Shown: positions 1-58,452 of the stretch, one piece after another
How the letters are laid out: every line of letters begins with the position of its first letter
Position numbering within the stretch: position 1 is the stretch's first letter
Assembly: GCA_018675335.1 (NCBI GenBank)
Contig: JABGYH010000001.1
Coordinates: 104,456-162,907, forward strand
Length of the DNA stretch: 58,452 nt
Direction: 5' to 3'
Source of the DNA: Candidatus Woesearchaeota archaeon
Lineage (GTDB): Archaea; Nanobdellota; Nanobdellia; Woesearchaeales; UBA11576
The notes under the pieces: model-generated
What the model was told of the DNA's origin: nothing
Database searches by the model: none
Seen by the model: the letters and a program-made list of their open reading frames with translations, nothing else
Translations under genes and position numbers: made by a program

Positions 1-549
1 ACTTCCGCTCGAACTACTTGATTCAGACTCAGCATCATCTTTAGGACTTTCTGGAAGTAATTTTTTCAACAAAAGGCCAACTAATTCTAAAACTCCATAA
101 ATTAATATCAAGTCAATAATTACCCACATCCCAAAACTAAGTCCCCCATACGTCCAAAGTATAGCTATAAACGCTAAATAATAAATTGGAGTAGGATACG
201 CTAGTGCGTAAGTTATTTTTGGTGAAAACTTATGTGCAAATGAAATGTAAGTAATAAATCCTGCATATGCAAGCACAAATAATACAACTCCAAATTTTGA
301 CCAAGCAAATTTTTCAAAATGATTTGAGAACATATATCTCATTAAATCTATATTTATCCAAAATAAACTAATTCCATTTCCAAGTGCAGTATTCCATCCA
401 AGTTCTTCTTTTTTGTGAGTATCAAAATACATTATTAAAACAATCCACAATAAAACTATTGGTGCAAGTACCCATAACGCACTCAAATCATTAAATGGTG
501 CTTTAATAATTTCTAAAAAAGCACTCCACATTGAATTATAAAAAGCCAT
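1..549 (-). CDS. multi-pass membrane protein, 3' end outside window
   Basis: An open frame reads from an ATG at 549 leftward off the window edge (183 codons seen, no stop). The protein starts MAFYNSMWSAFLEI and shows about five hydrophobic segments (roughly residues 22-40, 54-62, 83-100, 115-140 and 144-160). A Ser/Glu/Asp-rich, probably disordered cytoplasmic tail follows (PKDDAESESSSS). I do not recognise the family. It faces away from the gene at 709, and the 158-bp gap between them holds both promoters. Incomplete, so its full length and C-terminal domain are unknown. Confidence 0.7.
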   Translation of the reverse strand, partial: MAFYNSMWSAFLEIIKAPFNDLSALWVLAPIVLLWIVLIMYFDTHKKEELGWNTALGNGISLFWINIDLMRYMFSNHFEKFAWSKFGVVLFVLAYAGFITYISFAHKFSPKITYALAYPTPIYYLAFIAILWTYGGLSFGMWVIIDLILIYGVLELVGLLLKKLLPESPKDDAESESSSSSGS

Positions 550-708
550 TATCAAATAAAATAAACTTTTAACTATTAAAGTTTACTGTTTATATCAACC
601 AAATTAGTCAATAAAAAATCAAACAAACTAAAAACTAAAATTTTAATCTCCTACTTTTTTTATTAAATTTTTCACAAAACATTTATAACCAATAACTCTA
701 TTGTAAAA

Positions 709-1233
709 ATGCCTTTAGCAGTAACTCATATTTTATCAAGCATAATTCTTACAGACCTATATAGAGATTATATTACTAACCATAAAAAATTCTTCACACT
801 TCACACTATTTTCATAGCAGGTATTGGAGGATTACTTCCTGATATTGATATTCCAATAAAACTCATATTTAATTTATTTAACTGGACGATTCCTCAATTT
901 TTACAACATGGAGGAATTACTCACACACCTTTTTTTGCAATTCTTTTTTTAATTCCTGGATTAATTTTATGGGTTGAAAAAAAACAAAAGTTTGCAGCAT
1001 ATTCTTTTGTATTAGCATTCGGAATATTTTTACATATTTTTCTTGATTTTTTAATTGGTGGCGGTGCTGCTGAAGGAATCATGTGGCTGTATCCAATTTC
1101 CACGCAAGCATGGAGCATTCACTTAATTAGTTATTTTAATCTTGCAGATATTCCTGCAGCACTAGATGCCATAATTCTTTTAGCTTGGCTATATCATGAA
1201 GAAATTAAACATAAGATTACTGATTTTATTTAA
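709..1233 (+). CDS. YdjM/DUF457-type membrane-bound putative metal-dependent hydrolase
   Basis: A 174-residue protein with four to five membrane spans. It has the signature of the YdjM (DUF457) family: an N-terminal THILSS histidine, GGLLPDID around residue 45, HGGITHTPF around residue 68 and FLHIFLDFLIGGG around residue 108. The conserved His and Asp residues are thought to bind a metal at the membrane surface; the substrate of the family is unknown. A TATA-like element (tttataacc) lies about 28 nt before the ATG, which fits a leaderless transcript. Length is typical of the family. Confidence 0.75.
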   Translation: MPLAVTHILSSIILTDLYRDYITNHKKFFTLHTIFIAGIGGLLPDIDIPIKLIFNLFNWTIPQFLQHGGITHTPFFAILFLIPGLILWVEKKQKFAAYSFVLAFGIFLHIFLDFLIGGGAAEGIMWLYPISTQAWSIHLISYFNLADIPAALDAIILLAWLYHEEIKHKITDFI

Positions 1234-1513
1234 CAAAATTATTACTAACACAGTTAACTAAAACCTGTAATCACAAACTAAAACTAATTAATTCTGACTA
1301 GATATTATCAGCACCATTGGACAACACAAATACAAGCTCAAACTACTAGTAAACAAGCCAAAAACATCAAATTCAAGCTAATTCTCCTATCCATTGGACA
1401 CTAGACTTCTTGAAATGAGCTATTTAAACAAGTTAAACCCAATTAATGTAATATACTCAAAAAAAAAATGCAAATTAAAAAAATTTGATTTTAAAATAAT
1501 CGAGGTGAAAAAA

Positions 1514-1975
1514 ATGCCTAAAGTTTCAAAAGATATTCCAATCTCAGAACTTACTCTGAGACGATATGAAAAACCATATAAATTAGAAAAAAGAGATTTA
1601 GTAAAAAAACTCTGTTTAAGTTGTGGTCTTCTTCAACCAGGCGATTCCAGAGATGTCATTGTAGATGTTCTTCAAGTTCTTTTAATAGCCAAAAAAGACC
1701 ATCTAGAACTAAGTTCAGAACTTATTAAAGATAACGTAATCAACATAAGAAAAGCGGCAAATCTTCCAATGGTGGGTATTGCTTCATCAAATATAAGACG
1801 ACAGATAAAACGCCTAAGAGATATTTATTTGGTTGAAAAAATGAAAAATAATTATAGAATCACTGAATTTGATGATGTTTCAGTTATTTTCGATCAAAAA
1901 ATTGAACAATATCTTCTTCAATCAGTCGTGACTCGAGTAAAAGATTATTACAAAAAAGTAGATGAACATTTTTAA
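1514..1975 (+). CDS. conserved hypothetical, probable winged-helix DNA-binding protein
   Basis: The frame is open from 1394, but the start is placed at the ATG at 1514 because a GAGGTG ribosome site lies 6 nt upstream. The 153-residue product begins MPKVSKDIPISELTLRRYEKP. Its middle is helical, and a basic segment (SSNIRRQIKRLRDIYLVEKMKNNYRITEF) reads like the recognition helix and wing of a winged helix-turn-helix. The segment before it (KLCLSCGLLQPGDSRDVIVDVLQVLL) is probably the dimer or scaffold part. I do not recognise a named family. A regulator is the simplest reading, but this is inference. Confidence 0.6.
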   Translation: MPKVSKDIPISELTLRRYEKPYKLEKRDLVKKLCLSCGLLQPGDSRDVIVDVLQVLLIAKKDHLELSSELIKDNVINIRKAANLPMVGIASSNIRRQIKRLRDIYLVEKMKNNYRITEFDDVSVIFDQKIEQYLLQSVVTRVKDYYKKVDEHF

Positions 1976-2036
1976 AAAAAAAAACACAATATCCTAAAAA
2001 GAATAAATTACACCCCTAATCATATTAAAGAATAAT

Positions 2037-2046
2037 TTATATATAC
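2037..2046 (+). promoter_or_regulatory. TATA box of the HD hydrolase gene (leaderless)
   Basis: The sequence tttatatata is centred about 26 nt before the ATG at 2067. That spacing places the transcription start at the start codon. No ribosome site is visible between them. Confidence 0.6.
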
Positions 2047-2066
2047 ATTCAACCCAAACAATTGAT

Positions 2067-2525
2067 ATGCACATAATAGAACAAATTGAAATTATAGCAA
2101 AACAAGAATACGAAAAACATGATTCAAATCATCAGTGGAATCATGTAACTGAAGTTATGAATACTGGCCTCACTCTTGCAAAATATTATCCTAAAACAGA
2201 TTTAGAAATTCTTAAAATATCAATAATGCTACATGATGTAATTTATACAAAATATAAAACTCATGTGGATAATTCAGCAGACTTTGCAAAAAAACTATTA
2301 AAAAAATTAAAATATCCCGATAACAAAATAGACAAAGTTATAAAAACAATTTTTTCGCATTCAGGCCCTCATAGAAGAAAATTTGGAGACGCAGATTTTA
2401 TTGAAGGTAAAATAATTTATGATTCTGATAAATTTCGTTGTGCTTTATCAAAAGAAGGATTTGAAAAATATAAACTCAGATTTTACTTACCCGAAACATT
2501 AATATTAATTAAACAAGTAAAATAA
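2067..2525 (+). CDS. HD-domain phosphohydrolase (YpgQ-like)
   Basis: A 152-residue HD-superfamily protein. Metal-binding residues are visible in order: H of HQWNHVTEV near residue 23-27, the HD pair in SIMLHDVIYT near residue 55, a histidine pair in IFSHSGPHRR, and a late Asp in IIYDSDKFRC. Small stand-alone HD proteins of this type hydrolyse nucleotides or other phosphoesters; the substrate cannot be read from sequence. It is transcribed just ahead of the HemK-kinase fusion (43 bp gap). A second HD protein lies on the other strand at 3835, not closely similar by eye. Confidence 0.75.
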   Translation: MHIIEQIEIIAKQEYEKHDSNHQWNHVTEVMNTGLTLAKYYPKTDLEILKISIMLHDVIYTKYKTHVDNSADFAKKLLKKLKYPDNKIDKVIKTIFSHSGPHRRKFGDADFIEGKIIYDSDKFRCALSKEGFEKYKLRFYLPETLILIKQVK

Positions 2526-2567
2526 GCACCAAAGATTTAAATAATTCATTTATTTTTTATTTATAAT

Positions 2568-3806
2568 ATGATTTACGAACCAGAAGATGATTCTTATTTA
2601 ATACTCGACCCAATTAAAAAGTATTGCAAAAAAGAATTTAATGTTTTAGAAATGGGTACTGGTTCAGGAATTCTCTCATTTGTTGCTTCAAAAAAAGCAA
2701 AATCAGTCACGGCAATTGATATAAATCCTGAAGCTATTAAATATTGTAAAAAAGAAAAATTAAAAAATAAAATTAATAATATTAAATTTATAGAATCAAA
2801 CTTATTCTCCAAACTACCAAAATCAACCAAACATTCATTTGATTTAATTATTTTTAATCCACCTTATCTTCCTCATGACCCTAATGAACCTAAAAATTGC
2901 GCATTAGCAACGTGTGGTGGAAAAAAAGGTTATGAACTTATTCAAAAATTTCTCAATCAAGTAAATTTTTATCTAAAACCTAATGGTAAAATTCTTCTTT
3001 TATTTTCATCATTAACAAAACAAATTAGAGTTAATGAATTTTTAAATCACAATTTTTTAAAACATGTTATTATTGCTGAAAAAAAGATTTGTTTTGAGAA
3101 CTTATTCGTATATTTAATTACAAAAAATAAATTTCTTCAAATTTTAGAACATAAAAATATTTCTAACATCAAAAAACTTACTCAAGGCCACAGAGGGTGG
3201 ATTTTTACTGGAGACTACAAAAAGAAAAAAGTCACAATCAAAATTCAAAGAACTGATATTGATGCTAAAGGAACAGTTAACAATGAATCATCAGTTCTAA
3301 AAAAACTTAATAAATACAATCTTGGTCCAACAATTTTATTTTCTGATAATAATTATTTTGTTTATGAATACATTGAAGGAATTTTTCCTCTTGATTTTTT
3401 TGAAAAATCAAATAAATCAACAATTAAAAAAATAATTTTTGACTTATTTGAACAAATGTTCACACTTGATACACTTAAACTCAATAAAGAAGAAATGCAC
3501 CACCCAGTAAAAAATATGTTAATTACAACAACTAATAACTCCAAACAAAAAATACAACTCAAAGAGCAAAACGCACCACTTAAAGAACCAAAAGCAATAC
3601 TCATTGATTTTGAACGTTGTAAACCAAATCCTACACCTCAAAATGTAACTCAATTTTGCCAATTTGTATCTGCAGGAATTCTTCTCAAACTTTTTGAAAG
3701 AAAAAACATAAAAGTCAACACAGAAAAAATAAGAGAACTTGCTAAAGAATACAAACCAACTTATTCAAGAAAAACATTTGAAAAAATACTAAAAGAAATA
3801 AAATAA
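2568..3806 (+). CDS. HemK/PrmC-like N5-glutamine methyltransferase fused to a COG2112/Bud32-like kinase
   Basis: A 412-residue two-domain protein. Residues 1-190 are a class I methyltransferase: VLEMGTGSGILSF binds SAM, and FNPPYLP is the NPPY motif that holds the target glutamine or asparagine amide in HemK/PrmC/Mtq2 enzymes, which methylate the GGQ motif of release factors. Residues ~195-412 look like the archaeal COG2112 branch of small atypical kinases: HRGWIFTG loop, IKIQ lysine, HHPVKNML catalytic segment and LIDFERC metal motif (DFE in place of DFG). The kinase half holds a Lys/Gln-rich insert near residue 325. The pairing suggests linked control of translation factors, which is inference. 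Confidence 0.75.
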   Translation: MIYEPEDDSYLILDPIKKYCKKEFNVLEMGTGSGILSFVASKKAKSVTAIDINPEAIKYCKKEKLKNKINNIKFIESNLFSKLPKSTKHSFDLIIFNPPYLPHDPNEPKNCALATCGGKKGYELIQKFLNQVNFYLKPNGKILLLFSSLTKQIRVNEFLNHNFLKHVIIAEKKICFENLFVYLITKNKFLQILEHKNISNIKKLTQGHRGWIFTGDYKKKKVTIKIQRTDIDAKGTVNNESSVLKKLNKYNLGPTILFSDNNYFVYEYIEGIFPLDFFEKSNKSTIKKIIFDLFEQMFTLDTLKLNKEEMHHPVKNMLITTTNNSKQKIQLKEQNAPLKEPKAILIDFERCKPNPTPQNVTQFCQFVSAGILLKLFERKNIKVNTEKIRELAKEYKPTYSRKTFEKILKEIK

Positions 3807-3834
3807 AAAAAAGTATTCAAAACAATTCACAAAT

Positions 3835-4503
3835 CTAAACAACAGAATCCAAACCAATAAAACCACTTTCCCTCAATTCATCTTCTAACTGAAACAAAAA
3901 TGTATGTAAAAACATCACTCTTTTTTCTGCAAGGTCAACTGCAGTTTTTGTATTCAATATATTTATTGTTTTCAACAGTCTAGCATAAAACAAATCAATC
4001 GCATATCGCATTGGATCTGGTTCTCTTCCAGCACAAAATGGATCAATACAATCATAAAACTTCTTTTTCATTTGCCCTCCTGAACAAAATGTTCTCATTA
4101 TAGCAATTGCACCCGCACATTCTAGTCTATCTGCATCTTGTAAAATTTGTGATTCTTTTAAATCTGATTTAATTCCTTTTGAAAAACTATGTTCACTTAT
4201 TGCCCTAACAACCAACTTAATTTTTTCTTTTGGATACATAGATAATTCTTCAAGAATAATTTTGGAAACATTTGCGCTATGTTCTGCAGACAATTTTGAA
4301 CGAGCATCATCTTTAGGATAATTAATGACATCATGAAATAATGCTGCAGGCAATAAAACTTCCATGTCTCCTCCTTCAACTTCACTAATTAATTCAACAT
4401 TTTTCAAAACACGCAGAGCATGAAAAAAATCATGAGATGGATCATCACAACTAATTCTTTGTCTGGCTTCTAAAATTAATTTTTCTTTTAGTTTTTCATT
4501 CAT
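3835..4503 (-). CDS. HD-domain metal-dependent phosphohydrolase
   Basis: About 222 residues from the ATG at 4503; a GTG at 4515 is in frame, but the GGAG site lies directly against it, so the ATG is preferred. HD residues are seen in DPSHDFFHALRV, in PAALFHDVINYP, in AISEHSFSKG and in ILQDADRLECAGA. This matches the YpgQ/YedJ-type HD hydrolases, which act on small phosphorylated compounds. It is co-transcribed behind the hypothetical gene that ends at 4525 (short gap) and converges with the HemK-kinase gene. The substrate is unknown. Confidence 0.75.
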   Translation of the reverse strand: MNEKLKEKLILEARQRISCDDPSHDFFHALRVLKNVELISEVEGGDMEVLLPAALFHDVINYPKDDARSKLSAEHSANVSKIILEELSMYPKEKIKLVVRAISEHSFSKGIKSDLKESQILQDADRLECAGAIAIMRTFCSGGQMKKKFYDCIDPFCAGREPDPMRYAIDLFYARLLKTINILNTKTAVDLAEKRVMFLHTFLFQLEDELRESGFIGLDSVV

Positions 4504-4524
4504 TTTAACAAACACTCCAAAATA

Positions 4525-4989
4525 TTAATACTCTGCCAATTTTCTTAACCTGCGCAATGTTGAAGTAGGATAATTAACATAAACAACCCCATTTTCAAAA
4601 TTCCCCGAAACACTCTTCTCAAACCACCAACACAATCTTTCAGTTGATTTATCCAATGCTTCAAAAGTGCCAATACTTTTTCTTCTTAAACTCACATATG
4701 TTTCCTTAGCTCCAAAAACTAACCAATCATAAAACCTCGGTCCAGTATTTATGTACCCTTCAGAATCATTTATTTCTTTTCCAACCAACCAATCTAACAA
4801 ATTAGTTTTTGCAATTTCCAAATTTTCAACCATATCATAATAAGTATCAAATTCTATCTCGTATTGCCTACCACAATCAATAAACTGTTTTATTCCTTTT
4901 TCTCTTTCGCACTCAGCTGCAATTTGTTCTTGTTTATTTGATACAGTAGCATTAACCGTTCGTTCCAATTTACTTATCTCAACCACCAT
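4525..4989 (-). CDS. hypothetical protein
   Basis: A 154-residue soluble protein that I do not recognise. It has a strong GGGGGA ribosome site about 6 nt before the ATG. The N-terminal 60 residues are acidic and probably helical. A Trp/Tyr-rich second half follows (YDWLVFGAKE, LCWWFEKS). It ends in a basic stretch (TLRRLRKLAEY). It is the first gene of a two-gene unit with the HD hydrolase at 3835 and may serve as its partner, which is inference from position only. Confidence 0.55.
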   Translation of the reverse strand: MVVEISKLERTVNATVSNKQEQIAAECEREKGIKQFIDCGRQYEIEFDTYYDMVENLEIAKTNLLDWLVGKEINDSEGYINTGPRFYDWLVFGAKETYVSLRRKSIGTFEALDKSTERLCWWFEKSVSGNFENGVVYVNYPTSTLRRLRKLAEY

Positions 4990-5105
4990 TAAAATCCCCC
5001 TTCAAAATCAATGAATATTAAAACAACCTTCAAATATATCAACTTTATTCAATAAAAAGTTGAAATAATAAAAATAATTATTAAAAATTTAATAAAAAAC
5101 ATAAC

Positions 5106-5118
5106 TTTTATATATAAA
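5106..5118 (+). promoter_or_regulatory. TATA box of the tandem Lrp gene (leaderless)
   Basis: The sequence ttttatatataaa is centred about 25 nt before the ATG at 5137, with no ribosome site between. This is the usual geometry for a leaderless archaeal transcript. Confidence 0.65.
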
Positions 5119-5136
5119 CAACCCCCACTAACCATT

Positions 5137-6069
5137 ATGAGAAACTTAACACAATCAGAAAAAAAAGTTTTAGAACTACTCGAACAAAATTGTAGATTAT
5201 CTTCAAATCAAATTGCTAAACAATCAAGACTGTCCCCCGAAGGAGTTATAAAAATAATTAATAGATTACAAACTAATAAAATAATTATCAAGTTCAGTAA
5301 TAAAATAAATTATTCTAAAATAGGATTTAAATTATATCCAATTCACCTAAAACTTAAGAAAGTCACTAAAAAAACAATTCAAGAAATAAAATCAATTCTT
5401 AAATCCTCAAAAACAAACGTCTGGTACCGTTTTTGTGAAGGCGAATATGATCTCTTACTCAGTTTTAAAATATCTGATGAATATCAAAAAAAAGATATGA
5501 ACCAAACCCTTAACAAAATTTCAAAACACATACTAGAAAAAGATGTATCTCTAGTCCTAAGTGCTTTTGAACTTAGTAAACCATTCACAGAAAAAAAGAA
5601 AAGCAAAATATTTCAAACATATGATTGTGAAGTAACCCCTGAAATAATATCAGAACAAGAATTAAAATTAATTAACTGTTTAAAAGAAAACTCTCGAACA
5701 CAAATTATAGATATTGCAAAAAAACTAAAAATGAGTAGCGCAAGCATAATTACCAAAATTAAAAAACTCCAAAAGCAAAAAATAATAACTGGTTTTAAAA
5801 CAAAAATTAATGTTGCAAAATTAAATTATCAACCATGCATTGCATTACTTACTCTAGGACCCCACACGAAACAAGATTTATCAAAATTTATTACATACTG
5901 TCAATTAACTCCAGGAATCCATTATTTAGTTCACCAAATTGGAAAATATGATGTTGATGTAACATTTGATGTCATTAACGTCAATGAATTTTACAAAATT
6001 ATAGAGGACATAAGAAATAAATTTGAGTTTATAGAAAAAGTAAGCACACTAATCGCAAAAGACATCTAA
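5137..6069 (+). CDS. tandem Lrp/AsnC-family transcriptional regulator
   Basis: A 310-residue protein made of two Lrp-like units. Unit one has a helix-turn-helix at ~residues 5-50 (EKKVLELLEQNCRLSSNQIAKQSRLS) followed by a ligand-domain-like segment to ~150. Unit two has a second helix-turn-helix at ~178-220 (LKLINCLKENSRTQIIDIAKKL) and a second alpha/beta domain ending in the typical VSTLIAKDI tail. Classical Lrp proteins are half this length, so this is an internally duplicated member, a form known in archaea. It is likely a DNA-binding sensor of an amino acid or related small molecule. It faces the tfb gene at 6125 tail to tail. Confidence 0.8.
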   Translation: MRNLTQSEKKVLELLEQNCRLSSNQIAKQSRLSPEGVIKIINRLQTNKIIIKFSNKINYSKIGFKLYPIHLKLKKVTKKTIQEIKSILKSSKTNVWYRFCEGEYDLLLSFKISDEYQKKDMNQTLNKISKHILEKDVSLVLSAFELSKPFTEKKKSKIFQTYDCEVTPEIISEQELKLINCLKENSRTQIIDIAKKLKMSSASIITKIKKLQKQKIITGFKTKINVAKLNYQPCIALLTLGPHTKQDLSKFITYCQLTPGIHYLVHQIGKYDVDVTFDVINVNEFYKIIEDIRNKFEFIEKVSTLIAKDI

Positions 6070-6124
6070 CAAAAATAACTAAACAAAAAAATAGAAAGTA
6101 ATAAAATAAAAAATTTTAAAAAAT

Positions 6125-7054
6125 TTAGTCTCGTCTTTTCTTTTTCTTAACTTTTTTGATATCTTTTTCTAAATCAAGTTTGTCAAGTAATTCTTTATAA
6201 CGATTTCTAATAGTAACTTCTGTCACTCCCGCAACATCCGCAACTTCTCTTTGTGTTCTTTTTTCACCATGAATCAAAGCACTGACATAAAGAGCTGCTG
6301 CTGCAATTCCTGTTGGGCCTCTACCACTAGTCAATTCTGCTTTTTGTGCACTCTCAAGTATTTCTACTGCTTTTGATTGAGTTTCTGCACTTAATTTTAG
6401 ACTACTTGCAAATCTTGCAATATAATCTGCAGGATTACTTGGTAAAATTGTAATTCCCAGTTCACGAGTTACGAATCTGTATGTTCTTCCGACTTCTTTT
6501 TTCTCAATTCCACTAGCTTCACTAAGTTCATCTAATGTTCTTGGTACTTCATGTCTTCTACATGCCGCATATAAACTTCCAGCTACAACACTTTCCATAC
6601 TTCTTCCACGAACAAGTCCACGTTGTACTGCTTGAGTATAAATTCTTGCAGCTTCTTCTTCAACACTTTTTGGAAGTTTTAAGTAAGAACTTACTCTTTT
6701 TAATTCTGCGAGTGCCAGTTTTAAATTTCTTTCAATTGCAGTGGATATCCTGTATTGCCATTTTCTTAATCGGAAAAATTTGTTTTTTACTTTTCCACCA
6801 AGTTTGTACAAATCAGTTTTTTGTCCAACTTCAGTTCCCAATCCTTGATCGTATTGAGTATAAGTCATAGGTGCGCCAGTTCTTCTTCTTTTTTCAGCAT
6901 TATCGTCATCAAATTCGCGCCATTCTTGAGTAAAATCTACCATTTTATCTTCGACTACTAAACCGCAATCTTTACAGATGACTTCACCCTTATCTTTATT
7001 TAAGAAGAGGTTGATCCCCCCACATTCTGGACATTTTTTTACCATATCAGACAT
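6125..7054 (-). CDS. tfb: transcription initiation factor B (TFIIB homologue)
   Basis: A 309-residue archaeal TFB. The N-terminal zinc ribbon uses C8, C11, C27 and C30. The B-reader/linker follows (EWREFDDDNAEKRRRTGAP). Two cyclin repeats start at ~110 and ~205 (the second with GRGPTGIAAAALYVSA), then a Lys/Arg tail. It recruits RNA polymerase to TBP-bound TATA boxes and positions the start site. Length is normal and there is no intein. A GGGTGA site precedes the ATG, so unlike many neighbours it has a translated leader. This gene is one of the firmest markers that the organism is an archaeon. Confidence 0.96.
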   Translation of the reverse strand: MSDMVKKCPECGGINLFLNKDKGEVICKDCGLVVEDKMVDFTQEWREFDDDNAEKRRRTGAPMTYTQYDQGLGTEVGQKTDLYKLGGKVKNKFFRLRKWQYRISTAIERNLKLALAELKRVSSYLKLPKSVEEEAARIYTQAVQRGLVRGRSMESVVAGSLYAACRRHEVPRTLDELSEASGIEKKEVGRTYRFVTRELGITILPSNPADYIARFASSLKLSAETQSKAVEILESAQKAELTSGRGPTGIAAAALYVSALIHGEKRTQREVADVAGVTEVTIRNRYKELLDKLDLEKDIKKVKKKKRRD

Positions 7055-7406
7055 AATATATCACCCTACAATAGGTTAGTTAATAATAATCATCGTCAAT
7101 TTTTAAGACCTAGACACGTCTAAGTTGTTTTTTTTACTCACCACAACCCTTTTTAACACCGATAAGTTTTTAAAATAAAAGTTTTAATAAGATAGTCATT
7201 ACAACAGATTTATATACTAAAAAGGAGTACCACTATATAAAGCTTACGGTTTTAACCCCTTTTTTTAGAAAGCTTTTTAAATCATGCCAAAGAAGCTTTT
7301 TAAATGTTATTATCCTGATCAATAGTTAATAATTTCAATTTATAACAAACAAATAAAAAAATTACAAAATTTTATAAACGAATTAAATTCTCAAACGAAT
7401 ACACCT
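7055..7406. other. intergenic region between tfb and tRNA-Ser
   Basis: This 352-bp stretch has no convincing gene. It holds several TATA-like elements (7210-7217, 7235-7242 and, for the tRNA, 7371-7378). It also has two copies of a short direct repeat (agctttttaaat) near 7271 and 7291. A segment around 7219-7266 has AAAAAGG near its start and CCCCTTTTTT near its end and could fold into a hairpin with a T tail, but the evidence for a small RNA is weak. Confidence 0.4.
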
Positions 7407-7546
7407 GCCACGGTGGCACAACCTGGTACTGCGCTGGCCTTGAGACCCGCGCAAGGTTTTAAAAAACTGCTACTTGCGTACAAAATTCATTTTGCGAGTA
7501 AGCCAGTTTCCTTCGGGATATCCCGGTTCGAATCCGGGCCGTGGCG
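7407..7546 (+). tRNA. tRNA-Ser(UGA) with 56-nt intron
   Basis: The acceptor stem gccacgg (7407-7413) pairs with ccgtggc (7539-7545); the discriminator base is G, as expected for archaeal tRNA-Ser. Anticodon stem ctggc (7434-7438) pairs with gccag (7502-7506). The anticodon is tga at 7441-7443. A long variable arm with a tcc/gga stem (7507-7521) marks a class II tRNA. The T arm is cccgg-ttcgaat-ccggg. The anticodon loop is split after position 37 by an intron at about 7445-7500, which itself contains a cgcaag/cttgcg hairpin. A TATA box lies ~30 nt upstream. Confidence 0.88.
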
Positions 7547-7665
7547 TTCATTTTTTTCACATAAACAACCCCCACACCACAAAAGACCAAGTTCTATTCA
7601 TTTCTTATTTTGAGTGAAAATATATACACAATATTTAAGTATCAAGTATCAACTACTCAATAGTG

Positions 7666-8673
7666 ATGTATAAAAAATTAGTTTTGAAATCAGGAACTGA
7701 AATAGATAGAGTTAGTTCATTTGTAGTTCAATTAGTTGATGATTCACTAAATATTTCAAACCCATTCGAATATAGAGACAGAACACTAAGACAAATAAGC
7801 GCAGCCAAACTAAGCTCAGACTCAAAAGAATATTTACATAACTTAGTTGGAAGAGTTGTAAGAGCAAGAGCACTCATTAAACTTCTAGAAAATAAATACG
7901 GAATCAAACAATCAAATGAGTCATCGCCACTAGGTGCTGAAACTTTAATCGCAAAACCTGAAGGACTATACAAAGAACTAAGAAGATATATTCCTCAAGA
8001 AGGTTTAGAAATAATAACTCATAATGTGTTAGTAGGAATAAGAGTTCCAGATTATCAACGTAGAAACGATGAAAAAGGAACTTTAGGTATTGCCAGAGGA
8101 ATAGTTATTGATCCATTACAATTCGATCTTACAAGAACTGCAAGAAGAATTGAACGAGATTTAAAAACTAATTTTATGGCTATGAGTTATGTCATGCCAA
8201 CTTATGAAAAATTTTTAAAAATACAAGAACCTCATGAAAAAGACAAACTTCTCGCAGCATTATTTGGAGCACCAATGATTGAAGATACCTACTTACAAGA
8301 TCAATATTTATCAATTCAAAGACATGAAATGCGACATGTTATTGATCTTTTGCTTTATCACAGAAGTCAATTTACTGAAACCGCTGCAGATTTGTTCGCA
8401 GATAGAACTCCAAAAAACGGATTTAAAAGAGATTTAGAAAGAGAAGTTAAAAGAATTGAATCACACGCTAAAATATTTTTTTCTGATGCGAGTGAAGAAA
8501 AAGAAGAAAAAAAAGCTAAAATAGATAAACTAAATGATCTATGGGCAAGAACTAAGGCTGCTTATGAACAAACTGATTCTCTTGAAAATAGAACATTAAA
8601 AATTTCGTATTTACTATCAGTAGTTCCTGAACACCACATTCCAGAAGTTTTAACTAAACTTTCTCAAATTTAA
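7666..8673 (+). CDS. putative zinc metallopeptidase with HExxH motif
   Basis: About 335 residues; an in-frame GTG sits directly before the ATG at 7663, and a TATA-like aatatttaag lies ~30 nt upstream (leaderless). The notable feature is RHEMRHVIDLLLYHRSQFTETAADLF at ~residues 219-245: HEMRH is an HExxH zinc site, and the downstream Glu in ETAADLF is placed like a gluzincin third ligand. The preceding helical region contains Arg-rich segments (TRTARRIERDL). I do not recognise a named peptidase family, so the activity is inferred from the motif. It is followed at 58 bp by another unknown gene in the same direction. Confidence 0.6.
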   Translation: MYKKLVLKSGTEIDRVSSFVVQLVDDSLNISNPFEYRDRTLRQISAAKLSSDSKEYLHNLVGRVVRARALIKLLENKYGIKQSNESSPLGAETLIAKPEGLYKELRRYIPQEGLEIITHNVLVGIRVPDYQRRNDEKGTLGIARGIVIDPLQFDLTRTARRIERDLKTNFMAMSYVMPTYEKFLKIQEPHEKDKLLAALFGAPMIEDTYLQDQYLSIQRHEMRHVIDLLLYHRSQFTETAADLFADRTPKNGFKRDLEREVKRIESHAKIFFSDASEEKEEKKAKIDKLNDLWARTKAAYEQTDSLENRTLKISYLLSVVPEHHIPEVLTKLSQI

Positions 8674-8731
8674 AAATTCTAAAAACTCAACAACCCAAAT
8701 CTTTTTAAAACAACATCCCAAAATCTAACTT

Positions 8732-9436
8732 ATGAGATCTGACCTAGAACAACGTCTTGAAGAATTAAAAACTGAGACTGCTCAATTAGAACATTTAAGA
8801 ACAAATTTTCCCAGTTCTAAAGGAGTAGATTTTGAAGATATTGATATGATTTCACAATACACACACGTAAACAATAATATTTGCACCATATTTTTAATCT
8901 TAGAAGTTATAGATCTTGAAAATGATTCTGAATCTGAAATTTTATCAGATTTACAAGATATAGAAAAAGGAGTTAATCTTCTTGATACCTATTTTACCCT
9001 TCTTCAAAAATTACCTGGTTTTGCAAACAAAGAATTCAGCAAAGGATTTTTTAAAAATCACTGTGATGAAACAATAACAAGTTCTGTTGCGAATTATGTT
9101 ATTTATGCAAATGATAAACTTGGAGATTTTGATTGTGTAGAATATGAATCTACTCATAACACAGGAACAAATCCAGATTACTTAAATGCGTTCGGACTCA
9201 ATCCAACAACAAGGGTTGGCTGGCAAACATTTACTGCAATGTGCAGGGAAGATTCGTTTAAAACATATTCAGAATTTTATGATCCAACTTCAATTACGAT
9301 GGCTGCATCAAATCCAAAAAAAGTTCAAAAAATTGATGAGTTAGCAATTAAAGCTCGAGAAGCAGGAATCAAAAATGATCTTGCAGCTGCAACAACTGCA
9401 TATGATGCAATTAAAAAAATATTAAAAAATAATTAA
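8732..9436 (+). CDS. hypothetical protein
   Basis: A 234-residue soluble, acidic protein with no family I can name. It starts with a short coiled-coil-like helix (LEQRLEELKTETAQLEHL), has a middle rich in Asp/Glu, then a Thr/Asn-rich segment (THNTGTNPDYLNAFGLNP) and a C-terminal helical stretch. A ctttttaaaa element about 27 nt before the ATG suggests its own leaderless promoter. It lies behind the putative metallopeptidase and could be a partner or substrate, which is inference from position. Confidence 0.55.
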   Translation: MRSDLEQRLEELKTETAQLEHLRTNFPSSKGVDFEDIDMISQYTHVNNNICTIFLILEVIDLENDSESEILSDLQDIEKGVNLLDTYFTLLQKLPGFANKEFSKGFFKNHCDETITSSVANYVIYANDKLGDFDCVEYESTHNTGTNPDYLNAFGLNPTTRVGWQTFTAMCREDSFKTYSEFYDPTSITMAASNPKKVQKIDELAIKAREAGIKNDLAAATTAYDAIKKILKNN

Positions 9437-9437
9437 A

Positions 9438-9971
9438 TTATTTTTGTAACCATTTAGGTCCCACCACAACATACAAACATTCTGGTTCTTCTTCAATTGA
9501 GTAATCTCCACAATAATGAGAATAATGTGGTTGAGGTTCTCCTTGAATTGTCACTTGTTGATCTTTAGAAAATTTTACATGAGTTTTAACATCAGACATA
9601 TTAAATGTTGAAATTAATTGACTTTTGTAATAAACAACGCAACCATCATTTAATTCAATTCCATAATAACAATGATATGATCCTGAACTAGGATATCCTC
9701 CAAGTCCATTTTTCCCACATTCTTCAAATTTAACAATTCCAGTAAAACTGGTTTGTTTATCTAAATAATCACAATTATGAAATGTAAAATTTCGCGCATT
9801 CATCGAATCTGAAGATTTAAAAAAAATAAGTTCTGAAAACGTTTTTTGATCTGAATTATCTTCTAAGTCACCCGCAATTGGTTTTGAGGAAACAGTTGGT
9901 AGGTTTTTTTGAGTAACACAACCAACTAAAAACAGCAGTAAAATTCCTAAAATTATAATTTTGTATTTCAT
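9438..9971 (-). CDS. secreted lipoprotein, unknown function
   Basis: A 177-residue protein with a textbook lipoprotein signal: MKYKIIILGILLLFLVGC, with LVGC as lipobox and the Cys at 18 as the lipidation site. The mature part has five further Cys residues (HNCDYLD, FEECGKNG, YHCYYG, HYCGDYS, EPECLYV), which suggests disulphides outside the cell. It contains short beta-like segments. I do not recognise the fold. It converges with the gene ending at 9436 with a 1-bp gap. Confidence 0.65.
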   Translation of the reverse strand: MKYKIIILGILLLFLVGCVTQKNLPTVSSKPIAGDLEDNSDQKTFSELIFFKSSDSMNARNFTFHNCDYLDKQTSFTGIVKFEECGKNGLGGYPSSGSYHCYYGIELNDGCVVYYKSQLISTFNMSDVKTHVKFSKDQQVTIQGEPQPHYSHYCGDYSIEEEPECLYVVVGPKWLQK

Positions 9972-10084
9972 ATCAATTTACAAATTAGTTTACGTTTATA
10001 TGAGTTTCTAAAGCTTTCAAAATTATTCCCCCTTTAGCAATTATAAAAATTTAAAAATAAAAGAAAATCAAAATAATTCAAAAC

Positions 10085-10282
10085 ATGATAATTCAACTTG
10101 AAGTAATATTAACAACTGCTTGTGAAAATCTTCCAGTACCATTTACATTATTTGCCCAAGAAGATCAATGTACGAGACAAGTAAGTTCTTGTGATTATTG
10201 CCAATTAAATCAAGATGGATCTCATTCTTGCAATAAACCTTTTGAACCACCATATGATTTTATGAGAATTAAATATATTTAA
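10085..10282 (+). CDS. small Cys-rich hypothetical protein
   Basis: A 65-residue frame with six Cys residues, including SSCDYCQ (CxxC) near residue 38. It has a hydrophobic N-terminus (MIIQLEVILTTACENLPVPFTLF). It ends 3 bp before the converging GTPase gene. No clear ribosome site is visible. It could be a small metal- or disulphide-containing protein or a chance frame; no family is recognised. Confidence 0.4.
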   Translation: MIIQLEVILTTACENLPVPFTLFAQEDQCTRQVSSCDYCQLNQDGSHSCNKPFEPPYDFMRIKYI

Positions 10283-10285
10283 ATT

Positions 10286-11020
10286 TTAGATATGTTTAAT
10301 TTTTCCAATTTGCCAATCGCGAAGAATCATTCTACCAGTAACTTCCATATTTGGCGTGCCACCTTTTTTTAACTTTTTATATTTGATTGCAATATTTTCT
10401 AAAATTTCTTCAGAGTCTTTTCCTAAAACTCCATAAAATTTTTGAATTAATCCTTCGGTTTCATCTATTAATTGCATTGCGGCGAGATCTGGTTCTTTAA
10501 TTTTTGAATAATCAATTGCAGAAATTTTTACATGTTTTCTATCTGTATCTTCTTTGTAAGGAATTACTCCGGGAGTATCTAAAAAAACAATTTTTCCACT
10601 AGCCCTTACTCTTTGAAGTCCTTTTGTATAACCACTTTCAGAACTTGTTTTTGCAGCACCACTTCCCTTTAATGCATTAATTAAACTACTTTTTCCAGTA
10701 TTAGGATATCCTAAAACTCCCACTTTTACTTGTTCACCTTTACTTATGCTCATTATTTTTTCTCGAAGCATTCCAGTTCCTAAATGATGAACAGAACTAA
10801 TAAAAACACTATGTCTTAATTTTTTCTTTTCTTTTTCGAGTTTTACTTTATCAACTAAGTCACATTTATTTATCACATAAATTAATGGCTTACCTGCTTT
10901 TTTTACTTTATCTTCAACTTCAGAATTTCTAGTTTCAAATATATTTCTAGCATCAAGTACTTCAAGTATTACATCTGCTTCGATTATTACTTTATTCACG
11001 ACATCCCAAAATGAAACCAT
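10286..11020 (-). CDS. circularly permuted GTPase of the YlqF/YawG (MMR1/HSR1) family
   Basis: A 244-residue GTPase with its motifs in permuted order: G4 NKCD at 51-54, then G5-like FISSVH at ~72, then G1 GYPNTGKS at 104-111, G2-region threonine in SGYTKG, and G3 DTPG at 148-151. This order defines the circularly permuted family that assists assembly of the large ribosomal subunit (bacterial RbgA/YlqF, eukaryotic Nog2/Lsg1). The length is short but complete for the archaeal branch. A ribosome-assembly role is family knowledge; the exact rRNA step is not known. Confidence 0.88.
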   Translation of the reverse strand: MVSFWDVVNKVIIEADVILEVLDARNIFETRNSEVEDKVKKAGKPLIYVINKCDLVDKVKLEKEKKKLRHSVFISSVHHLGTGMLREKIMSISKGEQVKVGVLGYPNTGKSSLINALKGSGAAKTSSESGYTKGLQRVRASGKIVFLDTPGVIPYKEDTDRKHVKISAIDYSKIKEPDLAAMQLIDETEGLIQKFYGVLGKDSEEILENIAIKYKKLKKGGTPNMEVTGRMILRDWQIGKIKHI

Positions 11021-11146
11021 AATACATTTTAAAAAAGGATTAGCTTTATAAACATTCTCTTAAAGTAATTTAATATAATATAAAATATAAACCGATTATT
11101 TTATATACTAATAATCTCCCTCAAAGAGGGTAAAAGAGGCGTTATA

Positions 11147-11206
11147 GTGGCTAGAATCTTTAAAACAATTAAAAAACACCAACATACTTACTTTCTCATA
11201 AAATGA
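11147..11206 (+). CDS. possible 19-codon upstream ORF coupled to smc
   Basis: A GTG at 11147 has GAGG 7 nt upstream and opens a 19-codon frame (MARIFKTIKKHQHTYFLIK). Its TGA stop overlaps the smc start as ATGA (11203-11206). The arrangement is that of translational coupling: ribosomes ending on the mini-ORF could restart on smc, which has no ribosome site of its own. The upstream leader holds a perfect ccctc-aaa-gaggg hairpin (11118-11130) just after a TATA box at ~11100. It may equally be a chance frame. Confidence 0.4.
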   Translation: MARIFKTIKKHQHTYFLIK

Positions 11207-14200
11207 CCAAGATTAATAAGCTAGTAATGCATGGGTTTAAATCCTTTGCAAGTAGGACTGAGATTTTACTAGGTGACAGATTTAATTGTATTTTAGGACC
11301 TAACGGCAGTGGAAAATCTAATGTTTTAGACGCACTATGTTTTGTATTAGGTAAATCTTCTGTTAAAGGACTAAGAGCAGAAAAATCTGCAAATTTAATT
11401 TATAACGGTGGAAAAACTAAAAAACCTGCAAAACAAGCAGAAGTTTCAATTTATTTTGATAACACCAAAAAAATTTTCCCAACTGATTCTGATGAAGTTA
11501 AAGTTACAAGACTGGTAAAAAAGAACGGTCAAGGAGTTTACAAAATTAATGATCAAACAAGAACAAGAACTCAAATTCTAGAATTATTATCGCTTGCAAA
11601 AATTGATCCTGATGGATACAACATTGTTCTTCAAGGAGATATTAACAAAATTATTGATATGACTCCGACTGAAAGAAGAACTATTATTGAAGAGATTAGT
11701 GGAATTTCTATTTATGAAGATAAAAAACAAAAAGCAATCAGAGAATTAGATAAAGTAGAAGGCAGGCTAAACGAAGCAGCAATTATCTTATCTGAAAGAG
11801 AAGTATATCTTCAAGAACTAAAAAAAGAAAGAGATCAAGCAAGAAAATTCAAAAATTTACAAGATAAAATTAATTCTAATAAAGCAACTTTTTTTCATAG
11901 GCAAATTCAAACAAAAAGTGCAGAAAGAGAAGAACTTGATGAACGAGTAAAAAAACATAATGAAAAAATTATTCTAACTAATGAAGACATCACTAAAATA
12001 AAAAAAGAAATAGCAGAACTCAAACAAGAAATTGATAATATTAACAAAGAAATCGAACATAAAGGAGAAAAAGAACAACTAGAGCTTCACAGAGAAATTG
12101 AAAAAACAAAAATAGAAGTTGCAACCGCAAAAAATCGTATTGAAAGTTGTAAAGATGAAATTTCAAAAATTGATAGTCGTAAAGAAAATCTTGGCGTAAA
12201 CTTAAACGAATTAGAAGAAAAAATTAAAATAACTAAACAAAGAAAAGAAGAAATTGCTAAAGATATTGATTTTAAAAGAAAACAAGGAACAGAAATTAAT
12301 ATTAAAATTGATCAATTCAAAAAGAAACATAAATTAAATGAAATTTCTACATTCGAAAAAGATATTGATGAGTTTGATAAAAAAGCAGAAGATTTACAAC
12401 TCGAAATTCAATCTCTTCGTCAAAAACAACAAGAATTCTTACGAGAAAAAGATAAATTAGAATTTCAAATTGAGTCTGCTGATGAAAAAATTAACAAAGT
12501 TTTAGAATTAGAAAAAGAAAATAAAGAACAAGTTCAACAATTAAAACAAAAAAAAATAGAATTCAAAAATTCAACTTTAGAATTAAATAAAATTCTGGAT
12601 CTAAACACTAGATTGTCTGCAGAAGGTCAACAAGCAAGAACTCAAATGTTATCAACGCAAGAAGAATTATCTCGCCTTCGTGCAAAAAATATGCAAATTC
12701 AAGAGAAACTTGGCGGAAATATAGCAATTAAGAAAATTTTAGAAAACAAAAAGAAATTTCCTGGAGTTTATGGTACCGTTTCTGAGTTAGGTGAAGTTAA
12801 TTCGAAATATTCATTAGCACTAGAAGTTGCGGCAGGAAATAAAACGAAAAGCATTGTTGTTGAAAATGATAAAGTTGCAGCAGAATGTATTACGTATCTT
12901 AAATCAAATAAACTCGGAATTGCAACTTTTCTTCCGATAAATAAAATAAGATCAAGATCTGAAAATCCCGCAATTAGAAATATTGCCACAAAACCAGGAG
13001 TTCAGGGAAAAGCAGTTGAGCTTATTTCATTTGATCCTAAATTCAAAAATATTTTTAGCTACATTTTTGATAACACCTTAGTTGTTGATAATATTCAAAC
13101 AGCAAGAAATCTAGGCATTGGTATTGCTAAAATGGTTACTCTAGATGGAGATATAGCTGAAGTTAGTGGTGCAATGCAAGGTGGTTTTAGACGCCGCAAA
13201 GAAGGTGTTGGTTTTGGAGAAAAAGAAGTTAGTAGCAAAATTGCAGATTTAGAAAAAAGAAGTGCAGATTTAGGCATGCGACTATCAAAAATTGAAAAAG
13301 ATAAAAATCAAAGTGAAGAAGAAATCACTAAACTCAGACAATTCAAAGCACATCTCGAAGGAGATATTATTAAATTAGAAAAAGCTTTGCATCTTGATTC
13401 TGATGATTTAGATATCAATAAAAAAATCAAAAAAGAATTTAAAGAAAAAGTAATCATAGTGGATAAAGAATTACAACTTGTTGTAGGCAAACTTTCTATG
13501 CACAATCGCGAAATTGCAGATTATAAAATTAAAAAACAAACACTAAGAACTAAAGTTAATGAGCTTAGAAGTCCAACACTGATTGCAGAATTAAATGCAT
13601 TTGAAGAAAAGAAAGTTGAACTCAAAGAATCAATAATCAAACAAGATAGCGAACATAATTCAGTCAAGACACAATTAGAAACAATGTTATTACCTGAAAA
13701 AGAAAATATTCAAAAAGTTCTAAAGCAGCATGATAAAGAAATTGACGCATTCGATAAAGAAGTTAAAACATTATCAGATAATATTCAATTACAAGAAAGA
13801 GATCTTAAAGGAAAAGAAGAAAAGCAAAAGAAATTTTATGCGCAGTATAAAGATTTATTTAACAAAAGAACTAAATTTTCAGATACAGTTAGTAAAAAAG
13901 AAAATAGATTATTTAATCTTAATGATGATTTACGAAAAAGCGAACACAAAATTAATACAATCAATATTGAACTTGCTAGAATCAATGCAGAACTCTCTGC
14001 AATCAATCACCAATTTGAAGAATACAAAGAATATCCTATTGATCAAGAAAAATCTGATTCTCAAATCCAAAGAGAAATTACTCAATTTGAAAACATAGTC
14101 TCAGACCTAGGCGCAGTTAATCTTAAAGCATTAGAAATTTATGATAATGTTGAACGAGAATATAATGATTTATTAGATAAAAAAAGCAGACTTGCAGTTG

Positions 14201-14697
14201 AAAAAGAAGATGTTCTCAAATTAATGGAAGAAATTGAAGGCAAGAAAAAAATATTGTTCTTAAAAACTTTTGATGCAATTCAAGAACATTTCCAAGAATT
14301 ATTTAGAACTCTAACAACTAAAGGAGAAGCATCTTTAGTCTTGGAAGCTCCTGAAGATCCATTTGCAGGAGGATTACATATCAAAGTTAAAATTGCAGGA
14401 ACTAAATTTTTAGATATTCGTAGTTTAAGCGGAGGAGAGAAAACAATGACTGCTCTTGCGTTTATTTTTTCAGTACAAGAATATGATCCTGCTTCATTTT
14501 ATGTCCTTGATGAGGTCGATGCAGCACTTGATAAGAAAAATAGCGAGAAACTATCAAGTCTTATTCAAAAGTATGGTGAACGCGCACAATATGTGCTTAT
14601 CTCCCATAATGATGGAGTTATTTCTAATGCTGATTGTTTATTTGGAGTTAGTATGAATACAGATGGCAAAAGCAAAGTTCTTAGTTTAAAAATATAA
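11203..14697 (+). CDS. smc: chromosome segregation protein SMC
   Basis: A 1164-residue full-length SMC ATPase. Walker A GPNGSGKS is at 32-39, followed by the Q-loop (IVLQGDINKI). A long coiled coil covers ~170-500, the hinge ~505-670 (FPGVYGTVSELGEV ... SGAMQGGFRRR) and a returning coiled coil ~675-1010. The C-terminal head has the signature LSGGEK at 1075 and Walker B VLDEVDAAL at ~1102. It dimerises through the hinge and organises and segregates DNA. No ScpA or ScpB gene is adjacent. The start overlaps a mini-ORF stop (ATGA). The last 29 bp of the coding region are duplicated just downstream. Confidence 0.97.
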   Translation: MTKINKLVMHGFKSFASRTEILLGDRFNCILGPNGSGKSNVLDALCFVLGKSSVKGLRAEKSANLIYNGGKTKKPAKQAEVSIYFDNTKKIFPTDSDEVKVTRLVKKNGQGVYKINDQTRTRTQILELLSLAKIDPDGYNIVLQGDINKIIDMTPTERRTIIEEISGISIYEDKKQKAIRELDKVEGRLNEAAIILSEREVYLQELKKERDQARKFKNLQDKINSNKATFFHRQIQTKSAEREELDERVKKHNEKIILTNEDITKIKKEIAELKQEIDNINKEIEHKGEKEQLELHREIEKTKIEVATAKNRIESCKDEISKIDSRKENLGVNLNELEEKIKITKQRKEEIAKDIDFKRKQGTEINIKIDQFKKKHKLNEISTFEKDIDEFDKKAEDLQLEIQSLRQKQQEFLREKDKLEFQIESADEKINKVLELEKENKEQVQQLKQKKIEFKNSTLELNKILDLNTRLSAEGQQARTQMLSTQEELSRLRAKNMQIQEKLGGNIAIKKILENKKKFPGVYGTVSELGEVNSKYSLALEVAAGNKTKSIVVENDKVAAECITYLKSNKLGIATFLPINKIRSRSENPAIRNIATKPGVQGKAVELISFDPKFKNIFSYIFDNTLVVDNIQTARNLGIGIAKMVTLDGDIAEVSGAMQGGFRRRKEGVGFGEKEVSSKIADLEKRSADLGMRLSKIEKDKNQSEEEITKLRQFKAHLEGDIIKLEKALHLDSDDLDINKKIKKEFKEKVIIVDKELQLVVGKLSMHNREIADYKIKKQTLRTKVNELRSPTLIAELNAFEEKKVELKESIIKQDSEHNSVKTQLETMLLPEKENIQKVLKQHDKEIDAFDKEVKTLSDNIQLQERDLKGKEEKQKKFYAQYKDLFNKRTKFSDTVSKKENRLFNLNDDLRKSEHKINTINIELARINAELSAINHQFEEYKEYPIDQEKSDSQIQREITQFENIVSDLGAVNLKALEIYDNVEREYNDLLDKKSRLAVEKEDVLKLMEEIEGKKKILFLKTFDAIQEHFQELFRTLTTKGEASLVLEAPEDPFAGGLHIKVKIAGTKFLDIRSLSGGEKTMTALAFIFSVQEYDPASFYVLDEVDAALDKKNSEKLSSLIQKYGERAQYVLISHNDGVISNADCLFGVSMNTDGKSKVLSLKI

Positions 14698-14811
14698 AAT
14701 AAATTCTATAAACCAGGTGAATTCTGAATGAAATGATGAATACGCCAATTTTGGTCAAGCTTTTCTAAAAAGATTGGATGAGAAAAGCAAAGTTCTTAGT
14801 TTAAAAATATA
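14668..14811. repeat. 29-bp direct repeat of the smc 3' end
   Basis: The end of smc (14668-14696, beginning aaaagcaaagttcttag) is repeated exactly at 14783-14811. A second, diverged pair follows each copy (aaccaggtgaattctgaat at 14711, aaccaagttgaattctaaat at 14838). This indicates an imperfect tandem duplication of the smc tail plus downstream DNA, with no coding capacity in the second copy. Confidence 0.8.
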
Positions 14812-14885
14812 GATAAAAAAACACAGACTTAATGCATAACCAAGTTGAATTCTAAATACAATTAATAAAAAAAATAGAAATAAAA

Positions 14886-15536
14886 TCAACCAACCATTTT
14901 CTCAAGATGTTTTTGAATTTTTTGTTTATACTTAAATGCTTGAGATAATGAATCTTTTTTAGCTTTCAATATTTTATCAGCAACAGAATTCCACCGATGA
15001 TCATTGCCAAGTTCAGTCCAAACAACATCCATATTAATACCAACTTTTTGCAAACTTTCAGTAGTTGCATTTATTTGATCTAAATCAACATTATTAATAA
15101 TTGCACTTCTAAAATCAGGCGAATAAATTTCTACAACAAGACCATAAATAATTGGTTTAGTAGTTCTTTTTTTCGCATAAAATTCAGATAACCTTGCTTT
15201 AGCATAATTTTCTTTTGTTTTAAACTTTTTTTTAAGCCAAATAGGAATCTTAACAACAAAAACATCTATCACATTCTTTCTAATAGCATAACTATTTTCT
15301 CGAAATGCTTTACCTATTGGAACTCCTGATTTAATTTTTTTATCAATCTGTTTAATTTCAGATGTCCAAGAATGCTCAAAAAAAGTTATAGCAAATGTTC
15401 TTGAAATATTTTCAGAATCCATTAAATGAGCTTCTCTTATTTTAGCAGTATGCCTAATTAGTTTAATATGTATTGGACCATACTTATCTTCCAAAACATC
15501 AGTATGTAATCTATTCACAAGAGGAAAATGTTCCAT
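14886..15536 (-). CDS. hypothetical protein
   Basis: A 216-residue soluble basic protein. It begins MEHFPLVNRLHTDVLEDKYG, has an alternating strand/helix character through residue ~165 (HIKLIRHTAKIREAHLM, IYGLVVEIYSPDF) and a Lys-rich helical C-terminus. I do not recognise it. A GAAGGT site precedes the ATG, and it starts 7 bp after the stop of the small membrane protein upstream, so the two are co-transcribed. Confidence 0.55.
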   Translation of the reverse strand: MEHFPLVNRLHTDVLEDKYGPIHIKLIRHTAKIREAHLMDSENISRTFAITFFEHSWTSEIKQIDKKIKSGVPIGKAFRENSYAIRKNVIDVFVVKIPIWLKKKFKTKENYAKARLSEFYAKKRTTKPIIYGLVVEIYSPDFRSAIINNVDLDQINATTESLQKVGINMDVVWTELGNDHRWNSVADKILKAKKDSLSQAFKYKQKIQKHLEKMVG

Positions 15537-15543
15537 TCTAATC

Positions 15544-15885
15544 TTACCTTCTAGTTTTCAATTGAAGTGCAATAACCACCATAACTACAAGACCGTAAGT
15601 TACTAAAACAATCTCTAGAGGATAATGTTTTTGAAGTATTAAAATAACGCCTGCAATAAACGCAACAAGTCCTGTAAGAAGTAGTGTTGCTTCAATTAAT
15701 GTTCTAAATAGACTTCGTTTAATACTGTAAACAAACTCAAATACTTCTTTTTTTGCATCTTCAAACCGTCTTCTAATTCGATACCGAGAATTCAAATAAT
15801 TAATCATAATATCTCCAAAATTATCAGCTACATCCATTGCTTTATCTAACTTTGAAGGTTCTTTTTTTATTCGTTTTGTTGCCAA
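15544..15885 (-). CDS. small membrane protein with basic N-terminus
   Basis: A 113-residue protein starting at a TTG (MATKRIKKEPSK) with a strong GGGGTGA site 7 nt upstream. The first half is charged and probably helical. Two transmembrane helices follow at ~62-82 (LIEATLLLTGLVAFIAGVIL) and ~88-106. A short basic tail ends the protein. It shares the MATKR opening with the H1-like protein encoded upstream at 15945 and is probably in the same transcript (59-bp gap). The function is unknown. Confidence 0.6.
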   Translation of the reverse strand: MATKRIKKEPSKLDKAMDVADNFGDIMINYLNSRYRIRRRFEDAKKEVFEFVYSIKRSLFRTLIEATLLLTGLVAFIAGVILILQKHYPLEIVLVTYGLVVMVVIALQLKTRR

Positions 15886-15944
15886 TATAAATCACCCCAA
15901 AATATTAAAAAAAATAAAATAAAAAAAATAAAAATGTATAAAAA

Positions 15945-16457
15945 TTATCTTTTACGTCTAGCAAGTGCAATTAAAGCTGCCCCCACTGCCGCAGTTACTG
16001 CAACCGCAATAATTACTGCTTTATGTGGATCTTTTTTAACATGTGCTGCTAATTGTTTTTCCATTTGTCTAAACTTTTTTGATACTTCTTTTACTTTTTG
16101 TTTAGCTTTTTGTTCAGTATGATTTAATTTTTTTACTGCTTTCTTTTCTACTTTTTTAACCTTTGCCACAGCTTTTACTTTTGCTTTTTTAACTGCTTTT
16201 TTTGTAACTCGAGTAGTTTTAATTTTTACTGCAGAAACTTTTTTCTTAACTGTTTTTTTAACCGCTGAAGCTTTCTTTTTAGCAGCGCTTTTAATTACTT
16301 TTACTTTTTTCTTAGCTCCTTTTTTAACTACTGCTAGTTTTTTTACTACTTTTCGTTTAACTGCAGATTTAACCCCTTTTTTAACTGCGGATTTTTTTAG
16401 AACAGGTTTCTTTTTTGAAATACTTTTTTTACGAGTTACTTTTCTTTTTGTTGCCAT
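15945..16457 (-). CDS. Lys/Ala-rich histone H1-like protein with C-terminal membrane anchor
   Basis: A 170-residue protein in two parts. Residues 1-~115 are almost entirely Lys, Ala, Val, Ser and Thr in AVKK/SAAKKK-type repeats, like the tails of histone H1 and bacterial H1-like proteins, and should bind DNA or another polyanion non-specifically. Residues ~116-170 hold an amphipathic helix (KQKVKEVSKKFRQMEKQL), then DPHKAVIIAVAVTAAVGAALIALARRKR, closely resembling the C-terminal membrane anchor of the DUF883/YqjD (ElaB) family. The combination could tether nucleoid to membrane, which is inference. AGAGGTG lies 8 nt before the ATG. Confidence 0.7.
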   Translation of the reverse strand: MATKRKVTRKKSISKKKPVLKKSAVKKGVKSAVKRKVVKKLAVVKKGAKKKVKVIKSAAKKKASAVKKTVKKKVSAVKIKTTRVTKKAVKKAKVKAVAKVKKVEKKAVKKLNHTEQKAKQKVKEVSKKFRQMEKQLAAHVKKDPHKAVIIAVAVTAAVGAALIALARRKR

Positions 16458-16562
16458 TAATAAAACACCTCTTTTTCATAAACATAATTTAAAACACAAT
16501 ATTATTTAAAAAATTTATTTTCAATTAAATTTAAAACAGCATAAACCAGTTTTAATTTATTA

Positions 16563-17597
16563 TTATTTTAATTCTTTAGTTTCTGCCGAATAAGCTTTAA
16601 TTAATACAAAAAATAATGATATAAGTAGTGGACCAACAATAAGTCCCATAAGACCTAAATAACTTAATCCAATAATAACTCCGAGTAAAACCCAAACAGG
16701 GTGAATATCCGATAATTTATTAACTAGTTTTGGACGAACAATATTGTCAGACGTTCCAATAACGAGTATTCCCCATAAAATAAGTCCGATTCCCCCCGTA
16801 TAATTTTGATCAAGTAAAAGAAATATTGCTGCAGGAGCCCAAACTATTGCAGTTCCAACCATAGGAATAACTGAAGTTACGGCCATTACAAATCCCCAAA
16901 AAAATGCACCATCTATTCCAAAAATTAAAAATCCAAGACCTCCAAGAGTTCCTTGCAATAATGCAATCACGCCTTGCCCTATAAGCATGGCTTTTATTAA
17001 TTGTCGAGAATTGGATAAGAGATACTCACTAGCTTTTGGTTTTAATGGTAAATGATTTTTAAAAAAATCATAAATTTGTACTTTATGAAGTAATAAATAA
17101 TACATTAAAAAGAATGAAATAAACATTGAAAGAACAAATGAAGAAATTTGAGAAATAACTGCAGGAATTTTTGAAGTAATATAAGAAATTGAATTTGAAG
17201 ATAACTTTTCCAGTGCATCAGTTTGAATATCCCACGGACCCAAATCATTAATTTTTTGAATATATGTATCAAAATTATCTAAATTATTAACAACTGATGT
17301 GCCCTGAGAAATAAGTACGCCTGATAAAAATAATAATGGAACTATAACAATAATAAGTGCGATAAACATAGTAATTATTGCAGATAATTTGGGTTTTTTA
17401 ATTTTTACATTTAATTTTTTAAACAATGGATTAAATAAAAATGCTAATATAAATCCTCCAAATATTGCAGAAAAATATGGTTTTAACATATATATTAATA
17501 AAAATCCAAGTCCGAATATAATTCCTAAAAGAATATAATGTGCAATTCTACCTTGAAACCCATAATCGGTTTTCTCACTCTTTTTAGAACTTACCAT
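16563..17597 (-). CDS. AI-2E/PerM-family multi-pass permease
   Basis: A 344-residue membrane protein. It shows paired hydrophobic helices at ~20-62 (IFGLGFLLIYMLKPYFSAIFGGFILAFLF), a helix at ~72-95, a soluble-looking loop at ~100-145, and further helices at ~145-170, ~200-260 and ~265-330. The layout and the segments PVWVLLGVIIGLSYLGLMGLIVGPLL and LIKAMLIGQGVIALLQG match the AI-2E transporter family (YdiK/PerM/TqsA). Members export or transport varied solutes or act as Na+/H+ antiporters. The substrate here cannot be assigned. It is transcribed away from the TK-like gene. Confidence 0.85.
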   Translation of the reverse strand: MVSSKKSEKTDYGFQGRIAHYILLGIIFGLGFLLIYMLKPYFSAIFGGFILAFLFNPLFKKLNVKIKKPKLSAIITMFIALIIVIVPLLFLSGVLISQGTSVVNNLDNFDTYIQKINDLGPWDIQTDALEKLSSNSISYITSKIPAVISQISSFVLSMFISFFLMYYLLLHKVQIYDFFKNHLPLKPKASEYLLSNSRQLIKAMLIGQGVIALLQGTLGGLGFLIFGIDGAFFWGFVMAVTSVIPMVGTAIVWAPAAIFLLLDQNYTGGIGLILWGILVIGTSDNIVRPKLVNKLSDIHPVWVLLGVIIGLSYLGLMGLIVGPLLISLFFVLIKAYSAETKELK

Positions 17598-17926
17598 TGT
17601 TTACACTCTTTTTTAAAAATATAGTAATTAATTTTTAACCAAATAAATGTGGAAAAAAACTAATATGATATTTGAAGTAACTAACTTAAATTTTATTAAA
17701 AATTAAACCATACAACCCCAATCATATATAAATAATAATTATCCTTTAAAAATGTTATCATTTTAAACACAAAAACTAGTCTGTGAAGGACTCTGCTACA
17801 ACAAACTGTCACCCAGGATTTTGATTACAAATCTTTAATAACTTTCTCTCATCCCTAAAAAAATAACCAAAAGAAAGCTTGAAAAAAAAATAAATTTACA
17901 AAGATACAATAACGAGGTGAAGTAAA
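17598..17926. other. divergent promoter region with long leader for the TK-like gene
   Basis: This 329-bp region separates two divergent genes. A TATA element (catatataaataa, ~17721-17734) would start the rightward transcript near 17750 and leave a leader of about 175 nt before the GTG at 17927. The leader contains a small agtc/gact hairpin (17768-17782). No ORF is evident. No TATA with clear spacing was picked for the leftward permease gene. Confidence 0.4.
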
Positions 17927-18973
17927 GTGCTCATGCAAAATATTCCAATAGATGTAATGAAAGGACAAACAATAGTATACGCAGGACGTATGAATTCTAG
18001 AAAAACGTTTTTTGCAATCGCACAAGCACTATCTATTGATTATTCAAGATATGGAATTTTAGCATTCACAAATAATGTTAATACTAGAGATCCAAAAGAT
18101 AAAATTAAATCAACTGGACTGATAGAATTTCCAGCAATTTGTATTGATGTTAAACACCCTGAACAAATGTTAGAAGAAGTTGCTAAAAAAAGAGCGCAAG
18201 GGGAACGTGTTGATGTAGGCATAATTTCAGAAGCAAACTTTTATGATTATAGATTAATTCCAGTGATAAATGCATTAACTGATGTTAAACAACCAGATCC
18301 ACTCATGCTTATTATTGAAGGACTTGATAGAACATTCAGAGGAGATATTTTCGGACCAATGGGAAGAGTTCTTGAAATGACAAATTATCCAATTAAACTT
18401 TCTGCAAATTGCGTTGTTGAAGTTGAGGGTGCTCAGTGCAGTAAACCTGATTCTGAAAATGCCAGAATATTAAGAATTGCAGAACATGGTTTTGATCCAG
18501 AGTTTGACGTTCGAGTTGTATTCTACAGAGGAAAAGACCGCGTCACTGATTGGAGATTTGCACATTATTTTGATCAAACAGTAAGACCAGAACCAACAAA
18601 TAAAGATGATGCTGATTGGGGATATGCAAATTGTTGTGCAAATTGTTTTGAAATTCCTGGAAAAAATTTAACAGATAGAGTTATGGAGTTATTACAATCA
18701 GAAAGAGGAAATGCATCAAAAGAGCATATTCTTTCAACCTTTGATCATCATTTAGAAAGACGATATATTGCAGCAGTTATGGAATTTTTAGTAAATGAAA
18801 GACGAGTAGTTTTTGATGGTGGCGTTTTTGAACCAACTCATTATGTTAAAGATCCTGCATCCGAGATGTTTATTCCTGCATATTCTGACGCATTCCCAAA
18901 AACAAACCCTGGAGAAGCTCAACAATATAGTTTTGAGAAAAATAAATTAATTTGGGTTCCAAAAGAAGATTAA
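17927..18973 (+). CDS. divergent thymidine-kinase-like P-loop protein
   Basis: A 348-residue protein starting at GTG 17927 or ATG 17933, with GAGGTGA 6 or 12 nt upstream. It follows the thymidine kinase (TK1) plan: GRMNSRKT at 20-27 as P-loop (TK1 usually has GPMFSGKT), IISEANFYD at ~96 for the Walker B DEAQF, and IIEGLDRTFRGDIFGPM at ~124 matching the GLDxxFxxxPF signature. A Cys-containing segment (SANCVVEVEGAQC) lies in the zinc-lobe position. A ~120-residue helical extension follows that normal TK lacks and may be a winged helix. DEAQ to SEAN changes the catalytic Glu region, so kinase activity is uncertain. Confidence 0.65.
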   Translation: MLMQNIPIDVMKGQTIVYAGRMNSRKTFFAIAQALSIDYSRYGILAFTNNVNTRDPKDKIKSTGLIEFPAICIDVKHPEQMLEEVAKKRAQGERVDVGIISEANFYDYRLIPVINALTDVKQPDPLMLIIEGLDRTFRGDIFGPMGRVLEMTNYPIKLSANCVVEVEGAQCSKPDSENARILRIAEHGFDPEFDVRVVFYRGKDRVTDWRFAHYFDQTVRPEPTNKDDADWGYANCCANCFEIPGKNLTDRVMELLQSERGNASKEHILSTFDHHLERRYIAAVMEFLVNERRVVFDGGVFEPTHYVKDPASEMFIPAYSDAFPKTNPGEAQQYSFEKNKLIWVPKED

Positions 18974-20110
18974 TTATTTTTTTGAAATAAATTTTTTTAA
19001 TGTTTTTTCTACTTTTTGAACTGTTTTATCCCAAGTAAAATTTTCAACTATGGTTTTTCTTGCATTTTTTCCTAATTGCATTCTTAATTGACGATCTTTT
19101 ATTAATTTTTTAAGAAATAAATTTAACTTATCAGAATTACCTTGTGGAAAAACAAGTCCATTTTCTCTATGTTTAATATATTCTTTCAAATAACCAACAG
19201 GAGTTACAATAACTGGAAGTTCACAACTCATGGCCTCCATAGTTGTCAAAGATGTTGTCTCAGTAAGTGAGGGCAACACATAAACATCAAATGCTTGATA
19301 ATATTTTAAAACATTACTAGTTGATCCAATTAAAATAATATCTTGCATATTTTCAAATTTTAACGGAACTCCGCCTCCAACTATAACTAATTTAGAGTTT
19401 GCATATTCAGAATTAAATTTTCTAAATGCACGATATAATGTATCAAGATCTTTTTCACGACCAATTCGCCCAACATACCCAATCACAAATTTATCTTCTT
19501 TTATCCCTATAAGTTTTTTAGACATTCTTTTTCCAGGCAAAGAATTAAAATGATCTACCTCAGTTCCTAAAGGTACAACAACCATATCAGAAAAAATAAG
19601 ACGTTTTTTAAGCATTTTTCTAACACCCGGATATGGAATCATTATCGCATCACATTTATTATACAAAAAAGGAACTAATGTTTGCATCAAATATTCTACT
19701 GGTTTTTTTAAATATTTCAAACTTTTTGAAAATAATTCCCATTCAATTGAATGTACATAAGAAAAAACTTTTTTATTATATCTTTTACCAAGTGCCATAC
19801 TCAATAATCCAATAGGCCCAATAGTTTGACTCCAAACAAGATCTGTTTTTTGAACATATTTTTTTATTAACCCGTGTTTGAATTTTGGCAACGTAAAATC
19901 TCCAACTCTAAATTTTGATAATGGAACTCTTACTAAACGCACATTTTTTATCTCAGGCATAACACCTTCAAATTTTGGACATATAATTGTTATTTCATAT
20001 TGTTTAGCTAATTTAGGAATTATATGTTGGAGAAATCTAGCAATACCATCCCACCGAGGAAGAAAACTATCTGTTGTTATCAACAACTTAGGCAATTTTT
20101 GCTCAGACAT
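18974..20110 (-). CDS. family 4 glycosyltransferase (GT-B fold)
   Basis: A 378-residue GT4-type glycosyltransferase. The N-terminal Rossmann domain starts LLITTDSFLPRWDGIARFLQHI (the usual acceptor-site Gly loop). The C-terminal domain contains VIGYVGRIGREKDLDTLYRAF and the EX7E donor-binding motif in PSLTETTSLTTMEAM at ~275-290. Such enzymes move a sugar from an NDP-sugar to a lipid or glycan. It follows the PIG-L deacetylase gene at 39 bp. The pair recalls GPI- or mycothiol-type routes, where a GlcNAc transferase is followed by a deacetylase, but the acceptor is not known. It abuts the TK-like stop with no gap. Confidence 0.88.
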   Translation of the reverse strand: MSEQKLPKLLITTDSFLPRWDGIARFLQHIIPKLAKQYEITIICPKFEGVMPEIKNVRLVRVPLSKFRVGDFTLPKFKHGLIKKYVQKTDLVWSQTIGPIGLLSMALGKRYNKKVFSYVHSIEWELFSKSLKYLKKPVEYLMQTLVPFLYNKCDAIMIPYPGVRKMLKKRLIFSDMVVVPLGTEVDHFNSLPGKRMSKKLIGIKEDKFVIGYVGRIGREKDLDTLYRAFRKFNSEYANSKLVIVGGGVPLKFENMQDIILIGSTSNVLKYYQAFDVYVLPSLTETTSLTTMEAMSCELPVIVTPVGYLKEYIKHRENGLVFPQGNSDKLNLFLKKLIKDRQLRMQLGKNARKTIVENFTWDKTVQKVEKTLKKFISKK

Positions 20111-20149
20111 TTTTTTTATTTCACCTTAAGTTTAAAAAACATAGATTTT

Positions 20150-20974
20150 TTATTTTATTTTCACAAACATTTCAGCATATCTTGTTTTATTTGAAAAACC
20201 ATACCTTACTGCCTTAAAAATAACCGTTGGCAATAATTGAACTAAAGCCATTTTTTGACTAGCAAAACATTTTAATGCTTTTATTTTGATACTAAAAGTA
20301 TCAGTTATATCAACATATAATTTTGGATTTTTTGAATTTCGAACATCTTTTGTCCAAATATTAAAAGTATAAATATCTCCTTTAAATTTTATTTTTTTAA
20401 TTGCTTTTAACACAGCAGTGTGAACTGCAACATGATCTTTATACAACATATCATCCATACTATGAGTAAATATTCGTTCAGGATCATATTTCATAATTAA
20501 ATTAGATATCCGTTCAATAACTTCTGGACGCGCTATTTCAGTTTTGAGTTGTAAATCTTTTAACCCCAAAAACATAGTTTCATCATACCCAATAATTTCT
20601 GCAGCAGCTTTGCTTTCAGCAACTCGCTTTTCCACAGTATATTTTTTTTTCATCCACCAATGACTTTGTTCCCCATAACTAAATATTATACAAACAGTAT
20701 ACTTACCTGTTTTTTTATATTTTGCAATAGCACCTCCAGGACCTAACACTTCATCATCAGGATGCGCACAAAGAACAAGTATGGTTTCTCTTTTAGACTT
20801 AGATTTATTTTCAGAACTAACTTTATTAGCCCCAGGTTTAGTTTTAGCGCTAATTTTATTGTTAGAACTAATTTTATTTTTAAATCTAGTAGATTCAGAC
20901 ATTTTTCTTAAATTTTTTTTGGAATCGGATTTAACTTTAGAAATTGAGTTTTGTTTTTCTGTTTCAACAACCAT
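20150..20974 (-). CDS. PIG-L/LmbE-family N-acetylglucosamine deacetylase
   Basis: A 274-residue protein. Residues 1-62 are a Lys/Ser/Asn-rich extension that is probably disordered. The PIG-L domain then begins ILVLCAHPDDEVLGPGGAI, whose His71, Asp73 and Asp74 are the zinc ligand and catalytic residues. A second ligand region, HSMDDMLYKDHVAVH, lies at ~190. The family removes acetyl groups from GlcNAc-linked substrates such as GlcNAc-inositol lipids or thiol precursors. Pairing with the adjacent glycosyltransferase supports work on one glycoconjugate. The basic extension is unusual for the family and could bind membrane or nucleic acid. Confidence 0.88.
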   Translation of the reverse strand: MVVETEKQNSISKVKSDSKKNLRKMSESTRFKNKISSNNKISAKTKPGANKVSSENKSKSKRETILVLCAHPDDEVLGPGGAIAKYKKTGKYTVCIIFSYGEQSHWWMKKKYTVEKRVAESKAAAEIIGYDETMFLGLKDLQLKTEIARPEVIERISNLIMKYDPERIFTHSMDDMLYKDHVAVHTAVLKAIKKIKFKGDIYTFNIWTKDVRNSKNPKLYVDITDTFSIKIKALKCFASQKMALVQLLPTVIFKAVRYGFSNKTRYAEMFVKIK

Positions 20975-21135
20975 CCTTAAATTTTCTCACATAACAATAA
21001 AATTAGCTATTAACACTTGCTTGACACAGAATTTTATTTAAATATTGCGTTTAATACAATTCAATAACTTACATAAACATACGCAAAATAAAAAATAATA
21101 ATTCCGCGCATAACAAAATAATAAAAGAATATGAG

Positions 21136-21226
21136 TGCGCCGGCTGGGATTTGAACCCAGATAAGTGGCTGCCTTCTCAAATGAATGATTGGAAGGCCAC
21201 TGTCATAGCCATTAGACCACCGGCGC
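21136..21226 (-). tRNA. tRNA-Gly(UCC) with 19-nt intron
   Basis: On the minus strand the acceptor gcgccgg (21226-21220) pairs with ccggcgc (21143-21137), and the discriminator is A. Anticodon stem gtggc pairs with gccac. The anticodon tcc is at 21193-21191. The T arm is ctggg-ttcaaat-cccag. An intron of about 19 nt (21189-21171) splits the loop after position 37. In the precursor, gccttc and gaaggc form an extended helix, as expected for a bulge-helix-bulge splice site. A TATA box (ctttataaatg) lies ~30 nt upstream of the 5' end. Confidence 0.9.
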
Positions 21227-21464
21227 GTAAAACCTAAGAAAAATCAAGACATTTATAAAGTTTTTGCGGATGATTGATCAAAATAATTAAACATCTCAAA
21301 AAATCAATAATTAACCTCATTAACACATATCCTCCAAAATACACATTACACAACCATTTCTAACTTTTTTCAGGAAAACTTTAAAAAGGAAAGGACATTT
21401 ATAAGGTATAATAATATAAAATATTAAAGTATTTTATAGTATATAATTTATGGGGTGGTATATT

Positions 21465-21701
21465 ATGCCAGGATTTGACCAAAGTCTAGATAAAGAAATC
21501 TTCGCAGAAGCTCTCGAAGTCGGAAATAGTAAACTTACTGTTGGCGTATTTGCTTATAATGAAAATGAACCTAAGCTTCAGATTACAAGGCAAAACAAAA
21601 CCAAAGCAGGCGAATTTACTTTTGCTCGATTAGGTAGACTTACTAAAGAAGAAATTAAAACAATCTTGCCTTTAATTCAAAAAGCAATTGAAAGTATGTA
21701 A
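21465..21701 (+). CDS. small protein, possibly PC4/YdbC-like ssDNA-binding
   Basis: A 78-residue protein from the ATG at 21465, chosen because GGGGTGG lies 8 nt upstream; the frame is open five codons further up. The pattern of four beta strands then one helix (SKLTVGVFAYNENEPKLQITRQ ... AGEFTFARLGRLTKEEIKTILPLIQKAIESM) fits the PC4-type single-stranded DNA-binding coactivator fold. The similarity is one of fold pattern, not of a decisive motif. A TATA-rich region lies upstream. Confidence 0.5.
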   Translation: MPGFDQSLDKEIFAEALEVGNSKLTVGVFAYNENEPKLQITRQNKTKAGEFTFARLGRLTKEEIKTILPLIQKAIESM

Positions 21702-21841
21702 GAAAATTATAAAAATATTTTTTTTATGAATTTAAATTACTAATAAGGTTAATACTTAGCGTAAGCTAATCTTATAAAATATTTTAATTTCAAATTCTAA
21801 TCAAACAGAATTAAACACAACACAAAAAAAATACTATCAAG

Positions 21842-22921
21842 TTATTTTGCATCAACTTGTTCTTTAATTGAAGCTAGAAATTTATCAAAATCTTTTTCTT
21901 TAACACAAGATCCACAAGCGTACTCATGTCCCCCACCATAACCTTCTACACCTATTAATGCTTTTTTCAGAATAGGAGGTATTTTTTTAGTTTTGATACC
22001 GCTACGAAGACTCATTTTAACTTCGCCATTTTTTATGCGACCTATAATCATCACATTTTTAGGAAAATTATACAAAAGCTCATTAGATAAATCTCCACTC
22101 ATACTTAATTGCCCACTCTCATAAACATATACTAAAAGTTTAGACTTTTCTTTTCTAAATTTATCAAGCGCATCAGAAAGCATATCTTGATATATTTTGT
22201 TTACAACATTATATCGTCTTATAACAAATTTTGCAGGAGGAGTAGTTGGTTCTAACAATTCATACGGAGACTCAATTCGAGTTAATACTTTAACACACTT
22301 CATAACTCCACGAGTATTTCCTTTTAAAATAAAATTCATAATTCGAATAACTTCACTTATTTTAGTATCAAATAATGCTTTCTCAGGACGTTTTATTCTA
22401 GGAGATACAAGCCCAGGATATTGTTTAGCTAACTCATCAAGTCCTGGTTGAATTGTCCAATCACCAATAAATCCTACTGCTGCAATCCACAAATCTTTTT
22501 TTCGTTCAGGATCTTGCACCACAACATCATAACATAATTTTGCTGCAGGAATATTATTATCAATATCTTTTTTTCGAGGATTATAATATTTAACTCCAGA
22601 AATTTTTTGAGGAGTGTGATGATCAATCCAAATAATTGGAATTTTTAATTCTTTAACAACAGTATCAACAAAATCTTGATCTAAATTAGGAATATCTAAC
22701 ACAAAAATTTTGTCAGGAACGTAATCTTCAACAATTTTTTGAAATCGGTCATTTAAAATTGGTTGTGCTTTTACACAAATACCTTTTCCTTCTTTTTTAT
22801 ATCTATAAAATAAAAGAAAACTACAAAGCCCATCCGTGTCATCATGAAAAAAATATAATGGACGATTACAAGAATCTAATTCGTCAAGAATTTCTTTGTT
22901 TTCTTTTGCAGTAAGAGACAT
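21842..22921 (-). CDS. DHH/DHHA1-family phosphoesterase (RecJ/GAN-like)
   Basis: Start placed at ATG 22921: a TATA element (ttttaaatag) at 22941-22950 lies within the alternative upstream extension, at leaderless spacing. The ~360-residue protein has FFHDDTDGLCS near residue 25, VLDIPNLDQDF near 90 and WIDHHTPQ (DHH motif) near 110, followed by a C-terminal DHHA1 domain with GYGGGHEYACGSC. Metal-dependent DHH enzymes cut nucleic acid ends or short oligonucleotides; archaeal relatives include the replisome nuclease GAN and RecJ-like proteins. Whether this one is a nuclease or a nano-RNase cannot be settled by reading. Confidence 0.85.
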   Translation of the reverse strand: MSLTAKENKEILDELDSCNRPLYFFHDDTDGLCSFLLFYRYKKEGKGICVKAQPILNDRFQKIVEDYVPDKIFVLDIPNLDQDFVDTVVKELKIPIIWIDHHTPQKISGVKYYNPRKKDIDNNIPAAKLCYDVVVQDPERKKDLWIAAVGFIGDWTIQPGLDELAKQYPGLVSPRIKRPEKALFDTKISEVIRIMNFILKGNTRGVMKCVKVLTRIESPYELLEPTTPPAKFVIRRYNVVNKIYQDMLSDALDKFRKEKSKLLVYVYESGQLSMSGDLSNELLYNFPKNVMIIGRIKNGEVKMSLRSGIKTKKIPPILKKALIGVEGYGGGHEYACGSCVKEKDFDKFLASIKEQVDAK

Positions 22922-23086
22922 TTTATTTATTTTACCTAACCTATTTAAAAAATTTCGCATTTGATCTACAAGCTAAAATCTAAAACTCACAAAATAAATA
23001 ACCTAAACCTATAAGTTAATACTTTAATTAAACTCATAAATCAATAAAATAAAAATTCAATTAATATAATTAAAATTATTAACAAT

Positions 23087-23836
23087 CTAAAATGGAACAA
23101 AGAATCCGCGGTCCTTTATTAAATATATGTTTTTATTTTTTAAACGATATAATCTTGCTGGTCGGTGAGCTCCCTCAATTTTTGTTTCATTAGTCTCTTT
23201 TAATATGGCCATTTGATTAAGCTTTTTCCTAAAATTTCGTTTATCTAATTCGCGACCATAAACAATTTCATATATTTTTTGTATTTCAGTTAATGTAAAT
23301 CGCTCAGGTAAAAATTGAAATCCAACAGTAGAATATTCAAATTTGTATTTTAATCGTTGCAATGCATAATTTAATATTTCTTTATGATCAAATGCTAATT
23401 CAGGTAAATCTTCCACCGAATGCCATTCCACTCCTTTAACATCAGTTGTAGGCCGCAAATTAACATCTTTTAAATTATCTTCGCCAAGCAAAGCATAATA
23501 TGCAACACTTATAACCCTAGTTCTAGGATCTCGCTTCACTTTTCCAAAACTGTATAATTGTTCTAAATAAACATTTTTAACACCAGTTTCTTCACTTAAT
23601 TCTCTCATCGCAGCTTCATCTAGACTTTCATTAATCCTAACAAAACCACCAGGCATCGCCCAACAATCAATAAACGGGTGTTCTCCACGTTTAACCAACA
23701 ACACCTTTAATTCATCATGTTGAATCGAAAATATAATTACATCAACAGTCACAGAAGGATGATTATATTCTGCAGGATTATAAGTTTTAAGAAATTCTTT
23801 TTCTTCAAGCATTTTTCGTTCAGATTTCTTTACCAT
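23087..23836 (-). CDS. nrtR: NrtR-type NAD-metabolism regulator (Nudix + winged helix)
   Basis: A 249-residue protein. Residues ~28-150 are a Nudix domain with an intact box (GGFVRINESLDEAAMRELSEETGV read as Gx5Ex7REUxEExGU). Residues ~165-235 form the characteristic C-terminal winged helix (FTLTEIQKIYEIVYGRELDKRNFRKKL ... GAHRPARLYRL). This is the NrtR architecture, a repressor that senses ADP-ribose or related NAD products and controls NAD genes in bacteria. Six NAD-related or co-regulated genes follow within 7 kb. A palindrome-like 13-mer lies between TATA and ATG, as for autoregulation. An intact Nudix box means hydrolase activity may also remain. Confidence 0.82.
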   Translation of the reverse strand: MVKKSERKMLEEKEFLKTYNPAEYNHPSVTVDVIIFSIQHDELKVLLVKRGEHPFIDCWAMPGGFVRINESLDEAAMRELSEETGVKNVYLEQLYSFGKVKRDPRTRVISVAYYALLGEDNLKDVNLRPTTDVKGVEWHSVEDLPELAFDHKEILNYALQRLKYKFEYSTVGFQFLPERFTLTEIQKIYEIVYGRELDKRNFRKKLNQMAILKETNETKIEGAHRPARLYRLKNKNIYLIKDRGFFVPF

Positions 23837-23847
23837 AACACCATATA

Positions 23848-23860
23848 GTGTAGATAATAC
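23848..23860. promoter_or_regulatory. candidate NrtR operator in the nrtR promoter
   Basis: The 13-mer gtgtagataatac has half sites gtgta and its near-inverse aatac. It sits between the TATA box (rc of atttatatat, 23861-23870) and the ATG at 23836. The position matches the operator-like 13-mers in the pncB and methyltransferase promoters, so binding would block transcription. Confidence 0.5.
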
Positions 23861-23999
23861 ATTTATATATGTTTTTATTTTAAAAATAAATATATTTTAA
23901 TTTAATAATAACCAGATTATAATTTAATTAAACCCGACAATCAAGCCCACTTAGTTAAATTTTAAAAAAAAATAAAAAAATAAAAAATTAAACTTGCAA

Positions 24000-24707
24000 T
24001 TAAAATAATTCTCCACTAACAACTTGATTTGTCGTTACAAATTTAACCCCTGCAGCTTTCATTCGTTCAATTGCGATATCACTTTCATTAGGCACTGCTC
24101 CAACCGCATAAATTGCGTCTTCAACAACATAAACATCAACCCCTCTTTGAGCAAATCCTTCTGCAGCAAAAATAACACAATGCGCAGTATAAACTCCATA
24201 AAGAATCATTGTTTTTTCTTTCAAATGTTCAGCAATTTCTTCAGCATTTTGATTACCATATTCTCCCGTGTCAGGATTAATAAATAAAGTCAAACTTTGT
24301 TTTTCTAAAACTTTTTCTCCAGGAGAATTTAATAAATCAGTCAATTCGTCAGACGAATATTTACTGCTTTCAACATGAACTGGATTTTTAGGAGTTGTTT
24401 CTTCAATGTTTTCCCAACCATAAGTTCCAGCCATACAATGCTCGCCAAATGGACCCCCATATTTAGTTAATTCAACTTCAACATGCGAATACTCCTCAGT
24501 TCCAAAATGTTTATCTCTACTATGATAAATTTCAATCCCATTTTGACGCGCATAATTAGTTAGTGATTCCAAATTAGGTCTCAGAGACTCTGCTCCAGGA
24601 ACAGAAAGAGCACCATCTTCCCTCATAAAATCATTCTGAGTATCCACATCATAAAAAACAATTTTTCCCGATTGTAAACCAATTTTATTTTTTTGTTCTT
24701 GTTTCAT
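24000..24707 (-). CDS. pncA: nicotinamidase (isochorismatase family)
   Basis: A 235-residue cysteine hydrolase that converts nicotinamide to nicotinate. The catalytic triad can be read: Asp in DVDTQNDF (~20-27), Lys in VLEKQSLTLF (~136) and Cys in YTAHCVIFAAEGFA (~174). Metal ligands lie in SRDKHFGTEEYSHVE (~62-76). Length is typical of longer PncA forms. It is the last gene of the pncB-nadE-nadM-pncA operon, 50 bp after nadM, with its own GGAGGG site. The operon context supports nicotinamidase over other isochorismatase-family functions. Confidence 0.85.
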   Translation of the reverse strand: MKQEQKNKIGLQSGKIVFYDVDTQNDFMREDGALSVPGAESLRPNLESLTNYARQNGIEIYHSRDKHFGTEEYSHVEVELTKYGGPFGEHCMAGTYGWENIEETTPKNPVHVESSKYSSDELTDLLNSPGEKVLEKQSLTLFINPDTGEYGNQNAEEIAEHLKEKTMILYGVYTAHCVIFAAEGFAQRGVDVYVVEDAIYAVGAVPNESDIAIERMKAAGVKFVTTNQVVSGELF

Positions 24708-24757
24708 TTTTATAACCCTCCAAAATAAGTCTAAATTAATTAAGTGTCATAGACAAA

Positions 24758-25753
24758 CTAACTCTTTTGTAAAAAAAAGTCATAACCAATACTTTTTGCG
24801 TAATCCCCAATAATTTCTCGATGATCAAAAGCAATATTTGACGGAAGATCGCTTAATTTAAACTTTTTAACTTCCAAAATATCATCATTTGGCTTAAATT
24901 CTCCTCGAGCTTTCGCAATTACAACATGCGAAATCATATGAACTCGCGAATCTCGATCAGACGCGCTATAACACCTAAATTGAGAAACATCATATCCTTC
25001 AACACTTCCTTCTTCACCTAGTTCTCTAACTCCTGCTCGTTCAATTGTTTCACCATAATCAATAAAACCCCCAAATAATGCCCAACCAACAGGATCATTT
25101 TTTCGATATCCCATCCAAATTGCAGGCGAATTATCAACTTCATCAGCAACAATAATATCCACAGCAGGTAATGGATTTTGATATCCCCCATGTTTTGAAG
25201 ATTCAACTAACTCATGCAATTCTTTAATTCGAGAAACACCATCCAAGTCATCAATAATTTCTTGCACCCCTTTCGAAACAAAATATCTCCAAGGAAGATC
25301 AAGTGCAATCATCTGCCTAACTTGAGTCCCACTAATATCAACACGCCTTTGCTGCTCCATGTGTTCAAACTCACGACCATAATTTGTAAAGCAATCATAT
25401 GTATAACCATTACCGCTAACAACAACAGTATTTTCTTCATTTACTTCAATGCCTGACAAAGCCAAAGTATCAATCACATGATTCGCATAATTAGGAGGAT
25501 CATTAATATCCGCAACACCACAAACAACAGATTCAATTGTTCGCTCTTTTAACATTGCCTTAACCATCTCCTCACGTTCAACACCAACAAATGGACTACG
25601 AAAACTCACCTTGTTACCATATTCTCCAACAACCCAAACAAGTTTATCAAAACCTGCTTCTTCTATTTGTTTAACAATATCACCATGGCCCACATGAGGT
25701 GGTCTTCCCCCTGCAACAATTAATGCTTGTTTTCCAGCGTATGTTTTCATCAT
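24758..25753 (-). CDS. nadM: bifunctional NMN adenylyltransferase / Nudix hydrolase (NadM-Nudix)
   Basis: A 331-residue two-domain enzyme. Residues 1-~180 are a nucleotidylyltransferase: GGRPPHVGHGDIV (HxGH) at ~15-27 and ISGTQVRQMI (ISSTxxR) at ~146. Residues ~190-330 are Nudix, with GGFIDYGETIERAGVRELGEEGSV nearly matching the box (the final Gly is Ser). The fused form is known in bacteria such as Synechocystis, where it makes NAD or NaAD and hydrolyses ADP-ribose. Its start overlaps the nadE stop as ATGA, with GGAGGGG inside the nadE tail, so translation is coupled. A second, single-domain NadM lies at 34313. Confidence 0.87.
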   Translation of the reverse strand: MMKTYAGKQALIVAGGRPPHVGHGDIVKQIEEAGFDKLVWVVGEYGNKVSFRSPFVGVEREEMVKAMLKERTIESVVCGVADINDPPNYANHVIDTLALSGIEVNEENTVVVSGNGYTYDCFTNYGREFEHMEQQRRVDISGTQVRQMIALDLPWRYFVSKGVQEIIDDLDGVSRIKELHELVESSKHGGYQNPLPAVDIIVADEVDNSPAIWMGYRKNDPVGWALFGGFIDYGETIERAGVRELGEEGSVEGYDVSQFRCYSASDRDSRVHMISHVVIAKARGEFKPNDDILEVKKFKLSDLPSNIAFDHREIIGDYAKSIGYDFFLQKS

Positions 25754-26733
25754 GTATCCCCTCCTGAAAAATATATAGTATTCGCACTTGGTTCTGGTTT
25801 TAATTTGAAACTTACTCGATCCACAAATGCAAAAACACCGTTCACACTTTCCTCAGTTATTAATGGACTATTATTAGCAGACTCAATTTGCACAGGAGTT
25901 AATCCGATTTTACGACCAGTTAACATCAAATCTATAGTCATATAATTTACATCATAACCAATTAATTTTGTTAATTCTCCTTCATCAGTATGCCCCTCCA
26001 TAAGTTCCGCACTAGGAATTCGATCAATAACTTCAGAAGGTAAATTTCTATGTTTAGCATATTGGAATTCAGAAGTTTTTGGTAAACTAACTATGGATTC
26101 AATATCAATTCCTCCTCGACCATCTCCTGCAGTAGTAAAATAAGCTAATTGTTGTTCAGTATCATTTGTTGTTCCACCAACAAGCAAACCATATTTTGCA
26201 GCAGCCCGTCTAAGAATTTTCATTCTTTGTCTCGCATGATCATTTCCAATTCTCATACTATTATCAGAATATCCAGTCCGTTGCCAACTTCCTTGTTCAC
26301 TTAATTGTTTATCAATTGAATCTTCAATTAAATTATCTGCTAATATTGCTAATTCAAATAATTCTTGAGGAACTACAGCATAAGAAACACCATATTGTTT
26401 TGCGACCATCTTACCAAAATCAATACTATCTTGACTTGTTTTTTCAGACGGAATTAATAAGCCCAATACATTTTCAGAACCGATTGCTTCAACACTTAAG
26501 TCAAGAACTAAACTCGAATCAAGTCCTCCGCTAAGTCCTAAAACATACCCTTCAATACCTGCCAAACTCAAATAATCTTTTAAAAATCCAGTAAATCTTT
26601 GCGTTAAATGATCTGCATCAACCTCATCAACTTTCAATAAACTCATAGGATCCTGGACATACTGTTGTTGTAATTCTTTCAAACCTTGTTCAGTTATGTT
26701 TTCTAAATCAACATTATAAATTCTTTTTTCCAT
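25750..26733 (-). CDS. nadE: ammonia-dependent NAD synthetase
   Basis: A 327-residue NadE without the glutaminase domain, so it should use ammonia. The PP-loop LSGGLDSSLVLDL is at ~65-77. ATP/NaAD-binding segments follow: LLIPSEKTSQDS, NDHARQRMKILRRAAAKYGLLVGGTTNDTEQ and YFTTAGDGRGGIDIESIVSLPKT. It amidates nicotinate adenine dinucleotide to NAD, the last step of the Preiss-Handler route. A GAGGT site precedes the ATG, 91 bp after pncB. The extreme C-terminus doubles as ribosome site for nadM. Confidence 0.93.
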   Translation of the reverse strand: MEKRIYNVDLENITEQGLKELQQQYVQDPMSLLKVDEVDADHLTQRFTGFLKDYLSLAGIEGYVLGLSGGLDSSLVLDLSVEAIGSENVLGLLIPSEKTSQDSIDFGKMVAKQYGVSYAVVPQELFELAILADNLIEDSIDKQLSEQGSWQRTGYSDNSMRIGNDHARQRMKILRRAAAKYGLLVGGTTNDTEQQLAYFTTAGDGRGGIDIESIVSLPKTSEFQYAKHRNLPSEVIDRIPSAELMEGHTDEGELTKLIGYDVNYMTIDLMLTGRKIGLTPVQIESANNSPLITEESVNGVFAFVDRVSFKLKPEPSANTIYFSGGDT

Positions 26734-26824
26734 TTTTTTTACCTCACATCAGTCTTAAATAATTTTGAATAATAACTCATAAACCAAAATAATTCCAAAT
26801 ACTTCTAAACCAGTTCATTCAATT

Positions 26825-28411
26825 CTAAGTTTTTTCTCCAAACATTTTTTGCGAATATTTTTGTTGAGCGGATTTAATTTTTTCAGAAACAATTACTTTG
26901 TAAGGAATTGCACCTTTGAATCTCATATGTTCTTCTCGCATCAAACCTAAATGATATTCTCGAGTTTGTTGAATTTGAGTCATAGTTGGAAAATCATAAA
27001 CTTGTTTGCCACCTTCAACAAATTGAGTTGTTAATTTTAAAGCTTCAGAATCATCATCAGTCAAATAATCACAAACGTTTTCGCCAGCCATCAAAATTAG
27101 ATCTCGATCAGCCTTGCAATCTTTTTTTGAAATTACTCGATAAACTTCTAGTCTTCCCGGAAGAGTTGCTTTCGCAGGATTATTTTTTACAATTTTACAA
27201 ACATCAATTACACTTCCATCAACTTGTTCATCTCGCGCAGCTTTGTGAACCGGACCCGGCAATTTGTAAGGATTAACTAAATATGTGCCCATCAATAAAA
27301 TATCAATTGGAGCTTTTGCTTCCAAAAGTTCATGAACTTTATATCCTGTCAAATCATCAGAAACCATAATTTTTACAAAATCAAGCCCCAATTCATCAAG
27401 CCTGCCCCGCATATAATTTGATCTTTCTAAAGGATCCCCACTATCAGTTCGAACAGCAGCCTTACTCAAACCATATTTTTCAATCAAACTAATTGCAACT
27501 TCAAGTCCTTCTGTCGAATCAAAAGTATCAAGTAAAAAAGTAGGTCCTGGTTTTTTTTGTTCACCAGATTTTATTTTTTCATCGATTGTTTGTTGAGAAT
27601 CATTATTTTTTATTTCAAAATATGATCTTAATTGTTTTTCGAATGCTTCTTTGTCTCCTCCCGCATGAAGAACTGCAGAATGTCCCGCACTACCACCAAC
27701 AACATTTTCTAATTCAGGATATTCTAGTGCTAATTGTTCCAAAGAAGTTCCTTTAAATCCCCCAATAAGTGCCGCCCTTGATGCTGCAAGTGGAAAAATA
27801 CATCGTCGAGATCCACCTTCCAAAGTTAACATATCTTCTCGTCCAAATTCAACTAACATATTCCTAATATAACTAGCAGTCGTAGCAACCGCAGTTTGAT
27901 AACCTAGCTGACTTAAAATTATAGTTTCAGGAAATTGTGCTTGTTCAAATGTGCCATTCACACTCAACATAGGTTCATTTCCAAAAACAGGCACACCTTC
28001 AGGAATCCCATAAACATCCAAATCCAATTTTTTATTAGAATCAAGCTCAGTTATTGTTTCAGACGCAATACCTTTTCGTTCAAGCATAGATAATAATTCA
28101 TCAGAAGTTTCATAAGCGAGAATTCCCGCAATTGCTTGTTCTATACCTGCAACCATCAAATAATTATCTTGTTCAATTTGAAATGCTTCAAATTTTGCAC
28201 CTTCAATTTCCAAAGTTCTTTTTCCTACAACCTTGTGGTCTCGAAGTCCTCTTACTGCAACATTAAATGTGGATTTTCTTCTGCAATCATCTGCAACAAC
28301 TAACGTGTCAGCCATAGTTGTTTCATAATGATCTTTTGTTCCTGCAAGTATTCGAGGATCAATTCCCAACAAATTAGGTTGTCTTAATTTTAAATCTTGA
28401 TTATTTTTCAT
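26825..28411 (-). CDS. pncB: nicotinate phosphoribosyltransferase
   Basis: A 528-residue NAPRTase, which makes NaMN from nicotinate and PRPP. Family motifs include the conserved His region (SAGHSAVLHAGG near ~240), FLLDTFDSTEGLEVAI at ~292, AVRTDSGDPLERS at ~318 and VKIMVSDDLTGYKV at ~345. The Asp/Gly-rich pattern fits PncB better than NAMPT, and a nicotinamidase in the operon supports this. It is the first gene of a four-gene operon driven from a promoter ~280 bp upstream, leaving an unusually long leader. The ribosome site is GGGAG ~10 nt before the ATG. Confidence 0.88.
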   Translation of the reverse strand: MKNNQDLKLRQPNLLGIDPRILAGTKDHYETTMADTLVVADDCRRKSTFNVAVRGLRDHKVVGKRTLEIEGAKFEAFQIEQDNYLMVAGIEQAIAGILAYETSDELLSMLERKGIASETITELDSNKKLDLDVYGIPEGVPVFGNEPMLSVNGTFEQAQFPETIILSQLGYQTAVATTASYIRNMLVEFGREDMLTLEGGSRRCIFPLAASRAALIGGFKGTSLEQLALEYPELENVVGGSAGHSAVLHAGGDKEAFEKQLRSYFEIKNNDSQQTIDEKIKSGEQKKPGPTFLLDTFDSTEGLEVAISLIEKYGLSKAAVRTDSGDPLERSNYMRGRLDELGLDFVKIMVSDDLTGYKVHELLEAKAPIDILLMGTYLVNPYKLPGPVHKAARDEQVDGSVIDVCKIVKNNPAKATLPGRLEVYRVISKKDCKADRDLILMAGENVCDYLTDDDSEALKLTTQFVEGGKQVYDFPTMTQIQQTREYHLGLMREEHMRFKGAIPYKVIVSEKIKSAQQKYSQKMFGEKT

Positions 28412-28662
28412 TTTTTATATTCTCCCAAAATAGCTTTCGCTAGTTTGATTCACCATTCCAAGTTCATTCATTCAAACACGCAGTTTGTGTCTAAAACACA
28501 CTTAGTATTGGATAAAAAAAAGCACTTCAAACTTCTCGCACGAAAAACAGCCCCAAAAAACTGCCAAACGCACAAAAAAAGCTCAAAACGCTCTTTGTTA
28601 AATGCGAAATTGATTAAAAAACGCCAAAAACAACAATTAAAGACGTTTTATCTTCACTACCT
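28412..28662 (-). promoter_or_regulatory. ~250-nt untranslated leader of the pncB operon
   Basis: Between the predicted transcript start (~28663) and the pncB ATG lie about 250 nt with no substantial minus-strand ORF, in a genome where most leaders are absent or short. The leader RNA is richer in G than its surroundings and repeats GCGTTT-type elements (rc near 28550-28625). An 18-codon frame (28484 to 28428, starting MNELGMVNQ) ends just before the ribosome site. It could hold a leader peptide or RNA element; no known riboswitch is recognised. Confidence 0.4.
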
Positions 28663-28703
28663 CTTATTGTGTATTATACACTTACAACTATATAAACTTT
28701 TCG
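28663..28703 (-). promoter_or_regulatory. promoter-operator of the pncB-nadE-nadM-pncA operon
   Basis: Reading leftward there is a TATA box (tttatata, within 28690-28699), then the near-perfect palindrome gtgtattatacac (28669-28681) directly where the transcript should begin. The whole 41-bp block matches the block at 30895-30935 at 34 of 41 positions with no gaps. A protein bound there would block initiation; NrtR is the obvious candidate. Confidence 0.7.
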
Positions 28704-28739
28704 CCCATACAGAACATATTCAAAGAAAAAACACAAAAA

Positions 28740-28788
28740 AAAAATCAAAAAATCAAAAAATCAAAATCAAAAAATCAAAAAAAATACC
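28740..28788 (-). terminator. T-rich terminator region behind nadK
   Basis: Just after the nadK stop, the minus strand carries repeated T runs (GATTTTTT units, about five in 49 bp). Archaeal RNA polymerase terminates at such U-rich tracts. This would separate the nadK unit from the pncB promoter immediately downstream. Confidence 0.5.
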
Positions 28789-28792
28789 AATT

Positions 28793-29809
28793 TCAAAATT
28801 CTCTCGTTACTGGTTGATTCGCTTTACTCGCGTACCAATATATTTTTTGAGTGTCAAATCCTACAACTGGCAAAGGATGTGCAGATCTATATACTTTAAT
28901 TTGTCGATCCAATCCCAACTCATGAACTGTATCTGGATGATCCCCATCAATTGCAAGTGACGTACGAGGATTTTTTGATTTTACTTCAACATATTCTGCA
29001 TCCCTAACAATAAATCGCCTCGTTTTAATTCCCACATGAGATTGTCTAGGACCAAGACCTCTTGCAACAACATTAAATGCACAATCTTCAACAGACAATA
29101 CTTCTTCTAAATCTACACCCCCCATTTCCCAGTACGACCAACTACTTTGAGGAGTTGAAATAATAACTCCCGAACTTCTATGTTGCTCACAATAACCAGG
29201 CAAAATCACAGAGTAATCAGCAGTACTATGGCCAGATCTCCCAGTAATAGATATATCATTAAGAACTCTGTGAACTAAACCATTACGAGGATTCATAACT
29301 AATTTGCCATCAACTTCAACTTCAAGTCGCATCAAATCAACAATATCCAAATCACCTTCCAAAAATTTTGAAAATACTGCATCAAAATCTAATTGACTCA
29401 TCGCACAATAAAATCCTTCCGAACCATCAAACTGATTTAACTCAACCATTCTTTTATCAGTATTAACTCCAACCACAGGAGTATTTTTATTATATGCATT
29501 AACTTCAAGTACAGTTCCATCACCACCCAACGAAAAAACACAATCACTATCACAAATTAATTTAGAATTTAAATCTCCTCGATAAACTACAGTTGTTGAA
29601 AAACCACTTGATTCCAAACCACTGCGCACCACATCAATCATCCTATTTTGTTCATGACTACTCAGCAAAAGTTGTCTCAAATTATCAGGATCAGATAAAT
29701 ACGCAACAGTTACAGGATCATCTTTTTTCTCCCTCAACATCTCAAGCCTAGGTTTTTTGTATACCACCAATACATTTTTAATACTTAAATCTTTTAGTTT
29801 TCTCGACAT
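28793..29809 (-). CDS. nadK: NAD kinase
   Basis: A 338-residue ATP-NAD kinase that makes NADP. The GGDGT motif is in VFSLGGDGTVLEV at ~95-105, the NDI motif (NE/D equivalent) in VLNDISITG near 187, and the substrate loop in SSGVIISTPQSSWSY near 217. The N-terminus (~1-85) is a Rossmann-like domain with a helical extension. A GGTGA site precedes the ATG. It lies behind the methyltransferase whose promoter carries the same operator as pncB, so NADP formation may be controlled together with NAD salvage; a TATA-like tttataa at ~29870 could also give it its own promoter. Confidence 0.87.
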   Translation of the reverse strand: MSRKLKDLSIKNVLVVYKKPRLEMLREKKDDPVTVAYLSDPDNLRQLLLSSHEQNRMIDVVRSGLESSGFSTTVVYRGDLNSKLICDSDCVFSLGGDGTVLEVNAYNKNTPVVGVNTDKRMVELNQFDGSEGFYCAMSQLDFDAVFSKFLEGDLDIVDLMRLEVEVDGKLVMNPRNGLVHRVLNDISITGRSGHSTADYSVILPGYCEQHRSSGVIISTPQSSWSYWEMGGVDLEEVLSVEDCAFNVVARGLGPRQSHVGIKTRRFIVRDAEYVEVKSKNPRTSLAIDGDHPDTVHELGLDRQIKVYRSAHPLPVVGFDTQKIYWYASKANQPVTREF

Positions 29810-29943
29810 ATGCTCACCAATTAATTATTATTACTCCTTAATTATTATTACCCCTTTATAATTTTGCAACCAACAATAATTTAAACTAAATTATTTTTAA
29901 AAAAATTTAAACAACTAAACAAAATAAAAACAAAATAAAAAAA

Positions 29944-30849
29944 CTATATTTTTTCTCCAACTAAAATCATAGTGGAATCAGGATATTCTTTAGGAACCCA
30001 AATTCCATTTTTCTTTTGAAACATATCAACATCTTTTTCATAATGTGTTTTTTTCAACCAATCAATCAAATAACTTTGCACCCCAACAACTCTAAATCCA
30101 TGAGCTTGAAGTTGTGAACGCCATTCTTCAACAGTATAAACACCAAACTGCTCCATCACTTCAATATCCCAGTTTTGTTCATAAATATATTTGGACAAAA
30201 ATTCTCGGGAATCATTTTCTTTAACCCTGACCATTTCACCATCATAATCATAATCTATTTTGTACGGCCCAAAATCATTTGCAAATTTCACAAATTTTTT
30301 ATGCGTTTTTAAATTTTTAAATCTTAAATATACACTTTCATCTGAGGTCTTAGGCGCATCACGAATTATTAATCGCCCACCAGGACTAAGCATTTTAGCT
30401 GAAGTTTCCAACGTTTGATCCACTGCACCCAACGAATATCCATCATAACTATACACTTCATGCATAATTGAACAAAAAACAATTGAATCAACAGATCCAG
30501 GTTCAGCAATTAAATCTGAAACATCCCCTTTTTGCAAATCAATATTAGGATTAGGATACTCCCGTTCTCCCGCTAATTGAAGCATTTTATCTGAAATATC
30601 AACTCCCACAATTTGAGAATTCTGACTATAAGCAGATAATAATTCTAGAACCGTGCCATTACCACAGCCCATTTCCAATATAAGACCCTCTTTTACATAG
30701 GGCAAGAATTTGGCTTTTTCTTGCATACTTGCATCCATTCCCGCAGCGTATGCAAAATATCCTGCCTGTCCTCGATCATAATGTGCTGGCGCTTTAAAAG
30801 TTTTTGGGTCAGCCCCCCTTAAGTTCATTGCTAAATTGTCCGAATTCAT
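29944..30849 (-). CDS. class I SAM-dependent methyltransferase, NAD-regulon member
   Basis: About 301 residues from ATG 30849, preferred because AAAGGT lies 8 nt upstream; an in-frame ATG is also at 30873. SAM-binding motif I is LILEMGCGNGTVLELL. The acidic motif II is IVGVDISDKML, and SIVFCSIMHEVYSYDGY follows as motif IV. A C-terminal helical half (~180-300) holds Trp/Tyr-rich segments and may set specificity. It shares a nearly identical promoter-operator with the pncB operon, so a role in NAD or nicotinamide metabolism, for example methylation of nicotinamide, is possible but not shown by the sequence. Confidence 0.75.
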   Translation of the reverse strand: MNSDNLAMNLRGADPKTFKAPAHYDRGQAGYFAYAAGMDASMQEKAKFLPYVKEGLILEMGCGNGTVLELLSAYSQNSQIVGVDISDKMLQLAGEREYPNPNIDLQKGDVSDLIAEPGSVDSIVFCSIMHEVYSYDGYSLGAVDQTLETSAKMLSPGGRLIIRDAPKTSDESVYLRFKNLKTHKKFVKFANDFGPYKIDYDYDGEMVRVKENDSREFLSKYIYEQNWDIEVMEQFGVYTVEEWRSQLQAHGFRVVGVQSYLIDWLKKTHYEKDVDMFQKKNGIWVPKEYPDSTMILVGEKI

Positions 30850-30894
30850 TGTATTTAACCTTTGTTTTATCATTTTTGGTTGATTTCACACCAA

Positions 30895-30935
30895 CTTATT
30901 GTTAAGTATACACTATCTACTATTTAAACTTTTCG
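30895..30935 (-). promoter_or_regulatory. promoter-operator of the methyltransferase-nadK unit
   Basis: A leftward TATA (tttaaatag, rc of 30919-30927) is followed by agtatacact-type dyad sequence (30904-30914) at the predicted start site. The 41-bp block aligns without gaps with 28663-28703 (34 of 41 identical), including both flanks (cttattgt and aacttttcg on the plus strand). This indicates a shared regulator. Confidence 0.7.
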
Positions 30936-31040
30936 AACATACAAAATATATCAAACTAACAAAAAAAACATAAAAATTCATAAAAACTAATAGAACAAAA
31001 CACAAAAAACTTTATTAACACTTACCAATTCCAAACTTAC

Positions 31041-32174
31041 ATGGTAGAACCAATATGTCCACATTTTGGAACTTGCGGAGGATGCAACACCCAACATGTT
31101 GATTATGACACGCAATTAGAAAATAAAAAAAGATATATCGAAAATCTAATTGATTGTGAAAACGTAAAAGCATTTCCAAGCAGTCCTTGGCACTACAGAA
31201 ATAGAATGGATCTTCTCTTTAGCCCAACAGGATTAGGATTTAGAGTCAAAGGCAAATGGTATAAAACAGTAAACATAGATAAATGTTTTATTGCAGATAA
31301 AAAAATAAACAAAATCGCAGATGAAATAAAATTATTTTTTAAAGATCCTGATTTCTTCGATATAAAAAAACATAATGGCACATTAAGATATGCAGTAATT
31401 AGAACTCCTCAAAATACATCTTCAATTTCTTTTGTTCTAAACTCAGATTCATTTAAAATTTCAAATGCAATTGATAAAATTAAAGAATTTGCCAAAACTA
31501 CTTCTGCAGAAAATATAATTGTAACTTATGTTCATTCAAACACAGACACCAGCATTTCCGAAGATTTTTTTGTAATCAAAGGAAAAGATATGTTAACAGA
31601 ATCTTATCTTGGAAAACAATTCACATATCACGTACAAGGCTTTTTTCAAAATAATACTGAAATGGCAGAACAAATGCACAAATATGTAAATAATATTTTA
31701 AAAACATATGAGACAAAAAATAAAACATTGCTTGATCTTTATGCAGGAGTTGGAACTTTTGGAATAATTAACTCAGAATTATTTAAAACAGTAATTATTG
31801 CTGAAAGTTTTCCTCAATGTATAGACGCTGCAAAAATTAATTTAGAGACGAATAAGATAACCAATGCAACAGCTCACGTTTTAGATGCTAAATATCTTAA
31901 AAAACTCGAACTTCCAACTTCAGATCTTTTTTTCATAACTGATCCACCAAGATGCGGCATGAATCCTAAAACCATTGATCATATTAACACACTAAAACCA
32001 GAAGTAATTATTTATGTTTCATGCAATCCAAACCAATTAGGTAGAGATATTCACAAATTAAGAAACTATCAAATCAAAAGTGCAGCAGTATTTGACCTTT
32101 TTCCACAAACTCCTCATTGTGAAGCAGTAGTTGAATTAATTCTAAAAACGAAAACTCCAGAACCAACTCAATAA
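31041..32174 (+). CDS. TrmA/RumA-family RNA 5-methyluridine methyltransferase (TrmU54-like)
   Basis: A 377-residue enzyme without a TRAM domain. The N-terminus has the iron-sulphur ligands CPHFGTCGGC (Cx5Cx2C), with a later Cys (DKCFIAD) as the likely fourth. The SAM site is LLDLYAGVGTFG near 228. ITDPPRCGM near 300 and YVSCNPNQLGRD near 325 hold the catalytic motif, with the SCNP Cys as nucleophile; the base Glu is in HCEAVVEL near 357. The archaeal member of this family methylates U54 of tRNA. Alone on the plus strand with a leaderless-type promoter. Confidence 0.88.
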   Translation: MVEPICPHFGTCGGCNTQHVDYDTQLENKKRYIENLIDCENVKAFPSSPWHYRNRMDLLFSPTGLGFRVKGKWYKTVNIDKCFIADKKINKIADEIKLFFKDPDFFDIKKHNGTLRYAVIRTPQNTSSISFVLNSDSFKISNAIDKIKEFAKTTSAENIIVTYVHSNTDTSISEDFFVIKGKDMLTESYLGKQFTYHVQGFFQNNTEMAEQMHKYVNNILKTYETKNKTLLDLYAGVGTFGIINSELFKTVIIAESFPQCIDAAKINLETNKITNATAHVLDAKYLKKLELPTSDLFFITDPPRCGMNPKTIDHINTLKPEVIIYVSCNPNQLGRDIHKLRNYQIKSAAVFDLFPQTPHCEAVVELILKTKTPEPTQ

Positions 32175-32221
32175 AACGAAAAACTTAATACATGACAATC
32201 CCACACAAATAAAAAAAAAAT

Positions 32222-33250
32222 CTAAATATTCTCATCAACAATTTGTTTTAACATCTTAACTGCATTTACTGGATCAATACCATTACTTGTTTCTCCACTC
32301 AACATCAAACCATCCGCACCAGAAATTACTGCATAAGAAGTATCAATAACTTCAGATCTTGTTGGCCGAGCACTATACTGCATCGACTCTAATAATCCAG
32401 TTGCAACAATGACTGAAACTCCATAAGCCTTACAAGTTGACATAATTTTATTTTGATATCCCATAAATTTTTCAGGAGGCACTTCAACAAATAAATCTCC
32501 TCTTGCAAGCATAACGCTCACATCAATTCCCTCTTTTTGTGAATTAATAAGTATAGAACTTAAATTTGCAACACCAAAATAATCTTCAATTTTCACAATA
32601 ATTCCAGGAGAGTAATCAGTAACTCCTTTTTTTTGTTTTGATTCTTCAATAACTCCCATCAGTTTTTGAACATCAGAAAAACTTCTCACAAAACTCAATG
32701 CAAAATATTCTACACGATTTTCAACACCAAAATCGACTACTAATTCATCTTTTTTTGTTAAATTTTCTAAAGGAATATATTTTTCAGGAACATTAACTCC
32801 CATCATATTCCTTATTTCTCCCTCACCAGCATCATAAACTTCTAAACTTAAATGAGTGGGTGTAACTTTTATAACTTTAGTTTTAATAGTCCCATTTTCA
32901 AAATAAATTTCATCTCCTCTTTGAACTGCAGATCCAAAATCATGAGAAAAACTAACAGGTCCAGAATTAAAACCCACATTAATTCTTTGACCTAACTCAA
33001 CCGCATAAATTCCATTTGCATGAACTCTTAACTGAGTTCCTTTTAGATCCATCATCACAGAAACATCTTTTTCTTTTTCTTGACCAGCACGTTTCACATA
33101 ATCATATCTTTGCTGATATTCTTCAAGAGTTGCGTATGCAGTATTCATCCTCGCACAATTCATCCCATTTTCAACCAATTCTTCAAGAACACTCAAACTA
33201 TCAGTTGTTGTGCCTAAAGTACAGATAATTGCAGGTTTATTTTCATATAT
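32222..33250 (-). CDS. short pyruvate-kinase-like protein, start unresolved
   Basis: A pyruvate kinase TIM-barrel and B domain of ~340 residues without the usual C-terminal domain. Motifs: GMNCARMNTAY, MMDLKGTQLR, FALSFVRSFSDVQ, IIVKIEDYFGVANL, VMLARGDLFVEVP and ADGLMLSGETSNG. The first usual in-frame start is TTG 33196, which would remove KPAIICTLGTTTDS, a conserved first strand. In-frame coding continues to a stop at 33272, but only ATA (33250) or ATT (33256) are available; GGAGG at 33264-33260 fits ATA. An ATG at 33246 is in another frame. Last gene of the ubiquitin-like operon. It may have lost metabolic activity. Confidence 0.7.
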   Translation of the reverse strand: MYENKPAIICTLGTTTDSLSVLEELVENGMNCARMNTAYATLEEYQQRYDYVKRAGQEKEKDVSVMMDLKGTQLRVHANGIYAVELGQRINVGFNSGPVSFSHDFGSAVQRGDEIYFENGTIKTKVIKVTPTHLSLEVYDAGEGEIRNMMGVNVPEKYIPLENLTKKDELVVDFGVENRVEYFALSFVRSFSDVQKLMGVIEESKQKKGVTDYSPGIIVKIEDYFGVANLSSILINSQKEGIDVSVMLARGDLFVEVPPEKFMGYQNKIMSTCKAYGVSVIVATGLLESMQYSARPTRSEVIDTSYAVISGADGLMLSGETSNGIDPVNAVKMLKQIVDENI

Positions 33251-33331
33251 TTTAATCCGCCTCCACTTGTTTCAAATAAATTAAACTTGGTTCAAATGAA
33301 TATCAAATTATTTCAACTAAATTTAAATTAG

Positions 33332-34282
33332 CTATTGTATTAATTGTTTAAGGAAACCCGAATAATTTTGTTGAGCATATTTACGAAGTCCAAACTCATC
33401 TAAAACTTCATGAATTTGTTCTTTTTGTTGTGATTCAATTCCCACCGTTGCAGCAGAAATAACTTTATGTTCTAATTCTTTTGGTAGTACTAGTCCAACT
33501 CCACCATTATAAGCCCCCACTTGATTTAGTTCGCTCCTCGCATTTTGAACAATACTTACCGATACTAAAGTTAAATCAATTCCGCATCCTTTGTATAATT
33601 TCATAACTCTTTTTTTATTCACTCTCACAACTTCAACTTGTGAACTTTCTTCAGCCAATCCCAACAAATCATCCAAAGTAACAATGCCCATTTGTTTCAT
33701 TATAGGAAGTTTTGTTTCACTTCTTATTTTTTCAAAACTTCCCCCCTGAATTGGAAACGTTTTAGAATAATCTGCCCAAAATTCAAGTCCTCCTTCTGAA
33801 TAAAGATATTGTTTAATTTTTAATTTATCATCTCGAACTTTAACATTAAATTCAGCAATTCCCTCATACGCCAAATAGACATCCTCGCCAGAAACAAGAT
33901 TATAATCAGGTAATGCTAATAATTTATCTGCAATTTCACAATCAATTTCTTCAAAAGTTCTCCATTCCCAAACAGGTGCGGCCTCTGAAGAAATAATTGG
34001 CTTAACTTGTTTTGAAACTACTTTAGAGATTGATTTATCAAGAGGTAATAGCTCTTTAGGTAATTGAATGTTTGCAACTTTTACTTCAACAGGTATGACT
34101 TCTGCTTCTAACGCTTGAGTAATCTGAGCATCATCAGAAACAAATGTTTGAGGAACATAAGCTAAATGACCACTATCAGTTATTGTTGCTTTTGCGCCTG
34201 CTCGTTGCATATGATCTGGAATACTTGACGTAACAATAATTCTTCGTCCAGTTTTTCGTCTTTTATTTTTACGATTACCCAT
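33332..34282 (-). CDS. unknown protein of the ubiquitin-like operon
   Basis: About 316 residues; ATG 34282 is preferred to 34288 because GAGGGG lies 6 nt upstream of it. A basic tail opens the protein (MGNRKNKRRKTGRR). The middle alternates strands and charged turns (AEFNVKVRDDKLKIKQYLYSEGG, FWADYSKTFPI), faintly like CYTH or triphosphate-tunnel proteins, but no diagnostic ExExK motif is present. A C-terminal helical part ends LRKYAQQNYSGFLKQLIQ. No family is assigned. It lies between the second NadM and the pyruvate-kinase-like gene in the same direction. Confidence 0.6.
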   Translation of the reverse strand: MGNRKNKRRKTGRRIIVTSSIPDHMQRAGAKATITDSGHLAYVPQTFVSDDAQITQALEAEVIPVEVKVANIQLPKELLPLDKSISKVVSKQVKPIISSEAAPVWEWRTFEEIDCEIADKLLALPDYNLVSGEDVYLAYEGIAEFNVKVRDDKLKIKQYLYSEGGLEFWADYSKTFPIQGGSFEKIRSETKLPIMKQMGIVTLDDLLGLAEESSQVEVVRVNKKRVMKLYKGCGIDLTLVSVSIVQNARSELNQVGAYNGGVGLVLPKELEHKVISAATVGIESQQKEQIHEVLDEFGLRKYAQQNYSGFLKQLIQ

Positions 34283-34312
34283 ATTCATCCCCTCACAAAC
34301 TACTTAGACAGC

Positions 34313-34993
34313 TTAGTCACCAATTTGTTTCCGAATATCTTTTTCACCAAATAAATCTGCATAACACGCAATTCCTAATTTACGCTGCATTGCATGAACT
34401 TCATCAATTTCTTCTGCATGCTCTGCATAAAATTCTCTTAAAATTCGTGATAAATCTCTTTCACGAACAACTTCCACAACTCCTTTTGGAACATATTGTG
34501 AAAAATCATCTCCATATGCAATCATTTCTCTAATTATCTGCGCATGAAATTTATCTTTAATAGGTATGCCTCTTGATTCAATTCCTCTTTCTTCAAAAAG
34601 ATCTCTTTCTCGTGCAGTATTTGAAAAAAATACATGAAATTCAGGATTTGCATGAAACACACTCGCAATCCAACTTGGACAATAATGTTGATCTTGCAAT
34701 GCAATTATTTTGTACGGCTTTGTTATCTCACCTTGTAACGATCGATCGACCAGAGCTTTTCTTTCTTCATATGAAAAAGGATTTATAATCCATGGCGCTT
34801 CAAAACTTTTGTTAGTTCTACTGTATTGTGAACTTCCAATATTAATCAAAATTTCATCGATATCTGGTTCTTGATCAATATGTTTTAACACATGTAAATG
34901 TCCATTATGAAGAATTTGAAACCTTCCTAAATACAATCCTCGTCTAATTCCCCCATTCTGAGAATTTCTTGTTCTGTTAGACCCATAATTCAT
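34313..34993 (-). CDS. second NMN adenylyltransferase (archaeal NadM type)
   Basis: About 226 residues from ATG 34993, chosen for the GGTGAGGT site 5-6 nt upstream. It has the archaeal NadM layout: GLYLGRFQILHNGHLHVL (HxGH) near residue 20, EILINIGSSQYSRTNKS and INPFSYEERKALVDRSL; the C-terminal ISSTxIR motif is altered to FHAQIIREM. It overlaps the kinase stop by 17 nt. A second NadM outside the NrtR-regulated set, inside a conjugation-like operon, suggests a special use of nicotinamide or adenylate nucleotides there. The altered ISST motif leaves activity uncertain. Confidence 0.78.
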   Translation of the reverse strand: MNYGSNRTRNSQNGGIRRGLYLGRFQILHNGHLHVLKHIDQEPDIDEILINIGSSQYSRTNKSFEAPWIINPFSYEERKALVDRSLQGEITKPYKIIALQDQHYCPSWIASVFHANPEFHVFFSNTARERDLFEERGIESRGIPIKDKFHAQIIREMIAYGDDFSQYVPKGVVEVVRERDLSRILREFYAEHAEEIDEVHAMQRKLGIACYADLFGEKDIRKQIGD

Positions 34994-36674
34994 TTTTAAC
35001 CTCACCACCACAATTTAATTTAGAAACATGTTCTTGCGAAATTTGATAATCCCCCAATCTTCTACTCACGTCCTGCATAGATATTCGCTCAGTTGGATTT
35101 TTAATAAGCATGTCACCAATTAAATCACCTAATTCTTCATACTCAACTAATTTATCACAATTTAGATTAGGTTCATTGTATGCGTTCGCCAAACCGTACA
35201 TAAGAACTTCACTTTCTCTATATGCATCTCCTTGTTTAAATTCAACTCGAGAAAAAGGATGTTCTCCAGTTAATAATTCATAAAAAAGAATACCTAATTG
35301 AAACACATCAGAATGTTTATAACTCTTAAATTCAAGAGCCATCTCTGGAGGAATATATTTAGGAGTTGATAATACCGATCTACAACAAAAACCAGAAGGC
35401 ACATGACCCTCAGAAGTTAAATCATTAGGTTCTAAAAGTCTTGACATTCCAAAGTCATACATAATAACATCTTCAATCGTGCCAGAAGAATCAGAAACAC
35501 AAATAAAATTTGTTGATTTGACATCATTGTAAACAATTCCTTCAGACCCTAAATAATCAATTGTATTTGCAATGGTAGTTATTATTTTAACAACTGACAT
35601 TAAATCTAATAATTCATTTTTGTGCGTATATTTCGATAAACAAGTCCCTTCTATAAATTTTAATCTAAGAAATTCAACACCTTCAATATCATAAGTTCCA
35701 AAATACCTGACAATATTAGGATTATCTACCCGTTCAAGTATTTCTTTTTCTTGACTATAACCTCCAACACGAGAAAAATCAAGATATTGTCTTAAATTTT
35801 CTTTGTAAACAACTGCAATTCCTTCTTCTTCAACCAAAAATATATTGCTTGCCAAAGGAAATAATTCATTAGAATCTCCTTTTTGTAATTGTTTTACTAT
35901 GCGTCGTTTAGATCTTGCAAGATCCCCCTCACTAAATGAATTAGCTAAAACTTGTTCTAAATTAGATCTTATGTCTCGTCTAGAAATATAGTTAACACGA
36001 TCATTCGCTATCTCGACTAAATCGGGTTTTACTACTCCCAACCAACCGAGTTCTTTAGATAATAATGCTTGTTTTGCATAATTTCGATTACCTTCTTGTT
36101 GCATTCTTAATAATGTTTGTTTGACTGCATGTTCGCAAGGAATATTCAAATCAGCTTTTATTTGATTAAAAACTGCCAGATCAAGTTCATAACCTAAAAT
36201 TCCTTTATTCAAATTACTTGACTCACTTAATTTTTGCATTCGCATGTGAGGTATTGCACTTTCAACTAAAAATTGTTGATATTCAAAAGAACTCATCCAA
36301 TCCGGATGTTTACTTAATACTGATTTAACAACCCCAAAATCTCCTTTCCATTTTGCAATTTCAAAAACGCGAGTTTCAGAAAATTCACTATTAAACTTTC
36401 TTGCAACATCTAATGCTTCAGGCAGCGCAAACATCATCGAATATGCCAAACTAATAATTCCTCCAAAAGAACTTCGTTGATCTGAACTCAAAAAACTTCC
36501 TGCAACACCAATAATTTGATCCGCAGCAGATTCGAACAATTCACATTTTGCTTCCCCTCCCAGTTTTTTAGAATAAAGTTGAATTAAACTAACTAATTCA
36601 TTTTTTTCTAAAAATTCCTGAAATTTTTCTTGTTCTTTTATAGTTAATATCATTTTACCAATCAACCAATCCAT
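34977..36674 (-). CDS. eukaryotic-type protein kinase with helical N-terminal region
   Basis: 565 residues from ATG 36674; ATG 36653 is an alternative. Residues ~1-265 are helical, without a family I know. The kinase domain is at ~275-545: ATP-binding Lys291 in AVVYKEN, Glu in YSQEKEILERV, catalytic loop IVYNDVKSTN at 380-389 (HRD changed to YND but Asp384, Lys386 and Asn389 kept), DFG at 407-409 and PPE at 442-444, with DVFQLGILFYELLTGEHPF after. It should be active on Ser or Thr. The operon position suggests it regulates the conjugation proteins. Its C-terminus (CGGEVKNELWV) overlaps the next gene. Confidence 0.85.
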   Translation of the reverse strand: MDWLIGKMILTIKEQEKFQEFLEKNELVSLIQLYSKKLGGEAKCELFESAADQIIGVAGSFLSSDQRSSFGGIISLAYSMMFALPEALDVARKFNSEFSETRVFEIAKWKGDFGVVKSVLSKHPDWMSSFEYQQFLVESAIPHMRMQKLSESSNLNKGILGYELDLAVFNQIKADLNIPCEHAVKQTLLRMQQEGNRNYAKQALLSKELGWLGVVKPDLVEIANDRVNYISRRDIRSNLEQVLANSFSEGDLARSKRRIVKQLQKGDSNELFPLASNIFLVEEEGIAVVYKENLRQYLDFSRVGGYSQEKEILERVDNPNIVRYFGTYDIEGVEFLRLKFIEGTCLSKYTHKNELLDLMSVVKIITTIANTIDYLGSEGIVYNDVKSTNFICVSDSSGTIEDVIMYDFGMSRLLEPNDLTSEGHVPSGFCCRSVLSTPKYIPPEMALEFKSYKHSDVFQLGILFYELLTGEHPFSRVEFKQGDAYRESEVLMYGLANAYNEPNLNCDKLVEYEELGDLIGDMLIKNPTERISMQDVSRRLGDYQISQEHVSKLNCGGEVKNELWV

Positions 36675-36730
36675 AAAAATATTAATTCATCAAATTATCA
36701 AATCAACATTTAACCAAATTATTATTTTAG

Positions 36731-37627
36731 TTAAATTGCAGGGCGTTGCCTACCCGGATAATTTGTTTGTAAATTAGCAATATAATTATTTACTTCTCGA
36801 GCATTTGTTTTTTGACCTAAGACTTCAATTGCAGCAACACTTGCTTCAAAATATTTTTGTTCGTGAAGTAATTCAAACACACTTATTTTTTCATCATATT
36901 CTAAAAATCCAACAATTGAATCAATAAACAACAATGCTTTAAGATCATAATTTCCAGTAACTCTTTCAAGCTCTTTTTTTGTTTCGCGATGTTCAAATAA
37001 CCCATAGACTAACTTGCCTAATTCATGATACGTCGGACTTACAAATGTTAAAATACCATATGAATCTTCAACTTGAGTATTTTTTTGATTAAATCTTCGT
37101 TTATCATAGCGGTAATCCACAGTTCCTTTCAAAATAAGTCGCTCTTCAAGCAAGGAATCAAATTTAATCGAACCATACTTAACAAGTATTTCAAGATCTG
37201 GATCTAAAAATTGATCTCTTTGTTCTAATCGGCGTTCAAACTCTTGATATGTTTGACAGACATCCTTGTTGTTAAGCAGAATAGATGTTAAAAAATCAAT
37301 AAATCCAATTCCTTTAAAATAATCCTCTCGCGTAACAACTATTCTTTCTCTTAATATTTCTTCACTCACTAATTTATGTAAAAATAATGTTTGTAATGGA
37401 TCAAAATTTATTCTATAAGTTCTATTAGAAATATCTGGAAATTGTTGTAACAACCATCCTACACGTTTTGTTAAATCAGACGATAAATGTGTTGTTAAAT
37501 CCACATCACAAACATTAGTTCTATGATATGATTCCTTGATTCCTTGAATCAAATCTGAAAAATCTTCTCCTGAATCAGTTTGTCTCCCAGTTATTTGTTG
37601 TCGTGTTTGTTCTGTTATATCAACCAT
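36731..37627 (-). CDS. unknown protein of the ubiquitin-like operon
   Basis: A 298-residue soluble protein lying 13 bp after the E1 gene, with GGGTGA 6 nt before the ATG. It is mostly helical by appearance. There is a mixed segment at ~165-215 (LILKGTVDYRYDKRRFN, GILTFVSPTYHELGKLVYGLF) and a C-terminal helical hairpin (ISVFELLHEQKYFEASVAAIEVLG). There is no Cys pair pattern of a RING or other zinc E3. I cannot assign a family. Its fixed place between E1 and kinase suggests an adaptor or substrate-recognition role, which is only inference. Confidence 0.6.
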   Translation of the reverse strand: MVDITEQTRQQITGRQTDSGEDFSDLIQGIKESYHRTNVCDVDLTTHLSSDLTKRVGWLLQQFPDISNRTYRINFDPLQTLFLHKLVSEEILRERIVVTREDYFKGIGFIDFLTSILLNNKDVCQTYQEFERRLEQRDQFLDPDLEILVKYGSIKFDSLLEERLILKGTVDYRYDKRRFNQKNTQVEDSYGILTFVSPTYHELGKLVYGLFEHRETKKELERVTGNYDLKALLFIDSIVGFLEYDEKISVFELLHEQKYFEASVAAIEVLGQKTNAREVNNYIANLQTNYPGRQRPAI

Positions 37628-37640
37628 TCAATCACCCTTA

Positions 37641-39203
37641 TCACACATAAAGATATGCCATTTTCTCCATCCAACTCCCAATCTTTTCTTCGTTGTGATG
37701 GCAACTACAAGATTGGGCAGCAGGCAGAGATCCTATTCTGAAATCATCTTGTGAAATATATTTGAGAATTTTATTTGAAGCAGGACCGTATTTATCTGGT
37801 CGAAGAACACATCTTGCTTCGCCAACAATCATCCCACCGATTATTTGATTTGAAGTAATAACACTTGGTTGTGCTGCAAGAATACAACTTTGTGGTGCGT
37901 GTGCAGAAATTGCTAATTTATCAATATCAACTTTACAATCCAAGCATGCTGTTTGTCCAGGTATACTTACCACTACTTGGCCACTATTGTACCTAGTACC
38001 CCCACTAATTAAAGGAATGCCATATTTAGTAGAATAATAATTAAGAAGTGCTCGTGCTTTATTATTATCAACAGTATCAATCATCAAATCTAATTCAGAA
38101 AACGCCTCCCCTGATGAAAAATAATGTTCGCTTGCAGGAGTTAATCGTTCAGACATAATTTCGACTTCAAGATTAGGATTTATTCTTTGTAATCGTTCAG
38201 CCAAAGTAGTTGCTTTTAATCTGCCAACTGCATCATAAAACAAAACTTGTCGATTTAAATTAGTTTGTTCAATATCATCATCATCAATCATAATTAATTT
38301 ACCAATATTGTTTAATGCTAGTTCAAGTCCGGCAAAATTTCCTAATGCTCCCGCACCGACCATTAAAACTGTTTTATCTTTAAAATCATCAGGTTCACTC
38401 AAGAATTCAAAATCAACATCAGATTTAAATCGATCTAATGAATTTAAATTATAAATAAGAATATCTTCTATTGTTTTTTCTCCATTTATAGGCATGAGTT
38501 TTTTTCTAGCCTCTTCTACTGCAAGTGCACTCATAACAGAACTAAGAATGCTACTTTGTTTTTGTCCAGTAAATTCTGCAAACAAAATATTTTCCAAATA
38601 TCTTTGTTGATCCCCTGAAGATCGTTGAGTTATTGGATCATAAACTCCAAGTTTAGATCTAGTTTCAGAACAAGACGCACTTACAACAGGAATTCCTTGT
38701 CTAATTCCATATTCAATTAAATTAAATTTTGAATAAGGATTATTTGTCGTATCAATAATCACTGACGGGGCACTTATTAAATTAAGATTTTGTGATTTGT
38801 CAAGTCTTAAATTAATTCCCGTAACCTTAACTTCAGGATTTATTCTGGATACGAAATTTGCAATTAAATCAACTTTAGTTCCTTGAGAAAAATAACTAAA
38901 TCCTTTAGAAAAATCTTTTTCAGAATTGGCAACATCCAATACATCAACACTTCCAGGACCAAATAATTCAATATTTCCAAAACCAAGTGCAGCAGCAGTT
39001 AATGCAGTATAATTTGCTAGTACTCCAGAACCAACAATAATTAATTTAGAATTTGTAAGTGCTGATTGATCCCACCCTCTAATCAATTCTTGCCTATCAT
39101 ATCTGCTAATTCCAGTTTGTAGTCCCTCTCCCTCGCCAGATTGTCTTGATTGTCCTGTTTGACGAAATTGAGGCTCAACTTGTCTTGATGATCTTATAAC
39201 CAT
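37641..39203 (-). CDS. E1-like activating enzyme with tandem ThiF domains (degenerate + active)
   Basis: 520 residues. Domain one (~34-250) opens SRYDRQELI and has a GSGVLANYTAL nucleotide loop but lacks the Arg-containing NLNRQ segment, so it looks inactive. Domain two (~275-480) has MVGAGALGNF (281-290), DDDDIEQTNLNRQ (307-319), DTVDNNKAR, zinc-type CLDC (420-423) paired with CSC (499-501), and Cys440 (PQSCIL) at the place of the conserved thioester-region Cys. The inactive-plus-active order resembles UBA1. It should adenylate the C-terminal glycine of a ubiquitin-like protein. It begins 1 nt after the JAB stop. Confidence 0.85.
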   Translation of the reverse strand: MVIRSSRQVEPQFRQTGQSRQSGEGEGLQTGISRYDRQELIRGWDQSALTNSKLIIVGSGVLANYTALTAAALGFGNIELFGPGSVDVLDVANSEKDFSKGFSYFSQGTKVDLIANFVSRINPEVKVTGINLRLDKSQNLNLISAPSVIIDTTNNPYSKFNLIEYGIRQGIPVVSASCSETRSKLGVYDPITQRSSGDQQRYLENILFAEFTGQKQSSILSSVMSALAVEEARKKLMPINGEKTIEDILIYNLNSLDRFKSDVDFEFLSEPDDFKDKTVLMVGAGALGNFAGLELALNNIGKLIMIDDDDIEQTNLNRQVLFYDAVGRLKATTLAERLQRINPNLEVEIMSERLTPASEHYFSSGEAFSELDLMIDTVDNNKARALLNYYSTKYGIPLISGGTRYNSGQVVVSIPGQTACLDCKVDIDKLAISAHAPQSCILAAQPSVITSNQIIGGMIVGEARCVLRPDKYGPASNKILKYISQDDFRIGSLPAAQSCSCHHNEEKIGSWMEKMAYLYV

Positions 39204-39204
39204 C

Positions 39205-41166
39205 CTAAGTTCCCCCCCCCACTAATTTAGCACTAGATCCCACATCTGAATTTCCAGCACCAGAATTATTTTGGAAATATTTTCTAAGTAATGATTTAAA
39301 TGGACTCGCAGCACTAGAAGAATTTGGTTCAATCTCAGAAGATAAAGTTTCTTCACAAACTGGAGTTACAACATAAGAACTATCTTGATATTTTTTTTGT
39401 TGTTCAATTCTTAAATTTTCATCTGTACTACCAACAAATTTTGAATCAAAAAGAGGAATTAATTTTTGTTCAATAAACTCATCTGCAATTTCAGGTGTCT
39501 GATAAAATACCGCGGGAAATTGTTCTAAGAATCGATATAATCCCTGTTCATTTTCACTTAAAACTTGTTGAATACAAGAAGTTAAATCTTGAACAAAGTA
39601 ATTTGTTAGTTTAGTAATAATATTATATTTATCTTCTCTCAATATTAATTTCCCATTTGCATCCACAGGAGTTTCTAACTTATTTAAAACTGATTCTAAA
39701 GATCCAGGATTAACTCCCGCTTCTGCTAAATCTCCCCCCGCACAACGACTAAGAAAATTAAAAACTAATTTTCGGTAGGAATGCCCTTTTTCACAACCAT
39801 AATCTGCAAACAATTCCATCGAGTAATTAGTCATTGCTTTAATTCCTTCCTCAACAACATCAAATCTTGTTTGTAAATCATTTGCTTTTTGTTGATATTG
39901 TTCAACTAATTCGTCTTGTAACTCAGTTTTAGTTTTTTCAGATTTTTGAACAACTGAATTAAAATCAACCATAAACTGAACACACAACAATGCATTTAAT
40001 TCACCAAAACTCAAATAAGCATTTTCTGAATTTAATTTTTTAGAATCAAATCCACTCAAATATTCATAAACTTTATCTGATTGTTCTTCAAAATCCTCCC
40101 CTGCAACTTCTTGTAAGTTTCCCGCATCAGCAATTATTTTTAAAGCTTGAAAAGGAACAATAGGATTTCCTTTTTTAAATTTTTTAACACCTTTTCTATG
40201 TTTACCTTTGCAGTCATGATATTTTTGAGATGCACGATCAAACTTTTGGGTAATTGTTTTGTACGGATCTTTTTTCCGTTTTAAAAATCCAAACCATCCG
40301 GTTTCTTCATCAGAATCATCCGAGAAGTCATCATCAAACTCATTCGAAGAATATTTTCTCCCCCCAGATCCAAATCTATTTCCATAACCACCCCCATTTC
40401 GACCAATTCCAAAAACTATTTTACGCCTTGCATCTTTTTCAATATCAGACACATTAAATTCAACATCATCCTCAACTGATAAAACTTCAACTACTGGCTG
40501 AGTTGGAGAATTAACTCTGAAACGTCTATTAAGTGAATCAAATGTTTTAGTTATTTTTTCACGATAATATTGCCCATATTGATTAACCACAATGCTAAAC
40601 GCTAAGGGATCTCGTTCTGCTTTTTTGATTACTTGAGGATTTATTTTTTTGAAATCATCAACATCAAAACCAGATAAAGTGTATTCCCCCATAACAATCG
40701 TTTTATTTTCCCTATCAATCCTAAAATTACCTTCTTCATTTTTATAAAGAGTTCTTGGCGCAATTGAATGAAGCACATTAAGAAAATTTCGCTCATCAGT
40801 TCCTGAATGAAACGGACTCATAGATCCATGACTATGCCACCAACCAATTATTTCATATCCTAAGGGCTCTATTGTTTGTGATGCACTATAAACTCCTTCT
40901 TCAGTAACTCTTACATATGTTGAAACTGCTTGTTGATCTTCTGCAAATAAAATATCTACAATCAAATCATCAAGTGCATTTTTTTTCTTCAATAAATACC
41001 CGTAGCATTCCATTCCTCCTCCTGCAACTCGAGAAACAACTTTAGCATAAGTCATCATTTTATTAAATGCACCTTGAGTTATTTGTAAAGAATTTATTTG
41101 TGATTGTTGATTTGGTACTTCCCCTTGTGCGAGGAGTTCATCAATTTTCAAATCTACTTCTCCCAT
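39205..41166 (-). CDS. JAB/JAMM (MPN) isopeptidase with long helical C-terminus
   Basis: About 653 residues from ATG 41166 (GAAGGTGA 7 nt upstream); the in-frame ATG 41190 overlaps the previous stop. The JAMM zinc-protease motif is complete: Glu in GGGMECYGYL (residue 53), then HSHGSMSPFHSGTD (His111, His113, Ser121, Asp124). A Gly/Ser/Asp-rich linker (~245-295) with GWFGFLKRKKDP follows, then a large helical region to ~600 and a flexible tail ending KLVGGGT. JAMM proteases remove or mature ubiquitin-like proteins next to a Gly-Gly, and the neighbouring genes supply E1, E2-like and candidate substrate. The last Gly codons form a nine-G tract. Confidence 0.88.
   Translation of the reverse strand: MGEVDLKIDELLAQGEVPNQQSQINSLQITQGAFNKMMTYAKVVSRVAGGGMECYGYLLKKKNALDDLIVDILFAEDQQAVSTYVRVTEEGVYSASQTIEPLGYEIIGWWHSHGSMSPFHSGTDERNFLNVLHSIAPRTLYKNEEGNFRIDRENKTIVMGEYTLSGFDVDDFKKINPQVIKKAERDPLAFSIVVNQYGQYYREKITKTFDSLNRRFRVNSPTQPVVEVLSVEDDVEFNVSDIEKDARRKIVFGIGRNGGGYGNRFGSGGRKYSSNEFDDDFSDDSDEETGWFGFLKRKKDPYKTITQKFDRASQKYHDCKGKHRKGVKKFKKGNPIVPFQALKIIADAGNLQEVAGEDFEEQSDKVYEYLSGFDSKKLNSENAYLSFGELNALLCVQFMVDFNSVVQKSEKTKTELQDELVEQYQQKANDLQTRFDVVEEGIKAMTNYSMELFADYGCEKGHSYRKLVFNFLSRCAGGDLAEAGVNPGSLESVLNKLETPVDANGKLILREDKYNIITKLTNYFVQDLTSCIQQVLSENEQGLYRFLEQFPAVFYQTPEIADEFIEQKLIPLFDSKFVGSTDENLRIEQQKKYQDSSYVVTPVCEETLSSEIEPNSSSAASPFKSLLRKYFQNNSGAGNSDVGSSAKLVGGGT
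39212..39220 (-). promoter_or_regulatory. nine-G homopolymer at the JAB/E1 gene junction (possible slippage site)
   Basis: The minus strand reads GTG followed by eight more G, then AACTTAG (JAB stop) and G-ATG (E1 start). With eight G in the tract, the JAB frame would avoid its TAG and continue straight through the E1 ATG in frame, giving a JAB-E1 fusion. With ten it would end a few codons later. The tract also lies at ribosome-site distance from the E1 ATG. Confidence 0.6.
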
Positions 41167-41173
41167 TTTATTT

Positions 41174-42769
41174 TCACCTTCTAAAATCATTTAAACAAAT
41201 TAATTTTTGTCTCCTAACTGTTGAATCAGAAACTTTTTTATGACCAAATTGAGAATCACCTAATCTCCGATAAGGATTATTTCCAGTTCGATAACCCATC
41301 ATCAAAGTTTCTTGTGCTTTGGTAAGTAAAGTTAAAACACATTGTTCAGGTGAAAGCCGTCTTGCTCGATCAGTATTGTACGCACCCATACACAATGTTT
41401 GTTGCGAACCAGATCCAGATAAAAATGGATGTTCATAACTGTTCATGATAATTGGATTAGAAACTTTAAATTGATCTGATCGTCGATATCTACCATCCAG
41501 AGTAATTGTAACTCCTACTTTTCCAGGAGGAAATTTGTAATAATTTCCATTATGCGGACTTCTTAAAACATAAGATGGAGTTGTAATGTAAACATAATAG
41601 ACTCCATTAACTAATTCAAAACCTGCGCCATTTTTTTCATAATTTCTTAAATTTGCTATTTGTTCAAGATTTCTTTTTTCTTCCGCAACTTGTGCTAGTT
41701 GTCTTGATTGAAAACCTGAATCTCTAATAGCATCAAGCTTAACATGTTTTTCAAGTAATTTTTGATAATTTTCTTTAACTTGAGAATTGTCTTCAACATA
41801 TAATGGGATAAAAAAGGTTCCACCAAAATTTAACATCAAACTTCTTAATTTATTTTTAATTTTACTTCTTACTTTATGTTCGATATGACCAATATTATTT
41901 CCAATAAATTCATTGACTTCTTCAGGAGTTTGATCCTCTCTCAATCTTTGCACTCTTGAAAAAAAATCAGGAGCCATTTTATCTCTAAATTCACCTAAAT
42001 ATTCTTTTACAGTTAATAACTCATATAGGCCATCTTCAACCATAAGAAAATTCATTCCAGGAACAAGTTCAGTTGTTAAAATACTATTAAGACCATTAGT
42101 TCTCCTCCCTATTTGTGTCAACAATCGATCAGAAGAAGGTAATCTGCCACCCATTGCTTGCGAGATTAGTGCATCTAAATCTATGTTTTGACTACTAGTT
42201 TCAGCTCCAGAATATCTTGCATAATCTGAATTAATTTGTTGCATTAATTCTTGACGTATTCTTTCTGCTTGTTGTTCGACATCTCTTTGTTGTGCTCGGT
42301 TCAGTCTTGCGGTGCCTGTTCCAACCCCGACTAAATCTCGCAAGTTTCGGGCAGACAAATTTTCCTCAGTTTGTTGCGATGGATCTGAGCGTTCACCTGA
42401 ATCAATTGCCTGGTCTATTTGTGCATTAAGTTGAACAGAAGTAATTACTGGCAAAACATTATTAACTATCAAAGACAATATTTTATTTTGTTCTAATTGT
42501 TGTTCTACTGCTTCTCGAGATAAAAATTCAGTTCTAAGTGTTTGTTCAACATATGATTCTTTCAAAGAATGAAAAAATGAAGCATGGTGAGAAAAAAATA
42601 ATTCCTCGAGACTGGCAGGTGAAGAAATTTCTTCCAAACCATAATTTGTTTGTCCAATTCTAATAAAATTAGAATCACGTTCAGTCAAATTTCCTGCTTG
42701 ATACAACCTATTTCCAAATAACAAAAGAGGTGTCTCGAGTTGAAATAAATATGGGGTCGGAATAGTCAT
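41174..42769 (-). CDS. protein with C-terminal E2 (UBC)-like domain
   Basis: About 531 residues from ATG 42769 (GCGGTG 7 nt upstream; GTG 42778 also in frame). Residues ~60-380 are helical with coiled-coil stretches and a Ser/Gln-rich linker. The C-terminal ~140 residues look like an E2 core: strands VYYVYITT and VGVTITLDG after YKFPPGK, then SNPIIMNSYEHPFLSGSGSQQT-LCMG, with His447-Pro448 (E2 HP motif) and Cys460 in the active-cysteine position, then helix PEQCVLTLLTKAQETLMMGY. Sequence identity to known E2s is low, so this is a motif-based call. The place between the candidate modifier and JAB/E1 genes supports it. Confidence 0.62.
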   Translation of the reverse strand: MTIPTPYLFQLETPLLLFGNRLYQAGNLTERDSNFIRIGQTNYGLEEISSPASLEELFFSHHASFFHSLKESYVEQTLRTEFLSREAVEQQLEQNKILSLIVNNVLPVITSVQLNAQIDQAIDSGERSDPSQQTEENLSARNLRDLVGVGTGTARLNRAQQRDVEQQAERIRQELMQQINSDYARYSGAETSSQNIDLDALISQAMGGRLPSSDRLLTQIGRRTNGLNSILTTELVPGMNFLMVEDGLYELLTVKEYLGEFRDKMAPDFFSRVQRLREDQTPEEVNEFIGNNIGHIEHKVRSKIKNKLRSLMLNFGGTFFIPLYVEDNSQVKENYQKLLEKHVKLDAIRDSGFQSRQLAQVAEEKRNLEQIANLRNYEKNGAGFELVNGVYYVYITTPSYVLRSPHNGNYYKFPPGKVGVTITLDGRYRRSDQFKVSNPIIMNSYEHPFLSGSGSQQTLCMGAYNTDRARRLSPEQCVLTLLTKAQETLMMGYRTGNNPYRRLGDSQFGHKKVSDSTVRRQKLICLNDFRR

Positions 42770-42796
42770 TTTATGCACCGCTCATTTTAAAATGAT

Positions 42797-43333
42797 TCAG
42801 ACCCTTTCTTCGAGGCTCCTACCCCCTTCATCGTGCGATACAATTGCTATGTCGCAGAAATTTATTTTTGTTGATCCTGCTTCAGTTTGTCTATCTTTTT
42901 CTTGCAAGTAAGTGCTTAATTCATCAGTTTGCAATCGCTCGTTATGATAGTTGTAAAATTCATTAATGATTGCCCTGTAGTCTGGCGCTTGCATTCTTTC
43001 TTTTACTGCTTCTGCAACTGCAATTTCTTCTTTTGTTGCCAAAACCTCATCTTTAATTAAGTAATTTACTGCATCAATTAGTTTTCCAGTTTTTACTTCA
43101 TCAGGTAGTTTTTTTACAATTCTAGAAGGTGTAAGTCCTCCACCTAAAGCAACAATGGTTGGTAAATCTGGATCATATTGATTTAACGCAGGTTCGCTGC
43201 TTGTTGTTGGTGGTGCCGCAGATGTTCTTAATGGAACACTTGGTCGCGAACTTCCCCTGCTTGATTCTCCGCCAGAACCTCCAGAAAAACTCCGTCTCGG
43301 AGTATAACTTTCAGATGTGTCGTAACTTCCCAT
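42797..43333 (-). CDS. candidate ubiquitin-like protein precursor ending Gly-Gly plus tail
   Basis: 178 residues, AGAGGA 7 nt before the ATG. Residues 1-55 are a Ser/Gly/Pro-rich flexible leader. Residues ~56-171 could be a beta-grasp fold with an insert: a strand pair (LPTIVALGGG, SRIVKKLPDE), helix (TGKLIDAVNYLI), a helical insertion, and a last strand KINFCDIAIVSHDEGG. Gly170-Gly171 is followed by seven residues (RSLEERV), the layout of ubiquitin and Ubl precursors that a JAMM protease trims. The E2-like, JAB and E1 genes follow directly. The fold is inferred; no recognisable ubiquitin identity. Confidence 0.5.
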   Translation of the reverse strand: MGSYDTSESYTPRRSFSGGSGGESSRGSSRPSVPLRTSAAPPTTSSEPALNQYDPDLPTIVALGGGLTPSRIVKKLPDEVKTGKLIDAVNYLIKDEVLATKEEIAVAEAVKERMQAPDYRAIINEFYNYHNERLQTDELSTYLQEKDRQTEAGSTKINFCDIAIVSHDEGGRSLEERV

Positions 43334-43492
43334 TTTTTATTCCTCTACGTTTTGAGCCCGTCGGCAAATTTTATTTTTAATTTTCCTCAATTAACTATAG
43401 AGCTATCGCTAAGTTTGATGAATTGATTCTCTGTAATTTTCAAAATTGAGGGTTTAAAAAATTTGATTTAAAAAATATTAAAATATAATTGT

Positions 43493-43587
43493 AAACCTAA
43501 ATTACAAAGCTAACGCTAATTAAAACAATAATTCGCAAACCTAAATTACAAAGCTAATTTACAAAGCTAACGCTAATTAAAGCAATA
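43493..43587. repeat. imperfect tandem repeat
   Basis: The unit aaacctaaattacaaagcta continues into acgctaattaaaacaata (43493-43530) and recurs at 43537-43587. The second copy carries an internal duplication of acaaagctaa. It could be an operator array or replication slippage product. Confidence 0.7.
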
Positions 43588-43726
43588 GTCTCGATTGTAA
43601 AAAAACTCCCAACACGAATAAATATCTCAACACAGGATATGTTATTCTACTAAATATTTACTCCAGATTATTTATTTAAACACAATCCAGTATTATATGT
43701 TATTTCCCCCTTAGTTGGTTGAAAGA

Positions 43727-43739
43727 TTGCGCAAATAAA
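43727..43739. repeat. 13-mer ttgcgcaaataaa, copy 1
   Basis: The core ttgcgcaa is a perfect palindrome. An exact second copy lies at 44005-44017. Both are in the long intergenic region, so they may be protein-binding sites. Confidence 0.45.
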
Positions 43740-44004
43740 TTAAACTAAAAAAACTACAATTAAAAATTTTTAAAGCCCATAAGTATGATATGATGTGAAT
43801 ATATATGACTAAACTAATTAATTAATTTAATTAAGCAAATATTTTTGAAGATTATTTATTTTGATTTAAACTAATTTCTTAAAATAATTATTAAAAATAA
43901 TTTATTAAAGTAATTCTTAAATTTATTTCTAAAATTAATTCTTTATGCCACCCTAACTTTTTTTATCTCCATATCAAGTTTAACAATAACTATTTATTTT
44001 ATTG

Positions 44005-44017
44005 TTGCGCAAATAAA
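44005..44017. repeat. 13-mer ttgcgcaaataaa, copy 2
   Basis: An exact repeat of the palindrome-bearing 13-mer at 43727-43739, located just after the stop of the small ORF at 44030 in transcription direction. Confidence 0.45.
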
Positions 44018-44029
44018 ACACCAATTAAT

Positions 44030-44173
44030 TTAATCTAAATATTTCAAATCTTTAGGAAACTCAAAATAACCTGATTCATCTGAATTTAAAATGAGTCCTA
44101 TTGTTTCTTTAATATTAAACCCATGTCGTCTAGAATCAAACAATTTTTTTTGGTATTTCCATTTTTTTTTCAT
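44030..44173 (-). CDS. small ORF (47 aa), hypothetical
   Basis: A 47-codon frame beginning MKKKWKYQKKLFDSRRHG and ending DLKYLD. The N-terminal third is strongly basic, and the rest (FNIKETIGLILNSDESGYFEFP) has a plausible helix and strand. The composition looks protein-like, unlike the A/T-simple sequence around it. No clear ribosome site is seen. It could encode a small nucleic-acid-binding protein, or be chance. Confidence 0.4.
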   Translation of the reverse strand: MKKKWKYQKKLFDSRRHGFNIKETIGLILNSDESGYFEFPKDLKYLD

Positions 44174-44308
44174 TTTAATCTTGTCCGCAACTTATTTGTT
44201 ACAATATTAATAAGACGTATCAGCAATATATTACTAATGTATATTTAGAATATAAAACACGTTCTGTATATACAAAGGCTTATAAATAAGTATTGCTTAA
44301 TAACAATT

Positions 44309-45259
44309 ATGAATATCCGTAAATTAGTCAAATCAGGTCTCTCATCATACACCGTAGCACTACCAAAAGATTGGATTGACAAAAATCACCTAAAAAAAGG
44401 AGATATGATATACATCACAGAAACTCCCGATAATGAATTATCAATCAAACTTGACCCAAATAATAAAGAACAAATAAGAACTGAAGTAGTAATAAACATT
44501 GATGGCAAATCAGGACATTCAATTTATAGAGAAATAGTTTCAGTTTATTTAACTGAATTTCAAAGATTCATAATCAAAGGAACTAATATTCATAAACAAA
44601 TAAAAGAAATCAAAAAAATTGTGTCGTCACTCCCCGCACTAGAAGTTGTTGAAGAAAGTTTAACAAAAGTGGTTGCACGTAGTTTTCTAGACGTACACAA
44701 CATTTCAATTAAAGATTTAATTAGAAGAATCGATAATATCGTAAGAGCAATGTTACTCGATTTACAAAGTTTAATCAAAAGAGAAATTACCCACGACGTA
44801 ATAATTGAGAGAGATGAAGAAGTTAATAGACTATCATTTTTAGTTTTCAAAATTTTAAAATCTGCATTCCACCACCCAGATGTTATGAAAAGTTTAGACT
44901 TAACAGATTTAGAAGCAGTATCCCATTGGCAGCTAGTATTTCACTTAGAAAAAATGGGCGATGAAACTAAAAGAATTGCAAGAAACATAGGAGAAAATCC
45001 TAAAAGCATTAACAAAAAACAATTACAATCATTAATTGATACAATGTATAAAGGATATACTAATTGCCTAACTCTATTTTACAAAAAAGATTTGAACGGT
45101 TCAGATAATTTTTCAGCTAATCGTAAAAAAATATTCATCGAATGTGATAAATATTTTATAACCAATAGAAATATTGTAAACTCAGAAATATCAGGCAAGT
45201 TTAAAGGTATGACATCTCATTTAATTGACATAACTAAATTAGTTAGATTCTTACCATAA
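44309..45259 (+). CDS. AbrB-PhoU family (phosphate uptake) regulator
   Basis: A 316-residue archaeal-type fusion. Residues 1-50 are an AbrB/SpoVT DNA-binding domain (MNIRKLVKSGLSSYTVALPKDWIDKNHLKKGD). Two PhoU-like helical bundles follow (~95-200 and ~205-316), with PhoU-type acidic patches such as DEEVNRLSF and LEKMGDETKRIARNI. PhoU-domain proteins adjust phosphate transport and signalling; the AbrB domain makes this a likely transcription regulator. No phosphate transporter genes are in the window. A TATA box (tataaata, 44281-44288) at 25 nt marks a leaderless transcript. Confidence 0.88.
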   Translation: MNIRKLVKSGLSSYTVALPKDWIDKNHLKKGDMIYITETPDNELSIKLDPNNKEQIRTEVVINIDGKSGHSIYREIVSVYLTEFQRFIIKGTNIHKQIKEIKKIVSSLPALEVVEESLTKVVARSFLDVHNISIKDLIRRIDNIVRAMLLDLQSLIKREITHDVIIERDEEVNRLSFLVFKILKSAFHHPDVMKSLDLTDLEAVSHWQLVFHLEKMGDETKRIARNIGENPKSINKKQLQSLIDTMYKGYTNCLTLFYKKDLNGSDNFSANRKKIFIECDKYFITNRNIVNSEISGKFKGMTSHLIDITKLVRFLP

Positions 45260-45298
45260 TCAAACCCAAGAGAATTAACAATTCAATTATTTGACTAA

Positions 45299-45517
45299 TT
45301 AACAAGCTTGAACATATTTGAAATTTATTTCATAGTCATTAGATAAATTAAACAGTTTATGCAAGTCATCCATAACTAGATCAATTTCTGAGCAATTACG
45401 TTTTATATCACTCACTAATTCAAGTTTTAATTTGCCTCTTTCTTCAATACCCACACAAGAAATTAAATTATATTTCTTACGAATATTATTTAATCTCATT
45501 CTCAATTCACATTCCAT
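45299..45517 (-). CDS. small hypothetical protein
   Basis: A 72-residue, helical, charged protein beginning MECELRMRLNNIRKKYN. There is a GAGGGGAATTTA stretch just before the ATG that can serve as ribosome site. Three Cys residues (CEL, SCVG, NCSE) and a final YVQAC show no pairing pattern. It is not recognised. It lies tail to tail with the AbrB-PhoU gene. Confidence 0.5.
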   Translation of the reverse strand: MECELRMRLNNIRKKYNLISCVGIEERGKLKLELVSDIKRNCSEIDLVMDDLHKLFNLSNDYEINFKYVQAC

Positions 45518-45913
45518 TAAATTCCCCTCAAACTAATTCATACTATTAATAGGTTATACACTTGTAAAACACTTAATTATTTCATGACAAAAAACAAACA
45601 AGTAGTTGCACAATTAAGCAAACAATACCAAAAACTCCCAAAAAACAACCAAAATCACAAAAAAAAGACAAACAACTCAAATCAATCACAAAACTAACCA
45701 CACAAAATCAGCCAAAAATCACACAAAAATACTAAAAAAATATGATTCAAAGCAAAAATTCATTTAAATACTCACCCCCAATACTAAAGCCTTAAATACC
45801 CCCTGAAAATTCTATGAGCTTCCAAACAAAAATTAGTGTTGAGACTAATAAAATATTTAATAAAAAAATAGGAAATAATTTTACAATTAATTAAGATAGG
45901 CGAAGGTGATTTT
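45518..45913. other. intergenic region with C/A-only stretch
   Basis: This 396-bp region holds no convincing gene. From ~45580 to ~45735 the plus strand is almost free of G and T (C/A-rich), a strong strand asymmetry. Downstream are TATA-like elements (catttaaatac at ~45760) and a short leader with the ribosome site of the receiver-domain gene. Confidence 0.4.
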
Positions 45914-46447
45914 ATGAGTAGACAAGCAGGAACAGCAATAGACATACCACTAGAAGCAAGAGTAGAAACCGTTCTAGTAGTAGATGATGATGACGCAATT
46001 AGAGAATTACACTCAGTATATTTAGAAGGAAGATATAACATAAGAACTGCAGCATCACCTCAAGAAGCAATTCAATCACTCCAAGAAGAAGTTCCAGATC
46101 ACATTCTCCTTGACTGGAAAATGCCACAAGGAACAGGTCTTGATGTAATTCAATATTGCGAAGCAGCAGGAATAAAAACTCCAATTTATGTTTGTACAGG
46201 AACCCCTGATGAAGCTGCAACCGAAATGAATGGGAGAGCAATCCCAATAATTACAAAGGGATATATTACAAGAGCAATGCTTTTAAGTCATTTAACTGGC
46301 AAAGCAGAACAGTTTTACCCCGCACAAGTTCAAGCTCAAGGATTGGTACAACTACATCCAGGTCCCACTACAAGAGTCCAAACAGGCGCAGAAAGATATC
46401 ATCAGCCTATTACAAAAGACCTAAATCCTCCGAGAAATTATAACTAA
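45914..46447 (+). CDS. single-domain response regulator (CheY-like receiver)
   Basis: A 177-residue protein with GAAGGTGA 6 nt before the ATG. The receiver domain covers ~15-125: acidic pocket VLVVDDDDAIRE, phospho-acceptor Asp in HILLDWKMPQGTGLDV, Thr in YVCTGTPDEAA and Lys in PIITKGYI. No output domain follows, only a ~50-residue flexible Gln/Pro-rich tail (QVQAQGLVQLHPGP). No histidine kinase gene is in the window. It probably acts by protein-protein contact. Confidence 0.87.
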   Translation: MSRQAGTAIDIPLEARVETVLVVDDDDAIRELHSVYLEGRYNIRTAASPQEAIQSLQEEVPDHILLDWKMPQGTGLDVIQYCEAAGIKTPIYVCTGTPDEAATEMNGRAIPIITKGYITRAMLLSHLTGKAEQFYPAQVQAQGLVQLHPGPTTRVQTGAERYHQPITKDLNPPRNYN

Positions 46448-46449
46448 AA

Positions 46450-47154
46450 TTATTTTAATTCTATTATTTTTGCATCTTTTATTGCCAATTCTAGCATGTT
46501 AGAAAGATCGAGTTTTTGTTCTTCTCGTTCTAATTGTTCAATTTTACTTTTAGTAATAGGATTCTTAGGAACTGCATTACAACACATACTAGCTTCAATA
46601 CTAGTTTCATAAGTTCCTATTTCTTTTGCAATATTAATTATTTCTATTTTATCATAACACAATAACGGTCTTAAAATAACTAAATTGGTTGCGCTTTCAG
46701 CAACAGTCATATTTTGTAATGTTTGCGATGCCACTTGAGCTAAATTCTCACCAGTTACTAAAAATTCACAGTCCTCTTTTTTCGCGATTTGTTCTGAAAT
46801 TCTAAACATCATTCTACGACATAAAACACAACGCATTTTATTCTCACAACGTCGCATAAGTTCAGGTTGAACTACAAATCCATGTTTGATAACATACAAT
46901 TTACGAAGCCCCAAATGTTTGGCAAGTTTAATTGTTTTTTCTTCAGGACTTTTATCAGTAAATGGTTCATTAGAAAAATGAATCCCAATTAAGTCAAATC
47001 CTTTTTGTTTCATTTGCCACGTAGCAACAGGACTATCAATTCCCGAACTTAACAAAACTAATGCACGAGTATCTTGAACTGAATTTTTTTCTAACACTTT
47101 CTGTTCACTCACCATTTTACTTTCAACCAAAATTTTAATTAATTTATTTGCCAA
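46450..47154 (-). CDS. ThiI-type tRNA 4-thiouridine synthetase core (no THUMP)
   Basis: A 234-residue PP-loop protein. The loop is LLSSGIDSPVATWQMKQKGFD near 31, and the ThiI signature TGENLAQVASQTLQNM is near 133. A CVLCRR (CxxC) pair near 104 and MCCNAVPKNPITK near 188 offer Cys ligands, as in archaeal ThiI proteins that use an iron-sulphur cluster instead of rhodanese. The NFLD and THUMP domains of full ThiI are missing, so tRNA binding must differ. It overlaps the MoeB/ThiF-like gene by 11 nt; the two likely act in one sulphur-transfer path. Confidence 0.82.
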   Translation of the reverse strand: MANKLIKILVESKMVSEQKVLEKNSVQDTRALVLLSSGIDSPVATWQMKQKGFDLIGIHFSNEPFTDKSPEEKTIKLAKHLGLRKLYVIKHGFVVQPELMRRCENKMRCVLCRRMMFRISEQIAKKEDCEFLVTGENLAQVASQTLQNMTVAESATNLVILRPLLCYDKIEIINIAKEIGTYETSIEASMCCNAVPKNPITKSKIEQLEREEQKLDLSNMLELAIKDAKIIELK

Positions 47155-48214
47155 CTAAATATATTTCTTTAGCAATTTTTTTTATTTCTTGTTCATCTTT
47201 AAGATCTTTAAATAATAATTCACCATAATTATGAACTATGATTTCTCCTTTTTTTTCAATAACAATTAAAATTGGAGTATCCATAATTAGTTTAAATTTC
47301 TTTTTAATATTATTAAGGTTAAGTTTAAGTTGTTTTGTGGGTTTTGCACTCCAGCCAGCTTTTGTTTTACATTTTTGTATCGTAAATTCATCTTTTTTAG
47401 CAAGCTCATTATTAATACAAGAATTGTTATTACAAGAATTTTTCGCAGAATCATTTGAATCTATTCCTTCAATTTCTGTTTCCAATCCTTCTAACCTAAC
47501 ATAACTTCCTTTACAAACAGCACAGTTTGAATTTTTTTTAACTTTAATTTTATCAATTTGATTTTTTAAAACATCAAGTCTCAACAACGCAGATTCTGGT
47601 TCAATTCCTACAATTAATTTTATTATTTCATTTGCTTGTAAAGAACTAATTATTGTGGTTGTAGCTCCAAGTATCCCAAATTCTTCACAACTGCCCCCCT
47701 GAGACACATTAGGAAATATACAATTAAAACACGGGCCCATAGGCGATACAACATACAAAACGCCTTTTTCTTTTAATACTGCGCCATGAACCCAAAATAT
47801 TTGTTCTCTGGTACAATATTCATTTATTAAAAATCTAGTATCTAAATTATCAGTACAATCAACTACAAAATCTGCTTTGATTAAATCAATAGTTTCATAA
47901 TTTAAATGTTTATCATATGCAATAATTTCAATTTCAGAATTTATTTTTTCGAGTTGTTTTTTTGCACTACTAGCTTTTGGTTTTCCAATATTTTTTTCAA
48001 AAAAAAGTTGTTGTCTTTGTAAATTTGATAAATCAACCACATCATGATCAATTAATATAAGTTTTCCAATTCCTGCTCGCGCAAGTAATTCAGAAACACC
48101 TGTACCTAATGCTCCAACTCCAACTATTGCAACTGTTGATTGTTTAAGTTTTTGTTGTCCAAGTTTACCTATTTGAGGTATTACTTCTTGTCTCGAATAT
48201 CTTGATTGCGCCAT
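47144..48214 (-). CDS. MoeB/ThiF-family adenylyltransferase (UbaA-like E1)
   Basis: A 356-residue E1-like protein with a single intact adenylation domain: RYSRQEVIPQIG, VAIVGVGALGTGVSELL at ~28, LIDHDVVDLSNLQRQQLF, DNLDTRFL, zinc CFNC (~165) with CAVC (~229), and GGSCEEFGILGATTTI holding the conserved Cys. The C-terminal ~90 residues form an extra domain not seen in plain MoeB. It should activate a ubiquitin-like sulphur carrier such as SAMP/MoaD/ThiS; no carrier gene is adjacent. Coupled to the ThiI-like gene, so tRNA thiolation is the likely job. Confidence 0.88.
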   Translation of the reverse strand: MAQSRYSRQEVIPQIGKLGQQKLKQSTVAIVGVGALGTGVSELLARAGIGKLILIDHDVVDLSNLQRQQLFFEKNIGKPKASSAKKQLEKINSEIEIIAYDKHLNYETIDLIKADFVVDCTDNLDTRFLINEYCTREQIFWVHGAVLKEKGVLYVVSPMGPCFNCIFPNVSQGGSCEEFGILGATTTIISSLQANEIIKLIVGIEPESALLRLDVLKNQIDKIKVKKNSNCAVCKGSYVRLEGLETEIEGIDSNDSAKNSCNNNSCINNELAKKDEFTIQKCKTKAGWSAKPTKQLKLNLNNIKKKFKLIMDTPILIVIEKKGEIIVHNYGELLFKDLKDEQEIKKIAKEIYLVGK

Positions 48215-48245
48215 ATTTCACTAAAATAAATTTATTTTATTATAA

Positions 48246-48515
48246 TTATTTTTTCAGTTTATGGTTATGATAAGTTTTATACATTCCTTCAATTAAATCG
48301 GCTCCTGCATAACCTGCTAAAAGTAAAAATGCATATTGTGTTGTTATTAAAAGCCCTGCAAATGCACCAATTATTCCCGAAGCAAGTAAAAGAAATATTA
48401 ATCTTGTCCAATTAATTTTTTCTTTACCTTTTAAAACATCAGACTTAAGTATTCCGACTAATGCTCTTACAACTCCTCCAAAAAAACCCATTAATGATGC
48501 AATTATAATTTCCAT
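48246..48515 (-). CDS. small membrane protein
   Basis: About 89 residues from ATG 48515 (MEIIIASLMGFFGGVVRAL); the frame is open to 48572, but a TATA-like element lies inside that extension at leaderless spacing. Two to three membrane helices are visible (~1-20, ~30-50 and ~55-75), with a Gly-rich first helix and a basic tail (HNHKLKK). The last part (LLAGYAGADLIEGMYK) recalls small holin-like or phage-type membrane proteins, but no family is assigned. Confidence 0.6.
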   Translation of the reverse strand: MEIIIASLMGFFGGVVRALVGILKSDVLKGKEKINWTRLIFLLLASGIIGAFAGLLITTQYAFLLLAGYAGADLIEGMYKTYHNHKLKK

Positions 48516-48613
48516 TTTAAAATCTAAATTCACAAATAAATTATTAATTAAATATTCAAAACAACAACACATCTAAAACAACAATTCTAATTAAATATTA
48601 AAACTAATACTAA

Positions 48614-49054
48614 TTAAATATCTAAACTAATTCTAGTCATATAACCTTCAGCAGTTTTTTCGAATTTAAATTGATAATACGTTACTGCTTTAACTACCGT
48701 TTCGCCTTTTTCAGGAGTAATTGATTCACCACTAACTATTGCTTTAAGATGAGTATCATTAATATCAACTATTAAAAATTTTGAAAAAAACATCTCTTCA
48801 ATATCAACATATGCAAGTAGTGCTGATAACCAGTTAACCATTAAATCTTCTAAACTATCTCCATCTACTTCGATTACTATATCTTTTATTGGACTTATTT
48901 GATCAAGTTTGCACACCATAGTAGACATGGCTTCCGCAGCATTTGAAAAAACTTCTTTTAAATCTTTACCATATGCTTCAAATATTACATCACTAGTTAT
49001 TTCATCAAAAAATTCATATCTCCCAGATTGGCCAGTTTTAGCTTCTTTTACCAT
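48614..49054 (-). CDS. archease
   Basis: About 146 residues from ATG 49054, picked because a TATA (ctttttaaatg) lies ~30 nt upstream. The archease signature is present: RYEFFDEITSDVIFEAYGKDLKEVFSNAAEAM near the start, DLMVNWLSALLAYVDIEEMFFSKF in the middle and a KAVTYYQFKFEK strand late, with the acidic metal-binding residues kept. Archease activates the RtcB RNA ligase that joins tRNA halves after intron removal. This fits the two intron-bearing tRNA genes in the window; rtcB itself is not here. Confidence 0.9.
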   Translation of the reverse strand: MVKEAKTGQSGRYEFFDEITSDVIFEAYGKDLKEVFSNAAEAMSTMVCKLDQISPIKDIVIEVDGDSLEDLMVNWLSALLAYVDIEEMFFSKFLIVDINDTHLKAIVSGESITPEKGETVVKAVTYYQFKFEKTAEGYMTRISLDI

Positions 49055-49203
49055 AATACCTAAGAAATAGCACATTCATTTAAAAAGCTTACTCTTATAA
49101 TTATATAAGAAATTACTCTATTTGCACATAAAAAAAACAATTCAATAATCAACCTAAGAATTTAAACAACCTAATTAAACAACCCGCTAACCAAAATACA
49201 ATT

Positions 49204-49695
49204 TTACCCAAAAATAGATAAACTCAATATTTTATCAAAATCATATTCTGTTGAATAAAACAAAATATCATTTTTTTCTTTTTCTATAATCAAAGGTAAC
49301 ACTTTTTTGTATTCTTCCAATAATTTAGAATCAGAACTCATCATTTGCTCATAATCAAACCATTTAATTTTATCTCCTTCAGGAACAGATTTAATAGTTA
49401 TTTCAGTTTCAAGTTCAACAACAAACAAAAAGACATTAAATATTTCTTTTAAATCATGAAATATATTTGTAGCGATTGCTTTTAATTCAACATTACTTTC
49501 GCAAACTTCAATTCCAAGTTCAGAAAATAATTCAGTTAAAACAACTTTGGGATTTTTTTTATCCTCGACTTCTCGCCATAAACTTCCATAACTACCTGGA
49601 AACCATTTTTCAGTTTTTTTTCGTCTCACTAATAAATATTTATTTCCAACTTTTAAAAAACAATCTATTAGCAATTTATTTGGATAATTTTCCAT
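49204..49695 (-). CDS. Nudix-fold protein with degenerate Nudix box
   Basis: A 163-residue protein with Nudix layout: first strand LLIDCFLKVGNKYLLVRRKK, then a box-like helix in WREVEDKKNPKVVLTELFSELGIEV, then FLFVVELETEI. In the box, the REUxEE residues read TELFSE, so the metal-binding set is partly lost and hydrolysis is doubtful. It resembles GDP-mannose hydrolase or IDI-like Nudix proteins in length. It sits behind the Ser/Gln repeat protein, 14 bp away, in the same direction. Confidence 0.65.
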   Translation of the reverse strand: MENYPNKLLIDCFLKVGNKYLLVRRKKTEKWFPGSYGSLWREVEDKKNPKVVLTELFSELGIEVCESNVELKAIATNIFHDLKEIFNVFLFVVELETEITIKSVPEGDKIKWFDYEQMMSSDSKLLEEYKKVLPLIIEKEKNDILFYSTEYDFDKILSLSIFG

Positions 49696-49709
49696 TTTCT
49701 TATACTCAA

Positions 49710-50153
49710 TTAGTAAAATTCAAGTTTGGGTTCACTCAGTTCTTCTTTTTTCTCAATCACAGGTATTGATTCTAAAGAATTAATTTCAGCAATAGATTCC
49801 GAATTATCATTAAACATATTAAACATTGATTGAGGCTGTGCTTTTTCAGAACTATTTTGTTCAGCCAAACTATTTTGTTCAGTCAAACTATTTTGTTCAG
49901 TCAAACTATTTTGTTCAGTCAAACTATTTTGTTCAGTCAAACTATTTTGAACACCCTCTGATTGCATTTGAGATACAGAATCATCTCCAAATATATTAAA
50001 AAATCCTTCATTGCTAGTATTAGAAACAATTGCGCCTTCACTACTATTATTACTAATAGACTCATCTTTTTTCCCTGCAATTGCAAGCAACATATTTGCT
50101 AAATGTTCTAAATGCGCTTTTGTTTCATTTTCGGTATTAATTTCAATTTTCAT
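49710..50153 (-). CDS. low-complexity protein with NSLTEQ tandem repeats
   Basis: A 147-residue acidic, mostly disordered protein. A helical N-terminus (NETKAHLEHLANMLLAIAG) is followed by the motif FFNIFGDDS. Then come about five units of NSLTEQ (one NSLAEQ), then the related motif MFNMFNDNSES and an acidic C-terminus. The two F-N-x-F motifs on either side of the repeat look like matching short binding motifs. No family is known. It probably works as a flexible linker or scaffold; the adjacent pilin-like and Nudix genes do not identify its partner. Confidence 0.55.
   Translation of the reverse strand: MKIEINTENETKAHLEHLANMLLAIAGKKDESISNNSSEGAIVSNTSNEGFFNIFGDDSVSQMQSEGVQNSLTEQNSLTEQNSLTEQNSLTEQNSLAEQNSSEKAQPQSMFNMFNDNSESIAEINSLESIPVIEKKEELSEPKLEFY
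49850..49948. repeat. 18-bp tandem repeat inside a coding region
   Basis: About five and a half copies of aactattttgttcagtca (18 bp) lie in phase with the reading frame and encode NSLTEQ. The copies are nearly identical at DNA level, so the array is recent or actively slipping and may vary in number between strains. Confidence 0.85.
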
Positions 50154-50202
50154 TTTATTTAACCTTACTTAAATTTTAATCATAATTTAATTATTTAAAT
50201 AT

Positions 50203-50580
50203 TTATCCTGGATTCCAATAATATAATTTAACAATCTTAAAATCTCTTGATTGGTTTCCAACAAAAAATAATTGTTCAACACGAGTATCATAATTATTAG
50301 CAAATGGTTGCAATTCATTAATAGTTACTTCAAATTCATATTTTGCTATTTGTAAATCAACTAAATCACTCACGCAACTTGAATTCATCGCCTCAACACA
50401 CGTTCTAAATTCAGGGTCAGGTTCTAAATCATGCAAAACATTTAATTCTTCAAGCCCAATTTTAAGTTGAGGCCCACCATAAATAATAAAAACTAAAAAT
50501 GCAAATGTTAAAAAAAATGCTAAGAATGCTTCTAATGTTCTTACATACGCTTTTTTATTATTAAAACAAAATCTCATCAT
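50203..50580 (-). CDS. type IV pilin-like protein, short
   Basis: A 125-residue protein. The N-terminus has a basic head (FCFNNKKAYVRT) then LEAFLAFFLTFAFLVFIIYGG, resembling archaeal class III prepilin signals, where a charged segment precedes a single hydrophobic helix with an early Glu. The rest is an extracellular domain with two Cys (TCVEAMNSSC). It starts right after the stop of the larger pilin-like gene (1-bp gap), so they are expressed together. A peptidase site is not certain. Confidence 0.6.
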   Translation of the reverse strand: MMRFCFNNKKAYVRTLEAFLAFFLTFAFLVFIIYGGPQLKIGLEELNVLHDLEPDPEFRTCVEAMNSSCVSDLVDLQIAKYEFEVTINELQPFANNYDTRVEQLFFVGNQSRDFKIVKLYYWNPG

Positions 50581-50581
50581 T

Positions 50582-51838
50582 TCACCAAATTCTCATATTA
50601 ACAACAAAATCTTCCATTGTTAAATCATCATTAAATGATTTTTTATTTAATTTTTTTGAATAAATATCAGTATACATTTCAGTTATAGGAATACCAATAG
50701 ATTTTGTGTAATAATCTCCTTCAAATGAAATATTAAAATCTCGTTTTGCAGGATATCCAAATAATGATTTTAATTCAGGATAGGTAAAGCCTGCTAATTG
50801 TTCTACTTTTTGTTTTGAAATTAAATATTGTTGAGATTTCATTCCATAATAAGGCACAATAGGATAATTAACAATTTCCCCATTTAATTGATGTAAAAAT
50901 ATATTAAACCAAGTTTCATTTACTAATTCAAAATCAATGGTTATATTGAGTTGAGTTTGATTTGCGCAAACTAAAAAGGTTGAATTTACACCCAAGAAAA
51001 AACTTAAACCAGTTGTTGCATCTGAAAAATGAATATTATCTCCTTCAAATTCTCGACAAATTTCAATTTCATAATCAATTAATTGTCCTGGCAAACCTTC
51101 TTGATAAACCCGAGTATAATTATGAAGATTAAATGCAAATGTTAAATCATGAATTTTATAATCTGTAACGTTAATGAAACTATAAATACGACTATTTTTT
51201 CCAAAGATGTAAAAATCAGCATCCATAAGTTCACCGAATCTAGTTTCTTTAAACACTAAACTTGTATTTCCTCGTACGCCAGTAACTACCTCATCTTCAT
51301 ACCCATCAACCCATATCCCCAACCCCTGCACTCGCAATGCATCTTTATAAAAAATACTATAAAACTGATGATTTTCAAAACGCACACTCATGCCACCAGA
51401 ATTTACTGTATCTCCCGACACCATAGGTTTAACACTCGAAGGTTGTTTTAGTTTGCCTGAATATATTGGCCAAACTAAATCATAACTATGCCTTGACGTA
51501 TTTGCTAAAAACAATAATCTGTTTTCGTCAACTTCATAGTATCCACTATTAAAAACGGCATTTGTAGAATTTATTCCAGGATAATTATCTAAAATTATTG
51601 GTTCATAAGAATTACTCACATTTTCATGAAAATAAATTGGAAGACTATAATGAATCTGAAATATTTCTTTTTCTAAATTATCTTGAACAATTTGAAGTAC
51701 TGTATCCGTATTTCTTTCTGTAGACATAAAAGGAGTAATAAAAACAAAAAACCAGAAAAGATAAACTAAGAAAATCCCCAAACTTATTACCCAATCTGTT
51801 TGAGTTATACCTCTTTTATTTTGCATTAAAAATTTCAT
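50582..51838 (-). CDS. large pilin-like secreted protein
   Basis: 418 residues. The N-terminus is MKFLMQNKRGITQTDWVISLGIFLVYLFWFFVF: basic head, KRGI, then a hydrophobic helix, as in archaeal type IV pilin-like proteins processed by a prepilin peptidase. The remaining ~380 residues are a large beta-rich, Asn/Tyr-rich extracellular domain with several NxS/T sequons (NVS, NTS, NIT), compatible with N-glycosylation. No signal peptidase or assembly ATPase is adjacent. It probably forms part of a surface filament or pseudopilus with the protein at 50203. Confidence 0.62.
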   Translation of the reverse strand: MKFLMQNKRGITQTDWVISLGIFLVYLFWFFVFITPFMSTERNTDTVLQIVQDNLEKEIFQIHYSLPIYFHENVSNSYEPIILDNYPGINSTNAVFNSGYYEVDENRLLFLANTSRHSYDLVWPIYSGKLKQPSSVKPMVSGDTVNSGGMSVRFENHQFYSIFYKDALRVQGLGIWVDGYEDEVVTGVRGNTSLVFKETRFGELMDADFYIFGKNSRIYSFINVTDYKIHDLTFAFNLHNYTRVYQEGLPGQLIDYEIEICREFEGDNIHFSDATTGLSFFLGVNSTFLVCANQTQLNITIDFELVNETWFNIFLHQLNGEIVNYPIVPYYGMKSQQYLISKQKVEQLAGFTYPELKSLFGYPAKRDFNISFEGDYYTKSIGIPITEMYTDIYSKKLNKKSFNDDLTMEDFVVNMRIW

Positions 51839-51902
51839 AAAGGATTATTAATCATAAATATATTAAAATATATTAAACTATTTCAAAATATTAAAACATA
51901 AA

Positions 51903-53102
51903 TCACAAAAATTGAACATCGAGTTGCATTGCATCCCAAGTAGGATATTCTTGAACTATTGCAGGCATTAATTCTTTTTCTTTTAACGGAAAACTTAATT
52001 CTTCAACAACTGTCAGAGTAGTTAATATTCTAATTTTTTCAGTATCAACTTCTATAAGCGAAAATGGTATTTTATATTTTTTCATCAAAAATTTTCGCAT
52101 TTCAACTAATTTTTTTAATAATTCTTGTTTTTTCAATGTGGATAATGATTCTAATTTATGCAAATAATGAACTGCAGGTTTTAATTCAGCTAAATAAATC
52201 GCACCTCGAATTAATGTTCCATCCGAATCAACATAATCATATTCTTTTTTAATATTATTTGCTCTTTTTTTAATTCTTTTTGCTAATTGCACTTTATCCT
52301 TCAGCGTAGTTGTACAATAATGAACATCTAATTGAGACTCTAAATTTAATTTTAAACAGTAATTGAGTAATTTAACCGCATCAGATTCGCTACCTTTAAC
52401 ACCATAACTAATATTATCTTTTGCACTAAACCCTTGCGCAGTCAATTTACTTGCATTAGTATCACTTAATTCTAATTCATTAATATTTAAAAAATCAATT
52501 TTATCAGATATGAATTTAACCAATTTTTTAGTTGCAGCTAATTTTCCAGGTATGGCAGGAATTTCAACTCCAACTTTCCAATCAAACTTTTTCGCAATTA
52601 TAATTTGCTCCCAAAAAATATCATTATCTAAATCAGGATGAAATCGAATCTCATCAAGTCCTGCTAAACATAATTTTTTTAAACTATCTTCACTTACTAA
52701 AACTAATGGAGTATACAAATGAACGTGAAATTTTGATCCAAATTCTTTTTTTAAAAGTGAAATCCACTCAACAGTACGCGAAAGTTTAACTAAAGGATCC
52801 CCTCCAGTAATACCAACACCTTTAGAATCACAAAGCATTATTTCTTCTGCAAGTTCACTAAATAATTTAATTGGCTTTTCATTAGCATAAATTACATCTT
52901 TATTTTTTTTCTTATCAGAAATTGGACAAAAAAAACATCGTTTAGAACAAAGTCCAGTAATAAACAGAACAGTTTTTTCTCCGCGCACACATTGTCTGCA
53001 ACCTTTAGGTAACTTACCAATATTTTTAGAGTGATATTTTGTGAGTTTTATACCCCGTAACAATTGTTTTTTACAACTAATATCCTTTTTATTAACCATC
53101 AT
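51903..53102 (-). CDS. radical SAM protein (COG2108-like, PflA-related)
   Basis: A 399-residue radical SAM enzyme. The cluster motif is CSKRCFFC (Cx3Cx2C) near residue 53, preceded by a Cys pair (GCRQCVRG) that may bind a second metal. GVGITGGDPLVKLSRT near 98 is the GGDP/GGE SAM motif. A barrel follows to ~290, with a C-terminal helical region. It resembles uncharacterised archaeal proteins related to pyruvate formate-lyase activating enzyme. The substrate is unknown. A TATA (tttaaatatttt) ~25 nt before the ATG suggests a leaderless transcript. Confidence 0.82.
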   Translation of the reverse strand: MMVNKKDISCKKQLLRGIKLTKYHSKNIGKLPKGCRQCVRGEKTVLFITGLCSKRCFFCPISDKKKNKDVIYANEKPIKLFSELAEEIMLCDSKGVGITGGDPLVKLSRTVEWISLLKKEFGSKFHVHLYTPLVLVSEDSLKKLCLAGLDEIRFHPDLDNDIFWEQIIIAKKFDWKVGVEIPAIPGKLAATKKLVKFISDKIDFLNINELELSDTNASKLTAQGFSAKDNISYGVKGSESDAVKLLNYCLKLNLESQLDVHYCTTTLKDKVQLAKRIKKRANNIKKEYDYVDSDGTLIRGAIYLAELKPAVHYLHKLESLSTLKKQELLKKLVEMRKFLMKKYKIPFSLIEVDTEKIRILTTLTVVEELSFPLKEKELMPAIVQEYPTWDAMQLDVQFL

Positions 53103-53226
53103 ACCACAATATCTTCTTAAAATATTTAAATCTAATTAATTTATTCAAGAAATAACATAAAAAAATATTAAAATAAATAAAATAAATAAAATTTAAACCA
53201 ACTCAAAATTAATCTACACTCAAAAT

Positions 53227-53655
53227 TTAAACAAAGTGTGAAACGTATGCTGCTAAAACATCATTTACTAATACTCCCTCAACTTCGCCACCAAACCCCA
53301 TTAATTTTAATTGAGTTCTAGGTTCCCTTAAATGAGTCACAGAAAATATTACTGGATAGGATTCTTCAGATACTCCTTCAAGTTCTCGGTACAAAATTTG
53401 CATATTTCCTGTCGGAAATCCTCTGCGAACATATTTAGAACCAGAATTTCCTAATTTGCCTAACTTTCCTGCTAAATCCGCGGCCATTTGATCTGCAACA
53501 ACACTTATCGATCTTACATGATCAACTTCAGTTCCAGGATACAAATCAATGTCTAAACTAATTATGCAACCATCAACTGAAACATTACTAACTGCTTCGA
53601 TTGGAATAACTGGAGCTCCAATTCTAGCTACTAAATCTAAATCTTCCTTCGCCAT
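53227..53655 (-). CDS. hypothetical protein
   Basis: A 142-residue soluble protein with alternating strands and a central helix (HVRSISVVADQMAADLAGKLGKLG). Conserved-looking segments are GCIISLDIDLYPGTEVDH and KYVRRGFPTGNMQILYRE. No Cys cluster or nucleotide motif is present. I do not recognise it. Its leaderless-type promoter (ttttaaaaagtt region ~53683) and isolated position give no functional hint. Confidence 0.55.
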   Translation of the reverse strand: MAKEDLDLVARIGAPVIPIEAVSNVSVDGCIISLDIDLYPGTEVDHVRSISVVADQMAADLAGKLGKLGNSGSKYVRRGFPTGNMQILYRELEGVSEESYPVIFSVTHLREPRTQLKLMGFGGEVEGVLVNDVLAAYVSHFV

Positions 53656-53735
53656 CTTAAAAATTTAATAACACATAAACTTTTAAAAAGTTATTGGTAA
53701 ACATTAATAAACTAAAACAAAAATCAAAAATTAAA

Positions 53736-54530
53736 TCAAAACAATTGCAAATAATTCTTAAATATATTATTTGCAGTTTCTTGTTCAGTCATTTTCTTTA
53801 TTTCAGCTATTTTTTTAATACTTCCAACAATAAATGACGGTTCATTTATGGTTCCAGGTACTGGACTTAAGTAAGGTGCATCAGTTTCGGTTAATAATTG
53901 ATTAATCCCAACTATTTCTACTACTTTTTGAAAATGTTGACTTCGAAGTACATTTGTAGGTATAGAAAAATGCCATCCGTTTTCTGCTGCACGTTTAACT
54001 AATTTATGTTTACCACAAAAACAATGTAACACTACCTTTTTAGCATTAGCTGATTCTAAAATATCAATAACATTTTGTTCTGCTTTTCTAGAATGAATAA
54101 TCAAAGGAACTTTTAATTTTGCACCAAGATCAATAAACTTTCTAAACAATAATTTTTGAGCTTCAAAATCAGTTCCGTATTTATATTCAAGACCAATCTC
54201 TCCAAGAGCAATAGGTTTTTGTTTTTTAATAAACTTTAATTCATCATCAATATTAAATGGTTGTAATTCTATATCAGATCCATCTTCTTCTACTTCTTTT
54301 TCTAAAGCATCAGGAGGATATATTCCAAGTGCTGCTTCTACGATATCATATTTTTTAGCGAGATCTAAAGAAAGCCTATTTGTTTGATAATTAAGCCCAT
54401 TAGTAATTATTTTTTTGACACCAAAAGCTTTTGCTCGTTTAATCACTCCCTCAATATCTTTAATTAAAGGATGATCTAAATGTGCATGCACATCAACAAT
54501 AGGATAGTTTATATCGTTTACATCGACCAT
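53736..54530 (-). CDS. tatD: TatD-family metal-dependent deoxyribonuclease
   Basis: A 264-residue TIM-barrel hydrolase. Metal ligands are seen in order: VDVHAHLDH (HxH) near residue 12, Glu in IALGEIGLEY near 115, His in PLIIHSRKAEQ near 144, His in VVLHCFCG near 169 and Asp in LTETDAPYLSPVPG near 216. TatD enzymes act as 3'-5' exonucleases on damaged DNA or RNA ends. The length is standard. A ~30-residue acidic insert (EVEEDGSDIELQPFNID) is its only oddity. Confidence 0.92.
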   Translation of the reverse strand: MVDVNDINYPIVDVHAHLDHPLIKDIEGVIKRAKAFGVKKIITNGLNYQTNRLSLDLAKKYDIVEAALGIYPPDALEKEVEEDGSDIELQPFNIDDELKFIKKQKPIALGEIGLEYKYGTDFEAQKLLFRKFIDLGAKLKVPLIIHSRKAEQNVIDILESANAKKVVLHCFCGKHKLVKRAAENGWHFSIPTNVLRSQHFQKVVEIVGINQLLTETDAPYLSPVPGTINEPSFIVGSIKKIAEIKKMTEQETANNIFKNYLQLF

Positions 54531-54619
54531 TTTATCATTTTAAATCCTTCTACTTAATTTAAATTATTTTACTAAATTTAAACTCTTCTAATTATTTTAA
54601 ACTCTTCTGCTTAATAAAT

Positions 54620-55681
54620 TTAATCCACAATAATTGTAGAAACTTCTCTCAATTCACAAAAATTAGTAGTAAAATTATATGCCCCCGAATTAATAAAAAT
54701 GAGTTCATCTCCTTCGCAAGGATTATTCAAATAAACTCTATATCTAAAAAGATCCATCGAACATGGAGTTAATCCTTTAATAACATATGCAGCTCCCTCA
54801 CCTTTTTGAAGTTCTCCTTCAACTAATAATTTTACAGGAACAATTAAAGCATCCAAATCAGTATTGTAAACTGAGATATTAACAATTATATTTTTTTCAT
54901 ATATCCTCAGTATTTTTGTAAATAACTTACCGGCAGGCGCACAAATAAATCGTCCCGGCTCAACAATCATTTTAATATTAAATTTAGAAAACCAATCTTG
55001 CAAATCAGAAATTTTACTAAAAACTGATTTAATTACATCAACATTAGTATTTGCATATTCAGATGGAATTCCCCCTCCAATATTAACAAAATCAATTAAA
55101 TTTAAAACTTCAGGTTCTATGGTTTGTTCTAATTCGTATTGCAAACTCCATTCAGACATGTTTTGTGTTTTTCTATGAAAATGAATTCCTAAATTTTTAA
55201 TTTTTCCCGTTTGTTTAAATTTAGCAAGCAATTTTAATCTAGAATTAATAGTTTCTGACTCAAATCCAAACACAAAATATCGCTCAGTTTTTAATGATCT
55301 TTCTTTAAGTTTCAAACGAAGAAACACATCAACACAAACATCATTTTGTTCTAAATATTTTTCTAAAACATCTAAGTCAGGCACGTTATCGACAACAAAT
55401 CGAGTAACTCCGAAAGCTACTAATTCAGATACATCCAAACTTGACCAACCTTGCGCTAAAAAAAGAACTCTTGACTTATCTGAAACATTTCGTAATTCAT
55501 TTTTTAAATGTACACTAAACATACAATCAGTTTCTTTTTCTAAAATTTCACCAACTAACGAATTTGTTTTTGAACTGTAAGAAATTAATTCACAAATATT
55601 TTTTATTTTTGCGTATTGTTCTAAAACTTTTGATTGTGAAATTTCAAATCGAGGTATTTGTTTAGTTAATAATTCACTCAT
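54620..55681 (-). CDS. alanine-racemase-fold PLP decarboxylase (ornithine/diaminopimelate decarboxylase type)
   Basis: A 353-residue fold-III PLP enzyme. The PLP lysine is in ISYSSKTN near 39; GIHFHRK is near 167, the phosphate loop NIGGGIP near 201 and EPGRFICAPAG near 240. The C-terminal substrate side has KGLTPCSMDLFR (catalytic Cys region) and NSGAYNFTTNF. This group includes ornithine, arginine, diaminopimelate and carboxynorspermidine decarboxylases. It overlaps the deoxyhypusine synthase gene by 8 nt, which points to polyamine synthesis over lysine synthesis, though the exact substrate is open. Confidence 0.82.
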   Translation of the reverse strand: MSELLTKQIPRFEISQSKVLEQYAKIKNICELISYSSKTNSLVGEILEKETDCMFSVHLKNELRNVSDKSRVLFLAQGWSSLDVSELVAFGVTRFVVDNVPDLDVLEKYLEQNDVCVDVFLRLKLKERSLKTERYFVFGFESETINSRLKLLAKFKQTGKIKNLGIHFHRKTQNMSEWSLQYELEQTIEPEVLNLIDFVNIGGGIPSEYANTNVDVIKSVFSKISDLQDWFSKFNIKMIVEPGRFICAPAGKLFTKILRIYEKNIIVNISVYNTDLDALIVPVKLLVEGELQKGEGAAYVIKGLTPCSMDLFRYRVYLNNPCEGDELIFINSGAYNFTTNFCELREVSTIIVD

Positions 55682-56618
55682 TTTTTATCAAACCTTCTTC
55701 TTTTAATTGTTCAAGTGCACTAATAATTGCCAATGGAAAAGTTATCGATACATCCCCAATCACAGTCGAGACATCACTATCATCTTTTACTTTACCCCAA
55801 GATTTTGCTTCATCAGTTGTGGCTCCACTCATACTTCCTGAAGTTTTATGTGCAGTAGTCATATAAACCGCATATTCTGCTCCTCCATTTAATAATGTAC
55901 AAAGTATTGCGTGATGTTTGCTAATTGATCCACCTAAAGCAATAACTCCTTTTTTCTCATCAAAACTTGTAGATAATAAAATATTCCCAAAATCTTTAAC
56001 AACATCCACAATAAAATCTTTATGTTTTTGTTGAAATAAATATAAATGAAATCCAAATGCCCCATCAGTTATTGCAGGACAAAAAATAGAAACATTATTT
56101 TTTGCAGCTTGATATAAAATAGAGTTTTCATCGTCAAGCATTAAACCAATTTCCCTAAATAATTCAGATACCGCCCATCTTTTTTTCTTTTGGTACAATT
56201 TGTCCAACATTGGTAAAATTCTATCTTCAAAATTAGTATAACTTTCAGTTTTAATATGTAAATTTCCAACTCGGTTTATTCCTTGTTCATGTAACTCCAC
56301 ATCATCACTATTAAAACTTCCAATAACAAATTTTTCTCCAAATGATTTCATAATATCTTCTTCAATCCCTCCAACAGTTGTAACTATCACATCTGCCATT
56401 TTTAATTTAATTAATTGAGCGAATAATCCTCTCAATCCAGAAGTTACCATGTTTGATGTAAATGTCAAAAATATTTTTGCAGAATTTTTTTTCATTTTAA
56501 CTATTACATCTGCACTTTTTTTAAGTTCAATACTTTGAAATCCGACTTGCCTGTATAATTCAACTAATTCTTTTACAGTCATTCCCGGAGTCCATTTGAA
56601 GTCTTTTACAAATTCCAT
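55674..56618 (-). CDS. dhs: deoxyhypusine synthase
   Basis: A 314-residue enzyme that moves the aminobutyl group of spermidine to a lysine of aIF5A. Family motifs: FLTFTSNMVTSGLRG near 52, DVIVTTVGGIEEDI near 77, FCPAITDGAFGFHLY near 187 and VIALGGSISKHHAI near 222. The active-site region near 252-268 reads SGSMSGATTDEAKSWGKV, and its Lys is the one that carries the intermediate. AAGGTGAT precedes the ATG. It is translated just before a polyamine-type decarboxylase, so polyamine supply and use are coupled. Confidence 0.94.
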   Translation of the reverse strand: MEFVKDFKWTPGMTVKELVELYRQVGFQSIELKKSADVIVKMKKNSAKIFLTFTSNMVTSGLRGLFAQLIKLKMADVIVTTVGGIEEDIMKSFGEKFVIGSFNSDDVELHEQGINRVGNLHIKTESYTNFEDRILPMLDKLYQKKKRWAVSELFREIGLMLDDENSILYQAAKNNVSIFCPAITDGAFGFHLYLFQQKHKDFIVDVVKDFGNILLSTSFDEKKGVIALGGSISKHHAILCTLLNGGAEYAVYMTTAHKTSGSMSGATTDEAKSWGKVKDDSDVSTVIGDVSITFPLAIISALEQLKEEGLIKNE

Positions 56619-57034
56619 TTCTTATCACCTTAATAAATTCTTAATAACTTTGATTTAATTTTGATTTAACTTTAATTTAACTTTAATTTAAATTTGAAAC
56701 ATAACCCATAATAATCATAACAACAACAAACAACAATAAACTAAAAACACACACAAAAACTGTTTGATGCTTGAATAAAAATACAATTAGAATTAACTTT
56801 AACTATTTAATTTTACTAAATTTTGAAAATTTCTTGATTTTAAGTTTAAACAATCTGAAACCATGTATTTCACAACCTTATCCCCCTTAAGAGACAAACT
56901 ATTTTTAAAACTATCTATTTTCAATTCATAATATTTATAAATAATTGGCCAATCAGTTTCATTGCCTTAAAACTATATGTAAAAGTATTTAAAGGGCACA
57001 TAATCATTATTAAAGATATTAAAAGGTGATATTA
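56619..57034. other. intergenic region between dhs and the SecB-size gene
   Basis: This 416-bp, very AT-rich divergent region has no convincing ORF. Near 56645-56695 there is a simple repeat of tttgatttaa/ctttaattta units. A TATA-like agtatttaaag at 56984-56994 is placed for the rightward gene at 57035. No structured RNA was recognised. Confidence 0.4.
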
Positions 57035-57445
57035 ATGGCAGTTGTCGGATTTGAGTTCAGTAAGATCAATGTTGACAAAACAGCTCCTTTAAAGGGAGAA
57101 GTAAACATTAAGAACAATGTTAAATTAACAAATGTAGAACGTAGCGATTTAGTAGTTGGAGCAAACAAAACTCCAGGTCTTAAATTTACATTTAATTATG
57201 AAAGTAGCTATGAACCAGATTTTGCAAAAATTAGTCTTGAAGGCTCAGTTTTATTCATCGGAGATGAAGCACTAGTTGCAGAAACCGTAGAATCATGGGG
57301 AAAAGATAAAAAAGTTAAAGAAGATTTAATGGCAGTTATTCTAAACAACGTTTTAGATAAAGCTAATGTTCAATCTTTAATCTTAAGTAGCACAGTTAAC
57401 TTACCTCCACCAATTAGAATGCCTAAAGTGGAAGTTAAAAAGTAA
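57035..57445 (+). CDS. conserved small protein, possibly SecB-like
   Basis: 136 residues from ATG 57035, chosen for AAAGGTGA 7 nt upstream; the frame also opens at GTG 57026. It starts MAVVGFEFSKINVDKTAPLKGEVNIKNNVKLTNV and continues with alternating strands (LKFTFNYESSYEPDFAKISLEGSVLFIG), then a helical part (KEDLMAVILNNVLDKANVQ) and a proline-rich end. The strand order and length recall archaeal SecB-like chaperones, but this is by pattern only. It is followed at 99 bp by the CDC48 gene. Confidence 0.55.
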   Translation: MAVVGFEFSKINVDKTAPLKGEVNIKNNVKLTNVERSDLVVGANKTPGLKFTFNYESSYEPDFAKISLEGSVLFIGDEALVAETVESWGKDKKVKEDLMAVILNNVLDKANVQSLILSSTVNLPPPIRMPKVEVKK

Positions 57446-57544
57446 GATTATCTAAAAAAGCTTTCAAAAAGAATTTTTTAAAATTTTTTTATTATTTTTA
57501 ACAATCATATTTGTTATTAAAAAAAGTTAGTCGGAGGGTTTGTT

Positions 57545-58452
57545 ATGGAGAAACCTAGAATGCCAGAAATTAATCTAAAAGTAGGTGAAGCTATCCAAGA
57601 TGATGTTAATAAAGGGATAGTTAGAATTGATTCTACAGTTATGCACGAGATTGGTGTTCGACCAGGAGATATCGTCGAGATTGAAGGTGGACGAAAAACC
57701 GCAGCAATTGTTGATCGCGCATATCCCGGAGACATCGGCTTAAGAATTATTCGAATGGATGGTCTTATCAGAAGAAATTCTAAAACCGGACTTGGCGAAG
57801 TTATTCAAGTAAGAAAAGCTGACGTTAAACCTGCAAAAAAAGTAATTATTGCTCCAGCACGAAAAGGAATTATGATTCGTGCACCTCCAGAACTTTTCAA
57901 ACAAGGCTTAGTTGGCAGAGCAACACTTAAAGGAGATATTGTTTCTTTAGGCGGAACTACTCGTCGTAAAAGAACAATGACTAATAGTCCTTTCGAAGAA
58001 GTGTTCAATATGTTAGATGAAAATATGATGGGTTTTGGTCTAGCAGATGTCAAATTTATTGTAGCAGATACTGATCCAGTAGGTGCTGTTCTTATTTCTT
58101 CAACAACAGAGGTCATGTTTAATCCAGAAGCAGTTGAACTTAAAGAAATTGAAAAAGCTCCAGAAGTTAATTACGAAGATATTGGTGGTCTTAAAGAAGA
58201 AGTTAAAAAAATTCGTGAAATGGTTGAACTTCCTCTAAAACATCCTGAAATTTTTGAAAGATTAGGTATTGAAGCACCAAAAGGAGTTCTTCTTCATGGT
58301 CCTCCAGGAACAGGTAAAACTCTACTTGCAAAAGCAGTAGCAGCAGAAACTCAATCTAATTTCTTTTTAATTAATGGTCCGGAAATCATGTCTAAATTTT
58401 ATGGACAATCAGAAGAAAACTTAAGAAAGAAATTTGAAGAAGCTCAAAAAAA
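57545..58452 (+). CDS. CDC48/VCP-type AAA+ ATPase, 3' end outside window
   Basis: 302 codons are seen from ATG 57545 (GGAGGG upstream). The N domain is complete: double-psi barrel (LKVGEAIQDDVNKGIVRID ... GVRPGDIVEIEG) and the four-stranded half (VIIAPARKGIMIRAPPELF). The D1 AAA domain begins VNYEDIGGLKEEVKKIREMVELPLKHPEIFERLG with Walker A GPPGTGKT near residue 259. The frame leaves the window in D1, so the Walker B, arginine finger and D2 ring are not seen. CDC48 unfolds proteins and, in eukaryotes, works on ubiquitylated ones, a link worth noting with the operon at 32-43 kb. Confidence 0.93.
   Translation, partial: MEKPRMPEINLKVGEAIQDDVNKGIVRIDSTVMHEIGVRPGDIVEIEGGRKTAAIVDRAYPGDIGLRIIRMDGLIRRNSKTGLGEVIQVRKADVKPAKKVIIAPARKGIMIRAPPELFKQGLVGRATLKGDIVSLGGTTRRKRTMTNSPFEEVFNMLDENMMGFGLADVKFIVADTDPVGAVLISSTTEVMFNPEAVELKEIEKAPEVNYEDIGGLKEEVKKIREMVELPLKHPEIFERLGIEAPKGVLLHGPPGTGKTLLAKAVAAETQSNFFLINGPEIMSKFYGQSEENLRKKFEEAQK

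Follow-up and report, generated by a model that had tools for sequence, protein, structure and literature searches.

A nine-gene operon for a probable ubiquitin-like conjugation pathway lies in the 58,452-nucleotide stretch of Candidatus Woesearchaeota DNA analysed here (the window), and in each relative in which its surroundings could be examined it largely keeps its gene order and stands beside genes for NAD synthesis or salvage. From 5' to 3' it encodes a candidate modifier (Ubl), an E2-like protein (E2), a JAMM/JAB metalloprotease (JAB), a tandem-ThiF E1, a conserved protein u298, a eukaryotic-type protein kinase, a paralogue of NadM, a protein u318 and a pyruvate-kinase-like protein (PK). 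The reading we favour, with modest confidence, is that these genes specify a self-contained pathway that attaches a ubiquitin-like modifier and removes it again, with NAD metabolism as its object. The window comes from contig 1 of a 97%-complete genome of 1.71 Mb in 9 contigs, a size in keeping with the small archaeon proposed in an earlier note made from the sequence. The closest named relative is Candidatus Nanoarchaeia MAG PL23a_bin.67, the single one to emerge from one scan of named genomes, which places the window in a DPANN archaeon.

All nine open reading frames were found where the earlier note had placed them, on the minus strand from 43333 to 32222. The close packing it described, with gaps under about 60 bp and two overlaps, holds from Ubl through u318, where the spacings are 18, -17, 1, 13, 56, -35 and 24 bp, but not for the last gap, before the pyruvate-kinase gene, which is larger than the others. 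Pfam matches agree with the identities given for the JAMM protease, the kinase and the pyruvate-kinase-like protein; the scores are 231 bits for the pyruvate-kinase barrel, 207 for the double ThiF, 104.7 for the kinase, 32.6 for the NadM-type nucleotidyltransferase and 29.8 for Prok-JAB. No significant Pfam match was obtained for the modifier, the E2-like protein, u298 or u318, and the last two remain the unknowns they had been called. Pfam also finds no RING or zinc-finger domain in any of the nine proteins, as expected from the reported absence of a RING E3 from the operon. The motifs that had been read by eye, namely Gly-Gly, HPFLSGSGSQQTLC and E...HSH-x7-S-x2-D, are all present.

The operon order is kept in four genomes from three families, at protein identities of roughly 20-66% and with a few small fusions and one swap. 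These are the window's own genome (G000), a congener (G001) and two genomes from other families of the same order (G274, at locus L042, and G280). BLAST of open reading frames from neighbouring genomes shows that G001 keeps the whole nine-gene order, with identities for Ubl, E2, JAB, E1, u298, kinase, NadM, u318 and PK of 61, 46, 41, 58, 48, 43, 66, 42 and 60%, respectively. The order is also kept in G274, with NadM and the u318 homologue exchanged and a second NadM domain on the latter, and in G280, with a NadM-u318 fusion and one additional gene. The earlier note had named loss of the gene order in relatives, along with products folding unlike ubiquitin and E2, as the outcome that would tell against its reading; the order was instead held in the congener and in two other families. 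Such conservation across families indicates that the operon is more than a chance arrangement, and the kinase, NadM and pyruvate-kinase genes, which the note had singled out as additions, are conserved parts of this operon type rather than chance neighbours. The type is rare. A profile of Ubl identified it clearly in five of the 353 genomes of the order, two of these being congeners, and weakly in two more (G277 and G316), the first of which has another gene set; the profile found nothing in a 371-genome sample of the phylum outside the order. A divergent gene for a PhoU/AbrB-type regulator (44309..45259, plus strand) is found near the operon in all four genomes.

The candidate modifier (42797..43333, minus strand; 178 aa) has orthologues in G001, G274, G280 and G024, the last from a further genome outside the window's family but in the same order. 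A disordered N-terminus of about 50 aa is followed by a beta-grasp-like domain ending in INFCDIAIVSHDEGG-RSLEERV, in which the Gly-Gly (at about 42821-42826) precedes a tail of 7 residues. Gly-Gly is found in four of the five orthologues and Cys-Gly in that of G024, and the orthologous tails finish in an LE[EK]K-like motif. Candidate modifiers of the other operon types described below likewise have a hydrophobic strand followed by Gly or Gly-Gly (a single Gly in several) and a few further residues, an arrangement that fits maturation by a JAMM protease. No sequence profile links the modifier to known Ubl families or structures. Its AF2 model is of low confidence (pLDDT 57) but has its elements in the order strand-strand-helix-strand-helix-strand, which is that of ubiquitin, and its best PDB match is Urm1 (probability 0.33). 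We treat a beta-grasp fold as likely.

The E2-like protein (41174..42778, minus strand; 534 aa) carries a UBC-like domain in its C-terminal 158 or so residues (41174-41650), while no family could be assigned to the N-terminal 370 or so. The motif HPFLSGSGSQQTLC has the form H-P-x...Cys and supplies the candidate catalytic cysteine, C463. This cysteine is invariant across 19 aligned homologues, most of which have HPx 10-15 residues upstream, and the pattern HP-x(7-11)-C occurs in 11 of 22 E2-like sequences against a mean of 0.27 in shuffled ones. No profile connects the protein to known E2 families or structures, and its family profile gave no meaningful alignment with a human E2, for which the query sequence was approximate. 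The AF2 model of the C-terminal domain is also of low confidence (pLDDT 56), yet the six best PDB folds returned for it by Foldseek are all E2s (probability up to 0.80, E 0.06), and in a viral library the first two places go to a CBASS E2-domain protein and a viral E2. We treat a UBC fold, too, as likely. Both models were built on two-sequence alignments and are poor, so that they support the modifier and E2 folds weakly.

The E1 (37641..39203, minus strand; 520 aa) consists of two ThiF halves that fill the whole chain. The C-terminal half has the full adenylation signature (GxGxxG, DxD, N-R, K, D-N), and GxG, D307, D309, N315, R318, K330, D372 and D379 of the adenylation site are conserved. 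It also has zinc cysteines (C420, C423 and C499) and a cysteine in the crossover loop, C440, at what we take to be the position of the catalytic cysteine of Uba5. The N-terminal half retains the RYxRQ arginine motif and has lost the ATP-site motifs; by sequence it is inactive. In a tree of ThiF units the N halves form one clade (support 100/99), the C halves another (97/94) and single MoeB-type proteins a third (100/100), which implies that the tandem form has one origin here. The earlier description of this enzyme as UBA1-like is thus borne out for its architecture, since eukaryotic UBA1 likewise unites two adenylation halves in one chain, the C-terminal one active and the N-terminal one inactive, with the arginine motif in the latter. 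It is not borne out further: the catalytic-cysteine insert and the UFD of UBA1 are both missing from the 520-aa chain, and the NCBIfam Ube1 model scores 72.7 against a required 750 bits. Special kinship of the tandem E1 with eukaryotic UBA1 was considered and dropped, as both halves match ThiF, MoeB and UBA1 with no preference for, or greater closeness to, UBA1.

The JAMM protease (39205..41190, minus strand) has its JAB domain at about 40756-41103 (Prok-JAB, 5.9e-07), followed by a C-terminal extension of about 500 aa. Its metal-site motif, E...HSHx7SxxD, is complete and is retained in most homologues.

The window's operon is one of several in its genome. A ThiF search of G000 revealed three further tandem-ThiF loci, making four tandem-E1 loci in all; all three adjoin E2-like genes, two include JAMM-motif genes, and one has a clear candidate modifier. 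The total for G001 is five tandem E1s, and others are spread over the order and class, in 10 of 59 relatives and, counted by long matches, in 17 of 188 genomes of the class. Accessory genes vary among these operon types. The occurrence of the Ubl-E2-JAB-E1 core in many loci with other accessory genes suggests that it evolves as a unit, and the modifier-E2-JAB-E1 core of the earlier note is thus upheld by its motifs, by its conservation in four genomes and by the many additional loci that have it.

Among the remaining genes, u298 (36731..37627, minus strand) is conserved, is seen only in the operon type of the window and has no Pfam, NCBIfam or credible PDB match. The kinase (34977..36674, minus strand; Pkinase 6.9e-30) has its kinase domain at about residues 285-545, after an N-terminal region of about 280 aa; YxDxKxxN and DFG are retained, and the residues K, E, D and N are conserved. 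The next gene (34313..35011, minus strand) encodes a paralogue of NadM-type NMN adenylyltransferase that matches MJ0541 NadM at E 2.6e-20 and scores 99.4 against a cut-off of 181.2 for the NCBIfam NadM equivalog. It retains HxGH and the Asp and Trp of the NMN site, and ISGTxIR is replaced by a motif of the type FHAQ-x-[IV]R. It is indeed a second gene of NadM type, as a NadM-Nudix gene is also present in the window at 24758-25753 (minus strand). Protein u318 is encoded at 33332..34288 (minus strand). The last gene (32222..33247, minus strand) encodes a pyruvate kinase barrel with its catalytic residues retained and without the C-terminal domain; a full-length pyruvate kinase is encoded elsewhere in the genome. 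The reading frame offers no canonical start before TTG at 33196, but homology begins 17 codons upstream at 33247, near which an ATG with a good Shine-Dalgarno sequence lies one base off the frame. The cause is either an indel in the assembly or an unusual start.

Beyond the 3' end of the operon lies an NAD cluster (23087..29809, minus strand), which gives the NadM-like gene of the operon a context; neither this cluster nor the paralogous operons figured in the earlier note. Besides the NadM-Nudix gene it comprises genes, all on the minus strand, for the NAD regulator NrtR (23087), a nicotinamidase-type isochorismatase (24000), NadE (25750), nicotinate phosphoribosyltransferase (26825) and, by a weak, sub-cut-off Pfam match, NAD kinase (28793). 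An opposite-strand gene and a methyltransferase gene separate it from the operon. An equivalent set follows the operon in G001, together with genes for an ADP-ribosylglycohydrolase, a nucleoside hydrolase and a second NAD-kinase-like protein. In G274, genes for NadE, Nudix, NadM, a second pyruvate-kinase-like protein and NadA come directly before the operon on the same strand. In G280, the operon is preceded by NAD-kinase-like genes, NadM-Nudix, NadE and nicotinamidase-type and phosphoribosyltransferase genes, and is followed by NrtR. NAD synthesis or salvage genes are therefore beside the operon in all four testable genomes, G024 being left out of the count as its operon is on a 5-kb contig, and beside none of 18 other tandem-E1 loci. 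BLAST found no match to these NAD genes in the 294 kb around those 18 loci, and none of the NadE matches listed is near them. NadE in the window's genome shares only about 25% identity with its counterparts in G274 and G280; the link has therefore either outlasted deep divergence or arisen more than once. The link is positional; its recurrence in each case suggests control of NAD metabolism through protein tagging. The palindrome AGTGTATAATACACA stands after a TATA-like box in front of the nicotinate phosphoribosyltransferase and methyltransferase genes and, in G001, of the nicotinamidase gene. It was not found upstream of the Ubl operon, and shared control of the operon by NrtR is consequently unsupported.

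The leader of the operon is itself conserved. A candidate hairpin/pseudoknot (43342..43366, minus strand) abuts the Shine-Dalgarno sequence, just before which CGT (CGC in others) would pair with the ACG loop of a short hairpin. In an alignment of five genomes 91% of cells are paired, compared with at most 46% in slid controls, and two-sided changes are seen at three of the seven pairs. Thermodynamic folding of the leaders was no better than that of shuffles in four of the five, so the argument for the pseudoknot is one of covariation. We regard it as a lead, five sequences being few. A second leader hairpin, TAGC-GNNA-GCT (43401..43411, minus strand), has more copies at 43508-43518 and 43565-43575, with five copies in the window against 0.08 expected. 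Each of the five Ubl leaders contains it, and it also precedes the nicotinate phosphoribosyltransferase gene. The idea of a general genome-wide element was rejected, as each genome has only a handful of copies. The leader matches no Rfam family.

The genes and motifs, the kept order, the proximity to NAD genes and the conserved leader are observations; how the pathway could work, with its catalysis, targets and direction of control, we infer from them. The JAMM protease would trim the short tail of the modifier to expose Gly-Gly. The C-terminal half of the E1 would adenylate the modifier, the N-terminal half being a structural partner that supplies an arginine, and the modifier would then pass to C440 in the crossover loop. 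From there C463 of the E2-like protein would carry it for transfer to lysines, and the JAMM protease would undo the conjugation. The kinase and u298 would probably stand in for an E3 by gating or aiming the transfer. Its most likely targets would be the NadM-like protein with u318 as partner, the truncated pyruvate kinase, or the NAD enzymes encoded nearby, and control would presumably run from tagging to NAD metabolism. A broader proposal, which is doubtful as a whole, is that tandem-E1 ubiquitin-like pathways diversified in Nanoarchaeia into specialised types, of which a genome may hold up to five. That of the window would be dedicated to NAD homeostasis: NAD-making enzymes would receive its modifier under the control of the kinase, and the leader pseudoknot would set translation by sensing an NAD-related metabolite or a regulatory protein.

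Other explanations of the operon must be weighed. In PADLOC the E1 half resembles CBASS E1-E2 models and the kinase hits the defence kinase models PD-T4-6 and MAD6, as might be the case if this were a conflict or defence system of the bacterial Bil, CBASS or Bub kind. The modifier would then be put on invader or effector proteins, and the NAD genes would be close by because NAD is drained or rebuilt in defence. The patchy distribution, the several paralogous operons per genome and the ADP-ribosylglycohydrolase gene adjoining the operon in G001 are consistent with this. However, the PADLOC matches are to generic ThiF and kinase domains and make up no complete system, none of the genes adjoining the operon could be recognised as an integrase, phage or defence gene, and the operon's order has been held over long divergence beside NAD biosynthesis genes. 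We consider defence unlikely.

Nor is conjugation the only use for a modifier and an E1. The modifier might be a sulphur carrier: once trimmed by JAMM, it would be given a C-terminal thiocarboxylate by the E1, and its sulphur would enter a modified nicotinamide or other cofactor made by the NadM-like enzyme, whose NMN site is retained and one of whose motifs is altered. Thiocarboxylate chemistry is known for E1s of the ThiS/MoaD type, and sets of JAB, E1 and Ubl genes occur in biosynthetic clusters (PMC1779556). Sulphur transfer, though, needs no dedicated E2-like protein with an invariant cysteine and E2-like fold matches, and Pfam finds neither a cysteine desulphurase nor a rhodanese in the operon, which makes this account distinctly unlikely. 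It is more improbable still that the operon is real and its NAD neighbours incidental, the accessory genes serving some unrelated task. An opposite-strand gene and a methyltransferase gene do intervene between operon and NAD cluster in the window, and the accessory genes of other operon types are entirely different, but the contrast between the four testable genomes and the 18 control loci, and a link that survived deep divergence of NadE or arose repeatedly, argue against coincidence. A pathway directed at NAD metabolism is the interpretation we retain.

Operons of this general kind have been described. Those of bacteria with Ub, E1, E2 and JAB genes were classified as types 6a-6e (Iyer et al. 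2006, PMC1779556), and the closest, type 6d, resembles the window operon in its separate genes for modifier, E1, E2-like protein and JAB and in having no RING E3. Tandem E1s, kinase, NadM and pyruvate kinase, all present here, are not described for types 6a-6e (PMC1779556). The E2s of 6d have no upstream His and a His after the Cys, whereas the E2-like protein of the window has HP-x before it. Against the NCBIfam model for the E1 of PRTRC (6d) the window E1 scores 42.4 where 144.75 bits are required, and no other PRTRC family of NCBIfam was matched. The ubiquitin operon of Caldiarchaeum subterraneum is archaeal and also combines modifier, E1, E2 and JAMM (PMC5654768, PMC6043591). Its E3 is a RING protein, and its ubiquitin and E2 can be recognised as such; the window operon has no RING that could be found, its modifier and E2 are unrecognisable by sequence, and it adds kinase, NadM and pyruvate-kinase genes. 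Type II CBASS Cap2 and BilABCD share with it a related E1 adenylation domain (PADLOC E1-E2 models) and a JAB partner, and in CBASS a nucleotidyltransferase is the target of conjugation (PMC10097602). Cap2 is an E2-E1 fusion, whereas here the genes are separate, the E1 is tandem and only the ThiF half matches (PADLOC); by Pfam the operon has no CD-NTase, its nucleotidyltransferase being of the NadM type. In Haloferax the SAMP/UbaA/HvJAMM1 system, an archaeal modifier with a JAMM protease, regulates a metabolic enzyme (PMC4443979). That system has no E2 and a single-ThiF E1, in contrast to the E2-like protein and tandem E1 of the window, which scores 114.8 against 450 bits with the NCBIfam UbaA model. 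The window operon thus fails a defining feature of each of PRTRC, CBASS, the Caldiarchaeum type, SAMP and UBA1. It is a variant of known prokaryotic ubiquitin-like conjugation operons that is not described in the literature searched (preprints and subscription journals excepted), which held no account of E1/E2/JAMM ubiquitin-like pathways in DPANN or tied to NAD metabolism; a prior description elsewhere is possible.

Ubiquitin-like pathways with E1, E2 and JAMM are already known from bacteria and a few archaea. If our reading is true, genomes of about 2 Mb maintain four or five of these pathways side by side, and since one of them has a clear metabolic address, its substrates can be guessed and tested. 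The union of an inactive and an active E1 half in one chain, with a single origin in this lineage, would also offer a prokaryotic comparison for the rise of the eukaryotic E1 layout.

Besides the ubiquitin-like (Ubl) operon of the window, this genome has three additional operons with a tandem E1 gene, located on contigs 3 and 7, which differ in their accessory genes. They lie at L009 2927-11647, at L010 2039-10756, where two E2-like genes follow one another, and at L011 4135-12329, where the accessory genes include one for a transglutaminase-like protein. In the congener, a single operon (L046 1525-11243) carries several Ubl-like genes, some of which lack Gly-Gly; its E2-like genes are duplicated, and one of these is apparently a Ubl fusion. 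Three otherwise unlike proteins of one operon at L010 (96-1911 and 5005-5592) have the C-terminal motif R[RQ]D[ST][FY]L in common, and this is perhaps a recognition tail. The modifier (L070 4309-4881) of G024, a genome from another family of the order, has Cys-Gly in place of Gly-Gly ahead of its tail.

The window Ubl operon is preceded by a candidate leader RNA (43342-43411, minus strand), which combines a GNNA hairpin with a pseudoknot that adjoins the Shine-Dalgarno sequence; both elements are kept in five genomes. The AGCTCT lying 3' of the first hairpin could pair with the Shine-Dalgarno as well. At the start of the pyruvate-kinase gene (33196-33256), the ATG that bears a Shine-Dalgarno is out of frame by one base, possibly a homopolymer error in the assembly.

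Elsewhere in the window, a small protein (49710-50153) contains SLTEQN in several tandem copies, and 21135-21226 is a tRNA gene by Rfam score to which ARAGORN assigned no anticodon.

NAD-related genes share an upstream promoter element, the palindrome AGTGTATAATACACA preceded by a TATA-like box. It occurs in the window at 28681 and 30913 (minus strand) and, upstream of the congener's nicotinamidase gene, at L073 9605 (plus strand). This TATA-linked palindrome may be the operator of NrtR, the regulator encoded in the window's NAD cluster.
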